NCBI RefSeq assembly: GCF_900110205.1
Contig: NZ_FOCV01000006.1
Span: 124,001-188,000 of the forward strand
Direction: 5' to 3'
DNA: 64,000 bases
Origin: Rhizobium tibeticum
GTDB taxonomy: Bacteria; Pseudomonadota; Alphaproteobacteria; Rhizobiales; Rhizobiaceae
The notes below the pieces were generated by a model that had not been told where the DNA came from, made no database searches, and was given only the letters and a program-made list of their open reading frames with translations. Positions 1 to 64,000 of the stretch are shown piece after piece. Both the position numbers and the translations under genes were made by a program. The first letter of the stretch is position 1, and each line of letters begins with the position of its first letter.

Positions 1-561
1 CTTTGGCTTTCCCGTACTTCCGGAGGTGTAGAGGATCGCCGCAACATCACAGTCGACGCCTGCACAGGGAGGTTCGTCTGCTTCTGTTGGAACCAATTCG
101 ACCCACGAATGGGTGGCCGGAGATTGTTTATCATTCTCAATCTCTGATCCCGGCCCGTCGACAAGGACGACATGTTCCAGCGATGGAATGTCAGCGAGGT
201 GGCCCTGGAGTTGGGCCAGGCGATCTGCCGATGTAACCAATATCCTGACATCGCAGTCGGCCAGTATGTAGGCGACTTGCTGTGACCTCAGTACGGGATT
301 GATGGGCACCGTCACGCAACGTGCCGCCGCCGTTCCGAATATCGAAACGATGGTCTCCAACCGCTTATCGAGGAGAACCGCCACGCGGTCGCCTGGTCTC
401 GTTTCGAGGGAGCCAAGGACTGAAGCAAATCCGCAGGCGTTTTGCCATAGCTCAGCGTAGCTATTGGTGATGTTCTTGTAGGTCAGCGCAGGAGAATTGC
501 CGAACGAAGCTGCCCCGTGGCGAAGCAGATCGGAAATATTGCTCTTGATCGGCGGCTGCAT
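1..561 (-). CDS. AMP-dependent acyl-CoA synthetase/ligase, N-terminal part (cut by window edge)
   Basis: Translating the minus strand from the ATG at 561 gives 187 open codons that run off the left edge. The reading ends in ILYTSGSTGKPK, the phosphate-binding (P-loop-like) signature of the ANL superfamily of adenylate-forming enzymes; upstream are GDRVAVLLDKR and a VTVPINPVL segment typical of the N-terminal subdomain. The family activates a carboxylic acid as acyl-AMP and transfers it to CoA or a carrier protein. The substrate cannot be told because the C-terminal part is missing. The gene starts 18 bp after the acetyltransferase gene on the same strand, so the two are probably co-transcribed and may jointly make or transfer an acyl group. 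It faces away from the two glycosyltransferase genes, which suggests decoration of a glycan or lipid, as an inference only. Confidence 0.85.
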   Translation of the reverse strand, partial: MQPPIKSNISDLLRHGAASFGNSPALTYKNITNSYAELWQNACGFASVLGSLETRPGDRVAVLLDKRLETIVSIFGTAAARCVTVPINPVLRSQQVAYILADCDVRILVTSADRLAQLQGHLADIPSLEHVVLVDGPGSEIENDKQSPATHSWVELVPTEADEPPCAGVDCDVAAILYTSGSTGKPK

Positions 562-579
562 TGATGTCCAAACTCCTCA

Positions 580-1467
580 CTACCAAGGTACGCAGGTAAG
601 TTCGCTGTAGAGATAATCGACCTCGCTCGGAGACACTCGATCGCTCAAGAACATCTTTGGGCGCGGCGATCGAAGCGAGATGGACAGTTTTGGGTGCACG
701 TCGGCAAAGCGGTCTTCGACAAAGGTCGCGACAACACCAAAGCGCGTTAGCAGGTAGCTGTAGATGTGGTGAGCAGTCTCCGCGAAAAGGCCGCGGTCCC
801 CTACATGCAAGATCGACGCAAACACCCGCAGCCTTTTGCGCGTATCCTTGCGGAATATGACGTAGCAGCAGCGATCGCGCTTTATCACAGCGAGATGATG
901 TGCGGCGGGGGCAAGGGCATGGTCCTTGTAGATACCGAGGTTGCGTTCGTCGAGATGACGCTCGATTAGACGTGGATCGGTGACAATCGAAACGCCGCTT
1001 CCCCAACTCGGCCGAGGAAGGTTTATTACCAGGGCAGCGGCTGTGTCGATTTGCTGGAACTTGAGCCGACGATTGAGCGGAACGACATTCCCGCTTGGCG
1101 ACAGATCGGTGAACGTGTAGCCACCCTGATCAAGGAGTGCCTTTAAGAGTCGCAGGCCATGCGCTCGATAGCCATCCAGGACGCACCAGGCACTCAAGTT
1201 GCAGAACTTCTCGACACTTTCTCCGACGCGTCGCGCCGAATAAAAGGCAACATACACACCGACTATGCGCTCTCCACTGACCAGCATGTAGCCGTGATTG
1301 GGAGACGTTGCCTGCCATGATGGCCGTATTGCAGATGCCCATGTCGCTGGTGACAGCCGCCCATTCAGCTCTGCATGAAGGAAGTCTGCCACTCGCTGCA
1401 CGTCGCCAGAAGAAATCGGACGAAGCAATGTACTTCCATCTCTTTCTCGGGAAATTTCCTCCGGCAC
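580..1467 (-). CDS. GNAT-like N-acetyltransferase family protein
   Basis: A 295-residue protein starting at a GTG. The segment around residues 50-110 (GYMLVSGERIVGVYVAFYSARR, then NLSAWCVLDGYRAHGLRLLKALL, here quoted in two pieces) has the beta-strand, V/I-x-G-x and R-x-H-G-L-x-L-L pattern of an acetyl-CoA-binding GNAT fold. No signal peptide or membrane segment is visible, so a cytoplasmic enzyme is expected. It lies 18 bp upstream of the adenylate-forming ligase gene, in the same direction, and is divergent from GT4/GT2 genes. That context fits acylation of an amino sugar or a polysaccharide precursor. Substrate unknown. An ATG start does not exist near the N-terminus, so the exact start is uncertain. 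Confidence 0.65.
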   Translation of the reverse strand: MPEEISRERDGSTLLRPISSGDVQRVADFLHAELNGRLSPATWASAIRPSWQATSPNHGYMLVSGERIVGVYVAFYSARRVGESVEKFCNLSAWCVLDGYRAHGLRLLKALLDQGGYTFTDLSPSGNVVPLNRRLKFQQIDTAAALVINLPRPSWGSGVSIVTDPRLIERHLDERNLGIYKDHALAPAAHHLAVIKRDRCCYVIFRKDTRKRLRVFASILHVGDRGLFAETAHHIYSYLLTRFGVVATFVEDRFADVHPKLSISLRSPRPKMFLSDRVSPSEVDYLYSELTCVPW

Positions 1468-1556
1468 CGACGTGTTTTCCTTTTGCTACTCATGTAAACA
1501 AGCAAATCTCAAAATATCTTTACATACAATACTATCCAGATTCATAGATACCCATA

Positions 1557-1578
1557 TGGTTGAACCACGGATCAACCA
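1557..1578. promoter_or_regulatory. Inverted repeat in the divergent promoter region of the acetyltransferase and GT4 genes
   Basis: TGGTTGA (1557-1563) is followed after 8 nt by its exact reverse complement TCAACCA (1572-1578). The site sits in an AT-richer 208-bp gap between the divergent genes, where an operator would be expected. No regulator gene adjoins it, so its role is a guess. Confidence 0.3.
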
Positions 1579-1675
1579 AAAGCCACCCTTTTTAACCGGT
1601 TTGATAACTAGAGTGGCGTGGCGGCAGGACCGTATCATCGAGCCTTGATGTGTTTTCAACACACGGGAGGCTGTC

Positions 1676-2905
1676 ATTCCTAGCAACCATCACATTCTGA
1701 TCCTGGTCGAGAATCTGCCGGTCCCGTTCGATCGTAGGGTCTGGCAGGAAGCGAAAGCGCTAATTGAGGCCGGCTATGAGGTGTCGGTGATATGCCCCAA
1801 GGGAAAGGGACACGAAAAGAGCTACGAAGTCCTGGAGGGTGTCCATATATACCGGCACGCTCTTCGCGAGGCCTCTAGTGCAGCTGGATACTTGAGAGAG
1901 TATTGCCTTGCGCTTTTTCACCAGACCTGTCTCTCTTTCCGCGTTCGCCGGCGCCAGTCAATCGACGCCATTCAGGCGTGCAATCCCCCCGACCTGATGT
2001 TCCTGGTGGCGCTGATCCACAAATTGCTATTCGGCACACGCTTTGTATTCGACCACCACGATCTCAGCCCGGAACTCTATGTTACCAAGTTTGGGCGCAA
2101 GGACATATTTCACCGGTTGCTCTGCTTCTTTGAACGGCAGACATTCCGGATGGCGGATGCCAGCATTGCGACGAACGAGACCTTCCGTGACATTGCCGTC
2201 GCACGAGGCGGCATGGCTCCCGATCGCGTCGTCGTTGTCAAGAGTTATCCGGAAGCATCGCGGTTCCGGCGCACCCTTGCTGATCAGTCGCTCATTGTCC
2301 CAGGCAAGCACCTGATTGGCTATCTCGGTATCATGGGTGAGCAGGATGGCGTGGAGACCATGGTGCGCGCCCTCGCCGAGATTATCCACGTGCGCAAGCG
2401 AAGCGACGTCCATGGCCTCATCATTGGCGATGGTCCCGAACTTGGTCGGTTGAAAAAGCTCGCAGCCGACCTGAACCTTGGCGATTCCTTAAGCTTCAGC
2501 GGCTACCTGAGCGGTCAGCCACTCATGGCGCATCTGTCTGCGCTCAACATCGGTGTCATTCCCGATCCGCCCAACGAATTCAACGACAAGCTCTCAATGA
2601 ACAAGGTCTTTGAATACATGATGCTGGGCCTCCCCATCGTTCAGTTCAACCTTCGGCAAGCGACGCGCGATGCTGCAGAAGCGGCCCTTGTGGTTCCGGA
2701 GCATTCGCCAGAAGGCCTCGCGGACGGAATTCTTGCGCTTGTGGATGATCCGCAGCGGTGCATGGAGATGTCAGCTGTGGGACGAGCCGTCGCCGAGCGT
2801 GAGTTCCAGTGGGCAAACGAAGCTCGCCGCTATTTGACTGCCTACCGCACGGTGTTTCGCAGGAGGTTGGACGTCAATGATAAGCGTCATTATCCCGCAT
2901 CTTGA
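1676..2905 (+). CDS. Glycosyltransferase family 4 (possible ATT start codon)
   Basis: The conserved N-terminal strand of the family (HILILVENLPVPFDRR and WQEAKAL) is encoded upstream of the first GTG at 1781. The frame is open back to a stop near 1650 and contains no ATG, GTG or TTG before 1781. An ATT at 1676 lies 5 nt after a perfect GGAGG (1666-1670), so I extend the gene to that ATT; this is an unusual but permitted bacterial start. The product of about 409 residues has an N-terminal Rossmann region, then a GT4 C-terminal domain with LIGYLGIMGEQDGVETM, LIIGDGPELGRL and a FEYMMLGLPIVQF donor-binding motif. It transfers a sugar from a nucleotide-sugar to a lipid-linked or polysaccharide acceptor. 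Its end overlaps the next glycosyltransferase gene by 29 bp, implying translational coupling. Confidence 0.85.
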   Translation: MPSNHHILILVENLPVPFDRRVWQEAKALIEAGYEVSVICPKGKGHEKSYEVLEGVHIYRHALREASSAAGYLREYCLALFHQTCLSFRVRRRQSIDAIQACNPPDLMFLVALIHKLLFGTRFVFDHHDLSPELYVTKFGRKDIFHRLLCFFERQTFRMADASIATNETFRDIAVARGGMAPDRVVVVKSYPEASRFRRTLADQSLIVPGKHLIGYLGIMGEQDGVETMVRALAEIIHVRKRSDVHGLIIGDGPELGRLKKLAADLNLGDSLSFSGYLSGQPLMAHLSALNIGVIPDPPNEFNDKLSMNKVFEYMMLGLPIVQFNLRQATRDAAEAALVVPEHSPEGLADGILALVDDPQRCMEMSAVGRAVAEREFQWANEARRYLTAYRTVFRRRLDVNDKRHYPAS

Positions 2906-3812
2906 CCAGTCCGAAATGCTCCGAAGGTGCTTGGCTTCGCTGACACGCGAGGTTAACCCGAGGCTCTCGGTGGAGATAATCGTGGTGGATAACGGGTCGA
3001 AACAGATGCCCGTGGAGGTCTGCGCGTCCTTTCCAAATGTCAAGCTTCTGTCCCAATCGGTGCCCGGTCCAGGTCCGGCCCGTAATCTCGGTGTAGCAAA
3101 CGCGGCCGGAGACACCCTTGCTTTCATCGATGCTGACTGTGTTGCCGCAGATGGGTGGTTAGATGAAATCGAGCACCAGTTTTCCTCGGATCCAAGTAAG
3201 TCCATCCTTGGCGGAGACGTGCGGATCGGTTGCGAAAATCCAAGCCACCCGACGCTTTTGGAAGCCTATGAAAGCGTGTTCGCCTATCGCATGAAGGAGT
3301 ACATAGCAAAGCAGGGATTTACGGGAACCGGCAACCTGGCAGTGCGCGCGGAGGTCTTCGCCTCGGTCGGTGAATTTGGGGGCATCGATATCGCCGAAGA
3401 TCGTGATTGGGGTCAGCGAGCTTTAAAAGGAGGCTATCGAACGCATTATTGCGAGAAAATGATTGCCTACCATCCCGCTCGCAAGAGTTTTTCGGAATTG
3501 GCCTTAAAGTGGCAGCGACACACTGCCCATGATCTTGCCCGTGTAAAGGGCAGGCGCGGCTGGAGGTTGCGCTGGATCGTGCGGGCCGCCGCTGTTGCTC
3601 TTTCACCCGTTGCAGAAGTGACACGGATTTGCAGCTCAGCGCGCCTGAGCGGTTGGAGGGCGCGTGGACTGGCTTTTGTTGGCCTCGTACTTATCCGCGG
3701 CTACAGAACCGCTATCATGGTTTTACTTGCCTGCGGCGCGACTGATGCAACGACGCTCAGCCGTCGCTGGAACCCGCGGTCCATAGCTGGAACTCCTTCA
3801 AAGAATAGGTGA
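2877..3812 (+). CDS. Glycosyltransferase family 2
   Basis: A 311-residue GT-A fold enzyme starting MISVIIPHLDQ. It has VVDNGS, the metal-binding FIDADC (DxD equivalent) around residue 80, FTGTGNLAVRAEVF and an ED.DWG acid pair typical of inverting GT2 enzymes. The C-terminal 80 residues are hydrophobic and basic (about one or two membrane segments), so it probably works at the cytoplasmic face of the inner membrane. It overlaps the GT4 gene by 29 bp and should be translated from the same mRNA. The pair probably adds consecutive sugars of an exopolysaccharide, capsule or glycolipid. Donor and linkage cannot be deduced. Confidence 0.85.
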   Translation: MISVIIPHLDQSEMLRRCLASLTREVNPRLSVEIIVVDNGSKQMPVEVCASFPNVKLLSQSVPGPGPARNLGVANAAGDTLAFIDADCVAADGWLDEIEHQFSSDPSKSILGGDVRIGCENPSHPTLLEAYESVFAYRMKEYIAKQGFTGTGNLAVRAEVFASVGEFGGIDIAEDRDWGQRALKGGYRTHYCEKMIAYHPARKSFSELALKWQRHTAHDLARVKGRRGWRLRWIVRAAAVALSPVAEVTRICSSARLSGWRARGLAFVGLVLIRGYRTAIMVLLACGATDATTLSRRWNPRSIAGTPSKNR

Positions 3813-3844
3813 GCCATCGTTCATCGCGCCGAACATCGCAGATG

Positions 3845-4120
3845 ACATCCAGAAGACGCGAAAATCCGGCCAAGTTGACGCCGCTCGAAAGGGTGAAAAA
3901 CCTGCAAAAGCAGACTGAAGCAGTGATTGCGTTGCTTTGCCTGTCGGTTCTGACCGTCAGTAGCAGCGCGCAGGCAATCGACCTTAGCCCGTTTCCTGGC
4001 CCGAACCATACCGGCGTGCCGAAGGGCACTGAGCTTACGCCCTACACGGGTCCATTGCGGAATTACCGAACCGAACGATTGCGCGGATTACGGGCCAACC
4101 ACGTCGTTCGACGCTGGGGG
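3845..4120 (+). pseudogene. Remnant of a secreted, pectate-lyase-like beta-helix protein
   Basis: A short reading frame carries a signal-peptide-like stretch (ALLCLSVLTVSSSAQA) followed by IDLSPFPGPNHTGVPKGTEL and TPYTGP. The PGP-NTGVP-GT-LTPYTGP pattern is what I know from the start of secreted right-handed beta-helix proteins, whose next segment is usually C-x-I-T-x-P-N. Here CGITEPN does occur, but in the +1 frame directly after the TGP codons (near 4052), so a single-base shift seems to have broken the gene. The rest of the helix is not recognisable downstream. I therefore call a decaying remnant rather than a functional protein. It follows the GT2 gene in the same direction. Confidence 0.4.
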
Positions 4121-4330
4121 TGAAGTCATGTCCCACGCTCCGTGCTGGACGCCCAGAATATCGCAGTCGGTGCCGCGACCGCTCATCCAGACAATGTGCA
4201 AATTGCCCTCCTCATTCAATGTGCAGCCCTCACGCGCCGCGACCGCGTCAGCGATCCCGCCGCGAGGCCCTTTCAAATTGCCGCATTGAGATTTATGGAA
4301 GTCTCCCATACTGACGTCGTGTCAGGGAGA
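4121..4330. other. Gap after the beta-helix remnant
   Basis: Together with the remnant this makes about 520 bp without an intact gene. Short open frames exist on both strands but none has a ribosome-binding site plus a recognisable family motif. It probably holds leftover sequence of the broken gene and the promoter of the following copper group. Confidence 0.4.
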
Positions 4331-4741
4331 ATGAGGTTGAGAGCCAGGCAAGCGAAAATCACGCAATGGATGGTACGCATGACCTGCGCCATCGCGCTGC
4401 TGCTTGTCGGCTTCGCTCATCAAGCGCCATCCTTTGCCAAGGGCGCCCTCGTTCCCGCCGAATTTGCTGAATACGTTCTGCCGGACGGCACGCTTCCCGT
4501 TATCTGCGTAGCTGGCAAAGCTGGTGGGATGCACAAGCATGAAAAGGCACAAATGCATGGCTGCGAGGCCTGCCGGATCGGCGCCTCGGTCTTGCTGCCT
4601 GTTCCTGAGAACTCTGGCACGAAGCATATTTGGCCCTCAACCGCTGCAAGGCCGGTCTACGACACCGGGATATCTCCACGGCGAACACTCCCGCCAAATA
4701 CCGGCCCGCGGGCACCTCCCCGCAATTGGGCATTTGCTTGA
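4331..4741 (+). CDS. DUF2946-like small secreted protein of a copper locus
   Basis: The 136-residue product has a hydrophobic signal segment (MTCAIALLLVGFAHQAPSFA), then a VLPDGTLPVIC stretch, a His-rich patch and a CEACRIGASVLLP motif, and it ends with PPNTGPRAPP. This Cys-x-x-Cys arrangement and tail are what I know from short rhizobial DUF2946-type proteins that travel with copper-handling genes. It is probably exported and may bind copper through the His and Cys residues; no enzymatic role is evident. It lies 160 bp upstream of the PCuAC gene in the same direction. The ATG at 4331 follows a GGGAGA with almost no spacer, so the start could lie slightly further downstream. Confidence 0.6.
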   Translation: MRLRARQAKITQWMVRMTCAIALLLVGFAHQAPSFAKGALVPAEFAEYVLPDGTLPVICVAGKAGGMHKHEKAQMHGCEACRIGASVLLPVPENSGTKHIWPSTAARPVYDTGISPRRTLPPNTGPRAPPRNWAFA

Positions 4742-4901
4742 CAGCGCATCCCGCAATGCTTGCGGTTAAGGTGGTCGCCCCTCTGGGATCCGTTTAACCC
4801 CGAAGCAGAGCGTTTCCACATCGCATTTTCATTTCGCAAGGGAGCTCGTTGACGCCGCGGTTTTTCGTGCCGTTCAGGAGCCTGTCCTGTTGGAGAACAT
4901 T

Positions 4902-5414
4902 ATGAAGCAGCTTTTGAGACTCGTCATAGCCCTATTGTTTGCCGGCTTGTTCGCCGCAATCGCCAATGCCCATGACTTCAAGGCCGGGGACATCACAATT
5001 GGCCACCCGCATGCACGCGCCATGGTGCCAAGCGCCAAGGTCGGCGGCGGATACCTCAAACTTACCAACACCGGTTCGACCGACGACAAGCTTATCAGCA
5101 TCACGTCCAAGCGGGCAGCAAAGACGGAAGTCCATCAGATGAGCGTCAACAACGGCGTGATGACAATGCGCCCCGTCGCCGGTGGGCTCGTCATTCCAGC
5201 CGGTCAAACCGTCGAGCTGAAGCCAGGCGGCTTCCACATCATGTTCATGGACGTGACAGAACCCTTCAAGGAGGGCGAGATGATCAAGGCGACGCTGACA
5301 TTCGAAAAGGCGGGCTCCGTCGACGTCGAATTTGAAGTTGGTAGCGCTGGCGGAACCGGTGCCAAGGACCACCACTCCGACATGGACGGCATGGATATGT
5401 CCAAACCGCAATAG
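4902..5414 (+). CDS. Periplasmic copper chaperone PCuAC
   Basis: After a signal peptide (LVIALLFAGLFAAIANA) the mature protein carries the PCu(A)C copper site: a VHQM histidine and methionine, MTMRP about ten residues later, and FHIMFM further on, matching the H-x-M...H-x-M pattern. The C-terminus is a His/Met-rich tail (DHHSDMDGMDM) that can add a second metal site. The family loads Cu(I) into the CuA centre of cytochrome oxidase in the periplasm. I start at the ATG at 4902, preceded by GGAG with a 6-nt spacer, rather than at the TTG 12 nt earlier. It heads a run with copC and copD, so the group probably manages periplasmic copper delivery. Confidence 0.9.
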   Translation: MKQLLRLVIALLFAGLFAAIANAHDFKAGDITIGHPHARAMVPSAKVGGGYLKLTNTGSTDDKLISITSKRAAKTEVHQMSVNNGVMTMRPVAGGLVIPAGQTVELKPGGFHIMFMDVTEPFKEGEMIKATLTFEKAGSVDVEFEVGSAGGTGAKDHHSDMDGMDMSKPQ

Positions 5415-5461
5415 GCTCCTGCCCCTTACGAAACCATCGCCTGAATTTAGAAAGTAAGATC

Positions 5462-5830
5462 ATGCCGACACTTTCCCGCCTTGTCGCATTGTCCACCGTT
5501 GTGATCCTCAGCGTTGCCGGGCAGGCCCTCGCCCATGCACAGCTGACGAAAAGCGTGCCTGCCGACAAGGCAACGGTCGCGACTTCCCCTGCCGAACTCG
5601 ACCTGCACTTCTCCGAAGAACTCGACATCAAGTTCTCCGGCGTGAAAATCACCGGTCCGGACAAGGTTATGGTGAAACCCGGCGACGCAATGCTGATGGA
5701 TGAAGGCAAAACCTTGATGGTCCCTCTTCCCGAAGGGCTTGGCCCCGGCGCCTACGCCGTGGAATGGCACGTCCTTTCAACGGACGGCCACAAGACCAAT
5801 GGTGCTTACGGTTTCACGGTCAAGCCGTGA
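5462..5830 (+). CDS. copC: Copper resistance protein CopC
   Basis: A 122-residue secreted protein with a cleavable signal peptide ending in ALA. The mature N-terminus begins HAQLTKSVP, whose first histidine is the usual Cu(II) ligand, and the C-terminal strand has YAVEWHVLSTDGHKTNG, the second conserved His region of CopC/YobA. The fold is a small beta-barrel that binds copper in the periplasm and hands it to CopD. The stop codon overlaps the GTG start of the CopD gene (GTGA), so the two are translationally coupled. The length matches the family. Confidence 0.92.
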   Translation: MPTLSRLVALSTVVILSVAGQALAHAQLTKSVPADKATVATSPAELDLHFSEELDIKFSGVKITGPDKVMVKPGDAMLMDEGKTLMVPLPEGLGPGAYAVEWHVLSTDGHKTNGAYGFTVKP

Positions 5831-6705
5831 CACCAGATGCCGCACTCATCCTGTGCCGCTTCCTGTTTGATGCCGCCGCCGTGTTTCTATGGGGCGCATC
5901 GGCCTATCTCTGCTGGGTCGTGCCTGCAGACCTGGCGGCACAGGTGAGCCGACGGCTCCGCAACTGGTACATCCTCGCTCTTCTTCTCGTCATCGGCACG
6001 ACCGCATCGCTGCTCCCGTTGCGGGCGGCAACGATCGGGGAAGGCTGGAGCGATGCGCTCGTGCCCGAGATGATGCGAACCATTCTTTCAGGAACAACCG
6101 TCGGGCAGGCCTGGATTGCCCAGGCTGGTGCCACCGTTCTCCTGGCAATTTCGCGCCTTGCGCCACTCCCGTTCAGAGACCGCGCCCGGGCGATCATCGC
6201 CGGATTGCTGTTGCTCAGTCTGACGATCAGTGGTCATGCAGCGATGAACAGTGGTGCGTTGCGGGCACCGCAGCGCCTTAACGACGGCCTTCACCTCCTG
6301 TCCGGTGGCGCCTGGCTCGGGGCCCTGGTGCCTGTCATCGTCATCTTGGCGATGCTGCGCGACGCACGATGGCAGAATGATGCGCGGGCAGCGCTGATGC
6401 GGTTTTCGACTGCGGGCCATGTTGCGGTCGCAGTCGTGATCGCGACTGGTATCATCAATACGTTCCTGATCATCGGATCGCCTCCGCTGAATTGGCGGCT
6501 CGATTATCAGTTCCTGCTCAGCGTCAAGATCGTGATCGTGTTTGTCTTGGTCGCGCTTGCGATCACCAATCGCTACATTCTTGTCCCGCGGCTCGCCCGC
6601 AGCCCATCGCTGCAGCTGCTGAAATGGGCAACTGGCGCAGAAATGGTCTTGGGCTTGGCGGTGCTAGGCCTTGTTTCGGTGTTTGGCACGATGCCGCCAA
6701 CCTGA
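5827..6705 (+). CDS. copD: Copper transport membrane protein CopD family
   Basis: The GTG at 5827 overlaps the copC stop and gives 292 residues, VTPDAALILCRFLFDAAAVFLWG onward, with about eight transmembrane helices. Conserved CopD features include LSGGAWLGALVPV, TAGHVAVAVVIATGIINTF and the LLLKI-like LSVKIVIVFVLVALAITNRY region. CopD works with CopC to carry copper across the inner membrane. Together with PCuAC upstream and a HupE-type gene downstream this is most likely copper acquisition for cuproenzymes rather than pure detoxification, since no multicopper oxidase gene adjoins it. A longer in-frame start at 5764 lies inside copC and is less likely. Confidence 0.9.
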   Translation: MTPDAALILCRFLFDAAAVFLWGASAYLCWVVPADLAAQVSRRLRNWYILALLLVIGTTASLLPLRAATIGEGWSDALVPEMMRTILSGTTVGQAWIAQAGATVLLAISRLAPLPFRDRARAIIAGLLLLSLTISGHAAMNSGALRAPQRLNDGLHLLSGGAWLGALVPVIVILAMLRDARWQNDARAALMRFSTAGHVAVAVVIATGIINTFLIIGSPPLNWRLDYQFLLSVKIVIVFVLVALAITNRYILVPRLARSPSLQLLKWATGAEMVLGLAVLGLVSVFGTMPPT

Positions 6706-6826
6706 GGGGCACGACGCTTCGCAAGCGATCTACGTCAAATGCCGGTGTCGACCGATTTTTTGCTTTATCCTCCTGATCCGGCATGCCATTTTTCGGCGTC
6801 AACATTGCACACAAACGGGGGCATCC

Positions 6827-7429
6827 ATGTTTTCAAAGAGCATCAAATTTAACATCCTGCTCGCGGCTGGCGCCCTTGCTCCGTCGCTCGCCTTCGCCCA
6901 CACCGGCGTTGGACAAACGGTTGGCTTCCTCCATGGCTTCAGCCATCCGGTTTCGGGTCTCGATCACATGCTCGCCATGGTTCTGGTCGGCCTTATCGCC
7001 TGGCAGATTGGCGGCCGTGCACTTTGGCTGGTTCCTTTGACCTTCGTCTTGGTGATGGCGATCGGCGGCGCCCTCGGTATGATGGGGATCGCAGTGCCCT
7101 TTGTCGAAGCCGGAATTGCTCTTTCCGTGATCGTCCTGGGCGCTGTCGTTGCGCTAGGCATCCAGGCTCCGGTCGCCATCGCGGCAGGTCTCGTCGGCCT
7201 GTTTGCGATCTTTCATGGACACGCGCACGGCTCTGAGATGCCGGCAGCGGCAGGCGGCGTCGCTTATGCGGCGGGTTTCATGCTGGCGACCGCAGCACTG
7301 CACCTTGCCGGCATTGGCCTTGGCTATCTGATCGGCAAAGTGAGCGAACGGCGGGGCGCAGTTATCGCACGCTCGGCCGGCGGCATTGCCGCGCTGGCCG
7401 GCGTAGCCTTCCTCACCGGTCTTGTCTGA
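6827..7429 (+). CDS. HupE/UreJ family metal transporter
   Basis: From the ATG at 6827 the 200-residue product has a signal-like first helix ending AFAHTGVG, then HGFSHPVSGLDHMLAM, the defining HupE/UreJ motif with metal-binding His and Asp. Further conserved parts are FHGHAHGSEMP and about six membrane helices. Members import or export nickel or cobalt; some are linked to copper loci. Position 120 bp after copD in the same direction suggests a role in the same metal network. Which metal is carried cannot be read from the sequence; the nearby cob genes would need cobalt, but they are 24 kb away. Confidence 0.85.
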   Translation: MFSKSIKFNILLAAGALAPSLAFAHTGVGQTVGFLHGFSHPVSGLDHMLAMVLVGLIAWQIGGRALWLVPLTFVLVMAIGGALGMMGIAVPFVEAGIALSVIVLGAVVALGIQAPVAIAAGLVGLFAIFHGHAHGSEMPAAAGGVAYAAGFMLATAALHLAGIGLGYLIGKVSERRGAVIARSAGGIAALAGVAFLTGLV

Positions 7430-7488
7430 CGTTTGGTGGCGTGCAGCTAGGGACCGGGGCCAACGCAAGGGGATTTTGAAAATAGGCT

Positions 7489-8274
7489 TCAACGCACGCC
7501 AATACCGGCCGTCAACCCGCCATCGATCCGGTGATCCGATCCGGTAATGAAGGCAGCCTTGTCCGAAGCGAGGAAGGCAGCAAGCGCGGCCACCTCCTCG
7601 GGCTCGCCAATGCGGCCAAGCGGATGCGCTTTTCCGAAACGCCGAAAGACGGCATCGACATCGGGATCGGCTCCTTCGAACGTGCGCGCGGCGAGTTCCA
7701 GGATCGGTGTGCGCACCGAACCCGGGCTGATCGATACGACGCGAATCTTGTCTGCGGCGAAGTCGATCGCCATCGCTCGCGTCAACGCATGGATCGCGCC
7801 CTTCGAGGCGACGTAGGCTGAGACGCCGGGCTGGCAGGCGAAGCCTTGCACGCTCGAGATATTGATGATGACGCCGCCGCAGCGCTTGCGCATTTCTGGC
7901 ACGCCATGCTCCGCCGTCAGATGGATCGAGCCGACGTTCACCGCCATGCAGCGCATGAAGGTCTCGAAGGGTGTATCCGTGGCATTGCCATAGGGATGCA
8001 CTGCCGCTGAATTGACGATGATATCGAGGCCTCCGTACACAGCGATGGTCTGGGCAAAGGCATCACGCACGCTGGCGGGAATGGAGACATCCGTATGGAT
8101 GACGCGCAGGGCCAGTCCGTCTGCAGCAGCGATCTCGGCAAGCTCAGCATTGGCCTTTTCATCGATGCCGAGGGCGGCAACGGCGGCGCCTTCTCGCGCC
8201 AAATGCAATGCGATCGCGCGTCCGATCCCGGTCGTGCCCGTGACAACTGCGGTCTTTCCAGCGAATTCTCCCAT
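7489..8274 (-). CDS. SDR-family NAD(P)-dependent oxidoreductase, probable sugar-acid reductase
   Basis: A 261-residue classical short-chain dehydrogenase. The ATG at 8274 has GGAGA six nt upstream and begins MGEFAGKTAVVTGTTGIG, giving the TGxxxGIG cofactor loop; NSAA follows, then ISS with the catalytic Ser, YVASK with Tyr and Lys, and SPGSVRTP. It sits 25 bp downstream of a GntR regulator and is divergent from uxuA. A dehydrogenase next to uxuA usually supplies D-fructuronate reductase activity, but the classical UxuB belongs to another family, so this SDR is a candidate non-orthologous replacement. The substrate is inferred from context only. Confidence 0.85.
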   Translation of the reverse strand: MGEFAGKTAVVTGTTGIGRAIALHLAREGAAVAALGIDEKANAELAEIAAADGLALRVIHTDVSIPASVRDAFAQTIAVYGGLDIIVNSAAVHPYGNATDTPFETFMRCMAVNVGSIHLTAEHGVPEMRKRCGGVIINISSVQGFACQPGVSAYVASKGAIHALTRAMAIDFAADKIRVVSISPGSVRTPILELAARTFEGADPDVDAVFRRFGKAHPLGRIGEPEEVAALAAFLASDKAAFITGSDHRIDGGLTAGIGVR

Positions 8275-8299
8275 CAGTCTTCTCCACCTGTTGCCGCAT

Positions 8300-8998
8300 T
8301 CATTCAGAAATGAATTCAAGACCGGCGCTCAGATGCCGATCCATGTGATAGATGAAAGCAATCCGGTTGCGATCGCGCAGCGCTTGAAGAATGTCGCTGT
8401 GCTCGCTCACAACCGTCTGCAGCGTCAATCGTTGCGATTTACCCGCAAGCATCAAGCGCTGAATGACCGGCTTCAGCATGCCATAGGTTTCCGACAATGT
8501 GCGATTGCCCGCGCCATCCACCAGCATGCGGTGAAACTGGAAGTCGAGTTCGGAGGCACGCTCGGCGCTTTGCGCTGTCAGAATGGTCGCATTGACCGCC
8601 TCCATTTCGGCAAGAGCCTGTTCCGTAAGGCGCTCAGCAAGCACATCGAACAGGTTCATTTCCGTCAGCCGCCGATACCCCTGTATGTCGCGGAAAGCAT
8701 CGACGGAAATCTCCATGGCAAAAGAAAAGAGATCGCGCATCGCGTCTTGATGCTGGTCTGTCAGGACGGCGCCGACCTTTTGCCTGGATTCAGCGACACC
8801 ATACGCCTTCAACGTGCGGAAGGCCTCACGCACCGTATTCCGACTGGACTCGAACATCGTCGCCAGTTCGACCTCGCTCGGCAAGACGTCACCTACGCCA
8901 AGCCCACGCTCGCGGATCAGAAGGCGGATTTGGCGCACGACGTCATCGACTGCCGAAGCGCGATTGCCTGACTCCACTCCAATCACCTCCGTTTCCAT
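8300..8998 (-). CDS. GntR/FadR-family transcriptional regulator
   Basis: 232 residues. The N-terminal winged helix-turn-helix spans about residues 15-80 (VVRQIRLLIRERGLGVGDVL, PSEVELATMFESSRNTVREAF), the hallmark of GntR. The remaining helical part is an FCD ligand-binding domain with the metal-binding pattern D-x(3)-H (DFQFHRMLV) and later HxxI and H residues. FadR-type GntR proteins often sense hexuronates (UxuR, ExuR). It is co-oriented with the SDR gene and divergent from uxuA, so it probably represses both directions until glucuronate or mannonate is present. Inverted half-sites occur in the intergenic region. Confidence 0.9.
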   Translation of the reverse strand: METEVIGVESGNRASAVDDVVRQIRLLIRERGLGVGDVLPSEVELATMFESSRNTVREAFRTLKAYGVAESRQKVGAVLTDQHQDAMRDLFSFAMEISVDAFRDIQGYRRLTEMNLFDVLAERLTEQALAEMEAVNATILTAQSAERASELDFQFHRMLVDGAGNRTLSETYGMLKPVIQRLMLAGKSQRLTLQTVVSEHSDILQALRDRNRIAFIYHMDRHLSAGLEFISE

Positions 8999-9012
8999 AC
9001 TATCAGCCTAAT

Positions 9013-9087
9013 ATGTTGGGTTTAATTTCACAATGATCGATTTCTTCTTGCCTCAAGGCGATGAGATTGCGATGAATTGTCCAACAT
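9013..9087. promoter_or_regulatory. Divergent promoter/operator region of the GntR and uxuA genes
   Basis: ATGTTGG at 9013-9019 and its exact inverse CCAACAT at 9081-9087 flank the 105-bp gap between the two divergent genes. The second copy lies just before the uxuA ribosome-binding site (GAGGAG, 9091-9096). Such spaced half-sites suit a dimeric GntR repressor, but binding is not shown. Confidence 0.35.
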
Positions 9088-9103
9088 TTCGAGGAGATGT
9101 CCT

Positions 9104-10291
9104 ATGTTGGAAAGTTGGCGCTGGTTCGGGCCTCAGGACCCGGTTACATTGTCCCATGCCCGTCAGGCGGGCGCACAGGGTATCGTGACGGCCCTCCACC
9201 ATATCTATGACGGCCGCGTCTGGAGGCCGGAGGACGTGGCCGAACGAATGGCACTCGTGAGAGATGCCGGCATGGTCTGGTCGGTCTGCGAGTCCATTCC
9301 CGTCAATTCGGCGATCAAACTGCGAAACGAAAACTGGCGGGGTTATGTCGACGCATGGAAGCAGAGCCTCGCCAATCTCGGCAAAGGCGGCGTGCCTATT
9401 GTCTGCTACAACTTCATGCCGGTCGTGGACTGGACGCGCACAAACCTCCTTTACCCAACCCCCGTCGGCGGTCTGGCGCTGCGCTTCGACATGATCGACT
9501 TCATCGCCTATGACGTCTTTGTCTTGAAGCGTGTGGCAGCCGAAGACAGCTACGACGCCGCACTCGTCGAGGCGGCGCGAAAGCGATTGGCGTCCATGAG
9601 CGAGGAGGATGTGCAAACCCTCGAAAAAAATATTATCGCCGGCCTGCCCGGCGGCGAGGACAGCCACACGCGCGAAACCATCCGCACGCACATTGCAGCG
9701 TTCGACGAGCTCTCAGACGACGACATGCGCAGCAATCTGGTCGACTTTCTCAAGGAGGTCGTGCCGGTGGCCGTCGAAAACAATGTCCGTCTTGCAATTC
9801 ACCCCGACGACCCTCCGTTCTCGTTGTTCGGGTTGCCGCGCGTCGTATCAAGGGCGGAAGATATCGAGACCATTTTCGCGGCGGTCGATCACACCGCCAA
9901 TGGTATAACCCTTTGCGCCGGGTCCTACGGCTCGCGTCACGGAAACGACGTCGTCGACCTGGCGAGCCGCTTTGCCGAGCGCATCCACTTCGCGCACCTG
10001 CGAAATGTGAGCAAGGAACCAGATGGTTCCTTCGTCGAAGCCGAGCACCTTGGTGGAGACGTCAACATGGTTTCACTGATTTCGGTCCTGCGCCGAGAAG
10101 AACGTCGCCGGGCCGCAGTCGGCAGGACCGACAGCATTATTCCAATGCGTCCCGACCACGGCCATCTCCTGATCGACGACCAGACGAAGACGGTCAATCC
10201 AGGCTATTCCTGCATCGGCCGGCTGAAGGGACTGGCGGAGCTCAGAGGCGTGATCGCAGCGGTAGATCAGCTGGACGTTCGAGCAGCCTGA
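9104..10291 (+). CDS. uxuA: Mannonate dehydratase
   Basis: 395 residues from the ATG at 9104 (GAGGAG, 7-nt spacer). The start MLESWRWFGPQDPV, HHIYDGRVW, the VCYNFMPVVDWTRT segment, HPDDPP and LCAGSYGSR are all typical UxuA sequence, as is the late RPDHGHLL motif. The family is a Mn/Fe-dependent TIM barrel that dehydrates D-mannonate to 2-keto-3-deoxygluconate in glucuronate breakdown; length agrees with the family. It is divergent from a FadR-type regulator and an SDR that may make mannonate from fructuronate. Uronate isomerase and KDG kinase are not in this window. Confidence 0.95.
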   Translation: MLESWRWFGPQDPVTLSHARQAGAQGIVTALHHIYDGRVWRPEDVAERMALVRDAGMVWSVCESIPVNSAIKLRNENWRGYVDAWKQSLANLGKGGVPIVCYNFMPVVDWTRTNLLYPTPVGGLALRFDMIDFIAYDVFVLKRVAAEDSYDAALVEAARKRLASMSEEDVQTLEKNIIAGLPGGEDSHTRETIRTHIAAFDELSDDDMRSNLVDFLKEVVPVAVENNVRLAIHPDDPPFSLFGLPRVVSRAEDIETIFAAVDHTANGITLCAGSYGSRHGNDVVDLASRFAERIHFAHLRNVSKEPDGSFVEAEHLGGDVNMVSLISVLRREERRRAAVGRTDSIIPMRPDHGHLLIDDQTKTVNPGYSCIGRLKGLAELRGVIAAVDQLDVRAA

Positions 10292-10354
10292 CGATGACCA
10301 CGTCGTGACGTTGACGGTTGGTGCACCGGTCATGCGGGAATTCACATCGCAGCG

Positions 10355-10759
10355 TCAGGCGCTCCGGCGCACATCGAGCGCATGGCGCAAAGAGGTCTGC
10401 ACAATCGATGGCGAGGCCGGCTTGCTGAGGATGTCCAGCGCGCCCTCAACACGCCCGACGACCGCTTCAGGATTGCCCGTCATGAAAACCACGGTTACGC
10501 CAAATTCCTCGACGAGACGTTCTCCAATCTCTGGCCCCGTTGCACCGTCGGCCAGGTTGACATCCACAAATGCAATGTCAGCCAGCGGCGCCAGCGTCAG
10601 CGCCTGCTCCTTGTCGCGGGCAACACCGGCCACGTCGAGCCCCATTTCCTTGATGGTCGATTCAAGGTCGAGGGCAATCAGGAATTCATCCTCAACGATC
10701 AAGACGCTTTGACGCGCAACGCCGTGTGTCGGCCGCTTGGTTTCGACATCGCTGGCCAT
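10355..10759 (-). CDS. Single-domain response regulator (CheY-like receiver)
   Basis: 134 residues forming one receiver domain and nothing else. Key residues are intact: acidic pair E23-D24, phosphoacceptor D66 (AFVDVN), T94 (VFMTGNPE) and K113 (LSKPA). With no output domain it should act by protein contact or as a phosphate sink. The VxxMTG-P-E core resembles receivers tied to the alphaproteobacterial general stress response (HWE/HisKA2 kinases, PhyR). A promoter of the sigma-EcfG type lies 62 bp upstream, which supports this, but no kinase gene is adjacent. Confidence 0.88.
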   Translation of the reverse strand: MASDVETKRPTHGVARQSVLIVEDEFLIALDLESTIKEMGLDVAGVARDKEQALTLAPLADIAFVDVNLADGATGPEIGERLVEEFGVTVVFMTGNPEAVVGRVEGALDILSKPASPSIVQTSLRHALDVRRSA

Positions 10760-10820
10760 GAAATGTCCCTTGCTTTACTCATTTTACAACTACGCTCAAC
10801 ATGTTGGTTGGCGCCGGGGT

Positions 10821-10845
10821 AACGAATGCCAGGACGATATGTTCC
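10821..10845 (-). promoter_or_regulatory. Sigma-EcfG (general stress response) type promoter
   Basis: On the minus strand GGAAC (complement of 10841-10845) is followed after exactly 16 nt by CGTT (complement of 10821-10824). GGAAC-N16/17-CGTT is the established target of EcfG/RpoE2 sigma factors in Rhizobiales. It points at the receiver gene starting at 10759, leaving a leader of about 50 nt. Confidence 0.7.
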
Positions 10846-10948
10846 GGGTTGGGGCGGAATAACTTACAGCCAAAATACTGTTAACATTGACAAATCGTTA
10901 ACAACGCAACCACAGTGCATGTAAGATGCCAGGTTTTATTCGGGGATA

Positions 10949-11653
10949 TCAACCCTTTGCCTTGAGAACGAGGACAGGTCGGCTGCGAAAGTTGCGCGGA
11001 AACACCGACCTCAGGTTTTCGATTTTCGGCAAGTCGTTGATGACGATGTACGGATTTGTCGGATGGAGAGCGAGAAAATCCTGATGGTAGCGCTCAGCCG
11101 GGTAGAAGCCCTCCAGATTGTCGACGTCGGTCACGATCGGGTCCGGAAAGATGCCGGCCCGGCCGAGTTGCGCAATGTAGCTCTCCGCGATCCGACGCTG
11201 CTGCGCGCTCGCCACAAACAATGCCGATCGGTACTGTGTGCCTGTATCGGGACCCTGGTGGTTTAGCTCTGTCGGATTGTGGGCGACCGAAAAGAAAATC
11301 TGCAACAGCGTCCCGTAGCTGACCTCGGACGGATCGAAGATCACCTCTACCGACTCGGCGTGGCCTGTCGTTCCGGTGCTGACCGTCTCGTAGATCGCCG
11401 TATTGCTTGTTCCTCCTGCGTAGCCAGAGACAGCCGATTTCACGCCCTTCACGTGCTGGAAGACACCTTGAATGCCCCAAAAGCATCCGCCTGCGAACAC
11501 AGCGGTTTCCGCGTTTGCCTTGATGGGCTCGTCGATCACCGGCGGCGGGAGGACAACAGCTCTCTCGGCGGCCGAGACGGGTGATCCCAACAACGTCACG
11601 ACAGCCAGAATGAACCGAAAATCAAACCTTCGGAGAAGAAAAGCGGAACACAT
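10949..11653 (-). CDS. msrA: Peptide methionine sulfoxide reductase A, exported
   Basis: 234 residues. The MsrA catalytic motif GGCFWG is present (FAGGCFWGIQGVF), followed by SGYAGG, TGHAESV and, near the end, YHQDFL, all family hallmarks. MsrA reduces methionine-S-sulfoxide in damaged proteins. An N-terminal hydrophobic segment ending SPVSAAE looks like a signal peptide, so this copy probably works in the periplasm, and the family core starts only after it. The ATG at 11653 is preceded by GGGAG with a 6-nt spacer. It is divergent from the alpha-2-macroglobulin gene, another periplasmic protection protein. Confidence 0.93.
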   Translation of the reverse strand: MCSAFLLRRFDFRFILAVVTLLGSPVSAAERAVVLPPPVIDEPIKANAETAVFAGGCFWGIQGVFQHVKGVKSAVSGYAGGTSNTAIYETVSTGTTGHAESVEVIFDPSEVSYGTLLQIFFSVAHNPTELNHQGPDTGTQYRSALFVASAQQRRIAESYIAQLGRAGIFPDPIVTDVDNLEGFYPAERYHQDFLALHPTNPYIVINDLPKIENLRSVFPRNFRSRPVLVLKAKG

Positions 11654-11851
11654 CGAAGTCTCCCCATTTCATGACGCAACGATGGTGCACGGCGCTCTAT
11701 CAAGCAAATCAAAACCCAGCACCTCACGCCGATGTGACAGCGCTGCGGCAGCACCTGGCTCATTGCGAAACAGCGCATTTGTTCGAGTTGACAACCGGAC
11801 GTGGAGTGCGGAGAGTGCAGCCGGATCAGCGCCAGCATCTCGGGGGGACCT

Positions 11852-14800
11852 ATGTCTGTACGCGCGTTTTTCGCTATCGTCGCCGTTGCTGTCGCGTCAA
11901 TCATCGCAAGCCTTCCTGCCCTGGCGGCGGATACGAAGCGCCAGATCCAGACGATCCAGGACGCCGATTATTTCGGCTTCGATCTGCGCACCGAACAGAA
12001 TGTCACGTTGGATCAGTGTAAAACGTCCTGCATCGGCGACAAATCCTGCAAGGCGTTCACCTACAATCCGAAGGTGAAGTGGTGCTTCCTGAAGTCCGAT
12101 TTCAAGACGATGAATGCCTTCCCGGGCGCCATTGCCGGCAGGATCGTCGAGACAGCCATGCAGCAGGAGCCGGACATCGGCGCAGCCCCTCGCCTCACCT
12201 TCCTCTCCGGCGACGTGATCCAGCAGGCGCGCGACGACAAGGCCAATCTTGACGTGGCCGATGATCAGCAGGGCCAGAGCGCTGACAGTCTGATTGCCGA
12301 TGCCCGCCTCGACCTGACGGCGGGCAATGTCATCGACGCGATGAAGTCCTTCCGCAGTGCGCTTGCTCTTTCGCCGGAGAATGCGGATCTCTGGCTGGAA
12401 GCGGCACGTGCCGGGGACAGCTTTGTCAAGACCGACGACAATAACGGCAGCGAGATCTACGGACAGGCTGTTCTTGCCGCTGTGAACGGCTACGAGTTGA
12501 CCCGGACGACGTCGAGCCGTGCCGAGGCGCTCTCCGTGCTGGCCGCCGCACTCGAAAAGAACACCAATTATCGCGCCGCCCTCAACGCCTACAAGGCAAG
12601 CCTGGCGCTCGTGAACGCCAAGGACGTTCAGGCGGCGTTCTTGCAGCTCAAATCGACGCAAGGATTTCGCATTACCGAACATACGGTCGACGCAGACAGT
12701 GCAAATCCGCGCACCTGCGCGACATTTTCGGAGTCCCTGGTCAAGACTGTGGACTATACGCCTTTCGTGACGCTGAACGGTGCCGCCCCCAAAGCGCTCG
12801 AAACCAAAGACAAGCAGATCTGCGTCGAGGGGCTGACGCATGGCGAAAATTACAAGATCACCTTCCGTACGGGCTTGCCTTCTTCCGTCGATGAAGTCCT
12901 GGAGGCTCCGGTCAGCCTCGATATCTACGTCAAGGATCGCACCGCCAGCGTGCGCTTCACCGGCGACAGCTTCGTGCTGCCGTCGACCGCGCGTCGCGGA
13001 ATTCCGATCGTTTCCGTCAACATGGCCTCCGCCAATCTCAAGCTCTACCGTATCGGTGATCGCGGCATCGCGCCGCTGTTGACGAGCTCGCAATTCCTGA
13101 CCCAGCTCGATGGTTACAGCGCACAACGGATCGAAGACGAAAGCGGTGAACTCGTCTGGCAAGGATCTATCGACGTCGCGAGCGATCTCAACAAGGACGT
13201 CGTCACCAGTTTTCCGGTGGATGAGGCACTGCCCGAGCGCAAGCCGGGCGTCTATGTGTTAACGGCAACCGCCCCGAACGCCCCGGACCAGGACTGGAAT
13301 GCCCAGGCGACGCAATGGTTTGTCGTCTCCGATATTGGTGTCACCACCTACGCAGGCACCGATGGCCTCAACGTGTTCACCCGCTCGCTTGCATCGGCAA
13401 AACCGATCGCCGGCGTCGAGCTGCAGCTTCTCGCGAAGAACAATGAGGTGCTGGGAACCGCTACGACCGACGAGAATGGTCGGGCGACCTTTACCGCCGG
13501 TCTGATGCGTGCCACGGCAGCGCTCACGCCCGCGGTCATCACCGCTAAGCGAGGCACCGCCGACTACGTCTTCCTCGACATGACCCGTGCTGGTTTCGAC
13601 CTGTCCGATCGCGGCGTAACGGGACGCGCTTCGCCAGGTGCGATCGATGTTTTGACCTGGACGGAGCGCGGCATCTACCGCGCCGGTGAGACGGTGCATG
13701 CTGCGGCACTCGCCCGCGATACCGATGGGAACGCCCTCGAGAACCTGCCACTCACCTTCATCTTTCTGCGTCCCGATGGTGTCGAGGACCGCCGAATCGT
13801 CAGTCAGACCATCAATGTTGGCGGCTACTCCGTCGATCTTCCTGTTCAGGAAAGCGCCATGCGCGGCACCTGGACGATGAACATTCACACCGATCCGAAA
13901 GGCTCACCAATTGCGACGAAGACATTCCTTGTCGATGACTTCGTGCCGGATCGCACCGACATGGAGCTCAAGACCGAAGCGAAGGTTATCGGTCCGGACA
14001 CTCCGGCAACCATCAACATCAGCGGCAAGTATCTGTACGGCGCGCCAGCCGCAGGGCTTTCGCTCGAAGGCGATGTCGTCATCAAGCCGACACGGCAGGC
14101 GGAGGCATTCCCTGGCTACGTCTTCGGCCTCGCCGATGAGGAAGCCAGTGAAGACACACGCCAGACCATTGAAGGACTTCCCGAACTCGATGAGAACGGC
14201 GAGGGCATCACGCAGTTGACTGTCGGCGATCTGCCGGCGACGACGCAGCTTCTCAACGCGACGGTCTACATCCGGATGCAGGAAGCCGGCGGTCGCGCGA
14301 TCGAGCGCTCGCTCGCCCTTCCGGTCAAAAACCAAGGCCCGATGATCGGCATCAAACCGGAATTCTCCGGCGACCTTGGGGAGAATTCGATCGCCAACTT
14401 CGCCGTCATCGGCGTTGGAGCGGACGGCGAGAAGCAGGCGATGAGCGGACTGCGCTGGAAGCTCTACAAGCTCAACCGCGGCTACCAATGGTATCGCGAC
14501 GGTACTGCCTGGAAATACGAGCCGATCTTCACAGCGGAGCAGGTTGGCACGGGCAGTGTCAGCGCGACCGAGGACGGGGCGAGAATTTCCTCTGCAGTCG
14601 CTTGGGGGCGCTACCGCCTTGAAGTGGAAAGCACCGAGACCGACGGCCCGGCGTCCAGCGTCGAGTTCGACGCCGGCTGGTTTGTCCAGGCGACGTCGAC
14701 GGAGACCCCTGACGGGCTTGAGATCGCATTGGACAAGGACAGCTACAAGGTCGGCGAAACAGCCAAGCTCAAGGTCTCTTCGCGCTATGCCGGTGAGTTG

Positions 14801-17326
14801 ATGATCGCGGCCGGCACGGAAAACCTCGTTGCCATCCAGAACGCTACGGTTGGTGAGAACGGCGGCGAAGTCGACATCCCGGTCACCGCTGATTGGGGCG
14901 CTGGCGCCTATGTGACTGCGACCTTGTTCCGCCCCGGCGACGCACGAGAGAGCCATATGCCAATGCGCGCCATTGGCGTCAAATGGCTGAAGGTCGACCC
15001 CGCCGACCGCGCACTGCAGGTCAAGATCGACGCGCCGGAAAAGATGCTGCCGCGCGCACCGCTTCCGATTACGCTGGCCGTTGCAGGTGCAGGTGTTACC
15101 GAGGATGCTTATGTCACCGTTGCTGCCGTCGATGTCGGCATTCTCAATCTCACCCGATACGAGCCGCCGAACCCGGAAGATTGGTACTTCGGCCAGCGAC
15201 AGCTCGGTCTCGAGATCCGCGACCTTTACGGACGGCTGATCGACGGTTCGCTCGGCGCTACCGGCAAGCTCAGGACAGGCGGTGATGGCGGTAGCGCGGC
15301 GCTTGAGGGAAGCCCACCGACGCAAAAGCTCGTCGCCTTCTTCTCCGGTCCGGTAAAGCTCGATGCTAAGGGCAAGGCAACCGTCAGCTTCGACATCCCG
15401 CAGTTCAACGGCACAGCCCGCGTGATGGCGGTTGCCTGGTCGAAGGCCGGCGTTGGTCATGGCACGAAGGATGTCATCATCCGCGATCCTGTCGTCGTGA
15501 CGGCGAGCCTGCCACGCTTCCTCGCGCCCGGTGATGCGTCCGAGCTTCGCCTCGATATTGCCAACACCGACGCCCCAGCAGGCGATTATAAGCTGACCGT
15601 TACCGGCAACGACGCGGTGAGTTTGAACCAGGCTTCGCAGACGATCCGCCTTGAATCCGGCGCCAAATCCGCCCTGACACTTGCAGTAACGGCAAAGCAG
15701 CCGGGCACCGGCGGCGTTTCGATCAATCTCTCGGACGCGGGAGGCCTGTCGCTGGATCAAACGGTTGACGTTCCTGTCCGACCGGCTGTTTTGCCGATGA
15801 CCGAACGCCGCGTGCTGGCGCTTAATCCAGGCGCCAAGCTGACAGTCGACAAGGCGCTATTGGCAGACAGTGTGCTGCCAGGTGCCTCCGTGAGTGTCAG
15901 CGTCACGCGCTCGGCGGCCTTTGACATTCCGGCCCTGTTGATGTCCCTCGATCGCTACCCGTTCGGCTGCGCCGAGCAGACGACGAGCCGTGCCCTGCCG
16001 CTGCTCTATCTGAGCGAGCTTGCCAGGCAAGCTGGCCTTGAAGATGACACCGATGTGAAGAAACGCGTTCAGGACGCAATCTACCGGGTGCTTTCCTACC
16101 AGGCCTCGGCCGGAAGCTTCGGCCTCTGGGGACCTGACAGTGGTGATCTCTGGCTTGATTCTTATGTCACCGATTTCCTGACCCGCGCTCGCGAGCAGAA
16201 ATACGACGTACCGGATCGCGCCTTCGCGCAAGCGCTCGAGAACCTGCAGAACGCCTTGAGCTATGACGTCAATGTCAAGGAGCAGGGCGATCAGATTGCC
16301 TATGCGCTTTACGTTCTCGCCCGCAATAAGAAGGCCGCGATCAGCGACCTTCGATATTATGCCGATACGATGATCAACGACTTTCCAACGCCGCTTGCCA
16401 AGGCCCATATCGCGGCGGCACTGGCGCTCTATGGCGATGCGATCCGCTCGAAGAACATCTTCGTCGACGCCTTGCAGATGTCCGAGCAATCGATGGTCAC
16501 GAGGGTCAATCTTTCGAGGACTGACTACGGCTCGGTCCTGCGGGATGGCGCCGCGATCCTTGCCCTCGCAGCCGAAAGCCGTCCGGTCCCGCCAGTGGTT
16601 CAGGAGCTGGCGAAGGCTGTCGCCAAGGAATGGAACCGCAGCAAATATACCAGCACCCAGGAACAGGCATGGATGCTGCTTGCCGCACGCGCCATTCAGG
16701 GCGGCGACGACTCGATCAAGATCGACGTCAACGGCGCGCTGCACAACGGCGCCTATATGGCGAAAATGACTGGAGACGCCTTGATCGGCAATGCGCTTGC
16801 CCTCACCAACCAGACAAACGATCCGGTCTCGGCTGTCGTGACGACGGTCGCCGCTCCCGTTGTGCCGCCGCCGGCAGGCGGCGACGGTTTTGCCATCGAG
16901 CGTACCTACTACACGATGGATGGCGAGCAGACGAATGTGACCGAGGCAAAGCAGAACGAGCGTTATGTCGTCGTTTTGCACATCACGGAAAGCAACAGCT
17001 GGCCGTCGCGCATCGTCGTGACGGATCTGCTGCCGGCCGGCTTCCAGATCGACAATCCAAGCCTTGTAGACAGCGCTCAACTGACCAACTTCGAGTGGAT
17101 CGGCGAGGTCACGGCCGCCCATACAGAATTCCGCAATGACCGCTTCGTGGCCGCGTTCAACCGCTCGGCGGACGACAACCGCGAAATCAATGTCGCCTAT
17201 GTCGTGCGCGCCGTCACACCCGGCACTTATGATCATCCCGCCGCCGTCGTTGAGGACATGTATCGCCCACAGCTTTCTGCCCGCACGGCGACCGGCAAGA
17301 TGGAGGTCACTGCAGCACCGAAATGA
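11852..17326 (+). CDS. Bacterial alpha-2-macroglobulin with N-terminal PAN/Apple domain
   Basis: 1824 residues from the ATG at 11852, with a signal peptide ending ALAADT. Residues about 28-100 form a Cys-rich PAN/Apple domain (DQCKTSCIGDKSCKAFTYN, then KWCFLKSD). The rest is a long series of macroglobulin beta domains, with a bait-type region, and near residue 1370 the thioester motif FGCAEQT (CxEQ) followed by the alpha-helical toroid. These proteins trap proteases covalently in the periplasm. The stop overlaps the start of a PBP1C gene, the usual partner that repairs peptidoglycan after attack, so the pair forms an envelope defence unit. No lipobox is visible after the signal, so it appears soluble rather than lipid anchored. 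Confidence 0.93.
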   Translation: MSVRAFFAIVAVAVASIIASLPALAADTKRQIQTIQDADYFGFDLRTEQNVTLDQCKTSCIGDKSCKAFTYNPKVKWCFLKSDFKTMNAFPGAIAGRIVETAMQQEPDIGAAPRLTFLSGDVIQQARDDKANLDVADDQQGQSADSLIADARLDLTAGNVIDAMKSFRSALALSPENADLWLEAARAGDSFVKTDDNNGSEIYGQAVLAAVNGYELTRTTSSRAEALSVLAAALEKNTNYRAALNAYKASLALVNAKDVQAAFLQLKSTQGFRITEHTVDADSANPRTCATFSESLVKTVDYTPFVTLNGAAPKALETKDKQICVEGLTHGENYKITFRTGLPSSVDEVLEAPVSLDIYVKDRTASVRFTGDSFVLPSTARRGIPIVSVNMASANLKLYRIGDRGIAPLLTSSQFLTQLDGYSAQRIEDESGELVWQGSIDVASDLNKDVVTSFPVDEALPERKPGVYVLTATAPNAPDQDWNAQATQWFVVSDIGVTTYAGTDGLNVFTRSLASAKPIAGVELQLLAKNNEVLGTATTDENGRATFTAGLMRATAALTPAVITAKRGTADYVFLDMTRAGFDLSDRGVTGRASPGAIDVLTWTERGIYRAGETVHAAALARDTDGNALENLPLTFIFLRPDGVEDRRIVSQTINVGGYSVDLPVQESAMRGTWTMNIHTDPKGSPIATKTFLVDDFVPDRTDMELKTEAKVIGPDTPATINISGKYLYGAPAAGLSLEGDVVIKPTRQAEAFPGYVFGLADEEASEDTRQTIEGLPELDENGEGITQLTVGDLPATTQLLNATVYIRMQEAGGRAIERSLALPVKNQGPMIGIKPEFSGDLGENSIANFAVIGVGADGEKQAMSGLRWKLYKLNRGYQWYRDGTAWKYEPIFTAEQVGTGSVSATEDGARISSAVAWGRYRLEVESTETDGPASSVEFDAGWFVQATSTETPDGLEIALDKDSYKVGETAKLKVSSRYAGELMIAAGTENLVAIQNATVGENGGEVDIPVTADWGAGAYVTATLFRPGDARESHMPMRAIGVKWLKVDPADRALQVKIDAPEKMLPRAPLPITLAVAGAGVTEDAYVTVAAVDVGILNLTRYEPPNPEDWYFGQRQLGLEIRDLYGRLIDGSLGATGKLRTGGDGGSAALEGSPPTQKLVAFFSGPVKLDAKGKATVSFDIPQFNGTARVMAVAWSKAGVGHGTKDVIIRDPVVVTASLPRFLAPGDASELRLDIANTDAPAGDYKLTVTGNDAVSLNQASQTIRLESGAKSALTLAVTAKQPGTGGVSINLSDAGGLSLDQTVDVPVRPAVLPMTERRVLALNPGAKLTVDKALLADSVLPGASVSVSVTRSAAFDIPALLMSLDRYPFGCAEQTTSRALPLLYLSELARQAGLEDDTDVKKRVQDAIYRVLSYQASAGSFGLWGPDSGDLWLDSYVTDFLTRAREQKYDVPDRAFAQALENLQNALSYDVNVKEQGDQIAYALYVLARNKKAAISDLRYYADTMINDFPTPLAKAHIAAALALYGDAIRSKNIFVDALQMSEQSMVTRVNLSRTDYGSVLRDGAAILALAAESRPVPPVVQELAKAVAKEWNRSKYTSTQEQAWMLLAARAIQGGDDSIKIDVNGALHNGAYMAKMTGDALIGNALALTNQTNDPVSAVVTTVAAPVVPPPAGGDGFAIERTYYTMDGEQTNVTEAKQNERYVVVLHITESNSWPSRIVVTDLLPAGFQIDNPSLVDSAQLTNFEWIGEVTAAHTEFRNDRFVAAFNRSADDNREINVAYVVRAVTPGTYDHPAAVVEDMYRPQLSARTATGKMEVTAAPK

Positions 17327-19404
17327 GACTGACAAGGAAGCTCGCGATTGGAAGCGTTGCCGGCATCATCCTTGCCGGTGCTGGGCTGGTCTTGCTCCAC
17401 GCCGCCGACCGGGCCTATCCGCCACCGCTCGACAAGGCCGATATGGTGTCTGCGGAAATGCTCGATGCGGACGGTCAGTTGCTGCGGGCCTTTGCAACAC
17501 CGGACGGTCTCTGGCGTCTCAAGACCACTGGCGCCGATGTCGATCCACAATTCCTCAAGATGCTTGTCGCCTACGAGGATCGGCGGTTTTACACCCATGG
17601 CGGCATCGATCTACGAGCGATCGCACGTGCCGCCGTCCAGCTCGTCACCAATGGCCGCATCGTCTCCGGCGCATCGACGCTGTCGATGCAGGTCGCGCGG
17701 CTGATTGAACCACGCCAAGGCCGCTCTCTATCGGCGAAGCTCTTGCAGATGGCACGTGCGATCCAGATCGAGCGGCGGCTATCGAAGGATGAGATCCTAG
17801 ATCTCTATTTGACGCATGCACCCTATGGCGGCAATCTCGAGGGCGCGCGGGCTGCAAGCCTTGCGTATTTCGGCAAAGAGCCGCGGCGGCTGACGGTCGC
17901 TGAGGCCGCCCTCCTCGTCGCGCTGCCGCAGCTGCCGGAGAAGCGCCGCCCGGACCGCAATCTTGCGGCCGCGGAGACGGCTCGCAAACGGGTGCTGGAG
18001 CGTGTCGCCGTCGCCGAGGCTGTTGGAGAGGGTGAGGCGGCACGCGCTGAAGTCGTTCCGGTGCCGGCACGACGCATGCAGCTCCCGGCGCTCGCCGCCC
18101 ATGTGGCCGAGGCGGCCCGCCGCAAGGATTTGAAAGCGCTGCAATACCAGACGACCCTGAAGAAGACGGTACAGACGGGATTGGAAGCCGTTGCCCGCGC
18201 CGCCGCATTGAAACTCGGTCCGAAGCTGTCGATCGCTATGGTGATGGCGGATGCGCAGACGGGCGATATCGTCGGCGAAGTCGGTTCAGCCGATTACTTC
18301 GATGCCAGCCGCTCTGGCTGGATTGACATGACGCGCGCCAGCCGCTCGCCGGGCTCGACGCTGAAACCGTTCATCTACGGTCTCGCATTCGAGGAAGGTC
18401 TCGTCAGCCAGGAGACGATCATCGAGGATCGCCCCGCCGATTTCTTCGGCTACCGCCCACGGAATTTCGACATGAGCTATCAGGGCGACGTCACGGTGCG
18501 CGAGGCACTGCAGTTGTCCCTGAACGTGCCGGCCGTAAAGCTGCTTGATGCCGTCAATCCGGCAAAGCTGCTGATCCGCTTTCGCCGCGCCGAGGTGCGG
18601 CCTCTTTTGCCAGCGAACGAAACGCCGGGTCTCGCAATCGGTCTCGGGGGCCTCGGCATCACGCTGAAGGATCTCGTCCAGCTCTACACCGCGCTCGCCA
18701 ATCGTGGCCGGCCTGTGCGCATCGGCGATGACGTCAACGAGCGGCCAGGCAAGATCGATGGTGAGGGCCTGCTTGACCCGGTGGCCGTCTGGAATGTCGC
18801 CGACATCCTCTCCGGTGTCATTCCACCGCCCGGCGCTCCCAAACGAGGGATCGCTTACAAGACCGGTACGAGCTACGGCTACCGCGATGCGTGGTCGGTT
18901 GGTTATGACGGGCGCTATGTTCTTGGTGTCTGGGTCGGTCGCCCTGACAACGGCGCTGTGCCGGGATTGACGGGGTACGGGACTGCGGCCCCTATCCTCT
19001 TTGAGGGCTTTGCAAAATCGGGGATCGCAACCACGCCCCTCCCCCGCCCGCCATCAGGAGCAATGCGGATCGCACAGGCCGATCTGGCGATCAGTCAACG
19101 TCGCTTCGCCATCAATCCAAGTGGCCTGTTGACAACCTCCGGCCGCGAGCCGGCACCGCAGATCGTCTATCCGCCTGAGGGCGCGCATGTCGATCTTGGC
19201 GCAAGACGTGGCGACCTATCGCCATTGATGCTGAAGTTGCAAGGCGGACGGGCCCCTTTCCGATGGCTTGCCAACGGCAAGCCATTGCCCGACGTCTCTC
19301 GGCGGCGCACCAATCAGTGGATGCCGGATGGCAGCGGTTACTCGAAGCTCACAGTGATTGACGCCATGGGCCGGGCCGCAAGCGTCGGTGTCTTCGTCGA
19401 TTGA
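17323..19404 (+). CDS. pbpC: Penicillin-binding protein 1C
   Basis: 693 residues overlapping the alpha-2-macroglobulin gene by 4 nt (ATGA). An N-terminal membrane anchor is followed by a GT51 glycosyltransferase domain (EDRRFYTHGGID, GASTLSMQVARL, about residues 50-230). The transpeptidase domain has SxxK in SPGSTLKPF, SLN in SLNVPAVK and KTG in YKTGTSYG. The last 90 residues match the PBP1C-specific C-terminal domain (IVYPPEGAHVDLG, RWLANGKPL). The enzyme polymerises and crosslinks peptidoglycan. Pairing with alpha-2-macroglobulin is a conserved arrangement and the basis for the PBP1C call. Confidence 0.95.
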   Translation: MRLTRKLAIGSVAGIILAGAGLVLLHAADRAYPPPLDKADMVSAEMLDADGQLLRAFATPDGLWRLKTTGADVDPQFLKMLVAYEDRRFYTHGGIDLRAIARAAVQLVTNGRIVSGASTLSMQVARLIEPRQGRSLSAKLLQMARAIQIERRLSKDEILDLYLTHAPYGGNLEGARAASLAYFGKEPRRLTVAEAALLVALPQLPEKRRPDRNLAAAETARKRVLERVAVAEAVGEGEAARAEVVPVPARRMQLPALAAHVAEAARRKDLKALQYQTTLKKTVQTGLEAVARAAALKLGPKLSIAMVMADAQTGDIVGEVGSADYFDASRSGWIDMTRASRSPGSTLKPFIYGLAFEEGLVSQETIIEDRPADFFGYRPRNFDMSYQGDVTVREALQLSLNVPAVKLLDAVNPAKLLIRFRRAEVRPLLPANETPGLAIGLGGLGITLKDLVQLYTALANRGRPVRIGDDVNERPGKIDGEGLLDPVAVWNVADILSGVIPPPGAPKRGIAYKTGTSYGYRDAWSVGYDGRYVLGVWVGRPDNGAVPGLTGYGTAAPILFEGFAKSGIATTPLPRPPSGAMRIAQADLAISQRRFAINPSGLLTTSGREPAPQIVYPPEGAHVDLGARRGDLSPLMLKLQGGRAPFRWLANGKPLPDVSRRRTNQWMPDGSGYSKLTVIDAMGRAASVGVFVD

Positions 19405-19701
19405 TCACCTGAAAGGAAATCGCCAAGGCTGTCTCCAGATGTGTTTTTCGGCGTCCAGGAAATTTCCTGCCCTCAGCCTCAAAAGCAATTGGCCCCAGTT
19501 GGGCTGCCCGATCGAAACCCAGGCCCCTGGAGATGGTTCTTCCGCATGGAGGCAAAAGCACGCCTTGACGGAAGGCACGACCAGATCACGAGAGAAGGTG
19601 TTATTCCGAGCCGCTCAAAAACGACCTGGATTCGATCCATAACGAGTTGACCAGCCATCTGAAATGGTTCGGCCGGAAATTTGACTGACCTTTGCAGCAG
19701 A

Positions 19702-20052
19702 CTAGCTCGATCGCGGCCGACGGATCCAGTTTGCTGCAAACCCCAGAGCCACGCCGATTGTTGCACCGACAGCTTTTACAGAAGCGTCCTCAAGCCGCGC
19801 ATGGCGGGTTGGTGAGAAATACTGGAGGAGTTCTATTGTGGCCGCTCCGAGTATGACCAGGATAGCGCAAGCCCAGAAGTGACGGGGATAGGCTAACACG
19901 AACAGGAGAGCCATTGCTGTGAAGGCGAGTGCTCGGTCATAGCGCACGGACATGACGTCGTGCGGTCGTATACCGATCGGCGAGACGGTCACGAACAGGA
20001 TCGCGGCAAGCGACAACCACGCGGCGATCTTCAGGAGTCGGTCAAGAACCAT
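19702..20052 (-). CDS. VanZ-like membrane protein
   Basis: 116 residues from the ATG at 20052 (MVLDRLLKIAAWLSLAAI). There are about four membrane helices, with the polar signature SPIGIRP between the first two, a YDRALAFTAMALLF segment and ELLQYFSPTRHARLEDA, a pattern typical of short VanZ-family proteins. Such proteins are inner-membrane and of uncertain function, occasionally linked to glycopeptide tolerance or polysaccharide loci. A longer start at 20277 adds a region without family similarity and was not used. The gene stands alone in a gene-poor stretch. Confidence 0.7.
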   Translation of the reverse strand: MVLDRLLKIAAWLSLAAILFVTVSPIGIRPHDVMSVRYDRALAFTAMALLFVLAYPRHFWACAILVILGAATIELLQYFSPTRHARLEDASVKAVGATIGVALGFAANWIRRPRSS

Positions 20053-20463
20053 GTGCGAAGGATAGCTAATCGTAGTGTTTGTATCCAGTCGGTTGTTTGG
20101 TTCGGTGATGCACTTCATTGTAGCGAAGGGGTACCCCCGCCGGGGTTGCGAGCCGGCGCCGTGGCCAGGAGAACAAGACCCGCGGCTTGCTGGCAATTCG
20201 GTGGAGGACTGGTCATCGCATCGAACCAGGCAACATCTATGAACCAGCTTCTTCCCGCCCGCAACGCGTCCTGCCACCCGATCTCCGCCGTACCTGCACT
20301 CAGCGGGGTAACTGTTGACCTGAGCTGCACGAGTACAGTCCCAACCACCATATTACGATGCTTGAATATACAACTTTTGAGCGATGAAACCGGCCAATTG
20401 GGGAAATAGCAGCTTCGACTGCCCTCGTTCAAAATGACAGATGTCGAAAAATGGGGATTGTCG
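20053..20463. other. Gap upstream of the VanZ-like gene
   Basis: About 410 bp with no convincing gene. It should carry the VanZ-like gene's promoter; open frames here have no ribosome-binding site or family motif. Confidence 0.4.
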
Positions 20464-20811
20464 ATGGCCGAAGAATATCGTCTCCGTATGGAAGGCTCAG
20501 GTTGGTCTATCATTGATCAAGCAACGCATGAGCCAGCGCGCCTGGATGGCGTTCCTCTTGCCGCGATGGAAGCTGAGGAAGCGAAGCATATGTTAGCCAT
20601 TCTCAGGAGCATCGATCGCGTGCGGACTGCTTCGAAACGATTGGCATCCGCGAACAGGAAGCGCTCCGATACGACGCAAATTGCGGCCAATCCTCAGATC
20701 GATGCCGCTTTTGAAGCGCTGAGACCATTCAAAACCGGCTGCGCGCGCTGCGGCAGCTGCACGGGAATATGCAGAAAAGCACCGGCTGAAGCCGATGCAG
20801 CAATTGGCTGA
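20464..20811 (+). CDS. Hypothetical small protein with C-terminal cysteine cluster
   Basis: 115 residues from the ATG at 20464, with GGGGA about 7 nt upstream; an alternative ATG at 20434 is in frame. I do not recognise the family. The first 60 residues are polar and charged (MAEEYRLRMEGSGW, LAAMEAEEAKHMLAILR). Near the end is GCARCGSCTGIC, four cysteines spaced C-x2-C-x2-C-x3-C that could bind zinc or an iron-sulfur cluster. There is no signal or membrane segment. No neighbour helps with function. It could be a lineage-specific protein; a chance frame cannot be fully excluded. Confidence 0.4.
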   Translation: MAEEYRLRMEGSGWSIIDQATHEPARLDGVPLAAMEAEEAKHMLAILRSIDRVRTASKRLASANRKRSDTTQIAANPQIDAAFEALRPFKTGCARCGSCTGICRKAPAEADAAIG

Positions 20812-21681
20812 AGCGTCGATGGCGCGTCAGGGGGCGTGGAACTGTTGTGGCGTTTCCCGTAAGCATGCGGGCAGCGGCTGGAAATCGGACCAAGAAATGT
20901 GCGGACCGGAAGGTTCACCTTTCGGACCCCACGCTACCTGCTCGCGGGGGTCGCCTTGGCAGGTCAAGAGGTCCCCTGGACTGACGGGGGACATCGCCCG
21001 GTAACCTGCCGAGCATTCTGCTATGGGCACCACAGAGGCAATCTGCGACTTGGCCTGAATGCATTGGTTTAAAGGGCTCGAAACCTCGTTGGTCCTTTGC
21101 CGCCATCCTTCACAAGGTCTCAAAAAGCGACGGAGATCTGTGACGATACGACTTCCGTTTGCCGAGTTTCTCCTGCAAAGGCACCCAGCCTGCGCCGGTT
21201 CCGGCCTCTATTCGGCTAAGTTTTCATCGATTGGTTCGCGTCTCACTTTGGCCGAAAAATTCGAAGACTATGCACGACGATCACAAGGAGATGCGGCGAC
21301 CCGACCTCCACTGGTCCCTTGTTGATCGGCAAATACTGGCCGGGGCACCATGCCCCGGCCAGCGCACCTTTCGCTCGCAGACATGACTCGAGTCCGACCA
21401 ACCGCACACGTTGGCGTCATGGACAGGCTGTGGCGGCTGCACGACCGTGCTTTCCGCGATGAATTCGTCGATTAAAAGATCGAGCATCTTTGGAGATCAG
21501 TTCCAAGGTGGCTACGTCCAAGTGAGTACGTGCCATCAAAGAGAAGTTGCGACAATATTGGCCATCCTAAATCGAACGGTTGTGTCGAATAGGGCCATCA
21601 ATCATCGTCGGCTTTCTCTTGTTTTGCGTCGTCGGCAATCCGCGACTGCATCTTGCACGATGCGATCACCAAGAGGCGAGC
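20812..21681. other. Gene-poor stretch of about 870 bp
   Basis: Open frames of 60-105 codons occur on both strands but overlap one another, lack ribosome-binding sites and show no family motif, so none is called. The only clear structure is a long perfect inverted repeat at 21336-21362, listed separately. Possibly the debris of lost genes. Confidence 0.4.
21336..21362. terminator. Perfect 11-bp inverted repeat (hairpin), possible terminator
   Basis: CTGGCCGGGGC (21336-21346) and GCCCCGGCCAG (21352-21362) are exact complements around a 5-nt loop. The plus side lacks a T run; read on the minus strand it is followed by TATTT. It would suit a minus-strand terminator, though no gene is called for it to end. 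Confidence 0.45.
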
Positions 21682-22074
21682 ATGACCAACAGCGGGGAAC
21701 CTCAGTGGGAACTCGACGACGAGTTTAAGACCTTGACGATCACGTTTCCGACTGACCCGCCGGTCGCGTTCGTGCTTGACGCAACTTCTGTCTCAAATCT
21801 GATCGAAGGCGCCGGCCAGATCAGGGCTGAGATGCCGCCGCCTCATGACGAGAATTGGGAAGGTGGGCAAATGGTCGACGCCGTGCTTGATCCACGTTGG
21901 TACTCAGAATCCGACGCACTGCTTGGAGACTCGCTTCTTCACATTCGCGATCCTCGCTTTGGGTGGCTGCACTATGCCTTGACGCGAGAGTCTGCCAGAG
22001 CGCTCGGAACCCTTCTCATCCTGCAGGCTGATGACCTGCCCGCCGATAAAGAAGGACACCATCGCAAGAACTGA
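21682..22074 (+). CDS. Hypothetical protein, about 130 residues
   Basis: From the ATG at 21682 (GAGGCGAG just upstream) the product reads MTNSGEPQWELDDEFKTLTI onward. It is acidic, with a strand-rich first part (TFPTDPPVAFVLDATSVSNL), a PPPHDENWEGG linker, and an IRDPRFGWLHYALTRESARAL segment that alternates like a small alpha/beta domain. No signal peptide, membrane helix or known catalytic motif is present. I do not recognise a family. A GC-rich terminator-like hairpin occurs 140 bp downstream, which supports an expressed single-gene unit. Confidence 0.55.
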   Translation: MTNSGEPQWELDDEFKTLTITFPTDPPVAFVLDATSVSNLIEGAGQIRAEMPPPHDENWEGGQMVDAVLDPRWYSESDALLGDSLLHIRDPRFGWLHYALTRESARALGTLLILQADDLPADKEGHHRKN

Positions 22075-22531
22075 GCTTCGTCATGGACCAAAAGCCCAAG
22101 TTACCGCTTTTTCCTAACGTGCGAGCGGCAGGCGGATGTGCTTTCATACCTGCAAGGTGCGGAATTTGTCGTAATTAGTATTTCAGTATCTGCCAGTAAC
22201 AATGCAACCTGCTAAAGGCCTGCCCCGGCGGGCCCTTTGTTTCAGTGCGCCACTCCTTAAGCGTCAGGCGAGCGCGCTCACCGCTGCCTCAACCATGCAA
22301 CCGTCGTTGCCGCCTGACGCCGCTTTGTGCCCCAGGGCGCCGTCTCCTGTCCGATTGCCGATTTGGCCGAACATCTTCAGAGGATCCGAACCTGCCTTCT
22401 CGCCTGAAGACATGCTGTTTCAGCCTCGTCCAGCGATCTGGCGTGACAAGGCGTGGAGATCCTTTCGAAAAAGCAGTCGCAAGTTACGTTGCACTATTCC
22501 ACCCGCCTTACATGATGCCGAACTTTTCCCC
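22075..22531. other. Intergenic stretch before the copper ATPase promoter
   Basis: About 460 bp with no supported gene. It contains the hairpin at 22214-22238 and leads into the MerR-type promoter of the ATPase gene. Confidence 0.4.
22214..22238 (+). terminator. Terminator-like GC hairpin
   Basis: AAAGGCCTGCC (22214-22224) can pair with GGCGGGCCCTTT (22227-22238), with one G-T pair and one bulged base, followed by GTTTC. It lies downstream of the hypothetical gene ending at 22074. The T-tract is weak. Confidence 0.45.
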
Positions 22532-22562
22532 TTGACCTTCCAGGTGCTGGAAGGTTCATAAG
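22532..22562 (+). promoter_or_regulatory. CueR/HmrR-type promoter with 19-bp spacer and operator dyad
   Basis: -35 TTGACC (22532-22537) and -10 CATAAG (22557-22562) are 19 bp apart, the over-long spacer typical of MerR-activated promoters. Between them lies a dyad: ACCTTCCAG (22535-22543), GTG, CTGGAAGGT (22547-22555). ACCTTCC-N7-GGAAGGT matches known CueR operators. It faces the ATPase gene at 22598. Confidence 0.85.
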
Positions 22563-22597
22563 AGTCTCCGCTGCCCTATTAGGCAAAGGAGGCACGG

Positions 22598-25108
22598 ATG
22601 GATAGAACGCACAACCATCACAACCACGAAGAACACGGTCATGACCAGGCTGGGGCTGCCGACGACGTCGTGCGTGATCCTGTCTGCGCAATGACGGTCG
22701 ATCCCAAGGCCGGCAAGCCTTCGCTCCAGTATGCCGGGCATGTCTATCATTTCTGCTCGGATGGCTGCCGGCGAAAGTTCGAAGCTGCGCCACAGGACTA
22801 TCTGACGGCGACGGATCCGGTCTGCGGCATGGCCGTCGATCGCGCGACTGCCAAGCACTTCCTAAAGCGCGAGGGCGAAAAATTCTACTTCTGCTCGGCC
22901 GGCTGCAAGGCGAAGTTCGAGGCCGATCCCGCCGCCTATCGCGACGGAAATAGACCTGCCCCAAAGCCGATGCCGAAAGGGACCCTTTATACCTGCCCGA
23001 TGCATCCCGAGGTCGTCAGCGATCATCCGGGCGACTGCCCGAAATGCGGCATGGCGCTGGAACCGATGGGCATTCCACCGGCAGATGCAGGTCCGAATCC
23101 GGAACTGGTGGATTTCACCCGCCGGCTCTGGGTGAGCGCTGCACTCTCAATCCCGCTGCTTGTAATCAGTATGGGACCGATGATCGGTCTGCCGCTGCGT
23201 GACTGGATTGGCGAAGCGCAAGCCATGTGGATAGAGCTGCTCCTTGCCACGCCGGTCGTCCTTTGGGCCGCCCTGCCTTTCTTCCGCCGCGCCTTTGCTT
23301 CCGTTGTCAACCGCAGCCCGAACATGTGGACGCTGATTGGACTGGGCGTTGGCACGGCCTATCTTTATAGCGTCGTCGCAGCGATGGCGCCCGGCCTCTT
23401 CCCGCATACCTTCCGCGGCCATGGTGATGCCGTTCCTGTGTATTTCGAAGCGGCGGCCGTCATTGTCGCTCTCGTATTCGTCGGCCAGGTTCTGGAACTG
23501 AAGGCAAGAGAAAGAACCGGCTCGGCCATACGCGCATTGCTTGACCTTGCGCCGAAGAGCGCACGGCGCATCAATGCAGACGGCTCGGAGACCGACGTCG
23601 CCATTGATGAGATACGGGTCGGCGAGCGTGTGCGGGTTCGTCCGGGCGAGCGCATCCCGATTGACGGTTCCGTCAGCGAAGGGCAATCGACTGTCGACGA
23701 GTCCATGATAACAGGCGAACCGATTCCGGTCGAAAAGCGGACGGGCGACGCGGTCACCGGCGGCACGATCAACAAGAACGGAATGCTGGTCATGATCGCC
23801 GAGAAGGTCGGCGCCGACACGACTTTGTCGCGCATCGTCGACTTGGTCGCAAGAGCGCAGCGTTCGCGCGCGCCCATCCAGGGCGCCGTCGACCGCGTTT
23901 CGGCAATATTCGTTCCCGCCGTCATTGCTGCTGCTGTCATGGCCTTCGTCGTCTGGAGCTTTGTCGGCCCGGAGCCCCGCATGGCGCATGCGTTGCTTGC
24001 CGCCGTTGCCGTACTCATTATCGCATGCCCTTGCGCACTCGGCCTGGCGACACCAATGTCGATCATGATCGCGACCGGCCGCGGCGCTCATGAAGGCGTT
24101 CTGATCAAGGACGCGGAAGCGCTTGAACGCTTCGCTCGCGTCGACACGCTGATCGTCGACAAGACGGGCACCCTGACTGAAGGAAAGCCCAGACTTACAG
24201 ATGTAGTTCCCCTTGCCGGCATCGAGGACACTCGCCTGCTGAAGCTGGCCGCGAGCCTTGAGCGCGCATCCGAGCATCCGCTTGCCGAGGCAATCGTATC
24301 CGGCGCGCAGGGGCGCGGCATCGATCCGAGCGATGTCAGCGACTTCGAAGCAAGAACCGGCAAAGGCGTCCTGGGCAAGGCCGATGGGACAATTGTCGCG
24401 CTCGGCAACGCCGCAATGATGGATGATCTCGGTATCGACGTTACCCCCCTTGCCGAACAGGTTCGGTCGCTGCGTGACGACGGCAAGACGGTCATGTTCG
24501 TGGTCATCGATGGCCGTCTCGCCGGTTTCGTGGCGGTTGCCGATCAGATCAAGCAGACGACGGCGGCTGCCATCAAGGCGCTGCACGACAACGGGCTGAC
24601 GATCATCATGGCCACGGGCGACAATGAACGCACCGCGCGCGCTGTGGCAAAGAGCCTCGGCATCGACGAGGTACGCGCCGACATCCTGCCCGAAGGCAAG
24701 AAGACCTTGGTCGATGAGCTGCGTGCCAAGGGTGCGGTCGTCGCCATGGCAGGCGATGGCGTCAACGATGCGCCCGCGCTCGCCGCAGCCGACGTGGGTA
24801 TCGCGATGGGCACGGGCGCTGATGTTGCCATGGAAAGTGCCGGCCTGACGCTGGTGAAAGGTGATCTGAATGGGATCGTTCGCGCGAGGCGGCTGGCGAT
24901 GGCCACGATGCTCAACATCCGACAGAACCTCACCTTTGCTTTCGGCTATAACGCGCTTGGCGTGCCGCTGGCGGCCGGTGTGCTCTATCCCGTGTTCGGA
25001 TTGTTGCTGTCGCCGATGATTGCTGCCGCCGCCATGAGCCTGTCGTCCGTCTCGGTCATCGCCAATGCGCTGCGACTGCGGTTCGTCAAGCTATCGGAGA
25101 TCGGATGA
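22598..25108 (+). CDS. Copper-translocating P1B-type ATPase with two YHS domains
   Basis: 836 residues after a strong AAAGGAGG site. A His-rich start leads to two tandem YHS (TRASH-like) metal-binding domains ([10 protein letters not shown]...FCSDGC and DPVCGMAVD...FCSAGC) and then a heavy-metal-binding HMBD ([21 protein letters not shown]). The usual HMA domain with GMxCxxC is absent. The ATPase core is complete: TGEP near 371, CPC near 476, phosphorylation DKTGT near 520, [17 protein letters not shown] near 718 and a MSLSS metal site in the last helix. CPC plus MxxSS indicate Cu(I) export. The stop overlaps a MerR copper regulator gene, and a CueR-type promoter precedes the operon. Equivalent rhizobial pumps are called ActP or CopA. 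Confidence 0.95.
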
Positions 25109-25500
25109 ATATCGGGCAAGCCTCGCAACGCTCCGGATTGGCGCCGAAGACGATCCGCTACTATGAGGATATCGGCTTGATCCGCCCCGAGAGGAGCGGA
25201 AATGGCTACCGTGACTATGCCGAAACCGATGTCCACAAACTGCGCTTTCTGCAGAGATCGCGCGGCCTCGGCTTTTCTGTCGAAGAATGTCGCCAGCTGC
25301 TGGCCCTCTACGAAGACAAGAGCCGGGCAAGTGCGGATGTCAAAGAACTGACGCAGGCGAAGTTGACGGAAATCGATCGCAAGATCCAGGAACTCACCGG
25401 ACTGCGTCGCACACTGGAGCATCTGATCCACGCATGCCACGGCAACGACAGACCCGATTGTCCCATCCTTGAGGAGCTGTCGGACGGTCGACCTGAATAA
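25105..25500 (+). CDS. hmrR: MerR-family Cu(I)-responsive regulator (HmrR/CueR type)
   Basis: 131 residues; the ATG overlaps the ATPase stop (ATGA). The N-terminal winged helix contains [20 protein letters not shown], the MerR signature; a long dimerisation helix follows. Near the C-terminus CHGNDRPDC gives two cysteines seven residues apart, the metal loop that binds a single Cu(I) ion in CueR/HmrR. It should sense cytoplasmic copper and activate the 19-bp-spaced promoter upstream of the ATPase, and thus its own gene. Family length fits. Confidence 0.93.
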
Positions 25501-25605
25501 GCCTGCGCATCGTTCCCGCGGTTTTGCCGCCGGTATCGTCCCGATGTCAGCCTGTCGGCTTCCCATCTATGACCGAACGCTCACTCGAATTTTTTGCTGA
25601 CCGCT

Positions 25606-25633
25606 GGAATAACTCTTCGCTCAAATCCGTATA
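25606..25633 (+). promoter_or_regulatory. Candidate ECF-sigma autoregulatory promoter
   Basis: GGAATAAC (25606-25613), 14 nt, then CGTATA (25628-25633). An AAC-containing -35 and a CGT-type -10 are what ECF sigma factors recognise, and such promoters commonly precede the sigma gene itself. The -10 ends only 7 nt before the ATG at 25641, so a transcript would begin at or next to the start codon. Confidence 0.45.
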
Positions 25634-25640
25634 CTCAATC

Positions 25641-26180
25641 ATGGAACGCAAAGAACGCCCATTCGACGTCATAGGCCAGCTGGCAGCGCTTCGGCGCTAT
25701 GCGCGTTCGCTGGTGCGCAATTCGGATGATGCGGAAGATCTCGTTCATGACGCCCTGCTGCGGGCCTACGAGAAGAAGCAGAGCTTCCGCCGCGGTGGCA
25801 ACCTGCGCACCTGGCTGCTCTCGATCCTGCACAATGCTCACATCGATCGCGTACGCCAGGATCGATCCTTGGCGCGGCGACACGAAGAAGCCGCCGTCGA
25901 GACGGAACAGTCGCTGCAGGCCGGCCAGGAGCATGCCGTTCGCCTCCAGCAGGTACGAGACGCGTTCTTCCATCTTCCGGAGGAACAGCGCGAGGCACTG
26001 CATCTGGTTGCGATCGAGGATCTTTCCTACCAGGAAGCGGCAACGGCGCTCGGCATTCCGATGGGCACCTTGATGTCGCGCATTTCGCGCGCCCGCACGC
26101 AGCTTCGCGAGTTCGAGGAGAAGACGCCGCGCGCATCGCGTCTGAGACTAATCGGAGGCAACGGCAATGAAGGCAATTGA
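25641..26180 (+). CDS. RNA polymerase ECF-subfamily sigma factor
   Basis: 179 residues from the ATG at 25641. Region 2 is present (LVRNSDDAEDLVHDALLRAY, FRRGGNLRTWLLSILHNAHID in the 2.1-2.4 span) and region 4 helix-turn-helix (LSYQEAATALGIPMGTLMSR) lies at about 130-160. No Shine-Dalgarno sequence precedes the ATG, and an ECF-like promoter abuts it, so the mRNA may be leaderless. A longer in-frame start at 25524 has no better signal. The last 14 bp overlap the anti-sigma gene, and a BAX-inhibitor family gene follows, suggesting an envelope or oxidative stress regulon; the inducing signal is unknown. Confidence 0.92.
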   Translation: MERKERPFDVIGQLAALRRYARSLVRNSDDAEDLVHDALLRAYEKKQSFRRGGNLRTWLLSILHNAHIDRVRQDRSLARRHEEAAVETEQSLQAGQEHAVRLQQVRDAFFHLPEEQREALHLVAIEDLSYQEAATALGIPMGTLMSRISRARTQLREFEEKTPRASRLRLIGGNGNEGN

Positions 26181-26934
26181 TCCTATCATCGACGCTGATC
26201 TCGATGCTTATGTCGACGGCGAACTCGACGTGGCGCGTCGCATTCAGGTCGAATCCTTCCTGTCAGAGAACCCCGCTATTGCGGCGAAAGTCATGGCTGA
26301 TCTCAGCATGAGGGGTGAATTGCGCCTAGCGCTCGCCGGCGAAAGCGCGTTCGGCCGTCCAGATACGCGCGACGCTGCGCGACGTTTGGAACGCGGCCTC
26401 GCCTATGGCCGAATCCTTCATTCGGTGCAGCGCATCGCAGCCGTCGGCGTTCTTGTCGCTGCAGGCTGGGTCGCCCATACTTCCTTCGGCGCATTTACGG
26501 CGACTGAAGTTGCCGCCTCTGTGCCTGCCCCGGCCTATGTCGAGGATGCGGTGCGCGCCTATCATACCGCGCTGCTGCGCCAGTCCGTGCCATCTCAATC
26601 CGTCGCAATCTACAAGGCGGAGGATATTCGCGCGGCGACCGCGATCGTCATGCCGCAATTGCCAGAAGACTGGAAGATAGCCGATGTGCAGATATTCCCG
26701 TCCGAGTTCGGCCCGAGCGTCGAAATGGCGATCAAGACATCGCAAGACAAACAGATCTCGCTCTTTGCCGTGCGGCCGGGCGCATTCGCGGTGCGGTCCG
26801 TAAACCATGTCGTGCTCGACACGGCAGAAGCGGCCTACTGGCAGATTGGCGATGTGGCCTATGCGCTCGTCGCTGGCGATCGCGAGATAAACCTGGACGC
26901 GGAAGCCGATCGGCTCGCCCGCACCCTTTATTAG
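26167..26934 (+). CDS. Transmembrane anti-sigma factor
   Basis: 255 residues overlapping the sigma gene by 14 bp. The N-terminal 60 residues (DADLDAYVDGELDVARRIQVE, split here as one motif) resemble the sigma-binding domain of ZAS-type anti-sigma factors, though the zinc-binding H-x3-C-x2-C set is not visible. One membrane helix lies near residues 90-110 (IAAVGVLVAAGWVAHTSFGA). The remaining 140 residues should be periplasmic and show alternating strands and helices. It probably holds the ECF factor inactive until an envelope signal. Regulated proteolysis is likely for this type but not shown here. Confidence 0.85.
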   Translation: MKAIDPIIDADLDAYVDGELDVARRIQVESFLSENPAIAAKVMADLSMRGELRLALAGESAFGRPDTRDAARRLERGLAYGRILHSVQRIAAVGVLVAAGWVAHTSFGAFTATEVAASVPAPAYVEDAVRAYHTALLRQSVPSQSVAIYKAEDIRAATAIVMPQLPEDWKIADVQIFPSEFGPSVEMAIKTSQDKQISLFAVRPGAFAVRSVNHVVLDTAEAAYWQIGDVAYALVAGDREINLDAEADRLARTLY

Positions 26935-26953
26935 TTCAACCGAGGAGATCAGT

Positions 26954-27670
26954 ATGAACCCGACCAATCCGCGTTTTGGCTACGGCTCGGCCGCAGGCTC
27001 GCAAGCGCTGTTCGACGAGGGACTGCGCCAGCATATGCTGCGCGTCTATAACTATATGGGCGTCGGCCTCGTTATCACGGGCATCGTCGCCTTTATCGTC
27101 GGCAGCACGCCAGCACTCTATGTGCCGATCTTCCAGTCCCCGCTCAAGTGGGTGGTGATGCTTGCGCCGCTCGCCTTCGTCTTCTTCTTCTCCTTCAAGA
27201 TCCAGACAATGTCCGCTAGTACGGCACAGATGACCTTCTGGGCATTCTGCGCGGTCATGGGCCTGTCGCTTGCCTCCGTCTTTCTTGTATTTACGGGCAC
27301 GAGCATCGCACGCACCTTCTTCATCGCAGCGAGCATGTTTGGTACCACCAGCCTTTACGGCTATGTGACGAAGAAGGATCTTTCCCGCTTCGGCTCGTTC
27401 CTGATGATGGGTCTGATCGGTGTCATCATCGCGAGCATCGTCAACATTTTCCTTGGCTCGAGCGCGCTGCAGTTTGCCATCTCGGTCATCGGCATCCTCG
27501 TCTTTGTCGGCCTGACGGCCTACGACACGCAGAACATCAAGGAGCAGTATTCCGAGAACTACGATCAGGAATCGAACCAGAAGCTTGCTGTCTTCGGCGC
27601 GCTGTCGCTCTACCTGAACTTCGTCAACATCTTCCAGCTTCTGCTCAATTTCACGGGTGAGCGGGAGTAA
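26954..27670 (+). CDS. Bax inhibitor-1/YccA family membrane protein
   Basis: 238 residues with seven predicted membrane helices. The family pattern FIVGSTPALY, WAFCAVMGLSLASVF and especially LTAYDTQNIKE with the following SLYLNFVNIFQLLL is clear; the conserved Asp of TAYDTQ is part of the di-aspartyl pH sensor seen in bacterial homologues. Members act as calcium-leak channels or regulate FtsH proteolysis (YccA). It starts 20 bp after the anti-sigma gene with AGGAG upstream, so it may belong to the same ECF-controlled transcript. A strong terminator follows. Confidence 0.93.
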   Translation: MNPTNPRFGYGSAAGSQALFDEGLRQHMLRVYNYMGVGLVITGIVAFIVGSTPALYVPIFQSPLKWVVMLAPLAFVFFFSFKIQTMSASTAQMTFWAFCAVMGLSLASVFLVFTGTSIARTFFIAASMFGTTSLYGYVTKKDLSRFGSFLMMGLIGVIIASIVNIFLGSSALQFAISVIGILVFVGLTAYDTQNIKEQYSENYDQESNQKLAVFGALSLYLNFVNIFQLLLNFTGERE

Positions 27671-27760
27671 GGATCAGCGCTTCTGGGGGCAATGGAAGCG
27701 CTAGAGCGCCCGGTCCGCACTCTGTGACAGGATGCGCGGATCGGGTGTTCACCCAAAAAA

Positions 27761-27796
27761 AGCGGTCGGGTCTCCACGCCCGGCCGCTTTCTTTTT
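27761..27796. terminator. Bidirectional Rho-independent terminator
   Basis: AGCGGTCGGG (27761-27770) pairs with CCCGGCCGCT (27779-27788) around an 8-nt loop, with one G-T pair. It is flanked by seven A on the left and TTCTTTTT on the right, so it works in both directions for the convergent YccA-family and DUF1612 genes. Confidence 0.85.
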
Positions 27797-27805
27797 GCTC
27801 TCAGA

Positions 27806-28936
27806 TCAGATTATGCCCCAGGCACGATAGCGCCCTCGCCCGGTGATTTCACGGATGCCAATGTCGTTCAGCAGATTGAGCGCGCCGCGGCTGGTCACCT
27901 GCAACTCGCGCGCCACCATTGCCGACGAGACCATCGGCCGCGACAGGACGAAGTCCGCAAGCCGCGGCAGGCTGCTGTTTGATCGGCGATCCCTGAAGCG
28001 GATTTCCATCTGCGTGCGCGCCAGCGAAAGACGGTCCATTTCCTTTAGTCCCGCGGCAGCGCTTTCCACCATGCCCTCGAGAAAAGCCTGCAGTCGCGTC
28101 AGCCGGTCGCGCGCACGTCGCCGCTCATGGCGTATCGTCTTGAGGCCCGCATAGAAGGCAAAAAGATGGGACGTGACCTTGCCGCGTGCGCGCAAATAGC
28201 TGGCGACCAGGAGGCCTCCGAGCCAATGCTGCCGACGAAGTGGCTCGATCCTCTCCCAGGCATCAAATATCAGAGCTGCGCCGAGCGTCGCGGGCAATGC
28301 ATCGGCGATGGCAATCGTCTTGCGCCATGCCCCGAGGCGCGCAACCTCGTCCCATTCCTCGTCATCGAACAAGCCGAGGGGATCGTCGATGCGCTTCTCG
28401 CGCGTGCGCTCGCTCGTGTCGTGTGGCTCGGACCTGCCGAGATGGCTATGGCTATCCAACAAACGCTGCGATCTTTCCAGGATCGCATCGATCGCGGCCA
28501 GTTCAGCGGAGAGAAGAGCATCCACCTCGCCTTCTGCATCCTCGTCGACCAACGGTTTTGTACTCTTGATCTCGAGGGCCCCCTCCCCTTCCATGCCACC
28601 GGCCAGCATCGACAATCCTGAGGGGCTCAGCGCCCAATCGGGTGCGGCAGTCCAGATGCGCCTTCGCATTCGCAAAATAGAATGGGCGATCGTCAGTTCG
28701 TGGCTTGGCGTGCGTGTATCCATACGGGCGTCGTGCAAGACGAGGTCTTCAACGTGAACCAGTTCACCGGCGACCCACAAGGCACCGATAGCGTCAAAGA
28801 AATGTCGGCGCTCGGCAAAGCCTTCCGCGACCGTGACGCGTGTCGTCCTTTCGTCCAGTCTCGCCAACCCATCCTCGGCCTGGACGATCGTCGGCAACAG
28901 GCTGATCAGCAATGGACTGTCGATCTCATAGCGCAT
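27806..28936 (-). CDS. DUF1612 (RHE_PE00001-like) DNA-binding protein in the repC position
   Basis: 376 residues. The sequence fits the rhizobial family carrying DUF1612 plus a C-terminal helix-turn-helix: an N-terminal WAAPDW/HARMDTR region, an acidic centre (DDPLGLFDDEEWDEVARLG) and the C-terminal SAMVARELQVTSRGALNLLN recognition helix ending in GRYRAWGII. The biochemical role is unknown; DNA binding is inferred. It stands downstream of repA-repB, exactly where repC would be in a repABC operon, but lacks RepC's N-terminal features and is not a replication initiator by sequence. A 163-bp gap separates it from repB. Members are often plasmid borne. Confidence 0.75.
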   Translation of the reverse strand: MRYEIDSPLLISLLPTIVQAEDGLARLDERTTRVTVAEGFAERRHFFDAIGALWVAGELVHVEDLVLHDARMDTRTPSHELTIAHSILRMRRRIWTAAPDWALSPSGLSMLAGGMEGEGALEIKSTKPLVDEDAEGEVDALLSAELAAIDAILERSQRLLDSHSHLGRSEPHDTSERTREKRIDDPLGLFDDEEWDEVARLGAWRKTIAIADALPATLGAALIFDAWERIEPLRRQHWLGGLLVASYLRARGKVTSHLFAFYAGLKTIRHERRRARDRLTRLQAFLEGMVESAAAGLKEMDRLSLARTQMEIRFRDRRSNSSLPRLADFVLSRPMVSSAMVARELQVTSRGALNLLNDIGIREITGRGRYRAWGII

Positions 28937-28990
28937 TGTTAGCTATCTTAGTTTTTCCGCAACGGAATCCAAATCATGCTTAACTTCCGT

Positions 28991-29003
28991 CATGTATGAC
29001 ATG
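28991..29003. promoter_or_regulatory. Small dyad between repB and the DUF1612 gene
   Basis: CATGT (28991-28995), ATG, ACATG (28999-29003) lies 55 bp upstream of the DUF1612 start in the gap where repABC operons keep their antisense ctRNA gene. No plus-strand terminator that would end such an RNA is visible, so I read this as a possible operator only. Confidence 0.3.
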
Positions 29004-29099
29004 GATCGTCGGTGCACTCAAATCGCCGCACGGTGAATTTCGAGCAACGCACTGGGGAGCCGGTCTTAAAGGCAGACTGAGCGCGCGCCGGCCGCAGCG

Positions 29100-30095
29100 C
29101 TACTTTCCAGCCTTGAACGCCTCATAGAGTTCATCGAGGCGGCGCGCGATGTAGCCGCCAAAATCCGCCGCATCGCCTGTCTTTAGCGCGATGGTGAAGG
29201 AATCGCCCGCGCTGCGGATGCGACCCTTGATCTTACCGTCTCGCTTCGGAAACCATTCATACTCCGTGGCCTCCTGTCTCTCCGGCTTTTTTTCCAGTTC
29301 GGCGACAACGAGGTCGAAGCGACGATCGCTCCCTTGGGCGGCAAAGTCCTCCGAGCCAAGCAGCCCCCGCAACCGGGAGGTCGTTGCGCTGGTCCAACCC
29401 TGCGCAAGCGCGATCCATTTGCGACGTCCAGCTGCCGGCGCAGCCCCGATCGCCATGATGGCTTCCATTGGAATGCTCTTGGCAACCGAGATCAGTTTCG
29501 ACAATTCCGTCTTGTCGGTCGAAAGGGCCTTCATGATAACCGGCCGCTCGAAACCCTTGCTCTCGAGATTGAAGGCAAAAACGGCTCGTTCAATATAGGA
29601 GAGGTTACGCCTTGCGGAATTCTCGATGCCTTGCGCGATGACGACATCGACATCATCCAGTTTCCGGATGATCGCCTGCACCTTGCGCCCGAGCAGTCGC
29701 AGCGCCTGAAGCCGCCGGTGTCCGTAAACCACCTGGTAACGCGTATCGTGCTGCGGATGCCGTCGAACGAGAATAGGCACTTCCTGTCCATCTTCCTCGA
29801 TCGACCGTACCAGCTCGTCGGCAACATCCTGGGGCAGCTCCGCCAGCCGATCTCTGACGAAGGACATGTCGATGAGTTCTGGATCGAGTTCAACGACGCG
29901 CTCGCCAGATAGCAGTGCCTCCTGCATCGCCCTGCTTTCTTCCTCCATCCGCCCAAGCGTCAGCGCCATCGAACGGACCGGGCCGGCCGGGCCGCGCATC
30001 GGCGTTTCATCCTCCGAGTTGGCCGCGGCCAACTCCTGCGCGGTGTCGTCGAACAGTCCCTTCAGTCGATCCCGTCTGCTCATGTCCGGCCCCAT
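29100..30095 (-). CDS. repB: Plasmid partitioning protein RepB (ParB family)
   Basis: 331 residues. The ParB core is present: LPQDVADELVRSIEEDGQEV then PILVRRHP, YQVVYGHRRLQALRLLG and NSARRNLSYIERAVFAFNLE, followed by a helix-turn-helix (SKLISVAKSIPMEA). It binds centromere-like parS DNA and stimulates the RepA ATPase for replicon segregation. Its start overlaps repA by 16 bp. A perfect parS palindrome sits inside its own 5' coding region. Length agrees with RepB proteins of repABC plasmids. Confidence 0.93.
   Translation of the reverse strand: MGPDMSRRDRLKGLFDDTAQELAAANSEDETPMRGPAGPVRSMALTLGRMEEESRAMQEALLSGERVVELDPELIDMSFVRDRLAELPQDVADELVRSIEEDGQEVPILVRRHPQHDTRYQVVYGHRRLQALRLLGRKVQAIIRKLDDVDVVIAQGIENSARRNLSYIERAVFAFNLESKGFERPVIMKALSTDKTELSKLISVAKSIPMEAIMAIGAAPAAGRRKWIALAQGWTSATTSRLRGLLGSEDFAAQGSDRRFDLVVAELEKKPERQEATEYEWFPKRDGKIKGRIRSAGDSFTIALKTGDAADFGGYIARRLDELYEAFKAGK
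30018..30033. repeat. parS-like palindrome inside repB
   Basis: GTTGGCCGCGGCCAAC is a perfect 16-bp palindrome fitting the repABC parS consensus GTTNNCNGCNGNNAAC. It is identical to the copy upstream of repA at 31393-31408. Confidence 0.85.
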
Positions 30096-31276
30096 GCTTT
30101 GTGAATTCCCGCCAGCACTTCACCATTCGCAGCGTTGACCGACTCCAACGCGCGGTCGTAGGTCGAACGCCGAACTTGACCCCTTTCGATCTCGTAAAGC
30201 GACTGCTTCGTCAGCCCGGCATCGGCGATCGCCGTGGACTTTAGGATGGTCGCCGTCAAGACGTCGTCGCTGAAAAGGTTGCGCAGCAGCGCCACGATCT
30301 GCGACTGCGGCGCATCGAACGGTTCGTGGCGCGTGACCACATATTTGATGAAGTCATGTTGCAGATCGCCACCGGCCTTGCGCACGACAGACAGCAGATC
30401 CGACGTCATCAACAAAAATTGCGACATCGACGCAACGTCGACCATCTGCGGGTGGATGGTGATCAGAAGCGACGTTGCCGCGCAGACGGCGCCGAGCGTC
30501 AGATAACCAAGCTGCGGCGGGCAATCGATGACGACGACATCGTAGTTGGCCTCGACCTCTGAAATAGCAACACCGACACGCCGAAAGAACACCTCCCCCG
30601 TCCGCTGGCGATCCCCGAGCGCGCGCGGCGTTTCGTGCTCGAACTCCATCAGCTCGAGATTTCCTGGCACGAGGTCAAGCCCGTCGAAATAGGTCTTGCG
30701 TACGACGTCCTTGAGAGAGCGGCGGCTCGCGTCATAGCGGATCGCGCCGTAAAGCGTATCGCCGTCAGCCAGATCGAACTCCGGTTGGACCCCGAGCATG
30801 GACGACAGCGATGCCTGCGGATCGAGATCGATTGCTAGCACGCGGTAGCCATTCAGCGCCAGGTACTGGGCGAGGTAAAGGGTTGTGGTGGTCTTTGCCG
30901 AACCGCCCTTGAAATTCGTCACCGCGACCGTCTGCAGCTTTTCGCCGGGCCGACGCCACGGAAGATAGGAGAGCGCATCCTTCGGCTTGATCCGCGCCAT
31001 ATGGTGGCGCAGCTCGTTGATTTGGGCAAGCGTATAGGACCGTCGGCCGTTGACGGAGACGTCCGGCTGCGGCCCCTTGCCGTCGAGCGAGAGCTGGCGC
31101 AGGTATCCGTCGGACACACCGATCATTTGCGCCGCCTCCCCGGACGTGAACGTCCGCAGCGTCTTCTGGGACAACGGCGGAAAGAGCTTTTCACGAAGAA
31201 GCTTCAGCTGACGCGAAAGTTGGTTGGCGTGCCGCTCGATGCGGACATCCGTCGTCGATACGCTAATGTTGTCCAA
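30080..31276 (-). CDS. repA: Plasmid partitioning protein RepA (ParA-type ATPase)
   Basis: 398 residues. An N-terminal MerR-like DNA-binding region (FTSGEAAQMIGVSDGYLRQL) precedes a deviant Walker A motif KGGSAKTT at residues 123-130, then DLDPQASLSS and VVIDCPPQLG (Walker B). It drives partition and represses its own operon. The only start after an in-frame TAG is the TTG at 31276, with AGGGA upstream, so a TTG start is used. It overlaps repB and is divergent from cobF. A TTGACA hexamer (complement of 31306-31311) may be its -35 box, with no convincing -10. Confidence 0.93.
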   Translation of the reverse strand: MDNISVSTTDVRIERHANQLSRQLKLLREKLFPPLSQKTLRTFTSGEAAQMIGVSDGYLRQLSLDGKGPQPDVSVNGRRSYTLAQINELRHHMARIKPKDALSYLPWRRPGEKLQTVAVTNFKGGSAKTTTTLYLAQYLALNGYRVLAIDLDPQASLSSMLGVQPEFDLADGDTLYGAIRYDASRRSLKDVVRKTYFDGLDLVPGNLELMEFEHETPRALGDRQRTGEVFFRRVGVAISEVEANYDVVVIDCPPQLGYLTLGAVCAATSLLITIHPQMVDVASMSQFLLMTSDLLSVVRKAGGDLQHDFIKYVVTRHEPFDAPQSQIVALLRNLFSDDVLTATILKSTAIADAGLTKQSLYEIERGQVRRSTYDRALESVNAANGEVLAGIHKAWGRT

Positions 31277-31392
31277 AACACTCGATCCCTATCAATGCGC
31301 TTTTCTGTCAACATCGCGCTAAAAAGCGTATCAAGAATGCCATGATTCGCGAATCGCGACAAGAATGGCCAAGGCTGGCAGGCACTCGCAAA

Positions 31393-31408
31393 GTTGGCCG
31401 CGGCCAAC
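31393..31408. repeat. parS-like palindrome upstream of repA
   Basis: GTTGGCCGCGGCCAAC, perfect 16-bp palindrome in the repA-cobF gap, identical to the copy in repB. It fits the parS consensus of repABC replicons and lies 117 bp upstream of repA. Confidence 0.88.
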
Positions 31409-31478
31409 TGCGCCTTACCCTCTTGCGGCGACGGGTTGGTTGCGCCACAAACGAGCCGAGCTGAAAAGGTAAGAAGGC

Positions 31479-32246
31479 GTGCCTCATATCCACATCATCG
31501 GCATCGGGACAGGAAATCCCGAGCACGTCACCATTCAGGCGATCAACGCCATGAATGCCTCCGACGCCATCTTCATCCCGACCAAAGGCCCAGAAAAAGA
31601 CGGTCTGGCTGCTGTTCGTCGCGAAATCTGCAGCCGCTACGTCACGAACAGCAAGACTGAGATCATCGAATTTGCCGTGCCCAAGCGCGCCACAGCCGAC
31701 CGGACCTATCTCGAAAGTGTGGATGTGTGGCATGCCTCCATTGCCAAGACCTATGTCAGGCTCATCGAAGGCCTGCCAGAAGCAGGTAGGGGTGCCTTCC
31801 TGATCTGGGGCGACCCCAGCCTCTACGACAGCACAATCCGCATTCTCGAACGCGCACAGGTAGCCAGCAGTTTCGCCTTCGAGTTCAGCGTCATTCCCGG
31901 AATTACGAGTGTACAAGCCCTCGCTGCAAGCCATCGCATTCCGATCAACCTTGTCGGAAAGCCGCTCGAACTCACCACCGGTCGGCGTCTCGTCGAAAAA
32001 GGCAATCGGGCCGAAAGCACTGTCGTCATGCTCGATGGCGAGCTCGCCTTTTCGAAGATCGATGACCCCGACGCGGAGATCTTCTGGGGTGCCTATCTTG
32101 GCACGCCCGACGAGATCACGCGCGCCGGACGACTGGCTGACGTCGCAGACGAGATCGTCAGAGTGCGGGCTGAAGCGCGTGCGCGCCACGGCTGGATCAT
32201 GGACATCTATCTGCTCCGCAAAGGGCATGATTTCGATGATCTTTGA
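31479..32246 (+). CDS. cobF: Precorrin-6A synthase (deacetylating)
   Basis: 255 residues from a GTG with AAAGG nine nt upstream. The tetrapyrrole methylase fold is clear: GIGTGNPEHVTIQAI, FIPTKGPEKD, LIWGDPSLYDS and FSVIPGITSVQALAA, with the CobF-type length and C-terminus. The enzyme methylates C-1 of precorrin-5 and releases the acetyl group, giving precorrin-6A in aerobic cobalamin synthesis. It heads cobFGHIJ-KLM and is divergent from repA. I looked for a cobalamin riboswitch in the 202-bp leader and saw neither of its conserved boxes. Confidence 0.94.
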   Translation: MPHIHIIGIGTGNPEHVTIQAINAMNASDAIFIPTKGPEKDGLAAVRREICSRYVTNSKTEIIEFAVPKRATADRTYLESVDVWHASIAKTYVRLIEGLPEAGRGAFLIWGDPSLYDSTIRILERAQVASSFAFEFSVIPGITSVQALAASHRIPINLVGKPLELTTGRRLVEKGNRAESTVVMLDGELAFSKIDDPDAEIFWGAYLGTPDEITRAGRLADVADEIVRVRAEARARHGWIMDIYLLRKGHDFDDL

Positions 32247-32312
32247 CGAAGATCATGGTTTTGCGCTGATTGTCCCAATCATATAAGGACATGAGCGAAG
32301 GAACTGGCGACA

Positions 32313-33677
32313 ATGGCATCTGGCGAACAGACGGCGCGCGATAGCCGGGAGGAGGTCCCCACGTCCGGTATGCGCCGTGGCGCCTGTCCGACGCTGCTGG
32401 AGCCGATGCAAACGGGCGATGGTCTGTTGGCGCGGCTGCGGCCCGCCGGCGGCATTCTTTCGATCCAGCAATTCATCCAGTTGGCAGAGGCAGCGCAGAG
32501 GCACGGTAACGGAATACTCGAGATCACCGCGCGCGGCAGCTTGCAAATACGCGGCCTTGGACCAGAGACCGTCCAACCGCTCGCAGCAGATCTCCACGCC
32601 GCAGGTATCTCGGTTCCCGCCGGTCCCGTGATTGAACTCTCGCCGTTGCATGGCATCGCGCCTGACGAGATCGGGAACCCCACCGAGATTGAAGCCGTGC
32701 TGCGCGAGAAACTCGCCGCGGAGCTCCTTTCCCCGATGCTTGCGCCGAAACTCTCAATTCTGATCGACGGCGGGGGCAACTGCGGGCTTGCTGCCGTTAC
32801 CGCTGACATTCGTGTTGCCGCCGTTTCCGCCGGTGTCTGGCAAATCGCCATCAACGGCGACGGACGAACCGCACTGCCATTGCTGACAGGAAGCGCCGAT
32901 CAGGCTGTTCGAGCAGTTGGGGATCTGCTTCGCCTGCTCATTTCGCTTGGCCGGCACAAACGATGCCGCGATGTCGAACGCGCGCGCCTCCTCTCGGCCT
33001 TCCCTGCGATGGAGCTGGTGAAGCTCGCAAGAGCGCCCGAGTTCCAAGATCCCTTGGTCGGCACCCTCACCCTTGCGGATGGCCTCGCAGTTCTCGGACT
33101 GAGGCCTCGCTTCGGGCAAATGCGCGCCGGCGACCTCATCGCGTTCCTCGGCTCAGCCAAGGCTTTCGGCGCAACGCAAGTGCGGCCGAGTCCCGGACAC
33201 ATTCTCTTACTGGCTGAGCTCACACCTCGATCCGCGATGCTCATTGCGCAAATGGCGCCGAGCTATGGCCTGTCTGCCGACCGTCACGATCCCTCGGCAC
33301 ACATTGCCACCTGTGCAGGCGCCGGCGCCTGCACCTCAGGCCACTATCAGACCAAGGCCCATGCGGAAAGATTTGGTTCCATCGCTCCCGAATTGCTGGA
33401 CGGCTCCATGGTTGTTCATCTCTCAGGCTGCGCCAAGGGGTGCGCCCATCCGCAGCCGGCCCTTTCCATTGTCGGGGCGCAGGACGGCTACCATCTCATC
33501 CTCAACGGGAAGGCTTCGGATGCTCCCGATGCACAGATTGCTAGCGGCGACATCGATTCCGCTATAGAGGAACTCGCTCGCCTCATCAAAAACGAGAGAC
33601 ACGCTGGCGAATCAGCTGCTGCCTGCCTTAGACGGGTCGGCAAAGGCGACGTCACAAGGCCGCTGCGACAGGGATAG
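32313..33677 (+). CDS. cobG: Precorrin-3B synthase (monooxygenase)
   Basis: 454 residues of the nitrite/sulfite reductase-like fold. MRRGACPTLLEPMQTGDGLLAR and ITARGSLQIRGL represent the first ferredoxin-like half; ATCAGAGACTSG (near 333) and SGCAKGCAHP (near 372) supply the four cysteines of the 4Fe-4S cluster. CobG uses oxygen to hydroxylate precorrin-3A and form the lactone of precorrin-3B, the step that marks the aerobic route. It lies 66 bp after cobF and 2 bp before cobH. Confidence 0.94.
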   Translation: MASGEQTARDSREEVPTSGMRRGACPTLLEPMQTGDGLLARLRPAGGILSIQQFIQLAEAAQRHGNGILEITARGSLQIRGLGPETVQPLAADLHAAGISVPAGPVIELSPLHGIAPDEIGNPTEIEAVLREKLAAELLSPMLAPKLSILIDGGGNCGLAAVTADIRVAAVSAGVWQIAINGDGRTALPLLTGSADQAVRAVGDLLRLLISLGRHKRCRDVERARLLSAFPAMELVKLARAPEFQDPLVGTLTLADGLAVLGLRPRFGQMRAGDLIAFLGSAKAFGATQVRPSPGHILLLAELTPRSAMLIAQMAPSYGLSADRHDPSAHIATCAGAGACTSGHYQTKAHAERFGSIAPELLDGSMVVHLSGCAKGCAHPQPALSIVGAQDGYHLILNGKASDAPDAQIASGDIDSAIEELARLIKNERHAGESAAACLRRVGKGDVTRPLRQG

Positions 33678-33679
33678 GA

Positions 33680-34312
33680 ATGCCTGATTACGATTACATT
33701 CACAGCGGCGACGCGATCTACGAGCGATCTTTTGCGATCATTCGCAGCGAAGCTGACCTTTCACGGTTTTCTGCGGAGGAAGCCGATATTGCCGTACGCA
33801 TGATCCATGCATGTGGTCTCGTTGAAGCGGCAGAGTATTTCGTGTTCTCGCCCGACTTCGTCAGTGCCGCACGCGTAGCCTTGCATGATGGGGCACCGAT
33901 CTTTTGCGACGCAGAAATGGTGGCGCACGGCGTCACACGTACGCGCCTGCCAGCACACAACGAGGTACTTTGCACGCTGCACGATCCGCGCACGGCGGAA
34001 CTGGCAAGGAAAGCCGGCAATACCCGCTCGGCTGCAGCGCTTCAGCTTTGGCTGGAGCGGCTTGGCGGCAGCGTCGTCGCCATCGGCAATGCCCCGACGG
34101 CCCTCTTCCATCTTCTTGAATTGTTGCGCGACGGCGCACCGAAACCGGCAGCGATCATCGGTATGCCGGTCGGCTTTGTTGGCGCAGCTGAATCCAAGGA
34201 CGCACTTGCCGAAAACTCCTACGGCGTACCGTTTGCAATCGTGCGTGGCCGCCTCGGTGGCAGCGCGATGACAGCAGCCGCCGTAAACGCTCTGGCGAGG
34301 CCCGGCCTATGA
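33680..34312 (+). CDS. cobH: Precorrin-8X methylmutase
   Basis: 210 residues. MPDYDYIHSGDAIYERSFAIIR with the following RMIHACG (catalytic His) and PIFCDAEMVAHG segments are characteristic, as are GNAPTALF and PVGFVGAAESKD. The enzyme shifts the methyl group from C-11 to C-12 of precorrin-8X to make hydrogenobyrinic acid. Stop and the cobI start overlap (ATGA), so translation is coupled. Length matches the family. Confidence 0.95.
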   Translation: MPDYDYIHSGDAIYERSFAIIRSEADLSRFSAEEADIAVRMIHACGLVEAAEYFVFSPDFVSAARVALHDGAPIFCDAEMVAHGVTRTRLPAHNEVLCTLHDPRTAELARKAGNTRSAAALQLWLERLGGSVVAIGNAPTALFHLLELLRDGAPKPAAIIGMPVGFVGAAESKDALAENSYGVPFAIVRGRLGGSAMTAAAVNALARPGL

Positions 34313-35040
34313 AGAACCCTGGCCGCCTTATCGGCGTCGGCACCGGCCCCGGCGATCCGGAACTCCTGACCGTCAAAGCCGTCAAGGCGATCGAAGCAGC
34401 ACATGTCGTCGCCTATTTTGCCAAACAGGGCAGGGGCGGCAACGGCAAGGCGATCGTCGAGCATCTCTTGAGCGCAGAAAAGACGTTGTTGCCGCTCTAC
34501 TATCCGGTGACGACCGAGATCGAGAAGAGGGAGGAGGCTTACCGCAATCAGATTGCCACCTTCTACGATCAATCGGCAGACGCGGTCGCCAGTCATCTGG
34601 AGAAGGGCCGCATCGTTGCCGTGTTGAGCGAAGGCGATCCGCTGTTCTACGGCTCCTATATGCATCTGCATATACGGCTGGCGAACCGCTATCCAACGGA
34701 GGTCATTCCCGGCATCAGCGCCATGTCCGGATGCTGGTCGCTTGCCGGTATTCCGATTGTCCAGGGAGACGACGTCCTTTCCGTACTGCCCGGTACGATG
34801 GCTGAAGCCGAGTTGCAGCGGAGGCTCTCGGATACGCATGCCGCCGTTATCATGAAGGTTGGACGCAACCTTCCCAAGATTCGCCGCGCGCTGGAAGCGT
34901 CGGGCCGCCTTGCAGAAGCCGTTTATGTGGAGCGGGGTACGATGGCCAATGCGGCAATGACAAAGCTTGTCGACCGCCTTGATGGCGACGCCCCGTACTT
35001 TTCCCTGGTGCTCGTGCCCGGCTGGGAGGCCAACCGGTGA
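34309..35040 (+). CDS. cobI: Precorrin-2 C20-methyltransferase
   Basis: 243 residues with the SAM-dependent tetrapyrrole methylase motifs GVGTGPGDPELLTVKAV, VLSEGDPLFYGSYM and VIPGISAMSGCW. CobI adds a methyl at C-20 of precorrin-2 to give precorrin-3A, the committed step into the corrin branch. It overlaps cobH at the front (ATGA) and cobJ at the end (GTGA). Cofactor is S-adenosylmethionine; cytoplasmic. Confidence 0.95.
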   Translation: MKNPGRLIGVGTGPGDPELLTVKAVKAIEAAHVVAYFAKQGRGGNGKAIVEHLLSAEKTLLPLYYPVTTEIEKREEAYRNQIATFYDQSADAVASHLEKGRIVAVLSEGDPLFYGSYMHLHIRLANRYPTEVIPGISAMSGCWSLAGIPIVQGDDVLSVLPGTMAEAELQRRLSDTHAAVIMKVGRNLPKIRRALEASGRLAEAVYVERGTMANAAMTKLVDRLDGDAPYFSLVLVPGWEANR

Positions 35041-35801
35041 CCGGGACGCTCTTCGTGATCGGGACGGGCCCGGGCAATGCGCACCAGATGACGCCGGAAG
35101 CTTTAGCCGCCGTGTCCCAGTCAACCGACTTCTACGGATACGGACCCTATCTCGACCGGCTAAACCTGCGATCCGATCAGCGGCGACAGGCATCTGATAA
35201 CCGCGAGGAGCTCGATCGGGCATCGGCAGCTCTGCGCGCGGCGGCGGCCGGGGCGTGCGTCTGCGTCGTTTCCGGGGGAGATCCAGGAGTCTTCGCGATG
35301 GCGGCGGCCGTCTGCGAGGCCATCGACAACGGTCCGCAAGAATGGCGCGCGGTTGATCTGATCGTGCTGCCGGGAATTACCGCCATGCTCGCGGTCGCCG
35401 CCCGCGTCGGCGCCCCGCTTGGCCATGATTTTTGCGCGATATCGCTATCGGATAATCTAAAGCCTTGGAATGTCATAGAAAATCGCCTGTTGATGGCGGC
35501 CAGAGCAGGCTTTGTCATCGCTATTTACAATCCGATCAGCAAGGCACGACCCTGGCAATTGGGTAGAGCGTTCGACTTGCTGCGCGCCGACCTTCCCGCC
35601 GCGACGCCGGTGATTTTCGGCAGGGCGGCAGGACGTGCCGACGAACGTATCACCGTCCAGCGCCTTGCCGGCGCCGAGGCAGCAGCCGCTGACATGGCAA
35701 CCTGTGTCATCATTGGCTCGCCTGAAACGAAGGTGATCTCGCGAGACGGCAAGCCTGATCTCGTCTACACTCCGCGCTCCATCGCAAAGGGAAACAGGTG
35801 A
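35037..35801 (+). CDS. cobJ: Precorrin-3B C17-methyltransferase
   Basis: 254 residues starting at a GTG that overlaps the cobI stop. Motifs GTGPGNAHQMTPEAL, YGYGPYLDRL, CVVSGGDPGVFAMA and VLPGITAMLAVAARVGAPLGHDF identify CobJ. It methylates C-17 and drives ring contraction, converting precorrin-3B to precorrin-4. Its last 37 bp overlap the end of the convergent cobK gene, so the two coding regions share sequence on opposite strands. Confidence 0.95.
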   Translation: MTGTLFVIGTGPGNAHQMTPEALAAVSQSTDFYGYGPYLDRLNLRSDQRRQASDNREELDRASAALRAAAAGACVCVVSGGDPGVFAMAAAVCEAIDNGPQEWRAVDLIVLPGITAMLAVAARVGAPLGHDFCAISLSDNLKPWNVIENRLLMAARAGFVIAIYNPISKARPWQLGRAFDLLRADLPAATPVIFGRAAGRADERITVQRLAGAEAAAADMATCVIIGSPETKVISRDGKPDLVYTPRSIAKGNR

Positions 35802-36535
35802 TCGATCGCCGCCAGCATCGCTTCGATCGTGGCGACCGTCTGCATGGCGGCGGCGGGGGCGCGCGCGATCATAATCACCTCGATGCCGAGGTGGCGTGCT
35901 GCCGCGATCTTTGCATAGGTCGCCGAACCACCACTGTTCTTGGTCACCAAGGCGTCGATTCGATGGGCGCGAAACAGCGCGGTTTCACGTTCGACATCAT
36001 AGGGGCCTCGATCGAGAACGAGGCAGACGTCAGGAAGGACAAGCGGCGGCTCAACAGGATCGACGCTTCTCACGAGGTAGAAGTGCTGAGGAGCCGCTTC
36101 GGCGCGATGCGCTTCCTGGCGACCGATCGCCAGGAAGACCCTGCGGGGAGAGGGGCCAAGCGAGGCGATTGCTTCCGGAACAGTCGCGACATGTGTCCAC
36201 CGGTCTTCCGGTTCAGCTTTCCATTCGGGTCGGCGCAGCGCCAATGCGGGAGTGCCGCTAGCCGCCGACGCCACGCCGGCGTTCCTCGAAATGCGAGCCG
36301 CGAAGGGATGAGTGGCGTCGATTATGAGATCGAACTGCCCTTCCTGCAGGAACGCCGCAAGCCCGTCGGCTCCGCCAAAGCCGCCGATGCGAACCGGAAC
36401 CGGCTGCGGGGACGGTTTGTCAGTCCTGCCAGCAAGGGAAAGAAGAACGTCATACCGGCCTGTATCAGCGAGCGATTGGGCGAGGGCGCGCGCTTCGCCA
36501 GTCCCCCCAAGCATCAGGATGCGGATTTTGCCCAT
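35765..36535 (-). CDS. cobK: Precorrin-6A reductase
   Basis: 256 residues from the ATG at 36535 ([20 protein letters not shown]), with a Rossmann GGTGEA motif, then TDKPSPQPVPVRIGGFGG and DATHPFAARISRNA, both CobK signatures. It reduces precorrin-6A to precorrin-6B with NADPH. It is the only inverted gene of the cluster: its end overlaps cobJ by 37 bp and its start codon overlaps the cobL start. An alternative start 51 bp upstream would overlap cobL further. Confidence 0.93.
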   Translation of the reverse strand: MGKIRILMLGGTGEARALAQSLADTGRYDVLLSLAGRTDKPSPQPVPVRIGGFGGADGLAAFLQEGQFDLIIDATHPFAARISRNAGVASAASGTPALALRRPEWKAEPEDRWTHVATVPEAIASLGPSPRRVFLAIGRQEAHRAEAAPQHFYLVRSVDPVEPPLVLPDVCLVLDRGPYDVERETALFRAHRIDALVTKNSGGSATYAKIAAARHLGIEVIMIARAPAAAMQTVATIEAMLAAIDHLFPFAMERGV

Positions 36536-37766
36536 GTCTGATATGCCTTCTGCCTCCAGCCGACGCTGGTTGACTATTATCGGCATCGGAGAAGACGGTC
36601 CAGCCGGGCTGGGCGATGAGGCAAAGCAGCTGCTCGCGGCCGCACCTGTCGTCTTCGGCGGGAGGCGGCATCATGAGTTGGTGGCCGCGCTCGTCACCGG
36701 CGAGAGGCTCTCTTGGGAAAGTCCGTTTGATCGGTCCATCGAGGCAGTCGCTGCGCGCCGCGGTCAGCCAGTCATCGTCCTCGGTTCGGGCGATCCATTT
36801 CTTTATGGAATCGGGGCTACTTTATCCCGGCGCATCAGCGCCGAGGAAATGCGGGTCATTCCAGCTCCATCCTCGTTCAGCCTGGCCGCCTCGCGTCTCG
36901 GCTGGCCGCTGCAAGAGATGGCGACGATTTCTCTGCACGGCCGTCCGCTGGATCTGATCCGACCGCACCTGCATCACGGCCGGCGGATTGCCGCACTGAC
37001 CTCAGGCGCCGAGACGCCGAGCCAGCTTGCAGAACTTCTCTGCGCCTCCGGTTTTAGCCAGTCTCAATTGCACGTCCTTGAGGCGCTTGGCGGGCAGCGC
37101 GAGCGGCGACGCCAGGCACGCGCAGATAGCTTCGATCTCGGTCAGATCGATCCACTCAACGTCTGCGCCATTGAGGTCGTGGCAGGGGAGGGGGCGCAGA
37201 CAATTGCGTTCACGCCGGGACTCGATGATGCGCTCTTCGAGCACGACGGCCAGTTAACCAAACAGGACGTCCGTGCGATCACGCTCGCAGCGCTTGCTCC
37301 CCGCCACAAAGAACTGCTCTGGGATATTGGAGCTGGCTCCGGTTCGATCGGCATCGAATGGATGCTCGCCGATCCGTCGCTGCGGGCGATTGCAATCGAG
37401 CAATCAAGCGAGCGAGCGGCACGGATCGCGCGCAATGCGCTTGCCCTTGGTGTCCCCGGGCTTGCCATGGTCGAAGGCAAGGCGCCCGAGGCGCTGGCGA
37501 ACCTTCCTGACCCTGATGCGATCTTCGTCGGCGGTGGCGGCAGCGAGCCAGGCGTGCTCGAAATGGCGCTTCAGGCGCTGAGAAGGGGAGGGCGCCTTGT
37601 AGCCAACGCCGTCACGCTTGAGATGGAGGCGCTGCTGCTGTCAATGCACCGGCAGCACGGCGGCACGCTAACACGCATTGAAATATCGCGCGCTGCACCC
37701 ATCGGCGGCATGAACGGTTGGCGGCCAGCCATGCCAGTGATGCAATGGCGCTATATAAAGAAGTGA
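36534..37766 (+). CDS. cobL: Precorrin-6Y C5,15-methyltransferase (decarboxylating)
   Basis: About 410 residues. The N-terminal CbiE-type methylase domain ([34 protein letters not shown]) covers residues 10-200; the C-terminal CbiT-type domain ([36 protein letters not shown]) covers 240-400. CobL methylates C-5 and C-15 and decarboxylates the acetate on ring C, forming precorrin-8X. Its ATG shares the CATG with the divergent cobK start; a second ATG at 36543 is possible. No good ribosome-binding site precedes either. Confidence 0.94.
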
Positions 37767-37773
37767 GAAAAAG

Positions 37774-38535
37774 ATGACGACTGTGCATTTCATCGGCGCG
37801 GGACCGGGTGCGGCGGACCTGATCACGGTGCGCGGCCGTGACCTCATCGCCCGGTGTCCCGTCTGTCTCCATGCGGGCTCGATTGTGTCGCCGGAAATAT
37901 TGCGTTACTGCCCGCCTGGGGCGCGTATTGTTGATACCGCGCCGATGTCGCTCGACGAGATCGAGGCCGAGTACCTGCGCGCGGCGGCCGCCGGCGAGGA
38001 TGTCGCGCGACTGCATTCGGGCGACCTTTCGGTTTGGAGTGCTGTCGCCGAGCAAATCCGCCGGCTCGAAAAGCATGGCATCGACTACACGATGACACCT
38101 GGCGTGCCTGCTTTTGCGGCGGCGGCCGCCGCCCTTGGTCGGGAACTGACCATCCCGGCAGTAGCACAAAGCCTGGTGCTCACGCGCGTTTCCGGTCGTG
38201 CATCGCCCATGCCGAACGACGAAACGCTGGCGAAGTTCGGCGCGACGGGGTCAACTTTGGCCATCCACCTTGCCATTCATGCGCTGGGGCAGGTTGTTGC
38301 CGAACTAACGCCGCTCTACGGCGCTGATTGCCCGGTTGCGATCGTCGCCAAGGCATCTTGGCCAGATGAACGGGTCGTGCGCGGAACGCTTGGCAACATC
38401 GAGACAAAGCTGACCGCCGCACCCATCGAGCGCACGGCGATCATCTTCATCGGTCCATCGCTCTTGGCCACCGACTTTCGCGAAAGCTCGCTTTATGACG
38501 CCACCTACCAGCGACGCTTTCGCAGTCGAGAGTAG
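37774..38535 (+). CDS. cobM: Precorrin-4 C11-methyltransferase
   Basis: 253 residues, 7 bp after cob[46 protein letters not shown] and [13 protein letters not shown] are the canonical CobM motifs. It methylates C-11 of precorrin-4 to give precorrin-5, the substrate of CobF. With this gene the window holds all eight enzymes from precorrin-2 to hydrogenobyrinic acid (I, G, J, M, F, K, L, H). Genes for later steps (amidation, cobalt insertion, lower ligand) are absent here. Confidence 0.95.
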
Positions 38536-38555
38536 GGGGAAGGGCTCACTCGGGC

Positions 38556-39368
38556 TCAGACCTGCGTCGAGAGGTAATCCATGCTCGCCCGCAGCGCCTT
38601 TGCCGGATCCTTCAGATCGTGTACTTCGGCTGCGAAGGGCTCGAACGAGAACGGTCCCGTATAGCCCGCTTCCATCAGCGCCCTGATCTGCCCGGCGTTG
38701 TCCAGACGATCATTTGCCGCCACCAGGACGCGGTGCGGATCGCGCATATCCGCGACAGAAACGGTGGGATCGTCGACGCCCGAGATATGGACCAGCCCGG
38801 TCAGGTCGGGAAACAGTTGTTCCTCGCCGGCAAGGTGATGATGGAACGTGTCATGAACGAGCTTGAAGGTCGATCGGGCCGCCAGGGCATCAATTGCTGC
38901 GGCGGCCTCCGCCTTGGAACGAAGGGAGCAAATTTCAAAGCCCAGTGGCTCCACAAGCCCGACGATCCCGGCAGCCTCAAGCATGGGCTTCAGTGCAACC
39001 AGCGACTGGCGCAGATTCTCCTGGCGCTCGCCATCCGCTTGACCGGTACCATCGTTTTTCGGGACAAGAACCAGCGCCTGCGCGCCGCATGCCTTCGCAT
39101 ATTCGATAAGTTCCCGCGCTTCATCGGCACGCGTGGCATTCCACTCGTTGAAGCGCTGCAGCGCATTGATCGAAACAATCGTCGTCCCGTGACGCTGCGC
39201 GGCCTCGGCGACGGTCTCCGGCGAGGTTCCATCGATGATCGCATTGCCTGTGAGATCGTTGCGAATCTCGACTGCATCGATGCCAAGCGAGGTGGCCAAG
39301 CCGAAGAAGTCTTCAATCGGCAGCGACGGCGCCGCCATATGGTTGAGGGCGAAACGAAGTGTTGGCAT
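38556..39368 (-). CDS. IolI-like sugar isomerase/epimerase (TIM barrel)
   Basis: 270 residues of the xylose-isomerase-like TIM-barrel family (AP endonuclease 2 fold). RFALNHMAAPSLPIEDFFGLA, VEIRNDL, VEPLGFE with the metal-binding Glu, KLVHDTFHHH with Asp and His, and FSFEPFA are visible. The pattern fits 2-keto-myo-inositol isomerase (IolI), which converts 2-keto-myo-inositol to 1-keto-D-chiro-inositol; rhizobia commonly use inositol. No other iol gene is adjacent, so the exact substrate is inferred. It converges with cobM with a 20-bp gap. Confidence 0.72.
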   Translation of the reverse strand: MPTLRFALNHMAAPSLPIEDFFGLATSLGIDAVEIRNDLTGNAIIDGTSPETVAEAAQRHGTTIVSINALQRFNEWNATRADEARELIEYAKACGAQALVLVPKNDGTGQADGERQENLRQSLVALKPMLEAAGIVGLVEPLGFEICSLRSKAEAAAAIDALAARSTFKLVHDTFHHHLAGEEQLFPDLTGLVHISGVDDPTVSVADMRDPHRVLVAANDRLDNAGQIRALMEAGYTGPFSFEPFAAEVHDLKDPAKALRASMDYLSTQV

Positions 39369-40010
39369 TTCAGGTCTTCTCCTATGCCTTAGTATTCGGG
39401 CAAGCCCATGGGGCCAAGCAACTCTCTATCCCAACCGGAAGCGTGGGCGCATCTACTTCGAGTGCCGTCGATCTCTCATTCATGACAGAAAATGGAACGA
39501 TCTTGAGAGGCGCCCTCATAAGGATGGTCCGCCGACCGCATCAGAATAATATTTATTGGGCGCCCCGCAGAAAACGCCAAATACAAATCACAAACTCGCG
39601 TTGTATATCTGTTACATCCCAGGAAACTGAACAGTTACTACAGTTGCAATCTACAGAATTAACCATACACAAATGCGATCTTTAGGCGTAGTTCTGGTGA
39701 AAATACGCTGACGCCGTAACATTAATCAGGATTTTTATTCCAACAAATATCACCGCGGTCGAGGGCATCATGTTACTTTTACCGCGTCCTGAAACTACAT
39801 TTCAGGATTCGCCAAAGAGTGGTATATTTTTGTATATTCAGTTTTTTCCCGTTAACTTTCAGAAATATTTTTGTATTGCTTATTAGCAGGCATGTATGTA
39901 TTTTCTTAATAAAGTAGAAATCCAACATTCAACAAAAACGTGGTTGAGCAAAAGTTGGAGATCTACTTTACCTGCATACTAAAGGGGATCATCACTGCGT
40001 TCAGGGGACC
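39369..40010. other. AT-rich intergenic island
   Basis: About 640 bp clearly richer in A and T than the neighbouring genes, without a supported gene. It includes a perfect hairpin CCTGAAA-N5-TTTCAGG (39788-39806). It carries the promoter of the LuxR-type gene and could be acquired or regulatory DNA. Confidence 0.5.
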
Positions 40011-40041
40011 TTCGCAAAGTATTGCGTATACTTCGTGCGAA
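40011..40041. promoter_or_regulatory. Large dyad 33 bp upstream of the LuxR-type gene
   Basis: TTCGCA-AAGTAT (40011-40022), 5 nt, then ATACTT (40028-40033), two bulged bases and TGCGAA (40036-40041). The 12-bp arms are fully complementary apart from the CG bulge. It could be an autoregulatory operator or a leader RNA hairpin. AAGTAT/ATACTT half-sites recur upstream of the alginate-type cluster. Confidence 0.5.
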
Positions 40042-40073
40042 CCATCCCCAGCACTATAGGGTATGAGGCTAGT

Positions 40074-40880
40074 ATGAATTACGTACCTTCGGAATTTGAA
40101 AGTGCAAGAATACCATTGAACAGGCTCCGGCCTGCAACGACGCTATCCAAGGCAACCATAGATTTCGATCATTCTGACGAGACACACGGCGATGACCAGT
40201 GCCTGCTGATTGTCGACGCCAGAACACTCGAACGCGAATGCCTTGCGACGACATTGAGGGCGAATGGCCTTGGCATGAGTGCTGTTGCCGTTGGCTCGAT
40301 CGCAGAATGGCGGAAAAAGAAGGATACTTGCCAACCGGTTGGCGCGGTTCTCCTCAATATCGCTGGCGGCAAGGCAAATGACGCAGCGCTGTCTGAAGAG
40401 ATCGCGAATATCACCTCGGAACTTGCACCGGCTCCGGTGATTATTCTGGCCGATGGTGATGACCTTAGTCAAATGTTGAGAGTACTCGAATACGGCGCGC
40501 GCGGCTTCATTCCGACCTCCGTCGGAATCGAGGTTTGCGTCGAGGCAATTGCCCTGGCGGTTGCAGGCGGCACCTTTATTGTCGCGGGCAACAGCTTTTC
40601 TGCGGCGGCAGCAGCAACCGTGAAGGGAAGCCAGCAACAACAGCGGCCGAACGAGCTCGCGCGCATCTTCACGCTAAGGCAAGCCGAGGTCGTGCAGGCG
40701 CTTCGCAAGGGAAAGGCGAACAAGATCATCGCCTACGAACTCAATCTGCGCGAAAGCACGGTCAAGGTTCACATCCGCAATATCATGAAGAAGCTAAAGG
40801 CAACGAACCGGACGGAAGTTGCTTACAAGCTCAATGATATTTTCCAAAGCGATGCAAGGTGGGCGACGTCTGCCGAGTAA
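40074..40880 (+). CDS. LuxR-type regulator with degenerate receiver domain
   Basis: 268 residues from the ATG at 40074. A receiver-like domain spans about 40-160 (CLLIVDARTLERECLATTLRA, IILADGDDLSQML), but the phosphoacceptor Asp is replaced by Asn (VLLNIAGG, N95) and the conserved Lys is lost (GFIPTS). A LuxR/FixJ helix-turn-helix occupies about 195-255 (FTLRQAEVVQALRKGKANKI, ESTVKVHIRNIMKKL). It therefore probably works without phosphorylation, perhaps through a ligand or partner. A large dyad sits just upstream. Its target is unknown; neighbours give no clue. An earlier in-frame start at 40035 would place the gene inside the dyad. Confidence 0.88.
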   Translation: MNYVPSEFESARIPLNRLRPATTLSKATIDFDHSDETHGDDQCLLIVDARTLERECLATTLRANGLGMSAVAVGSIAEWRKKKDTCQPVGAVLLNIAGGKANDAALSEEIANITSELAPAPVIILADGDDLSQMLRVLEYGARGFIPTSVGIEVCVEAIALAVAGGTFIVAGNSFSAAAAATVKGSQQQQRPNELARIFTLRQAEVVQALRKGKANKIIAYELNLRESTVKVHIRNIMKKLKATNRTEVAYKLNDIFQSDARWATSAE

Positions 40881-40920
40881 GTTTTTCCGGCTCGCATTTC
40901 CGTACATCGACATATCTCCA

Positions 40921-40955
40921 CAGACGGCGCCCAGCAAATGGCTGAGCGCCATCTG
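40921..40955 (+). terminator. Imperfect hairpin after the LuxR-type gene
   Basis: CAGA, GGCGC and AGC (40921-40935) can pair with GCT, GCGCC and TCTG (40941-40955) with internal mismatches. It lies between convergent genes, a place for a terminator, but no T run follows. Confidence 0.4.
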
Positions 40956-40977
40956 CGGTTAGGCGTCCCCACCTCTT

Positions 40978-41967
40978 TCACAGCCGCTTGAACCGGGTGT
41001 GCCGGCGGATATCACTATGTGCGACCTGCTCCTCTGCAGACAAGGGGCGCATTTGCGGCTCACGCCGACGTCCTAGGATCTGCTTGAACCCTTTGGCCGA
41101 AAACGGTTGGACAAGCTGGGCGACAAAGCCGTCGGCAATCCGTCCACTGATGCCGATTTCGGCAGGCGGCCTGCGCGCCGGATTGAAATATGTGCCAAAT
41201 AGCTGATCCCACAGCACAAGATTCTCGCCATAGTTAGTATTTCCTTCGGCAAGCACCTTGGAATGATGCCAACGATGCAAGCGGGGTGTGCTAAAAACCA
41301 GGTCGAGCGGGCCTGTGCGAACATCCATGTTGCAGTGGGTGAGAAGGCCGATGAAGGCTGTAACGGCGCTTATCCAGAGAAAGACGGGCAGGGGCGCTCC
41401 CAGGAGATAGAGGGGAATCTGACTGAGCGCGATCTTGAAGAGCGAATCGACCACGTGAAAACGACCGGTATTGACAACCCACAGGCGCTCGACGCTGTGA
41501 TGCAGGGCATGAAACCGCCACAACGACAGGATCTCGTGCGCGGCGCGGTGGGCGACGTAAAGACCGAATTCGGCAATGATCAAGCCCAGCACGACTTGCA
41601 AGACGAGAGGCCATTGGTCCGGCCATATCGCGCTCGGCGACGTAAGCGCCGGCTGCACGACGGTCGCGACCGCCATTGGGACAGATGCTCCGATGGCCGC
41701 TGCAATCTGCACGCCACCCTTGGTCAGGAGCGTATGGGCGATGTCGTTGAAGGTTTCGCCATCATGCGTCAGCCAGTCTTGCTCATAGGGCATCAGCCGC
41801 TCGAAGCCTGCGATTGCAGCCACGACCGTCAGATAAACCAGATTGAACCACATTAGGGGTGCCTCTGTGTGGAAGGCCCACCCCGCCCCGACCAATCCCG
41901 CCGCGAAGAGCGCTGGCCACAGCGCCCACGACGTCGCCATGTAAAGCGCCGACTTGCCCTCATTCAT
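40978..41967 (-). CDS. Sterol desaturase / fatty acid hydroxylase family membrane protein
   Basis: 329 residues from the ATG at 41967. Several membrane helices surround the eight-histidine di-iron motifs of the family: HRAAHE, HALHHS and HRWHHS, with NYGENLVLWDQLFGTYF in the C-terminal part. Such enzymes hydroxylate or desaturate lipids using oxygen at the membrane. Bacterial members act on carotenoids, hopanoid-like or ornithine lipids; the substrate here is unknown. It is divergent from an EamA transporter with a 250-bp gap, and alone on its strand. Confidence 0.85.
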   Translation of the reverse strand: MNEGKSALYMATSWALWPALFAAGLVGAGWAFHTEAPLMWFNLVYLTVVAAIAGFERLMPYEQDWLTHDGETFNDIAHTLLTKGGVQIAAAIGASVPMAVATVVQPALTSPSAIWPDQWPLVLQVVLGLIIAEFGLYVAHRAAHEILSLWRFHALHHSVERLWVVNTGRFHVVDSLFKIALSQIPLYLLGAPLPVFLWISAVTAFIGLLTHCNMDVRTGPLDLVFSTPRLHRWHHSKVLAEGNTNYGENLVLWDQLFGTYFNPARRPPAEIGISGRIADGFVAQLVQPFSAKGFKQILGRRREPQMRPLSAEEQVAHSDIRRHTRFKRL

Positions 41968-42217
41968 TACGCGCACCCGCTGCTTGCCCTAAGACGGCTC
42001 ATGATACACCTCAGTTGCGTCCGCGAGGCAAGGCCCCGAAGCGAGGATCTGCCATAAGGTCGCACCCATGAAGTAACGGGTAGGCGTACCAATCAAAACA
42101 GGGCCGAGAACGTCCCTGGCCACCCGACGGCAGCTTTGCGGTATTGATTTCTCGCGATTGTCACGGGGCGAGCTTCTTGATAGGCGTCATCCACAAGATG
42201 TAACCCGCCGCAGGCCA

Positions 42218-43120
42218 ATGCTCTCACCAACCCACGACCACACCCCGAGCCCGCTCGTCGGAATTGCGCTCGCTTGTTCCGGCTATTCGCTGTTTGCCAT
42301 CCAGGACGCGGTGGTGAAGTGGCTCGTGGCCGATTACGCGGTCCCGCAGATCCTCTTCATGCGCAGCATCATGATTGTTATTGTCGCCGGCGTCATGGTC
42401 CGGCGGCTGCGGCATCCTTCAATACTGAAAAGCCCGCACCGGAAGTCTCTGCTATTGCGTGCCGGACTCATGCTTGCTGCATGGATGGCCTATTACTCGG
42501 CTGCGCGCGATCTCGGTCTTGCCGAGATTACCACGATGTATTTCTCAGCACCCATCATGGTCGTGATGCTATCGATCCTCGTCCTCAAGGAAAATGTCGG
42601 GCCGATGCGCTGGTTGGCATGCATCGGCGGGTTCGCGGGCGTAGTGCTGGCAGCCAATCCTGCAGAAGCACCGAGCCTTGTACCGGCCGGAATGGTCATC
42701 TTCGCCGGTTTCTGCTGGGCGTGGAGCACGGTGCTTGTTCGCCTTGTCAGCCGCACCGAAAGCACGCTGAACCAGATGATGGCAACAAGCTTTCTGTTCG
42801 TGGTCGCGTGCGGTGTCATGCTGCCATGGTTGTGGAAGACGCCGGATCTTTTCGGCTGGGTCCTTATGATCGGCCTCGGCTTCGTAGCCGCGGCCGGCCA
42901 GTATCTGCTCTATGAGGGCTTCCGCTACGCACCCGCCTCAACACTGGCGCCAATGGAATATAGCGGCCTCGTCTGGGCGTTTCTCTACGGCTATCTCATC
43001 TGGTCGGAAGTCCCGACACCGCATGTGGTGGCCGGTGCTGTGCTGATCGTTGCCTCCAGCCTCACACTTGTCTGGTGCGAGCGTCGACAGATGCTTTTGA
43101 CCCGCCGCCTGACTGCATAG
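42218..43120 (+). CDS. DMT superfamily (EamA) transporter
   Basis: 300 residues from the ATG at 42218 with ten hydrophobic helices in two EamA repeats (first about 10-140, second about 155-290). SGYSLFAIQDAVVKWL, AARDLGLAEITTMYFSAPIM and APASTLAPMEYSGLVWAF are typical of the drug/metabolite exporter family. It probably exports a small metabolite or amino acid. No operon partner is visible; the amino-sugar regulator begins 119 bp downstream. Confidence 0.88.
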   Translation: MLSPTHDHTPSPLVGIALACSGYSLFAIQDAVVKWLVADYAVPQILFMRSIMIVIVAGVMVRRLRHPSILKSPHRKSLLLRAGLMLAAWMAYYSAARDLGLAEITTMYFSAPIMVVMLSILVLKENVGPMRWLACIGGFAGVVLAANPAEAPSLVPAGMVIFAGFCWAWSTVLVRLVSRTESTLNQMMATSFLFVVACGVMLPWLWKTPDLFGWVLMIGLGFVAAAGQYLLYEGFRYAPASTLAPMEYSGLVWAFLYGYLIWSEVPTPHVVAGAVLIVASSLTLVWCERRQMLLTRRLTA

Positions 43121-43164
43121 TGCTCGTCATGCTGTCCGTTGTGGGCTCGTCGGCAATTGCATGA

Positions 43165-43185
43165 ACAGTATAATACCAGTATAGC
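43165..43185. promoter_or_regulatory. Candidate operator upstream of the GntR/UTRA gene
   Basis: The stretch around AGTATAATACCAGTATA contains ATACCAG (43173-43179) in a near-palindromic setting 55-75 bp before the regulator gene. The same element occurs inverted (CTGGTAT, 44014-44020) in the gap before the NanE-kinase gene, so the regulator may control both. Confidence 0.4.
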
Positions 43186-43239
43186 TCCAGATAACGATTT
43201 CCATAAATCTTTTGGCGATCGGTCCATCGCGAGGGAGCC

Positions 43240-43989
43240 ATGCAAACTACCAGCTTGATAGAACGTGTCCGCAAGGAATTCAGCCTGACGGCGCCTGATG
43301 TGCCCCTTTACAAACGGCTCAAGTCGGCCATTGAAGCTGCCATTCGTTCAAACGTCGTGAAAGCCGGCGCTGTTTTGCCGGGAGAGCGGGTTCTTGCCGA
43401 GAGCCTGTCGCTGTCGCGTGTGACGGTGCGCAAGGCGCTGGCATTGCTTGAGGAAGAGGGGCTCCTCAATCGCCGCCACGGTTTCAAGACGGAGGTCGGA
43501 TCGCGTGTCGAAAAGTCGCTGTCGACGTTAACGAGTTTCTCGGAGGATATCCGCGCCCGTGGCATGGTGGCCGGATGCATATGGATTTCCAAGCAGATAA
43601 GCCGCCCATCGCCAGCGGAGATGATGGCGCTCGGCGTGTCCGCGAACGCAAATGTTATCCGCATGAAGCGCGTTCGCACCGCGGACGGCGCACCGATCGC
43701 GGTCGAAACGTCAACCGTTCCGACCCGCTTTCTTCCAACGCCTGATCTCATTCGAGATTCGCTCTACGAGGCCCTTGAGGCGCGTGGCTTCATGCCCCAG
43801 CGTGCAATCCAGCGCATGCGTTCGAGAGCGGCATCCAGCGAAGATGCGCAGCATCTGCACTGCGAGGTTGGCGCTCCCCTCTTGATGACTGAAAGACGCT
43901 GCTTCCTGCCTGACGAACAGATCGTGGAATACTGTGAGACACGCTACAAAGGCGACGTCTACGATTTCGTTTTCGAACTGCAGCGATAA
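43240..43989 (+). CDS. GntR/HutC-family regulator with UTRA domain
   Basis: 249 residues. The winged helix (PLYKRLKSAIEAAIRSNVVK, GERVLAESLSLSRVTVRKAL) occupies residues 20-90; the rest is a UTRA effector domain, as in NagR and PhnF (SRPSPAEMMALGVSANANVI, TVPTRFLP, CETRYKGDVYDF). UTRA regulators of the NagR/NanR type sense phosphorylated amino sugars. It lies directly upstream of, and in line with, the NanE-kinase and importer genes, with a perfect dyad between, and so is probably their repressor. Confidence 0.9.
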   Translation: MQTTSLIERVRKEFSLTAPDVPLYKRLKSAIEAAIRSNVVKAGAVLPGERVLAESLSLSRVTVRKALALLEEEGLLNRRHGFKTEVGSRVEKSLSTLTSFSEDIRARGMVAGCIWISKQISRPSPAEMMALGVSANANVIRMKRVRTADGAPIAVETSTVPTRFLPTPDLIRDSLYEALEARGFMPQRAIQRMRSRAASSEDAQHLHCEVGAPLLMTERRCFLPDEQIVEYCETRYKGDVYDFVFELQR

Positions 43990-43990
43990 G

Positions 43991-44007
43991 ACCAGTTACA
44001 AACTGGT
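43991..44007. promoter_or_regulatory. Perfect dyad upstream of the NanE-kinase gene
   Basis: ACCAGTT (43991-43997), ACA, AACTGGT (44001-44007): 7-bp exact arms. A further CTGGTAT half-site follows at 44014-44020. This is a likely binding site for the GntR/UTRA product encoded just upstream, placed to block the downstream operon. Confidence 0.55.
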
Positions 44008-44057
44008 TGTAATCTGGTATTTTCTATCTATCGTGATGCCGAAATGGAGAGTCACGA

Positions 44058-45584
44058 GTGCGACGGGAAGACATCAGGAATAGTCTTATCGTATCCTGCC
44101 AGCCGGTTCCCGGCGGGCCGATGGATCACGCGGATTTCGTCGCCGGCTTTGCGAAGGCCGCCCTTAAGGCTGGCGCCAAGGCGTTGAGGATCGAGTCGGT
44201 CGACTATGTCAAAGCAGTGCGCCGCGTCGTCGCCGCTCCGATTGTCGGCATCGTCAAGCGAGATCTTCCCGACAGTCCGGTTCGCATCACACCTTTCGTC
44301 GCCGATGCCGAAGCGCTGGCCGATGCCGGTGCCGATATCATCGCCTTTGATGCGACCGACCGCTCCCGCCCGGCTTCGGTGGAGGAGCTTGTCCGCACTG
44401 CCAAGGCAAGGGGCAAGCTGACGATGGCAGACTGCTCCTCCATCGCCGATGCGCAGCGAGCCCTTGCCGTAGGCGTCGATTTCGTCGGCACCACACTCTC
44501 CGGCTACGTCAACGGGCCGGAACCGGTGGACCCGGATATCGAACTCATCGTGGCGATGCGAAAACTGACACCCTATGTCATCGCCGAGGGTCGCATCCGT
44601 TCGCCTGAGCAAGCTGTCGCGGCAGCGCAAGCCGGGGCGTTTGCCGTCGTCGTCGGCTCTGCCATAACCCGCACCGAGCACGTGACCTCATGGTTCAATG
44701 AGGCAATCGGCAACGCATATCAGCGCCCGCACGACACGAACCGGGAAACCGTGCTTTCCATCGACATCGGCGGCACCAAGACGATGGCGGCGCTCATCAG
44801 CGGCGCTGCGGTTCTGGAAGAGATCGTCGTTCCCACTGAACGCGACGCCGGGCCGGATGCCTGGCTCGCGACGGTGTGCGAGAGCACGGCAAGCTGGCGG
44901 AACCGATATACACGCATCGGCATTGCCGTGACCGGCCTTATCCAAGGCGGGAACTGGTCGGCGCTCAATCCGGCGACCCTCCTCATTCCCGATCGCTATC
45001 CTCTTCAAAACCGGGTCAGCGATCTGCTTGGCAGACCGGCTTATGCCGTCAACGACGCGCAGGCTGCGGCGTGGGGCGAATACAAGTTCGGGGCAGGGGC
45101 AGGTGGCGACCTTGTGTTTCTGACGATCTCGACCGGCATTGGAGGCGGGATCGTCATCAATGGGAAGCTGCTTAAAGGGCTTGCCGGCCACTTTGGCTTG
45201 ATCCGGTCGCCATCGCAGGGGCAGGCTCCATTTGAAGATCAGACGTCAGGCAGATGGATTGCCCGCGAGGCGTTGGCGGCGGGCCATACAATCGATGCGG
45301 TCGAGGTTTTCGACCGCGCGGGAAACGGCGAAAGCTGGGCGGCCGACATCGTGTCCCGTTCGGCCCATCGTGCTGCGATGCTCTGCCAGGATATCCAGTT
45401 GATGCTCGATCCGGACGTGATCGTCATCGGCGGCGGCATCGGCCTGGCGCAGGGGTATCTCGATCTCATGGGCAGCCACCTGTCGGGTCTGCCGCAAAGG
45501 CTTGCGCCGCGTCTTGTGACGGCAAAGCTCGGCCGCCGCGCAGGCATCATTGGCGCCGCTGACCTTGCTGGAGAGGGCAAGTAG
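44058..45584 (+). CDS. nanEK: Fusion of N-acetylmannosamine-6-phosphate 2-epimerase and ROK sugar kinase
   Basis: 508 residues in two parts. Residues 1-225 are a NanE TIM barrel (LIVSCQPVPGGPMDHADFVA, IVGIVKRDLPDSPVRITPF, FDATDRSRP, YVIAEGRI). Residues about 230-500 are a ROK kinase (LSIDIGGTKTMAALI near 235, VNDAQAAAWGEY, TISTGIGGGIV). The kinase should phosphorylate ManNAc and the epimerase convert ManNAc-6-P to GlcNAc-6-P. The usual ROK zinc-binding CxCGxxGC motif is absent; the segment after GHFGLI contains no cysteines. It is followed by an ABC importer, so the operon takes up and breaks down ManNAc or a related amino sugar. No sialate lyase gene is present. Confidence 0.9.
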   Translation: MRREDIRNSLIVSCQPVPGGPMDHADFVAGFAKAALKAGAKALRIESVDYVKAVRRVVAAPIVGIVKRDLPDSPVRITPFVADAEALADAGADIIAFDATDRSRPASVEELVRTAKARGKLTMADCSSIADAQRALAVGVDFVGTTLSGYVNGPEPVDPDIELIVAMRKLTPYVIAEGRIRSPEQAVAAAQAGAFAVVVGSAITRTEHVTSWFNEAIGNAYQRPHDTNRETVLSIDIGGTKTMAALISGAAVLEEIVVPTERDAGPDAWLATVCESTASWRNRYTRIGIAVTGLIQGGNWSALNPATLLIPDRYPLQNRVSDLLGRPAYAVNDAQAAAWGEYKFGAGAGGDLVFLTISTGIGGGIVINGKLLKGLAGHFGLIRSPSQGQAPFEDQTSGRWIAREALAAGHTIDAVEVFDRAGNGESWAADIVSRSAHRAAMLCQDIQLMLDPDVIVIGGGIGLAQGYLDLMGSHLSGLPQRLAPRLVTAKLGRRAGIIGAADLAGEGK

Positions 45585-45629
45585 CGGCGAGCGAATGGCA
45601 TGAAACCCAACAAAAGAAAGGGAACGACG

Positions 45630-46961
45630 ATGAAATTCAACACTGGGTCTCTTCCGGCACTGGCTGCGCTTCTTGCGAGCGTCACGCTGCCGGGCATGGC
45701 GAACGCGACTGTAACGGTGCTCGGCTGGCCGGGTGGCTCGGAGGAAACCGCGCTCAGAGCCACGGTCGAAGCCTACAATGCCCAGGCCGGCATCAGCGAC
45801 GCCGACAAGGTGCAACTGCTGTTCTTCAACCGCGATGGCTTCTTCGACAAGCTCCAGGCCGACATGGCCGCCGGCTCCGACGCTTTCGATGTCAATCTGG
45901 TCGCCACCTATTCGATCGGCCGTTACGCGCCATACATGGAAGCGGTTGAACTGGGTCCTGAGGCCGCCAAGGTGTTTGGTGACGCCGTGCTCAAGACGAT
46001 GCAGTTCAATGGCAAGCAATATGGCGTGCCAACGGATCTATCGCTGCACTTCATGTACTACCGAAAGGATCTGGTTGACGCCCTGATGAAGGATGAGGCG
46101 GCAAAGAAGACCTACGGGGAAATTGCCCTCAAATACCTCGGCAAGGAGCTGCAGCCGAAGGATCCCGACAGTTGGACCTGGGACGATTGGGCAGCAACCT
46201 CACTCTATTTCAGCAAGCAGGTGAATTCGGCGAGCCCGGTGCGCTACGGCACTGTCCTTCAGATGAAGAACCTGCTTTTCAACATGATGGTCTTTCAATC
46301 CCTGCCGCGGTCCTATGGTGGCGATTGGATGGACAAGGATGGCAAGATTACGGTTGATTCCGATGCGTACAAGACCGGCCTCGAGCTTTACAAGAAGCTC
46401 TATGATGCAGGCGCGTCGCCGAAGGATTCGCTCAGTTACGAGTACGCTGAGACCAACGCGGCGTATGGCTCGGGCCAGGCTGCAACCGCGCTGCAATGGA
46501 ATGCCGCTGCGGCCGATCTGACCAATGCCGAAAAGTCGCCGGCCGTGGCCGCAGTGACCGGCATCGTCGCGCCGCCCGCCGGCCCCGACGGGCGCGCGGA
46601 TCACATTCATGGTCTCGGTCTCGGCCTCAACAAGAATGCCAAGAACAAGGAAGGAGCGACCAAGTTCCTGAAATGGCTGGCAACGGAAGATGCAGCACTC
46701 CTCTACGCCAAGAGCGGTGGCTCTCCGGCACTTTCGCCCGATGTCGTTGCCAAGGTTTCCAGCGATCGTCCCGACCTCGTCAAACTTGGTGAATTCGCCA
46801 GCAAATACGGCTACGTGATGAACGGCGCCACCTCCGCAAGCGCCCTGTCGGTTTACGAGCTTCAGGCCAAGGAATTCACGGGCTTCTGGTCCGGCCAGCA
46901 AGGCCTCGACGATGCGCTTGCTCATGTCAAGACGGGCATGCAGGATCTGTTGAAGAAGTAA
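45630..46961 (+). CDS. ABC transporter extracellular sugar-binding protein
   Basis: 443 residues from the ATG at 45630 (AAAGGGA, 6-nt spacer); a start at 45600 is less likely. A signal peptide ends PGMANA, and the mature protein starts TVTVLGWPGGSEE, a typical family 1 sugar-binding fold. GVPTDLSLHFMYYRKDLVD, SWTWDDWA and FLKWLATEDA are characteristic. It captures a carbohydrate in the periplasm for the two permeases encoded next. The location after a NanE-kinase gene suggests an N-acetylated amino sugar as the ligand; not proven. Confidence 0.92.
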   Translation: MKFNTGSLPALAALLASVTLPGMANATVTVLGWPGGSEETALRATVEAYNAQAGISDADKVQLLFFNRDGFFDKLQADMAAGSDAFDVNLVATYSIGRYAPYMEAVELGPEAAKVFGDAVLKTMQFNGKQYGVPTDLSLHFMYYRKDLVDALMKDEAAKKTYGEIALKYLGKELQPKDPDSWTWDDWAATSLYFSKQVNSASPVRYGTVLQMKNLLFNMMVFQSLPRSYGGDWMDKDGKITVDSDAYKTGLELYKKLYDAGASPKDSLSYEYAETNAAYGSGQAATALQWNAAAADLTNAEKSPAVAAVTGIVAPPAGPDGRADHIHGLGLGLNKNAKNKEGATKFLKWLATEDAALLYAKSGGSPALSPDVVAKVSSDRPDLVKLGEFASKYGYVMNGATSASALSVYELQAKEFTGFWSGQQGLDDALAHVKTGMQDLLKK

Positions 46962-47013
46962 GACGAACCCGGCGTCAGGTTTCGCCTGGCGCCGGCACAT
47001 CCGGCGGACCATA

Positions 47014-47880
47014 ATGGCTATTATAAACCGTGCCGAAGGCAGAGCCTATCTGACGCCGCTTGTGGCGTTCCTGCTTCTCTTCCTGGGCTTTCCTTCCCTC
47101 GTCAACCTCGTCTATTCTGTCTCGACCGTCAGCTTTGAGAGCCTGCGCAGTCCAAGCCTCAGCGGGCTCGGCAACTACGCTGCGGTCCTCGCCGACCGGG
47201 AATTCTGGCAGGCCGTATCTTTCTCGATGCACTTTGGAATCCTGACCGCACTTGCCGAATGCCTGATCGGCCTGTTCCTCGCGATCTTTCTTGCGCCACT
47301 CATGGCAAGACGATCGTTTCTGATGGCGCCGTTGATGCTACCCTTGATGGTCGCCCCGGCAATGATCGGCCTGATGTACCGGCTCGTCCTGCACGAGTTC
47401 GCCGGGCCGGTGCCCTATTATCTCTTCTCTTGGTTCGGTGACAGCCCAGCCTTCCTCGACATCAACAATGCTTTTCGCACGCTCGTCGTTGTCGAGACGC
47501 TGCAGTGGACGCCGTTCGCCTTCCTGCTGTTTTACATGGCCTATGTCGCGATACCGCTGGATGTGCGCGAGGCGGCCTCGCTCGACGGCGCACCATGGTA
47601 CAAGGTGCTCTGGTGGATCGAGCTTCCGCTGATGCTGCCCACGCTCGTCATTGCTTTCTTCATCCGCTTCATCGACGGCTTTCGCGTGTTCGACAACGTC
47701 TATGCGCTGACCGGCAGTGGTGCTGGCGGATCGACAACATCGCTTTCGATCTACATCTACCAGGCCTTTTTCAAACAAGGCGCGATCGGCAAAGCCGTTG
47801 CCGCCTCCGTCGTGCTGTTCGTAGCATCGCTTGGCGTGCTCCATGCCCTCAACTGGCTCGCCGGGCGCAGGAGGACATAG
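47014..47880 (+). CDS. ABC transporter permease (MalF-like)
   Basis: 288 residues with six membrane helices. The EAA-loop signature is EAASLDGAPWYKVLWWIELP near residues 188-207, which contacts the ATPase subunit. AMIGLMYRLVLHEFAGPVPYY and the ALTGSGAGGSTTSLSIYIY tail resemble MalF/UgpA-type sugar permeases. It lies 52 bp after the binding-protein gene and 2 bp before the second permease gene. No ATP-binding subunit follows in the window, so a shared or distant ATPase must serve the complex. Confidence 0.93.
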   Translation: MAIINRAEGRAYLTPLVAFLLLFLGFPSLVNLVYSVSTVSFESLRSPSLSGLGNYAAVLADREFWQAVSFSMHFGILTALAECLIGLFLAIFLAPLMARRSFLMAPLMLPLMVAPAMIGLMYRLVLHEFAGPVPYYLFSWFGDSPAFLDINNAFRTLVVVETLQWTPFAFLLFYMAYVAIPLDVREAASLDGAPWYKVLWWIELPLMLPTLVIAFFIRFIDGFRVFDNVYALTGSGAGGSTTSLSIYIYQAFFKQGAIGKAVAASVVLFVASLGVLHALNWLAGRRRT

Positions 47881-47882
47881 CG

Positions 47883-48704
47883 ATGCTGAACGTCGCCCGT
47901 TGGGTCGTTTTTGCGGCTGCGGCCCTGGCGATGAACTTTCCGGTCATCGTCACATTGGTCACCTCGCTGAAGAGTGCGAGAGAATTATCGGTCAACGCCG
48001 GCCTCTGGGTCAGCCAGCCGACACTGGAGAATTATCTTCGCGTTCTTACGCAGACGGACCGGTTCAACATCTACTCCTACCTTTTCAATAGCACGATCGC
48101 TTCGCTCATCGGCACGAGCCTGGCGATCATTCTCACCTTCCCGGCCGCCTATGTCATTGCGCGAAGCGAGACAGGCAAGCGTACCCTGTTGCCGATCATC
48201 ATCAACCTGCGGGCGGTACCGCTGATCATCTTCGCAATCCCGCTCTACATGATGTATCAATGGCTTGGTCTCTTGGATACGCAGCTCGGGCTGGGGCTCA
48301 TCCTGACGATCGTGAATACACCACTTGCGCTTGTCATCATGGTCAACGCCATTTCCGATGTGCCCCTGGAACTCGACGAGGCAGCAAAAGTCGATGGCGC
48401 CAGTTCGTGGCAGGTAATGGTGATGATCATCAGGCCTGTCGTTAGGCCAGCATTGGTGACAACCTTCATCTTCGGCTTTATCACTGCCTGGAACGAGTTC
48501 CTGTTTGGTCTCATGCTGACGACCAGCCAGGCAGTCCCGATGACCGTCGGCGCTTCCTTCTTCTTTGCCGCCAGCGGAGGCGGGGTGCAGTGGGGAACCG
48601 CATCGGCCGTCATGATGCTCGGCGCGCTGCCGCCCGCCGTGCTCGGTCTCGTCATGTATCGACAGATTTCCGGCTCGCTGACCGCAGGCGCTGTGAAGGG
48701 GTGA
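47883..48704 (+). CDS. ABC transporter permease (MalG-like)
   Basis: 273 residues from the ATG at 47883, with six membrane helices. The EAA loop reads ELDEAAKVDGASSWQVMVMI. The N-terminal SLKSARELSVNAGLWVSQPTLENY is typical of MalG-type permeases, as is FGFITAWNEFLFGLML. It pairs with the MalF-like protein to form the channel. The operon ends here; a 524-bp AT-rich gap follows before the polysaccharide cluster. Confidence 0.93.
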   Translation: MLNVARWVVFAAAALAMNFPVIVTLVTSLKSARELSVNAGLWVSQPTLENYLRVLTQTDRFNIYSYLFNSTIASLIGTSLAIILTFPAAYVIARSETGKRTLLPIIINLRAVPLIIFAIPLYMMYQWLGLLDTQLGLGLILTIVNTPLALVIMVNAISDVPLELDEAAKVDGASSWQVMVMIIRPVVRPALVTTFIFGFITAWNEFLFGLMLTTSQAVPMTVGASFFFAASGGGVQWGTASAVMMLGALPPAVLGLVMYRQISGSLTAGAVKG

Positions 48705-48827
48705 CCATCCGGCCGCCCCCTGGAGCTTTTAAATCCCGCACCGCTTTGTCCTGACGCACTCCATTTTGCCGATGTCCCGGGCACGGTGAAGCACGGTTCA
48801 CAGAAGCATTACGGCAAAATAACAATA

Positions 48828-48848
48828 AATACTTCTCATGAAAGTATT
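48828..48848. promoter_or_regulatory. Dyad sharing half-sites with the LuxR-type gene's upstream dyad
   Basis: AATACTT (48828-48834), 7 nt, AAGTATT (48842-48848): exact 7-bp arms. AAGTAT and ATACTT also form the core of the dyad at 40017-40033. The order of half-sites is reversed, so equivalence is uncertain. Confidence 0.4.
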
Positions 48849-48900
48849 GGCGACCATGCGCGCAATCTTGTGAAGTCCCAGAATGAAATAAACTCATTTA

Positions 48901-48914
48901 CGCTGATTTCAGCG
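48901..48914. promoter_or_regulatory. Perfect 14-bp palindrome upstream of the alginate-type operon
   Basis: CGCTGA-TT-TCAGCG with exact 6-bp arms. The position 315 bp upstream of the first gene fits an operator. The binding factor is unknown. Confidence 0.4.
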
Positions 48915-49074
48915 CAAAACAGCTGGTGGCTAACGATGGAAAGCAAGAGACTTTGGCGCGGACACTGCGCTGCGCGCCTTTAAACACTACCCATAATCAT
49001 TTGATTTATTTTACTTATTTAAATCTCAAGAAGCAGAGTCGAAATCTATATTAGTTTTAGCTAATTTTTATCTA

Positions 49075-49103
49075 TTGCATACATCGTTATTTGCGCTTAG
49101 CAT
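49075..49103 (+). promoter_or_regulatory. Candidate promoter of the alginate-type operon
   Basis: TTGCAT (49075-49080), 17 nt, TAGCAT (49098-49103), about 125 bp before the start codon. Match and spacing suit a housekeeping promoter, but AT-rich DNA gives such matches by chance. Confidence 0.3.
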
Positions 49104-49228
49104 AATTTCACCGCGACAACAAAGACGGTTAACAAACTACGTCTGGTGGGGGTTTCCTTAGACTGTAAGCAAGTGTTTCGGCGAAGTAATTCTCCGGAGA
49201 GTTTAACTGTGCGCAGACGGGGTTAAAC

Positions 49229-50620
49229 ATGGAACTTGAGCTGAATTCTGTCCGCCTTGCCTCCAAAGAAAAAGTCGCTGTTCTAGACAATTACTATCCG
49301 AGCGCCGAGGTCCGTCACTATCGAGTGAGTATCTTTGGCGCCGGCTATGTTGGTTGTGTTTCCTCCGCATGCCTCAGCAAGGACGGATTCGCCGTCGTGG
49401 CTGTCGATCCCGACCGGTTTAAAGTCGAGCGTCTTGCCGGAGGTCTGGCTCCGATCGTCGAGCCCGGCCTGGACGAGCTGCTGCACCAAGCGCACGCAAA
49501 CGACCTTCTGAGCGCAACCCACTCCGCGGTGGACGCCATCAACGATACCGATATCTCGTTTTGCTGCGTCGGAACACCGAGCCAGTCGGATGGCACTTTG
49601 AACACCGATCACGTTCGTCAGGTTTGCGAAGACATCGGCAAAGCGCTGCGGCATAAAGCCGACTTTCATATCATTGTCATGCGTTCGACGATCCTGCCCG
49701 GCACGATGGAAGAGCTCGTCATTCCAACGCTGGAGAAGGCTTCGGGAAAGATCGCCGGACGTGATTTCGGCGTTGCCTACTACCCCGAATTCCTTCGCGA
49801 GAGCACGGCAATCGCCGACTACTACAAGCCCGGTGCGATCGTGTTCGGGCAGTATGCGGACGATACGCGCTCCATTGATGCCCTGAAGGCTCTCGTCGGC
49901 CACATTGGCGTCACACCGCATGTCATTCCGATGGGCTGCGCGGAGATCGTCAAATACGCCAGCAACTGCTGGCATGCCGTCAAGATCAGCTTCTCGAACG
50001 AGATCGGCAACATCTGCAAGGCCAAGAACATCGACAGCCACGTCGTCATGGACGTGGTATGCTCCGATACGCGCCTCAATATATCCCGGGCCTATATGAA
50101 GCCGGGCTTCGCCTATGGCGGCTCCTGCCTTCCCAAGGATCTGCGAGCGTTGACGGCACTCGGCCGCGCTATGAACGTGCCGACGCCGGTCCTGGACGCC
50201 GCGCGGCTCGCCAATGCTGTTCAGATTGATCACGCGCGTTCGCTTGTCGACGCAGCCTCACATGAGACAATCGGCTTCATCGGTGTGACCTTCAAGGCCG
50301 ATACAGACGACCTCAGGGAGAGCCCATTACTCGAACTCGTCGAGGGCTTTCTTGGCAAGGGCAAGAATGTGTTGATCTACGATCCCCATGTTGCCAGGGA
50401 TCCGAGCCAGGGCCGCAATTTCCTCAAGCATATAGCGCCGCTCCTCCACGACAGCATCAAGGACGTTATCGCTGCATCCGAAGTGATTGTCGTCGGCAAC
50501 AAGTATCCCGGTCTGAAGGATGCGATCGAAACCGCCGGCAAGCTGGTAACCGTCATCGATCTGGCGCGCATCGAAAAACCGGAAAACAGAAACGTCATCT
50601 ATCACGGCCTGTGCTGGTGA
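49229..50620 (+). CDS. algD: GDP-mannose 6-dehydrogenase (AlgD type)
   Basis: 463 residues. The NAD-binding motif GAGYVG near residue 38, AVDPDRFKVERLAGGLAPIV, CVGTPS, the STILPGT loop and the catalytic Cys in GGSCLPKDLRAL near 296 identify the nucleotide-sugar 6-dehydrogenase family; GGSCLPKD-RAL is the AlgD rather than the UDP-glucose version. It oxidises GDP-mannose to GDP-mannuronate, the alginate precursor. It begins with about 30 extra residues before the usual start, of unknown role. It heads the cluster, separated from alg8 by 111 bp holding a GC-rich hairpin. Confidence 0.88.
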   Translation: MELELNSVRLASKEKVAVLDNYYPSAEVRHYRVSIFGAGYVGCVSSACLSKDGFAVVAVDPDRFKVERLAGGLAPIVEPGLDELLHQAHANDLLSATHSAVDAINDTDISFCCVGTPSQSDGTLNTDHVRQVCEDIGKALRHKADFHIIVMRSTILPGTMEELVIPTLEKASGKIAGRDFGVAYYPEFLRESTAIADYYKPGAIVFGQYADDTRSIDALKALVGHIGVTPHVIPMGCAEIVKYASNCWHAVKISFSNEIGNICKAKNIDSHVVMDVVCSDTRLNISRAYMKPGFAYGGSCLPKDLRALTALGRAMNVPTPVLDAARLANAVQIDHARSLVDAASHETIGFIGVTFKADTDDLRESPLLELVEGFLGKGKNVLIYDPHVARDPSQGRNFLKHIAPLLHDSIKDVIAASEVIVVGNKYPGLKDAIETAGKLVTVIDLARIEKPENRNVIYHGLCW

Positions 50621-50629
50621 CATGCACGT

Positions 50630-50668
50630 CGCCGGCCGCTCGACGGGGCCGGCGTATCTGTTCAGATA
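50630..50668 (+). promoter_or_regulatory. Intercistronic double hairpin between algD and alg8
   Basis: CGCCGGCC (50630-50637) pairs exactly with GGCCGGCG (50647-50654) around 9 nt; directly after it TATCTG and CAGATA (50655-50668) can form a second small stem. No T run follows, so it may stabilise or process the mRNA, or partly attenuate it, rather than end it. Confidence 0.45.
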
Positions 50669-50731
50669 TACAAGGGAGGAGGCCCGCGCTTCTCGAGAAG
50701 CAGCATGGCATGATCATCGAGGCAAGGAGTG

Positions 50732-52387
50732 ATGGCAAAAACGCAGCATGCCGATGGCTATGGAGCAGTTGCCGCGCCAGTAGATCGTCTACTGGCAAAG
50801 GTGCCCGACGGTCGTGACCCCAAATCCGCTTCACGGCTCGTCGCCTGGAGCGAAACGCTGGAAGCCCATCTCGTCTATATCGCTCTGATCCTTTGCATCG
50901 CCTGCGTGACACCGCTCGATAGTCTTGCAAGTGCCCATTCCGGTGCGCTTTTCGGCCTCGGCTTCCTCGCCGTCTGGCGATATGGCTGGGGCCTGGCGCA
51001 TTTTGTGCGATCCAACATCTACCGCTCGATCGTCTTTCCAAAAATGCGCGCCGAGGCCGAAGATGCGATGCGTGAAAGCGCTGACATCGAGGGCAACCAA
51101 CATGTTTTTCTTCTCGTCACCAGTTTCCGCATCGACGGCGATACGACTTCAGCCGTCTACCGCGCCGCGTTTGAAGCCGCAAAGCAGGCACCAGGTGGCG
51201 CAACCGTGGTCGCCTCCATCGTCGAGATGGGAGACCAGCGTCTGATCAAACTGCTTTACCGCCTGATCTGCGGCGAAGACACCAACGTTCGACTTGTCAT
51301 CACACGCATCGCTGGGACCGGCAAGCGCGATGCGCTGGCTTATGCTTTCCGTGCGATTTCTCGGCAGGAGCCTAAGGCAGACGATGTGGTGGCCGTCATT
51401 GACGGCGACTCGATCGTACCTCCCGATTTCGTCAGCAAATGTATCGGCTTTTTCCGGGCCGATCGCAGCGTCGGCGCGCTTACGACCGATGAGATCTCCC
51501 ATGTGCACGGCAAGGCAAAGTTCCATATCTGGTACAGCTTGCGATTTGCCCAGCGCCATATCCTCATGTCATCAAACGGCTTGTCACGCAAAGTGCTGAC
51601 GCTGACGGGGCGGATGTCGATGTTCAGGGCGTCGATTGTCTGCAACCCCGATTTCGTAAGGCAGGTCGAATCCGACTACGTCGATCACTGGCGGCTCGGC
51701 CGGCTGAAGTTCCTGACCGGAGACGACAAGTCGAGCTGGTTCTGGCTCCTGCGCAAGCGTTACAAGATGCTCTACATTCCAGACGTTATCGTCGCGACCG
51801 TCGAGGAACCTCCGTCCAAACACTTCCTGCCAGCGGCGACACAATTGATGGTGCGCTGGTTCGGCAACATGCTGCGCACGAATTCACGGGCGCTGGCACT
51901 CGGACCATCGAAAATCGGCTTCTTCACCTGGTGGACGATCTTTGATCAACGCGTCTCGATGTGGACCTCGCTTGCCGGACTGGCAATGGTTCTCCTCGTC
52001 GGGCTATTCGAAGCACCGTTCGCCTTCCTCATCTACCTTCTGTGGGTGCTCGCAACGCGCTATTTGCTGACGCTGATGCTGTTCAACTCGCGCCGCCGCG
52101 TTTCGGCCTTCTACCCCTTCTTCATTTATTTCAATCAGATCTACGGATCGATCGTCAAAACCTACATCTTCTTCCACCTGAACAAGCAAAAGTGGACGCG
52201 TCAGAAGACGACGCTTGGCGACAACCGGACACGCTTCGAAAGCCGTGTTCGCGAAGCCTCGTCAACACTTGTTCATGTCATCGCGCTCACCGTTTTCGTG
52301 ACGATCGTCGCCGTCGTCCTCGGACAACTGGCTATTCCGGAAGCACCCATATTTGCAATGGCCTACGGGCTCGACCCGATAAATTGA
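50732..52387 (+). CDS. alg8: Alginate-type polymerase Alg8 (GT2, membrane)
   Basis: 551 residues from the ATG at 50732 (a GTG directly before it is possible). Two N-terminal membrane helices precede a GT2 domain with AGTGKRDALAYAF, VAVIDGDS (DxD near 223), LTTDEISHVHG and the acceptor-site TGDDKSSW near 328; QLMVRWFGNMLR resembles the QxxRW motif of processive synthases. Further membrane helices follow. Alg8 polymerises GDP-mannuronate across the inner membrane. Length and helix pattern match Pseudomonas Alg8. It sits 10 bp before alg44, its c-di-GMP-sensing partner. Confidence 0.88.
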   Translation: MAKTQHADGYGAVAAPVDRLLAKVPDGRDPKSASRLVAWSETLEAHLVYIALILCIACVTPLDSLASAHSGALFGLGFLAVWRYGWGLAHFVRSNIYRSIVFPKMRAEAEDAMRESADIEGNQHVFLLVTSFRIDGDTTSAVYRAAFEAAKQAPGGATVVASIVEMGDQRLIKLLYRLICGEDTNVRLVITRIAGTGKRDALAYAFRAISRQEPKADDVVAVIDGDSIVPPDFVSKCIGFFRADRSVGALTTDEISHVHGKAKFHIWYSLRFAQRHILMSSNGLSRKVLTLTGRMSMFRASIVCNPDFVRQVESDYVDHWRLGRLKFLTGDDKSSWFWLLRKRYKMLYIPDVIVATVEEPPSKHFLPAATQLMVRWFGNMLRTNSRALALGPSKIGFFTWWTIFDQRVSMWTSLAGLAMVLLVGLFEAPFAFLIYLLWVLATRYLLTLMLFNSRRRVSAFYPFFIYFNQIYGSIVKTYIFFHLNKQKWTRQKTTLGDNRTRFESRVREASSTLVHVIALTVFVTIVAVVLGQLAIPEAPIFAMAYGLDPIN

Positions 52388-52397
52388 GGGAGTGGAT

Positions 52398-53528
52398 ATG
52401 AACGTCGTAAAGTTCGAAGCGGATGTACAACGCCAGCATGCGCGTTACAAACTTCCCTTAAAATGCGTCATCGACGGATACCGCTACACCTGTCTCGACT
52501 GGTCGGTTGGTGGTGTGGGGGTTGCGACCGGCAAGACAGTGCTGCCCGAATTCAAAACATTTCCAGTTGACCTTGAATTCCCCTTCGACGGCTTTGTTTT
52601 CACGCTGAGGGTGGATGCACAGGTTCGCTACTGCGACCCGACGAAGGGACGCACAGGTTTCCAGTACATGTCGCTGACGGAGGAAAAGCTCCGCTTTCTG
52701 CGCTACGTGCGTGATGCTCATCTGAGTGGCGAGGTCGTCACCCTTAACGACGTCCTGGATCTGTCCAGCCGATCCGTCGATCCCCGTGGTCGGAAGAAGG
52801 ATGCCAGCTCGGAGGAACCGGCCTTTGGCGGGTGGTACGAGGCGGTGGCCAGGCGGTGGCTGCGCATTGCCGTAACGTCGATCCTCGGCATCGGAGTACT
52901 GCTTTTCTTATGGGGTGCGCTTTATCAGCGGCTCTGGACCTTCCGCGCCGACCAGTCGCTCGTGACGATCGATTCGGCAGCCGTGATCGCGCCGTCAGAC
53001 GGCGTCGTCACCAACATCGTGACGCAAGGAGCGGTGAAGGCCGGCGATCCCGTGGCGACCATCCTGCCCACGGCCAACAACCGCAGTGTCACCGTACTGG
53101 CGCGCTGTGACTGCATCATTCAGGATGTTCAGGTCGGACTGGACAGCCAGGTCCGAGCCGGACAACGGCTTCTGTCACTGAGCATGCAGAATGCAAAGCC
53201 GCACGTGGTGGCGATGGTGGACTATTCCCAAGCCCTGCGTCTCTACAAGGGCGCGCGTGTTCTGGTCGAACTTCCTGATGGGAAGAGGATTTCGAATGCT
53301 GCCATCCGCGATCTGCCGAAGCTGACAAGCACCGATCTTGCCTCTGGCAACAAGATCCCGATCAACATTGACGTCGGCGACGCAGATCTCGCCTCGATCG
53401 TTGGAACGCCGGTGACGGTGCGATTCGTGCACTCGCCGTGGACGACCAGGGCCTTGCCGCAAATGCTGAAGAGCTACGTCGACACAACCGGGACCGAGAG
53501 CCGACCAGCAGCGGAAACCAAGGGATAA
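52398..53528 (+). CDS. alg44: PilZ-domain c-di-GMP receptor / polymerase co-factor Alg44
   Basis: 376 residues from the ATG at 52398 (GGGAG, 5-nt spacer). The N-terminal PilZ domain has both binding motifs intact: R12-Q-H-A-R16 (RxxxR) and D34-W-S-V-G-G (D/NxSxxG). A single membrane helix (near 160-180, VTSILGIGVLLFLWGAL) is followed by a periplasmic HlyD-like barrel/lipoyl part (VIAPSDGVVTNIVTQGAVKA, RAGQRLLSL). In alginate systems Alg44 binds c-di-GMP and switches on Alg8, while the periplasmic part links to the export complex. Order alg8-alg44 is as in Pseudomonas. Confidence 0.9.
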   Translation: MNVVKFEADVQRQHARYKLPLKCVIDGYRYTCLDWSVGGVGVATGKTVLPEFKTFPVDLEFPFDGFVFTLRVDAQVRYCDPTKGRTGFQYMSLTEEKLRFLRYVRDAHLSGEVVTLNDVLDLSSRSVDPRGRKKDASSEEPAFGGWYEAVARRWLRIAVTSILGIGVLLFLWGALYQRLWTFRADQSLVTIDSAAVIAPSDGVVTNIVTQGAVKAGDPVATILPTANNRSVTVLARCDCIIQDVQVGLDSQVRAGQRLLSLSMQNAKPHVVAMVDYSQALRLYKGARVLVELPDGKRISNAAIRDLPKLTSTDLASGNKIPINIDVGDADLASIVGTPVTVRFVHSPWTTRALPQMLKSYVDTTGTESRPAAETKG

Positions 53529-53608
53529 GAGGAGCGCTCCAGCCAACCAGGTGGGTGAGAGCAAATCGTATCAGACGCGTTCGATAGCCAGGAATGACGA
53601 GGGAGTTA

Positions 53609-56600
53609 ATGCGTATGACATGCACAAAACGAGACCTCGCTAAATTGACCGCCTCAGCTCTGGCTGCCGCCGCTCTGCTTTGGGCAACCGGGGTTTGCCC
53701 GGCATTGGCTCAGACATCGGACAGTGTTCAACAGATCGTCGAGAAAATCCGGCAATCCGTTCTTGACGTGGATAAATCAAGGACGCCCACTGAGCGGATC
53801 AAGGCCTATGACCGCGCCCGCGACCAGTTGGCCACGCTTGCGGTAACCGCGGACGGTGGTGATGAGTCTGCCAGAACCAGCATTGCCGATCTCGAGGCGG
53901 ACGGCATTACGCCCGACGTCGTCACCACAGGTACCCTGAGCGCCACGTTCGCAAGCCTGACCGACAAGGGGGCCGACCCGGACGCGCGCGTTGCGACACG
54001 ACTGAGGATCGACGATCTTATCGACGCCCTGTCGGCGCCGGAACTCAAAGTATCGGCTCTGGCCGACTATGCGCAACAGATCGCGAGCGACCACGATGCC
54101 GCCTTAACGCTGTTGGAAAGGGCAATCGATGTCAGTGCACAGCTTGCCTCGGCGGATGAGAAGAATGCCGCGCTCAACAACATCGCCCAGGTCGGAGCCT
54201 ATGTCGAACCGAAGCTGACCTCCAACATCATCAATAGGGCCGTCGGTGGCATGTGGCCGGCTCGCATGCGTGGATTTGCCCGCTACGATATCGCCCTGCG
54301 CCTGCTCGGCGACAAGAAACTCGGCAAGAAGGACATCAAAGACGCCAAATTCGAGGACATCTCGGCAACAGTGAAAACCGAACTCAAGGCCAAGCGGCTA
54401 GAGCAGGCCCTGCTGTTGGCGCTCGCCGTCGATCCTGAATCGTCCGAACATCGCGCCGACATGGTCAACGAGGTCTTGAGCGCAGCGCTCAAAGCAAATG
54501 CGGTGAACCTGTTCCCGGTTTTCGCCACGAGCCTCGCCGATCGGAGTGATCAGGAAGACCTGATCGTCCGCATCGTCAAGGACCGCGTCGATGCCGACCG
54601 TCTGATCGACGCGATGGCAATGACCAATGCGATGGAACGTGGCCCGGGGCTCGCAGAGATCGACTTCACCCTCGCCTCCGAACTCAGCGATCGTGGACTG
54701 GCGAAGATGGCCACGCAGCAGTACGATCGGGGCACGGAGATCGTCAAAACGTTAAGCGGCGATGCCAAGGAAGCCGCCCTGATTGCAGCCATAGGTGGGG
54801 CAACCGACCTCAAGCGCTTCGATGACGCCCAGGCCTTCGCAGATCAGCTGACTGACATGCAGGGTGCATCCAATGCCCTGGGCAATCTTGCCAAGGCGTT
54901 TGCAGACAGCGACGATTTGAAGAAGGCCGAAGCGCTTCTCCCGAAAATCACCACACTCAAGGACCGGGAGCAGGCGCTTTCGGGCATCGGTCGCGCCAAG
55001 GCGAGAGAGGGAGACCTCGATGCCGCAACGAAGATCGCCGACGAGATAGCAAACGACGAAGACAAGGGCCGCGTGCAATCGGAAATTGTCCGGGTCTTAG
55101 CGCGCAACGGCAAAATCGACGACGCAATGGGCCTTGCAACCTCCATCAAGGAACCGGAATACCGCGTCGAAGCGCTCCTGCGGCTTGCCAAGGAGATATC
55201 TGGAACGGACGATGCCGAAAAGGCGCAACATGTCGTCAGCCAGGCGATCGCTTATGCAGGCGGGGTGGACAAGGCAGAGAAGCGCGACGACTTGTTCTTC
55301 GACATTATCGATTACTTGTCGAAGTCCAACCAGATCGAGCTTGCGAAGAAGCTTGTCAGTAAGATTTCCGATGAGAAGCTGAAGGCAAAAGCAGCAGGGC
55401 GCATTGCGAGCCGGGCTGCATTGTCTGGCGACACCAAGAACGCCATCGCCTATTTCGAAAGCCAGCCCGCCGCCCGCGATGAGATGCTCAAAGCCGAGGT
55501 GATGATCGCCGCCGCCAACGATCCGGCCTATGTCGAGACGGCCATTTTTGCCACCAGGGATTTCCACGATCCGATGCTGCGGGTGCGCACGTTTCGCGCC
55601 ATTGCGCAAGCGCAGTTGCGTCACCTCGACCGGCTTGGTTGGGGAATGGGGAAGGGCGACCCCTCAGAGTATAAGGACTGGCTGAAGAAGGCGGCATTGG
55701 CGGCGGTGGACGAAGACCCGGCCCAACCTTCGACGGCAGTCTTCAGCGATGGCCGAATGTCTCTGCGCACGACATCCGTCATGAGCGCCTCGCTCACCAA
55801 ATACGGATACCCCGACATAAGCAAGACAGCCGCGACGACCCGCTCGATGGTACCGCTGCCGACACCGGGACGGATCTCGATAACGCTTGGAAACCTCAGT
55901 CCCTATGAAAGCAAATTCATGGAGGATCTCGCAGCCGGATTTACCGGTCTCTCCCACGCTGCGCGCGCACAAGGGCTTCTCTATCCGCGGATCATCGTCA
56001 TTCAGAGCGGCGTTTACACGCTCGGCAGCCTGGCAATGCAGCTCGATAGCATGGCCGGCGAGCCGCTGGTCGAGCGGGACGGCGACATCGTGACGCTTCG
56101 CGCTCCGTTGCTCGTCGGCGAGAAGGCAGGCCTGATCTTGTCCGGTCAGGAGGCGTCTACCTATCGCTTGTCGGCCACCGCCGGTGCCTTTCTGGCGGTC
56201 GGCGGCAGGCTCTACATTCAGGACACGAAGGTAACCTCATGGGATGAAGCGCTCTTGAAGCCGCGCAATTCCAGCAAGGACACGCGCGGGATATTCCGGC
56301 CCTTCATCGTCGGCTGGAGCAATTCCGAAATGTATATTGGCGGATCGGTCTTGGATTCGCTGGGGTACGCAGCCTCAAAGTCTTTCGGCCTGACGTTTTC
56401 GGCCGGACCGAAGACAATTGCCAAGGCTCGCGAGCAGTTGCGAAATCCGACAGGCATCGTCGTCGAGAATTATTTTCACAACTTCGAGTACGGCTTCTAT
56501 TCCTATGAGGCCGATGACATCTCGCTTATCGGAAACGAATATGCAAACAACGTCCTCTATGGCGTTGATCCCCACGACCGCTCGCAGCGGCTGCTGATTG

Positions 56601-57361
56601 CGCTCAACACCGCGCACGACACGATGGTCAAGCATGGGATCATCATCTCCCGCGGTGTCGATGCCAGTTGGCAAATCGGCAACGTGGTGTTCCACAACAA
56701 GGGCTCCGGCCTGATGCTCGACCGCGACAGCGTCGACAATCTCGTTTACGGCAACCTTTCCTTTAAGAACGACCAGGATGGCCTGACATTCTTCGAGAGC
56801 AGTTGCAATCTCGCGGTCGCCAACGCGTTCGTCGAGAATGGCCGCTCCGGCGTGCGCATGCGCAACAGCTGGGACATCGGTGTCCATGACAACGCCATCG
56901 TTCGCAACAAGCTCGAGGCGATCAGCGGCTACATCAGCGACCTGTCGCTCGCAGAGGATGAGCACAAGCGCGATCTGGTGATGGATCCTTATGTGCCACT
57001 GACGACCTTTACCGCCTCCGACAACCTGATCTCTGCAAACGGCAAGGGGATAAAGGCCGCCGGCGTCTCGGGACTTACATTGGCACAGAACGAATTCCGC
57101 AATCAGGAAGGCCGTCTCCTCGACGGCGACACACGTCCGTTCGAGGGCCACGTGCTGCGCTTCAACGGGCACCAGGACGTGGCGATCGCATCTACATGCC
57201 GTCCGCAGCGGCCGGAAAACTACGAATGCGCGTTCAGGAAGGCGGGGTTCCTGGGCGAGAACGACGCACTTTTCTTTGACAGCAAAACTTCCGGCAATTG
57301 CACCGACGCTCGCGGCTCCGTGCAGTTCGAAAGTTTCCATGGAAAAGGAGACAGCAGTTGA
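53609..57361 (+). CDS. algG: Mannuronan C5-epimerase AlgG fused to a long helical-repeat domain
   Basis: About 1250 residues. A signal peptide ends CPALAQT. Residues about 30-700 are Ala-, Leu-, Asp- and Lys-rich helices with TPR-like periodicity (AEALLPKITTLKDREQALSG, AQAFADQLTDMQGASNALGN). The last 500 residues are a right-handed beta-helix matching AlgG, with the active-site YGVDPHDRS near 985, MVKHGIIISRGV, GSGLMLDRDS, NLVYGNLSFKNDQDGLTFFE and SGVRMRNS. AlgG converts D-mannuronate to L-guluronate in the polymer in the periplasm. Pseudomonas keeps AlgG separate from the repeat protein AlgK. Several ATGs are possible (53594, 53609, 53615); GAGGGAG lies between the first and second. Confidence 0.85.
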   Translation: MRMTCTKRDLAKLTASALAAAALLWATGVCPALAQTSDSVQQIVEKIRQSVLDVDKSRTPTERIKAYDRARDQLATLAVTADGGDESARTSIADLEADGITPDVVTTGTLSATFASLTDKGADPDARVATRLRIDDLIDALSAPELKVSALADYAQQIASDHDAALTLLERAIDVSAQLASADEKNAALNNIAQVGAYVEPKLTSNIINRAVGGMWPARMRGFARYDIALRLLGDKKLGKKDIKDAKFEDISATVKTELKAKRLEQALLLALAVDPESSEHRADMVNEVLSAALKANAVNLFPVFATSLADRSDQEDLIVRIVKDRVDADRLIDAMAMTNAMERGPGLAEIDFTLASELSDRGLAKMATQQYDRGTEIVKTLSGDAKEAALIAAIGGATDLKRFDDAQAFADQLTDMQGASNALGNLAKAFADSDDLKKAEALLPKITTLKDREQALSGIGRAKAREGDLDAATKIADEIANDEDKGRVQSEIVRVLARNGKIDDAMGLATSIKEPEYRVEALLRLAKEISGTDDAEKAQHVVSQAIAYAGGVDKAEKRDDLFFDIIDYLSKSNQIELAKKLVSKISDEKLKAKAAGRIASRAALSGDTKNAIAYFESQPAARDEMLKAEVMIAAANDPAYVETAIFATRDFHDPMLRVRTFRAIAQAQLRHLDRLGWGMGKGDPSEYKDWLKKAALAAVDEDPAQPSTAVFSDGRMSLRTTSVMSASLTKYGYPDISKTAATTRSMVPLPTPGRISITLGNLSPYESKFMEDLAAGFTGLSHAARAQGLLYPRIIVIQSGVYTLGSLAMQLDSMAGEPLVERDGDIVTLRAPLLVGEKAGLILSGQEASTYRLSATAGAFLAVGGRLYIQDTKVTSWDEALLKPRNSSKDTRGIFRPFIVGWSNSEMYIGGSVLDSLGYAASKSFGLTFSAGPKTIAKAREQLRNPTGIVVENYFHNFEYGFYSYEADDISLIGNEYANNVLYGVDPHDRSQRLLIALNTAHDTMVKHGIIISRGVDASWQIGNVVFHNKGSGLMLDRDSVDNLVYGNLSFKNDQDGLTFFESSCNLAVANAFVENGRSGVRMRNSWDIGVHDNAIVRNKLEAISGYISDLSLAEDEHKRDLVMDPYVPLTTFTASDNLISANGKGIKAAGVSGLTLAQNEFRNQEGRLLDGDTRPFEGHVLRFNGHQDVAIASTCRPQRPENYECAFRKAGFLGENDALFFDSKTSGNCTDARGSVQFESFHGKGDSS

Positions 57362-58527
57362 AAAATGCGGCTCACTCTTTTCTTTCGGCACGCAGCGGGA
57401 TCGCCCTGCTGGCGGCCGTCCTCAGTGCGAGCGCGCTGCCGGGCGCATCACAGGCATCCGTGGCGCAGGCAGCAAACGGCGGCTATCAGGGCCTCTTTGA
57501 CGTGAAGGCACGCAAGGATTTTCTCGCGCAGAACCCATCATCTGATGCTCGCAAGGCGTGCCTTGCGGTCGACGCCGACGCCAAATGGCTGAACATCGAG
57601 GTCATCAAGGGTCTGACGACCACACAGGGATACGGCACGGACCGGTCCGGCAATCAGTACGCCTGGGCGGTCATGGTCCTGTCCGGCCGCGCGCTTGCCG
57701 GTGACAAACGGGCCGAGGAGATGCTCACGGCCTTTCTGCTGAAATGGGCGGACGCCGGCGCATTCTCTGAAACCGAAAAGGTTCACGACGCCTACTACGC
57801 CCTGAAACGTCTGATGCTGCCGACTGTCGTGGCCTATTCGATCATCCGCGACGGGCTCGGTGACGAAGAGAAGCAGAGGCTGATCGCCTGGATCGATCCG
57901 CTGGTCCGACGAACCGATCAGATCTTCGAGGGAAGCGTTGACTACAACAACCACCGCTATCTGGCCGACAGCGTGCTGATGGCCTGGGGCAGCCTGACGG
58001 GTGATCAAGAGCTTTACCAGAAGGGGCTCGACCGCTTTGGCGTCATCCTCAACGACGCCCGTGCGGACGGCAGCCTTCCTCTCGAAACCCGCCGCGGTGC
58101 GCGCGCACTCTGGTACATGCGCCAGTCGCTGACAAGCATGACCGTCATGGCCGAAATCGCCGCCGGCGGGCAGGACGCCCTGTTCGACGCGACGGCGGTC
58201 GTCGATGGAAGGAAGAAATCCATGTGGACGGTCCTGTCCTACTGGATGAATGGCATGACCAACCCGATCCTGGTCAAAGCCTACTCCGCCGAGAACTACA
58301 TTCCCGGACCGGAACAGGACTTCATGAAACCGGATTTCGGCTTCCTCGAAAACAGGGGCAACGGACGCCACTACCTGGCGTTCCTCGAGGCGCTGGCCAC
58401 TCATGAACCACCGAACTTCATTCAACGGCGTGCAAGCGCCCTCCTCGAACGAGAAGGAGCAAACGAACGTCCTCTCATCGACGAATTCGCCGGCGGCAAT
58501 GCCACCTGCTTCTGGAGGCAAGGATGA
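57358..58527 (+). CDS. algL: Alginate lyase AlgL type (PL5 family), periplasmic
   Basis: 389 residues from a TTG at 57358 that overlaps the previous stop and has AAGGAG 7 nt upstream; a longer start at 57298 has no such site. A signal peptide precedes SVAQAANGGYQGLFDVKARK. PL5 landmarks are visible: DYNNHRYLADSVLMAWG (NNH motif with catalytic His), then GSLPLETRRGARALWYMRQS carrying the Arg/Tyr part of the active site. AlgL cleaves polymannuronate by beta-elimination and clears stray polymer from the periplasm. The end overlaps the next gene (ATGA). Confidence 0.82.
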   Translation: MKNAAHSFLSARSGIALLAAVLSASALPGASQASVAQAANGGYQGLFDVKARKDFLAQNPSSDARKACLAVDADAKWLNIEVIKGLTTTQGYGTDRSGNQYAWAVMVLSGRALAGDKRAEEMLTAFLLKWADAGAFSETEKVHDAYYALKRLMLPTVVAYSIIRDGLGDEEKQRLIAWIDPLVRRTDQIFEGSVDYNNHRYLADSVLMAWGSLTGDQELYQKGLDRFGVILNDARADGSLPLETRRGARALWYMRQSLTSMTVMAEIAAGGQDALFDATAVVDGRKKSMWTVLSYWMNGMTNPILVKAYSAENYIPGPEQDFMKPDFGFLENRGNGRHYLAFLEALATHEPPNFIQRRASALLEREGANERPLIDEFAGGNATCFWRQG

Positions 58528-61469
58528 GACTGCGCCAGTGGGACTTCTTTATCTTGCTTGCAGCCGGCTATCTCGTCGTCTCAGGGCCGACGGTGGTATG
58601 CGCCGCCCCGACGGCAACGCCGGCCGAGCAGGTCGATCTACTGATCCAGCAGAGCGATGATGAGGGGCTTTTGAAAGTCGCCAAGCAGTTGCGGGGCGGA
58701 CTGGCAGTCTCGGCCGACAATCCGTTGAGGGTGCCAAACTTCCCGAAAGCACGCCAAGCTCTTGAGACCGCCGTGACATTGCCCGGCCCCAGACAGGCGG
58801 AAGCAAAACTTCTGCTCGCCAAGATGATGCTGGCAGGCGAGGGAGGACCGGTTGACGTCGATCGTGCGCTGGCACTACTCGACGACGTCATCAAGGCGGG
58901 CAATGCCGAGGCGGCCTATATCCGCGGGCAGAAACTGGCATCCCTTCCAAACCGCGATCAGGAAGCGCGCGACAACCTCAATCTTGCCCTTCGCCTCGGC
59001 GACGGCGCTGCGGCATTCGAGCTTGCAAAGCTTTCCGGCGCAAAACCGGCACAGGCCGCGATGACGGGCTTCGGCCTCAACCTTTTGCGTCAGCGCGTTG
59101 CGCGAGGGGATGCAGGCGCGGCCTTCGATCTCGGCGGATACTATCGAAAGCTGTCGGACAAGCCCGAGGATCAGAAGGAGGCCTTGGCTTGGTATCGAAA
59201 GGCGGCACAATTGGGCCAAACGGCAGCCGTCGTCTGGGTGGCACGTCTGCTCAGCAATCCCGACACGCCGCTCTTCGATCCCACAGCCGCAATCGAACAG
59301 TACCAAACAGCCGCACGCGACGGATCGATCGAAGCCGCGCAGGAATTGGTGCGGGACTTTGCTGATGCCGGTCCGCTGAAAGTTCCACCCGACGTATACG
59401 ACGTTTGGATTGCCAAACTGATCGACGCCAAGGACGCGACGGCGGTCCTTTATTATTCCCAGGCATTGCAGGAAACGGCCGAGCAGCGCAGGCAGTCGTC
59501 GGACCAGCTCTATGAGGCGACAATGGCCGGCGACGTGGCTAACGTCGACGACCTGATCCGGATCGGCGAGAGCTTTCGCGACGGAGCGGGTGTCGTCATC
59601 GACCAGACGCGCGCCGCAAGCATTTTCCGCCTTGGCGTGAGGAATGGCTCCAACGCCGCCCTCACGAGATTTGCGCATCTGGTTATCGATGCCCCGTCTC
59701 TGAGAAGCCAAGAAAACGTCGCCCTTGCTCTTGAAAAGCTGAGCGGGCTGGCCGCGAAAGGAAGCGTCACCGGCCAGCTGCTGCTCGGCGACATGTACGC
59801 CAAAGGCGTCATGGGACAGGTGGACGAGACGAAAGCCATCGACCTTTATCGCAGAGCCCTTGCAGCAGCCGAGTCGGTCGAGGTGCTCAATCGCTTGGCC
59901 GACGTCTACCTCTCATCCGCCGATATGGACAAGCGCAGGAAAGCCTTCCCCTATATCGAGCGCGCCTCTCGAGCCGGCAGCGAGAGCGCCATGCTAAAGG
60001 AGGCCGAGGCCTATGCCGATGGAGAAATCGTCGGCCAGGATTTCGATAGGGCCGTCGCGCTCTACAAGAAAGCAATTTCGCTTGGCGCCACCGATGCCTT
60101 GGTCAGTTTGGCGAACCTTTATCTTTCGCGTGGCGGGGAGACCGCATTTCGCGATGCACATAAGGCCTTCTCCGATGCGATCGCGGCAGGGAACCGGGAA
60201 GCGCCGGTCGAAATGGCACGATTCCTCAAAGCAAATGGCAAGCTGGACGAAGCGATCGATCGACTGACCGCTGCCGCTCGAAAGAACAACAGCTCGGCTG
60301 CTGTAGAGCTCTATGAATATGCGTCAGAACGGGCGCAGGATCCGAATGTAGGGGCGCAATGGCTGCGACTGGCCCTGAAGACGATGAGCGATGTTCCGCG
60401 TGAGAAAGTGCATCTGGCAAGCGTCATGCTGATGCCGTCGGATATACGACTCAATCTCCAGGGAGCCGCGATGCTGCGCGAGCTGGCCGGCGCAAAAATT
60501 CCCGGTGCTGCCGTCGCCCTGTCCAGCGTCTATATCGAGGGGAAAGGAGATGTCAAAGATGTCCCGGCTGGCCTGGAACTATTGGAGCAGGCGTCCCAGA
60601 AAGGCGACGTCGATGCCATCTTGAAACTTGGCGACCTCTACATGGACGGCAAGTTTGTCGAAGGCGACGGCGAGAAGGCCGTCAACTATTACCGCGCCGT
60701 GATCACACTCCATCCGGACGATCCGGTCGCCAACATGCGCATGGCGCGCGCCTATCGGGAAGGGCGAGGCGTTGAACGCAATCTGGCTGTTGCGGCGACC
60801 TACCTGAAGATTTCCTCTGATGCGGGAAGCCGGATGGCGACGCGGGATCTTGGCCTCGCCTACATCTGGGGCAGCGGCGTCGAAAGGCAGGAAGACACGG
60901 CCGTTCAGCTGCTGCGCTCTGCGGCCGAGCACGGCTTTGCCTTTGCCTGGCACGATCTTGCCGAGACATATGGCTCTGCCATCGGCCCCGAGGTCGACGC
61001 GTCCCAGAACTTCAGACTTAACATGCGCGGCGCCAGGGAAGGTCACGTATCGGCGATGATCGGAGCGGGCGTCGCGCTTCTATCCGGCTTCGGCACCCAG
61101 CGCGATCCGGAGGCGGGCATCCTGTGGCTGGAACGGGCGTCGGCCAGCAGCGGCTGGGATGCTCCCGATGCGATGCACAGGCTGGCGGAGGTCTACAAAT
61201 TCGGCATCGGCGTTGACAAGGATCCCAAGAAGGCGCGCGAATGGGAGCTGCGAGCGGCAAATGCGGGCAGCGCCACTGCAATGTTCCATCTTGCCCTGGA
61301 TCTTGAAGCCGCGAATACGGACGCCAGCAAGGCCGAAGCAATCAAGTGGCTGCAGCGCGCGCGCGCCCTCCAGCATGTTCAAGCCGCAAAGAAGCTCAAA
61401 AGAATGGGTGCGGAAGACCTGTCTTCCGTATCGCTGCAGGGGGTCGAAGACAATGATGTGGAAGAGTGA
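58524..61469 (+). CDS. Large Sel1-repeat periplasmic scaffold protein (AlgK-like role)
   Basis: 981 residues. A signal peptide ends VCAAPT; no lipobox Cys in the usual place, unlike Pseudomonas AlgK. Most of the chain is Sel1-type helix pairs with A-x2-LG-x-LY-x2-G-x-G/V periods, e.g. LLLGDMYAKGVMGQVDETKA, ILKLGDLYMDGKFVEGDGEK, MRMARAYREGRGVERNLAVA and DLGLAYIWGSGVERQEDTA. AlgK is a smaller (about 450-residue) Sel1/TPR lipoprotein that ties the porin to the inner-membrane complex, so this may fill that role at twice the size. It overlaps the lyase gene by 4 nt. Confidence 0.8.
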   Translation: MRLRQWDFFILLAAGYLVVSGPTVVCAAPTATPAEQVDLLIQQSDDEGLLKVAKQLRGGLAVSADNPLRVPNFPKARQALETAVTLPGPRQAEAKLLLAKMMLAGEGGPVDVDRALALLDDVIKAGNAEAAYIRGQKLASLPNRDQEARDNLNLALRLGDGAAAFELAKLSGAKPAQAAMTGFGLNLLRQRVARGDAGAAFDLGGYYRKLSDKPEDQKEALAWYRKAAQLGQTAAVVWVARLLSNPDTPLFDPTAAIEQYQTAARDGSIEAAQELVRDFADAGPLKVPPDVYDVWIAKLIDAKDATAVLYYSQALQETAEQRRQSSDQLYEATMAGDVANVDDLIRIGESFRDGAGVVIDQTRAASIFRLGVRNGSNAALTRFAHLVIDAPSLRSQENVALALEKLSGLAAKGSVTGQLLLGDMYAKGVMGQVDETKAIDLYRRALAAAESVEVLNRLADVYLSSADMDKRRKAFPYIERASRAGSESAMLKEAEAYADGEIVGQDFDRAVALYKKAISLGATDALVSLANLYLSRGGETAFRDAHKAFSDAIAAGNREAPVEMARFLKANGKLDEAIDRLTAAARKNNSSAAVELYEYASERAQDPNVGAQWLRLALKTMSDVPREKVHLASVMLMPSDIRLNLQGAAMLRELAGAKIPGAAVALSSVYIEGKGDVKDVPAGLELLEQASQKGDVDAILKLGDLYMDGKFVEGDGEKAVNYYRAVITLHPDDPVANMRMARAYREGRGVERNLAVAATYLKISSDAGSRMATRDLGLAYIWGSGVERQEDTAVQLLRSAAEHGFAFAWHDLAETYGSAIGPEVDASQNFRLNMRGAREGHVSAMIGAGVALLSGFGTQRDPEAGILWLERASASSGWDAPDAMHRLAEVYKFGIGVDKDPKKAREWELRAANAGSATAMFHLALDLEAANTDASKAEAIKWLQRARALQHVQAAKKLKRMGAEDLSSVSLQGVEDNDVEE

Positions 61470-61731
61470 GCGCCAACGCAGCGTCACATTTCGCAAGCGA
61501 ATACCGCGCCCGCCGCTCGGAGGTCTGAATCTGGAGAAAAACCGAGGGCGCAATTCACGTGTCCTCGCCTGCACAGCGCTGATCGTGCCGCCCCGGAGCG
61601 ATTGTGGAGTTTGGCCGACCCACAACTGGGTCGTCCTGGTAAAAAACGAGATTATCGCGCGGGCAAGCCAGCGGGTGCTCGAGAAAATGAGAGCAGCACG
61701 GCACGAGAGTGACGACGGTCGCAAACAATGA
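61456..61731 (+). CDS. Possible small basic protein between the two Sel1 genes
   Basis: A 91-codon frame opens at an ATGATG inside the last 17 bp of the preceding gene and fills most of the 274-bp gap before the next. The product (MWKSERQRSVTFRKRIPRPP onward) is strongly basic, has no signal peptide and matches no family I know. The overlap looks like translational coupling, but codon use is not convincing and it may be chance. Confidence 0.25.
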   Translation: MWKSERQRSVTFRKRIPRPPLGGLNLEKNRGRNSRVLACTALIVPPRSDCGVWPTHNWVVLVKNEIIARASQRVLEKMRAARHESDDGRKQ

Positions 61732-61743
61732 GGTAGCGTTTAA

Positions 61744-64000
61744 ATGGCGAACGGAAACGAGATTTGGAGTGCGGCCGTCGGCCGCCGGCTTGGGAGTTTC
61801 CGAAAGACCGCGCTCGCAGCGACGCTTGCCTTTTGCGCGCCAGGTCTTGCAACGAACACCCTTGCCGCCACCGCCACTGAGACATTGATTCCACTGAGCC
61901 CGGATTTCGACTATTCGCAGATCTGTGTCGCGCCGCCTGCGGTGCCTGCGCCGCGCAACTGGAGCCGTTGGGACGGCAAGAGCCAAAGCACGATCTCGCC
62001 CGACGACATGCTGCGGGACGCGCAAACGCTCTTCAACCCCTACAGTCGATATCAGACAAGCCCGGCGACCGCTGAACGCATGGCCCTTTACCTGAGCCAG
62101 GTGCCTTTTGCCGGAGCAGGTCGCGCACTCCATCTCTACGGTCGCATTCTGGCGGATGACGACGATGCCTCTTTGCGCGCCGATGAAATCGTCAGGGCCG
62201 AGGCCGCGGCAATCAAACGCGGGACGATCGAGGCGGGAACCTTTCTCGGCCGGCTCTATCGCGAAGGCGAGGTCGTGCCGGCCGACCTCAAGACGTCACA
62301 AGCATACCTGACTGCGGCAGCAAATGCCGGCGATCCGAACGCCGAGCTTGAGCTTGCGCGCCTCTACTACCGCAATCCTCAACTTGCAGAGACCGCCGAC
62401 ACCAGCCGGGTTTATCTGAACCGTGCGATCTCGAAGATGTCCGAAAGGCTAGGCACCGGCGATTGTAGCGTCCTGACCGGTTTTGCCGACATCCTGGTCG
62501 ATCCCGATTTGGGGCTCGATGACAAACAGACCTCGGCAGAATGGCTGCAAGCTGCCGTGAAGCTCGGTGATGTCAGGGCAATGTCAACATTGGCGCGCCG
62601 CTACCTGCAAGACAATGGCGTCGCTGCCAATCATGAGCGGGCAATCGGGCTGCTGAGGCAAGCGTCGGCGCTTGGACATGCAGCAAGCCGGCTGACCCTT
62701 GCTGATCTTCTGCTTTCGACCTCACAACAAGGTAGCGGCAAGGACGAAGCATTCAAACTGCTGGCTCAGGAAGCAGAGCGCAACAACCCGCGCGCATATG
62801 AAATGAAAGCCGCCTACTATCGTGGTGCTTACGGGGCCGGAACAGATCCCGGTCTCGAGCTGCAAAGCCTACAGAAGGCGGCTGTGCTGCCGGACGCCAG
62901 CCTTCGCACACTGGAGCAACTCGGCATCATCTATGCGCGCGGCAGCGCTGGCGCACCAAATTTCGAGCTCGCCAAGCAAACGCTGACCAAGGCCGCCGAT
63001 CTTGGCTCGTCGCGTTCCGCATTCGAGCTCTACAACCTTGCCTCAGGTGAAAAGCCATCGATAAGGCTGGACAAGGATCCACTGGACTATTTGAAAGCTG
63101 CCGCCGACCACGGCCTCGGCGTTGCAATGAGCGAGCTGTCATCTCTCTATTCCTGTGGAACGGGTGTCGAGAAGGACCGTGCCAAGGCACGCGTCTGGCT
63201 TGAAAAGGCGGCAGCCGCAGGCAACGCGGCAAGCCTCTTGACGCTTGCAGACGAGGCTTTTGCCAAACGCACACCCGATGGTGATGCGGCAGCGGTCGAC
63301 TATCTCGTGCAAGCGGCGAAGCAAGGCGATGTCGAAGCCATGATGCGTGTCAGCCGCTCTTACCGTGACGGCCGGGGAACACCGAAGGATGCGGCCGCGG
63401 CCAAGACCTGGCACCAGCGCGCCATGACAGCTGATCCTGGAGTTGCGACGCTGACCGAGGCGCGAGCCCTTCTGTGGCCGGATGCCTTAGAGGAGCGCGA
63501 CGCTATCACGGCAAGAGCGATGCTGGAGGCATCGGCCCCGACCGGAAATCCGGACGTGCTCTTCGAACTGGCAAGGCTTTACATCGACCCCGATCCAACA
63601 CTCGAGCCAGATCCCAAGAGGGCCACATCCCTCTTCGTCGAGGCGGCGTCCAGGGGCAGCATCGCGGCCATGCTGCGGCTGGTGGACATGAAGGTAGCGG
63701 CCGCCGACGGCGGCGGAGCGGATTGGCAGCGATGGCTCGCCCGCGCCAACGCGTCTGGCGATTTGCGCGCGCTCCTCAAGCGAGCCGAACTTGAAGGCGA
63801 CACCGAGCGCCAGGCAACCGTTTTGAAAACCGCCCTCAGCCGGCCGCTTTGCCTGGAGAAGGAAAAGATACAGGTTGCCTTGGCGATGCGAACCATGCCG
63901 CAATTCAGGCAGGACTATCTCGGTCTGTTCGATCAAGTGATGGCCGAGCCAACGAAGGATCCAAGTACGCAGTACCAGGTTGCCCGTTTTCTGCTGAATG
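61744..64000 (+). CDS. Second large Sel1-repeat periplasmic protein (runs off the right edge)
   Basis: I translated this frame directly: ATG at 61744 (GAGG 9 nt upstream), 752 codons open to the edge. A positively charged start and hydrophobic segment (KTALAATLAFCAPGLATNTL) look like a signal peptide. Repeats follow, e.g. ERMALYLSQVPFAGAGRALH, SQAYLTAAANAGDPNAELEL, MSTLARRYLQDNGVAANHER and GAYGAGTDPG-type turns, the Sel1 pattern. It resembles the previous Sel1 gene in architecture and probably serves the same export or scaffold complex. The C-terminus, and any genes for a porin or acetylation, lie outside the window. Confidence 0.8.
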   Translation, partial: MANGNEIWSAAVGRRLGSFRKTALAATLAFCAPGLATNTLAATATETLIPLSPDFDYSQICVAPPAVPAPRNWSRWDGKSQSTISPDDMLRDAQTLFNPYSRYQTSPATAERMALYLSQVPFAGAGRALHLYGRILADDDDASLRADEIVRAEAAAIKRGTIEAGTFLGRLYREGEVVPADLKTSQAYLTAAANAGDPNAELELARLYYRNPQLAETADTSRVYLNRAISKMSERLGTGDCSVLTGFADILVDPDLGLDDKQTSAEWLQAAVKLGDVRAMSTLARRYLQDNGVAANHERAIGLLRQASALGHAASRLTLADLLLSTSQQGSGKDEAFKLLAQEAERNNPRAYEMKAAYYRGAYGAGTDPGLELQSLQKAAVLPDASLRTLEQLGIIYARGSAGAPNFELAKQTLTKAADLGSSRSAFELYNLASGEKPSIRLDKDPLDYLKAAADHGLGVAMSELSSLYSCGTGVEKDRAKARVWLEKAAAAGNAASLLTLADEAFAKRTPDGDAAAVDYLVQAAKQGDVEAMMRVSRSYRDGRGTPKDAAAAKTWHQRAMTADPGVATLTEARALLWPDALEERDAITARAMLEASAPTGNPDVLFELARLYIDPDPTLEPDPKRATSLFVEAASRGSIAAMLRLVDMKVAAADGGGADWQRWLARANASGDLRALLKRAELEGDTERQATVLKTALSRPLCLEKEKIQVALAMRTMPQFRQDYLGLFDQVMAEPTKDPSTQYQVARFLLN

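Follow-up and report, generated by a model that had tools for sequence, protein, structure and literature searches.

An alginate-type gene cluster of Rhizobium tibeticum with a predicted helical extension of AlgG, three Sel1-repeat proteins and no AlgE gene

Results

The window analyzed here, a stretch of 64,000 nucleotides of Rhizobium tibeticum DNA, carries genes of the algD, alg8, alg44, algG and algL types in this order at 49229-58527, followed by Sel1-repeat genes, all on the + strand within the window. The cluster begins with a 463-aa AlgD-type GDP-mannose 6-dehydrogenase (49229..50620; PF03721/PF00984/PF03720; best PDB match 1mfz), a 552-aa Alg8-type GT2 polymerase (50729..52387; PF13641), assigned through alignments with alphaproteobacterial and Pseudomonas Alg8 and its place in an Alg8 tree, and a 378-aa Alg44-type protein that joins a PilZ domain to a membrane-fusion part (52392..53528; PilZ, HlyD_3, 4rt0). 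These are followed by a 1255-aa AlgG fusion (53594..57361), identified by the NCBIfam AlgG model and by comparing its predicted structure with solved AlgG, and by a 389-aa AlgL-type PL5 lyase (57358..58527; PF05426, E 9.2e-19, with PL5 structures and an alignment as further evidence). The TTG start of algL at 57358 overlaps the algG stop, and the algL stop is in turn overlapped by the start, at 58524, of the gene for SelA, a Sel1-repeat protein of 981 aa (58524..61469; Sel1 E 1.8e-49). SelB, of 959 aa with Sel1 repeats, spans the window edge (61744..64000, continuing to 64623), and SelC, a Sel1 protein of 430 aa, is encoded outside the window at C76:188648-189940. An earlier note on this DNA had described ordered, overlapping AlgD/Alg8/Alg44/AlgG/AlgL-type genes, which open reading frames and Pfam bear out, and "two huge Sel1 proteins", of 981 and >750 residues; both exist, the latter being SelB, but with SelC the count is three.

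Pfam recognizes UDPG_MGDP_dh domains, Glyco_tranf_2_3, PilZ with HlyD_3, Alginate_lyase and Sel1 across the cluster. NCBIfam is more reticent. The AlgG fusion is matched by the AlgG model NF038177 (E 4.9e-84), though under its cut-off, and weaker matches to PRK00325 and AlgK likewise fall short of theirs; Alg8 and Alg44 are without any match, and no alginate equivalog model reaches its cut-off. The rhizobial background proposed earlier is backed by 95.6% identity to three Rhizobium megaplasmids across the whole 14.8 kb, and the GC content of the cluster (0.597) equals that of the window (0.595), giving no sign of recent import.

Among PDB proteins, the dehydrogenase is closest to the Pseudomonas GDP-mannose 6-dehydrogenase 1mfz (372.7 bits, E 3e-110); the top-scoring UDP-glucose enzyme, 3vtf, trails far behind (213.7 bits, E 5.3e-62). 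Given this GDP-mannose type, a glucuronan made from UDP-glucuronate was rejected as the product, an idea for which a literature search also gave no match. The polymerase is 48% identical to Alg8 of the Pseudomonas ceruminis alginate operon and can be aligned with Pseudomonas and Marinobacter Alg8; by sequence, it has no match in the PDB. The PilZ domain of Alg44 matches 4rt0, an Alg44 PilZ structure (E 1.8e-8), and in the alignment RxxxR, DxSxxG and the arginine equivalent to R95 are all kept. These features support the c-di-GMP gating that had been proposed, with regulation itself predicted from them: the operon is likely switched on by c-di-GMP. UDP-sugar or cellulose-type best matches, which would have spoken against a uronan pathway, were absent wherever a comparison was possible: AlgG, the dehydrogenase and the PilZ domain of Alg44 each match their counterparts in alginate synthesis.

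AlgG had been called fused, and rightly so: an N-terminal signal-like stretch, discerned by eye, and a predicted helical superhelix of ~620 residues precede the AlgG mannuronan C5-epimerase domain (approximately residues 731-1170), which contains DPHD at 992-995 and Arg1020, and the predicted structure superposes onto solved AlgG. Foldseek relates the helical arm to generic TPR/PPR-like superhelices; a second match list was filled by the AlgG domain, so that the arm was barely probed there. Kinship of the arm to AlgK or the Sel proteins at the sequence level was considered and found no support (profile probability 0.5-30). AlgL is a remote match to PL5 structures; the alignment reveals that it has equivalents of the catalytic H202, R249 and Y256 and no equivalents of the substrate-binding K66, W205 and Y259 (for the roles of these residues, see PMC8829089).

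The AlphaFold2 model of SelA is helical, with no beta-barrel (pLDDT 84.9, pTM 0.57), and its best Foldseek match is 6ok3, a Sel1 protein; a barrel hidden within SelA was rejected on this model. The protein is likely periplasmic. No lipobox pattern is present in SelA, SelB or SelC of this cluster. Remote profile similarity connects the Sel proteins to gammaproteobacterial AlgK (probability 98.5-99.5), which refines the proposal that repeat proteins replace AlgK: a lipoprotein AlgK is lacking and Sel1 proteins are found instead, but they are distant AlgK relatives rather than unrelated proteins.

The SelB family also aligns with a ~910-aa TPR protein (hhalign probability 100, E 3.1e-59) that belongs to a second kind of alginate-type cluster (type B), present in the same genome at C107:28556-44550. 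This cluster encodes AlgD, Alg8, Alg44, an AlgG-like protein, AlgL and the ~910-aa SelB homologue, together with ManC, AlgI, AlgJ, AlgX and AlgF; no AlgE was seen. Its AlgG is unfused and without DPHD, its PilZ motif is gone and the AlgL His is replaced by Leu. The two clusters thus share the AlgD, Alg8, Alg44, AlgG(-like), AlgL and SelB-type proteins and the lack of AlgE, whereas the window cluster has a fused AlgG with DPHD, keeps the PilZ motif and the AlgL His, and is devoid of ManC, AlgI, AlgJ, AlgX and AlgF. Type B clusters also occur in Loktanella, Gemmobacter and R. rosettiformans. An AlgK-AlgE fusion in the ~910-aa proteins was considered and rejected, as they appear by eye to be TPR/Sel1 throughout and the profile alignment with SelA reaches column 907 of 918.

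The earlier observation that no AlgE, AlgX or acetylation gene appears by the window edge extends 20 kb further: AlgE, AlgX, AlgI, AlgJ and AlgF are absent from the cluster and from this flank, and no alginate gene follows SelC up to C76:208000, as judged by reading ORFs of >=150 aa and by a profile search. It does not extend to the genome, because AlgI, AlgJ, AlgX and AlgF exist in the C107 cluster. Likewise, the GDP-mannose supply gene that was to be sought to the right is absent up to C76:208000; the window operon has no AlgA/ManC, and GMP_PMI (ManC) genes lie instead on C74 (above cut-off) and C107 (just below). For the AlgE-family barrel, PF13372 gives no match in the whole genome even at E<=1. 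In relatives, genes for AlgX and AlgF separate those for SelA and SelB; in the window, neither these genes nor any detectable relic of them occupies this place. An AlgE-type secreted epimerase is found neither in this genome nor in its relatives G001-G003.

Of 88 related loci that were compared, 41, chiefly from Hyphomicrobiales, share the long AlgG fusion, and none of the 41 has AlgE inside the stretches examined (mostly ~10 kb). The cluster type is spread patchily among alphaproteobacteria and is no lone import or oddity. On an Alg8 tree built from Alg8 relatives only by a quick method, with SH-aLRT as the sole support measure, the fusion does not form one clade; its distribution takes 5 changes to explain, and no fewer than 4 of these are forced in this tree without an outgroup. 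Motifs were counted as text patterns on stop-to-stop frames, in stretches mostly ending at ~10 kb: by this measure, DxHD fails in 2 of 41 fused loci and matches in 1 of 22 type B loci, and NNH fails in 3 of 36 loci with a visible AlgL. Microvirga has the same genes as the window plus ManC, with no AlgX or AlgF within the stretch examined. The PF13372 barrel is present in 4 of 25 alg8-bearing alphaproteobacterial genomes, in three of them on a contig other than that of alg8, and absent from 21. A secreted AlgE-type epimerase occurs in 8 of the 25 genomes with alg8 and 0 of 20 without, a contrast confounded by kinship, as all 20 controls belong to the window's genus. In four genomes with an AlgG-fusion cluster, an Azotobacter-type mannuronan epimerase gene lies downstream, and such secreted epimerases beside sister clusters support a mannuronan product.

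Discussion

From gene order, protein families, motifs and the absence of AlgE, all read from sequence and structure comparison, we infer what polymer is made and how its synthesis is regulated, assembled and completed by exit from the cell. We posit, with a probability of about 0.68, that the window operon directs synthesis of a partly epimerized, probably non-acetylated polymannuronate upon c-di-GMP binding to Alg44, and that its export is likely AlgE-free. The uronan pathway suggested earlier gains support from the AlgD, Alg44 and AlgG matches and from the identity of Alg8, with the polymer itself a prediction. In the proposed mechanism, GDP-mannose made by an off-cluster ManC would be converted by AlgD to GDP-mannuronate; c-di-GMP on the PilZ domain of Alg44 would turn on Alg8, and the growing chain would be pushed into the periplasm. 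There, the AlgG fusion would convert M to G, its long helical arm docking it to a SelA/SelB/SelC scaffold that stands in for AlgK, and AlgL would break down leaked chain. Outer-membrane exit would be through (i) a pore encoded elsewhere or (ii) something new.

Release of the polymer probably follows a route so far undescribed. Yet a divergent barrel elsewhere in the genome may have been overlooked, given the PF13372 matches among alg8-bearing relatives, and a working alginate operon served by an ordinary or diverged AlgE-like barrel, with no novelty in export, comes close to even odds. That three of the four barrels found lie away from alg8, and that ManC is off-cluster too, makes dispersed parts seem normal here; on the other hand, this genome yields no PF13372 match at E<=1, and most relatives also lack one. 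It is rather unlikely that the product is a related uronan or mixed polymer, with Alg8, AlgG and AlgL adapted to a chain other than M/G alginate. The lost substrate-binding residues of the remotely matching AlgL and the lack of a solved Alg8 homologue by sequence would fit such a chain, whereas the GDP-mannose type of AlgD, the conserved AlgG motif residues and the genes for secreted epimerases of mannuronan type that follow sister clusters downstream speak for alginate.

We consider it very improbable that the operon in the window has decayed and been stripped of acetylation and export genes, leaving the C107 cluster as the only working one. The traceless absence of AlgX and AlgF from the SelA-SelB interval would agree with decay, as would the ManC, AlgI, AlgJ, AlgX and AlgF genes of the second cluster. 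However, every frame in the window is open and the catalytic motifs are kept, three Rhizobium plasmids carry the stretch at 95.6% identity, and Microvirga has the same genes plus ManC, likewise without AlgX/AlgF in the stretch examined; moreover, it is from the second cluster, not from the window, that the motifs for c-di-GMP and epimerase and the lyase His have disappeared.

A bolder extension of the polymannuronate reading, which we regard as speculative and doubtful, is that Hyphomicrobiales possess an AlgE-free export machine in which the AlgG helical arm and the three Sel1 proteins (~3,000 helical-repeat residues) would form the whole trans-periplasmic conduit and pass the chain to an exit other than AlgE; two such machines would then operate in a single Rhizobium cell, one c-di-GMP-gated and epimerizing, the other acetylating and without the c-di-GMP motif. 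If the polymannuronate reading is true, an AlgE-less alginate set that recurs in rhizobia and related soil bacteria would imply an additional way across the outer membrane, and alginate may then be produced by root-associated bacteria in response to c-di-GMP. The two clusters offer a natural comparison of gated, epimerizing and ungated, acetylating synthesis within one cell, and both the route and any role in root attachment are open to gene deletion.

Relation to known systems

Alginate is a slimy polymer known from seaweed as well as from Pseudomonas. The alginate operon of Pseudomonas and Azotobacter has the order algD-8-44-K-E-G-X-L-I-J-F-A, and the standard alginate model has AlgE as its pore. 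Like that operon, the window cluster keeps AlgD, Alg8, Alg44 with its c-di-GMP motif, AlgG and AlgL together, with catalytic residues kept; unlike it, the cluster extends AlgG by a ~620-residue helical arm, has three Sel1 proteins and no lipoprotein AlgK, and does without AlgE, AlgX, AlgI, AlgJ, AlgF and AlgA. Bacterial alginate production has been described from Pseudomonas and Azotobacter, and in the model drawn from Pseudomonas the complex for export includes AlgX (PMC4444821). Atypical alginate operons without algKE, which a figure legend attributes to deep-sea bacteria, were reported by Bundalovic-Torma et al. 2020 and share with the window the absence of outer-membrane transport loci; the passages of that paper that deal with these operons name neither a Sel1 or AlgG-fusion replacement nor, in connection with alginate, rhizobia (PMC7112194). 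No report of a rhizobial alginate cluster was found in the openly accessible literature searched. Polysaccharides of rhizobia that have been described as c-di-GMP-activated include two glucans, cellulose and the mixed-linkage glucan of BgsA/BgsB (PMC9495663, PMC5567048, PMC7902896). Their c-di-GMP-activated loci, as described there, resemble the window in pairing a GT2 synthase with a membrane-fusion partner, but the window, unlike them, adds to this pair an alginate lyase, a C5-epimerase and a dehydrogenase of GDP-mannose type.

Operon organization and relatives

We conclude that algD-alg8-alg44-algG-algL-selA-selB-selC is a variant alginate system whose catalytic core is intact and whose periplasmic part has been rebuilt. 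The window corresponds to positions 124001-188000 of contig C76 in a genome of 7.06 Mb (99.98% complete, 166 contigs). This genome carries the gene frames at 49229-64000 just as the earlier note gave them, and its AlgD, GT2 polymerase, Alg44, AlgL and Sel1 identities are compatible with Pfam matches. AlgG, an epimerase domain behind a long predicted helical arm, matches only beta-helix families in Pfam and is named AlgG by NCBIfam at a score under the model's cut-off. The two large Sel1 proteins described previously stand, SelB stopping at 64623 (959 aa), and extension to the right of 64000 adds one more Sel1 gene, selC (430 aa). Then follow a minus-strand ORF and, judged by eye, an apparently distinct polysaccharide region; the ORF (L010:1981-3123, 380 aa) has no Pfam match at E≤0.001 and by eye resembles a right-handed beta-helix. 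The rhizobial background proposed for the cluster is borne out, since its 14.8 kb share 95.6% identity with megaplasmids of Rhizobium sp. T136, T1470 and T1473.

Profiles were compared across 88 loci, comprising the best 80 of at least 563 relatives confirmed by genome scan, seven plasmid loci and the window; most stretches extend roughly 10 kb from alg8 in each direction. In 41 of the 88, the AlgG frame is longer than 900 aa, and these loci retain the PilZ motif of Alg44 (41/41), the D[PSAL]HD motif of AlgG (39/41) and, where AlgL is visible, its NNH motif (33/36). Longer stretches from Microvirga, Fulvimarina and R. wuzhouense share the order Alg8-Alg44-(ManC)-AlgG fusion-AlgL-SelA-SelB-SelC. 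R. nepotum and Devosia have AlgX-AlgF inserted between SelA and SelB. Peteryoungia shares the insertion, but its AlgL follows SelB and the stretch compared has no gene assigned as a third Sel1 protein; no AlgX/AlgF relic is detectable in the window. A longer version in R. gallicum adds ManC, AlgX, AlgF, a phosphomannomutase-like gene, AlgI and AlgJ. The AlgG fusion of R. gallicum M101 (L017:13365-17115) reads as overlapping frames of 785 and 513 aa, the related loci L058 and L060 having a single frame of ~1253 aa; the split is either a sequencing error or strain-specific. An additional AlgL-like lyase gene lies near the cluster end in R. nepotum (L106 reverse complement, 17768-18802, minus strand), R. 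wuzhouense (L109:8259-9269) and Defluviimonas (L111:8708-9811).

Alg8 distribution is patchy: within the genus, 20 of 148 genomes carry it at E≤1e-60, and there are matches at E≤1e-100 in 29 of 394 genomes of a family sample (17 above 600 bits) and 23 of 385 of a class sample (three above 600 bits); the weaker-scoring matches may belong to other GT2 families. On the Alg8 tree the AlgG fusion does not form a single clade, the label changing five times.

Outer-membrane pore and Sel1 proteins

A whole-genome profile search found no match to the family of AlgE, the outer-membrane pore of Pseudomonas, at E≤1 in our genome, and AlgE-family matches were absent from 21 of 25 alg8-bearing Hyphomicrobiales and Rhodobacterales genomes (orders by record title); the same search detected all five added control genomes in which AlgE adjoins alg8. 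Among the four genomes with matches (G008, G014, G016 and G025), match and alg8 lie on different contigs in the first three. Within the stretches compared, AlgE occurs in 9 of the 88 loci (five gammaproteobacterial, four alphaproteobacterial MAG loci) and in none of the 41 with a long AlgG frame; the R. gallicum locus has none within 46 kb.

SelA is modelled as a Sel1 solenoid that is helical apart from two short strands; its overall curve is unsure given a pTM of 0.57. Its best fold matches are Sel1 proteins. SelA, SelB and SelC match a gammaproteobacterial AlgK profile (six sequences) with probabilities of 99.5, 99.1 and 98.5, a similarity that common Sel1 repeats alone could explain; none of the three carries a lipobox pattern.

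A second cluster

The same genome holds a second alginate-type cluster (C107:28556-44550; L102 and L103) encoding AlgD, Alg8, Alg44, ManC, an AlgG-like protein, AlgI, AlgJ, a small protein, AlgX, AlgF, a 911-aa SelB homologue and AlgL, with no AlgE; by eye, it adjoins a LuxR-type regulator. The SelB family and the ~910-aa protein of this cluster type match at probability 100 (E 3.1e-59), and most members of both share an N-terminal PP..C..W-like motif. The second Alg8 falls in a separate clade (26 rows, SH-aLRT 100), whose other 25 loci lack the PilZ motif (25/25), NNH (5/5 visible cases) and DxHD (21/22); our own copy has NNL in AlgL, no DPHD in the AlgG-like protein and no PilZ RxxxR. Its product may be an acetylated, non-epimerised polymannuronate under transcriptional instead of c-di-GMP control. 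A single plasmid of 1.8-2.0 Mb carries both the window cluster and the algD-alg8 portion of the second cluster in each of T136, T1470 and T1473. Downstream of a second-type cluster, Gemmobacter encodes a 2231-aa RHS-repeat protein (L112:10387-17079) whose C-terminus resembles a colicin-DNase/WHH nuclease.

Secreted epimerase-like proteins and the polymer

Downstream of the R. wuzhouense cluster lies a 1368-aa protein with RTX and cadherin-like repeats (L109:9411-13514), whose N-terminal module matches the Azotobacter epimerases AlgE6 (E 6.1e-84) and AlgE4 (E 1.4e-83). Modules of this kind were found in 8 of 25 alg8-bearing genomes and in 0 of 20 genomes from the window's genus without alg8. 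Four of the eight genomes (G010, G012, G013 and G016) carry them on the alg8 strand, 13.5-15.4 kb downstream of that gene. These modules give an independent hint at the polymer; because our genome and its relatives G001-G003 have none, the support is for the lineage and not directly for this strain. Fulvimarina likewise has a gene resembling a secreted Azotobacter AlgE-type mannuronan epimerase downstream of its cluster (L114 reverse complement, 15462-20000).

Comparison with known alginate systems

Searches of the open-access literature listed no report of a rhizobial alginate cluster, and the main text of an R. favelukesii exopolysaccharide study never mentions alginate or algD. The identity of the polymer, its control by c-di-GMP and its export are inferred from protein families with established functions in Pseudomonas. 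Compared with the canonical alginate operon, the window operon lacks AlgE, a lipoprotein AlgK and acetylation genes, each of which was looked for, and it is therefore not classed as one; by analogy, it would nonetheless function like its canonical counterpart.
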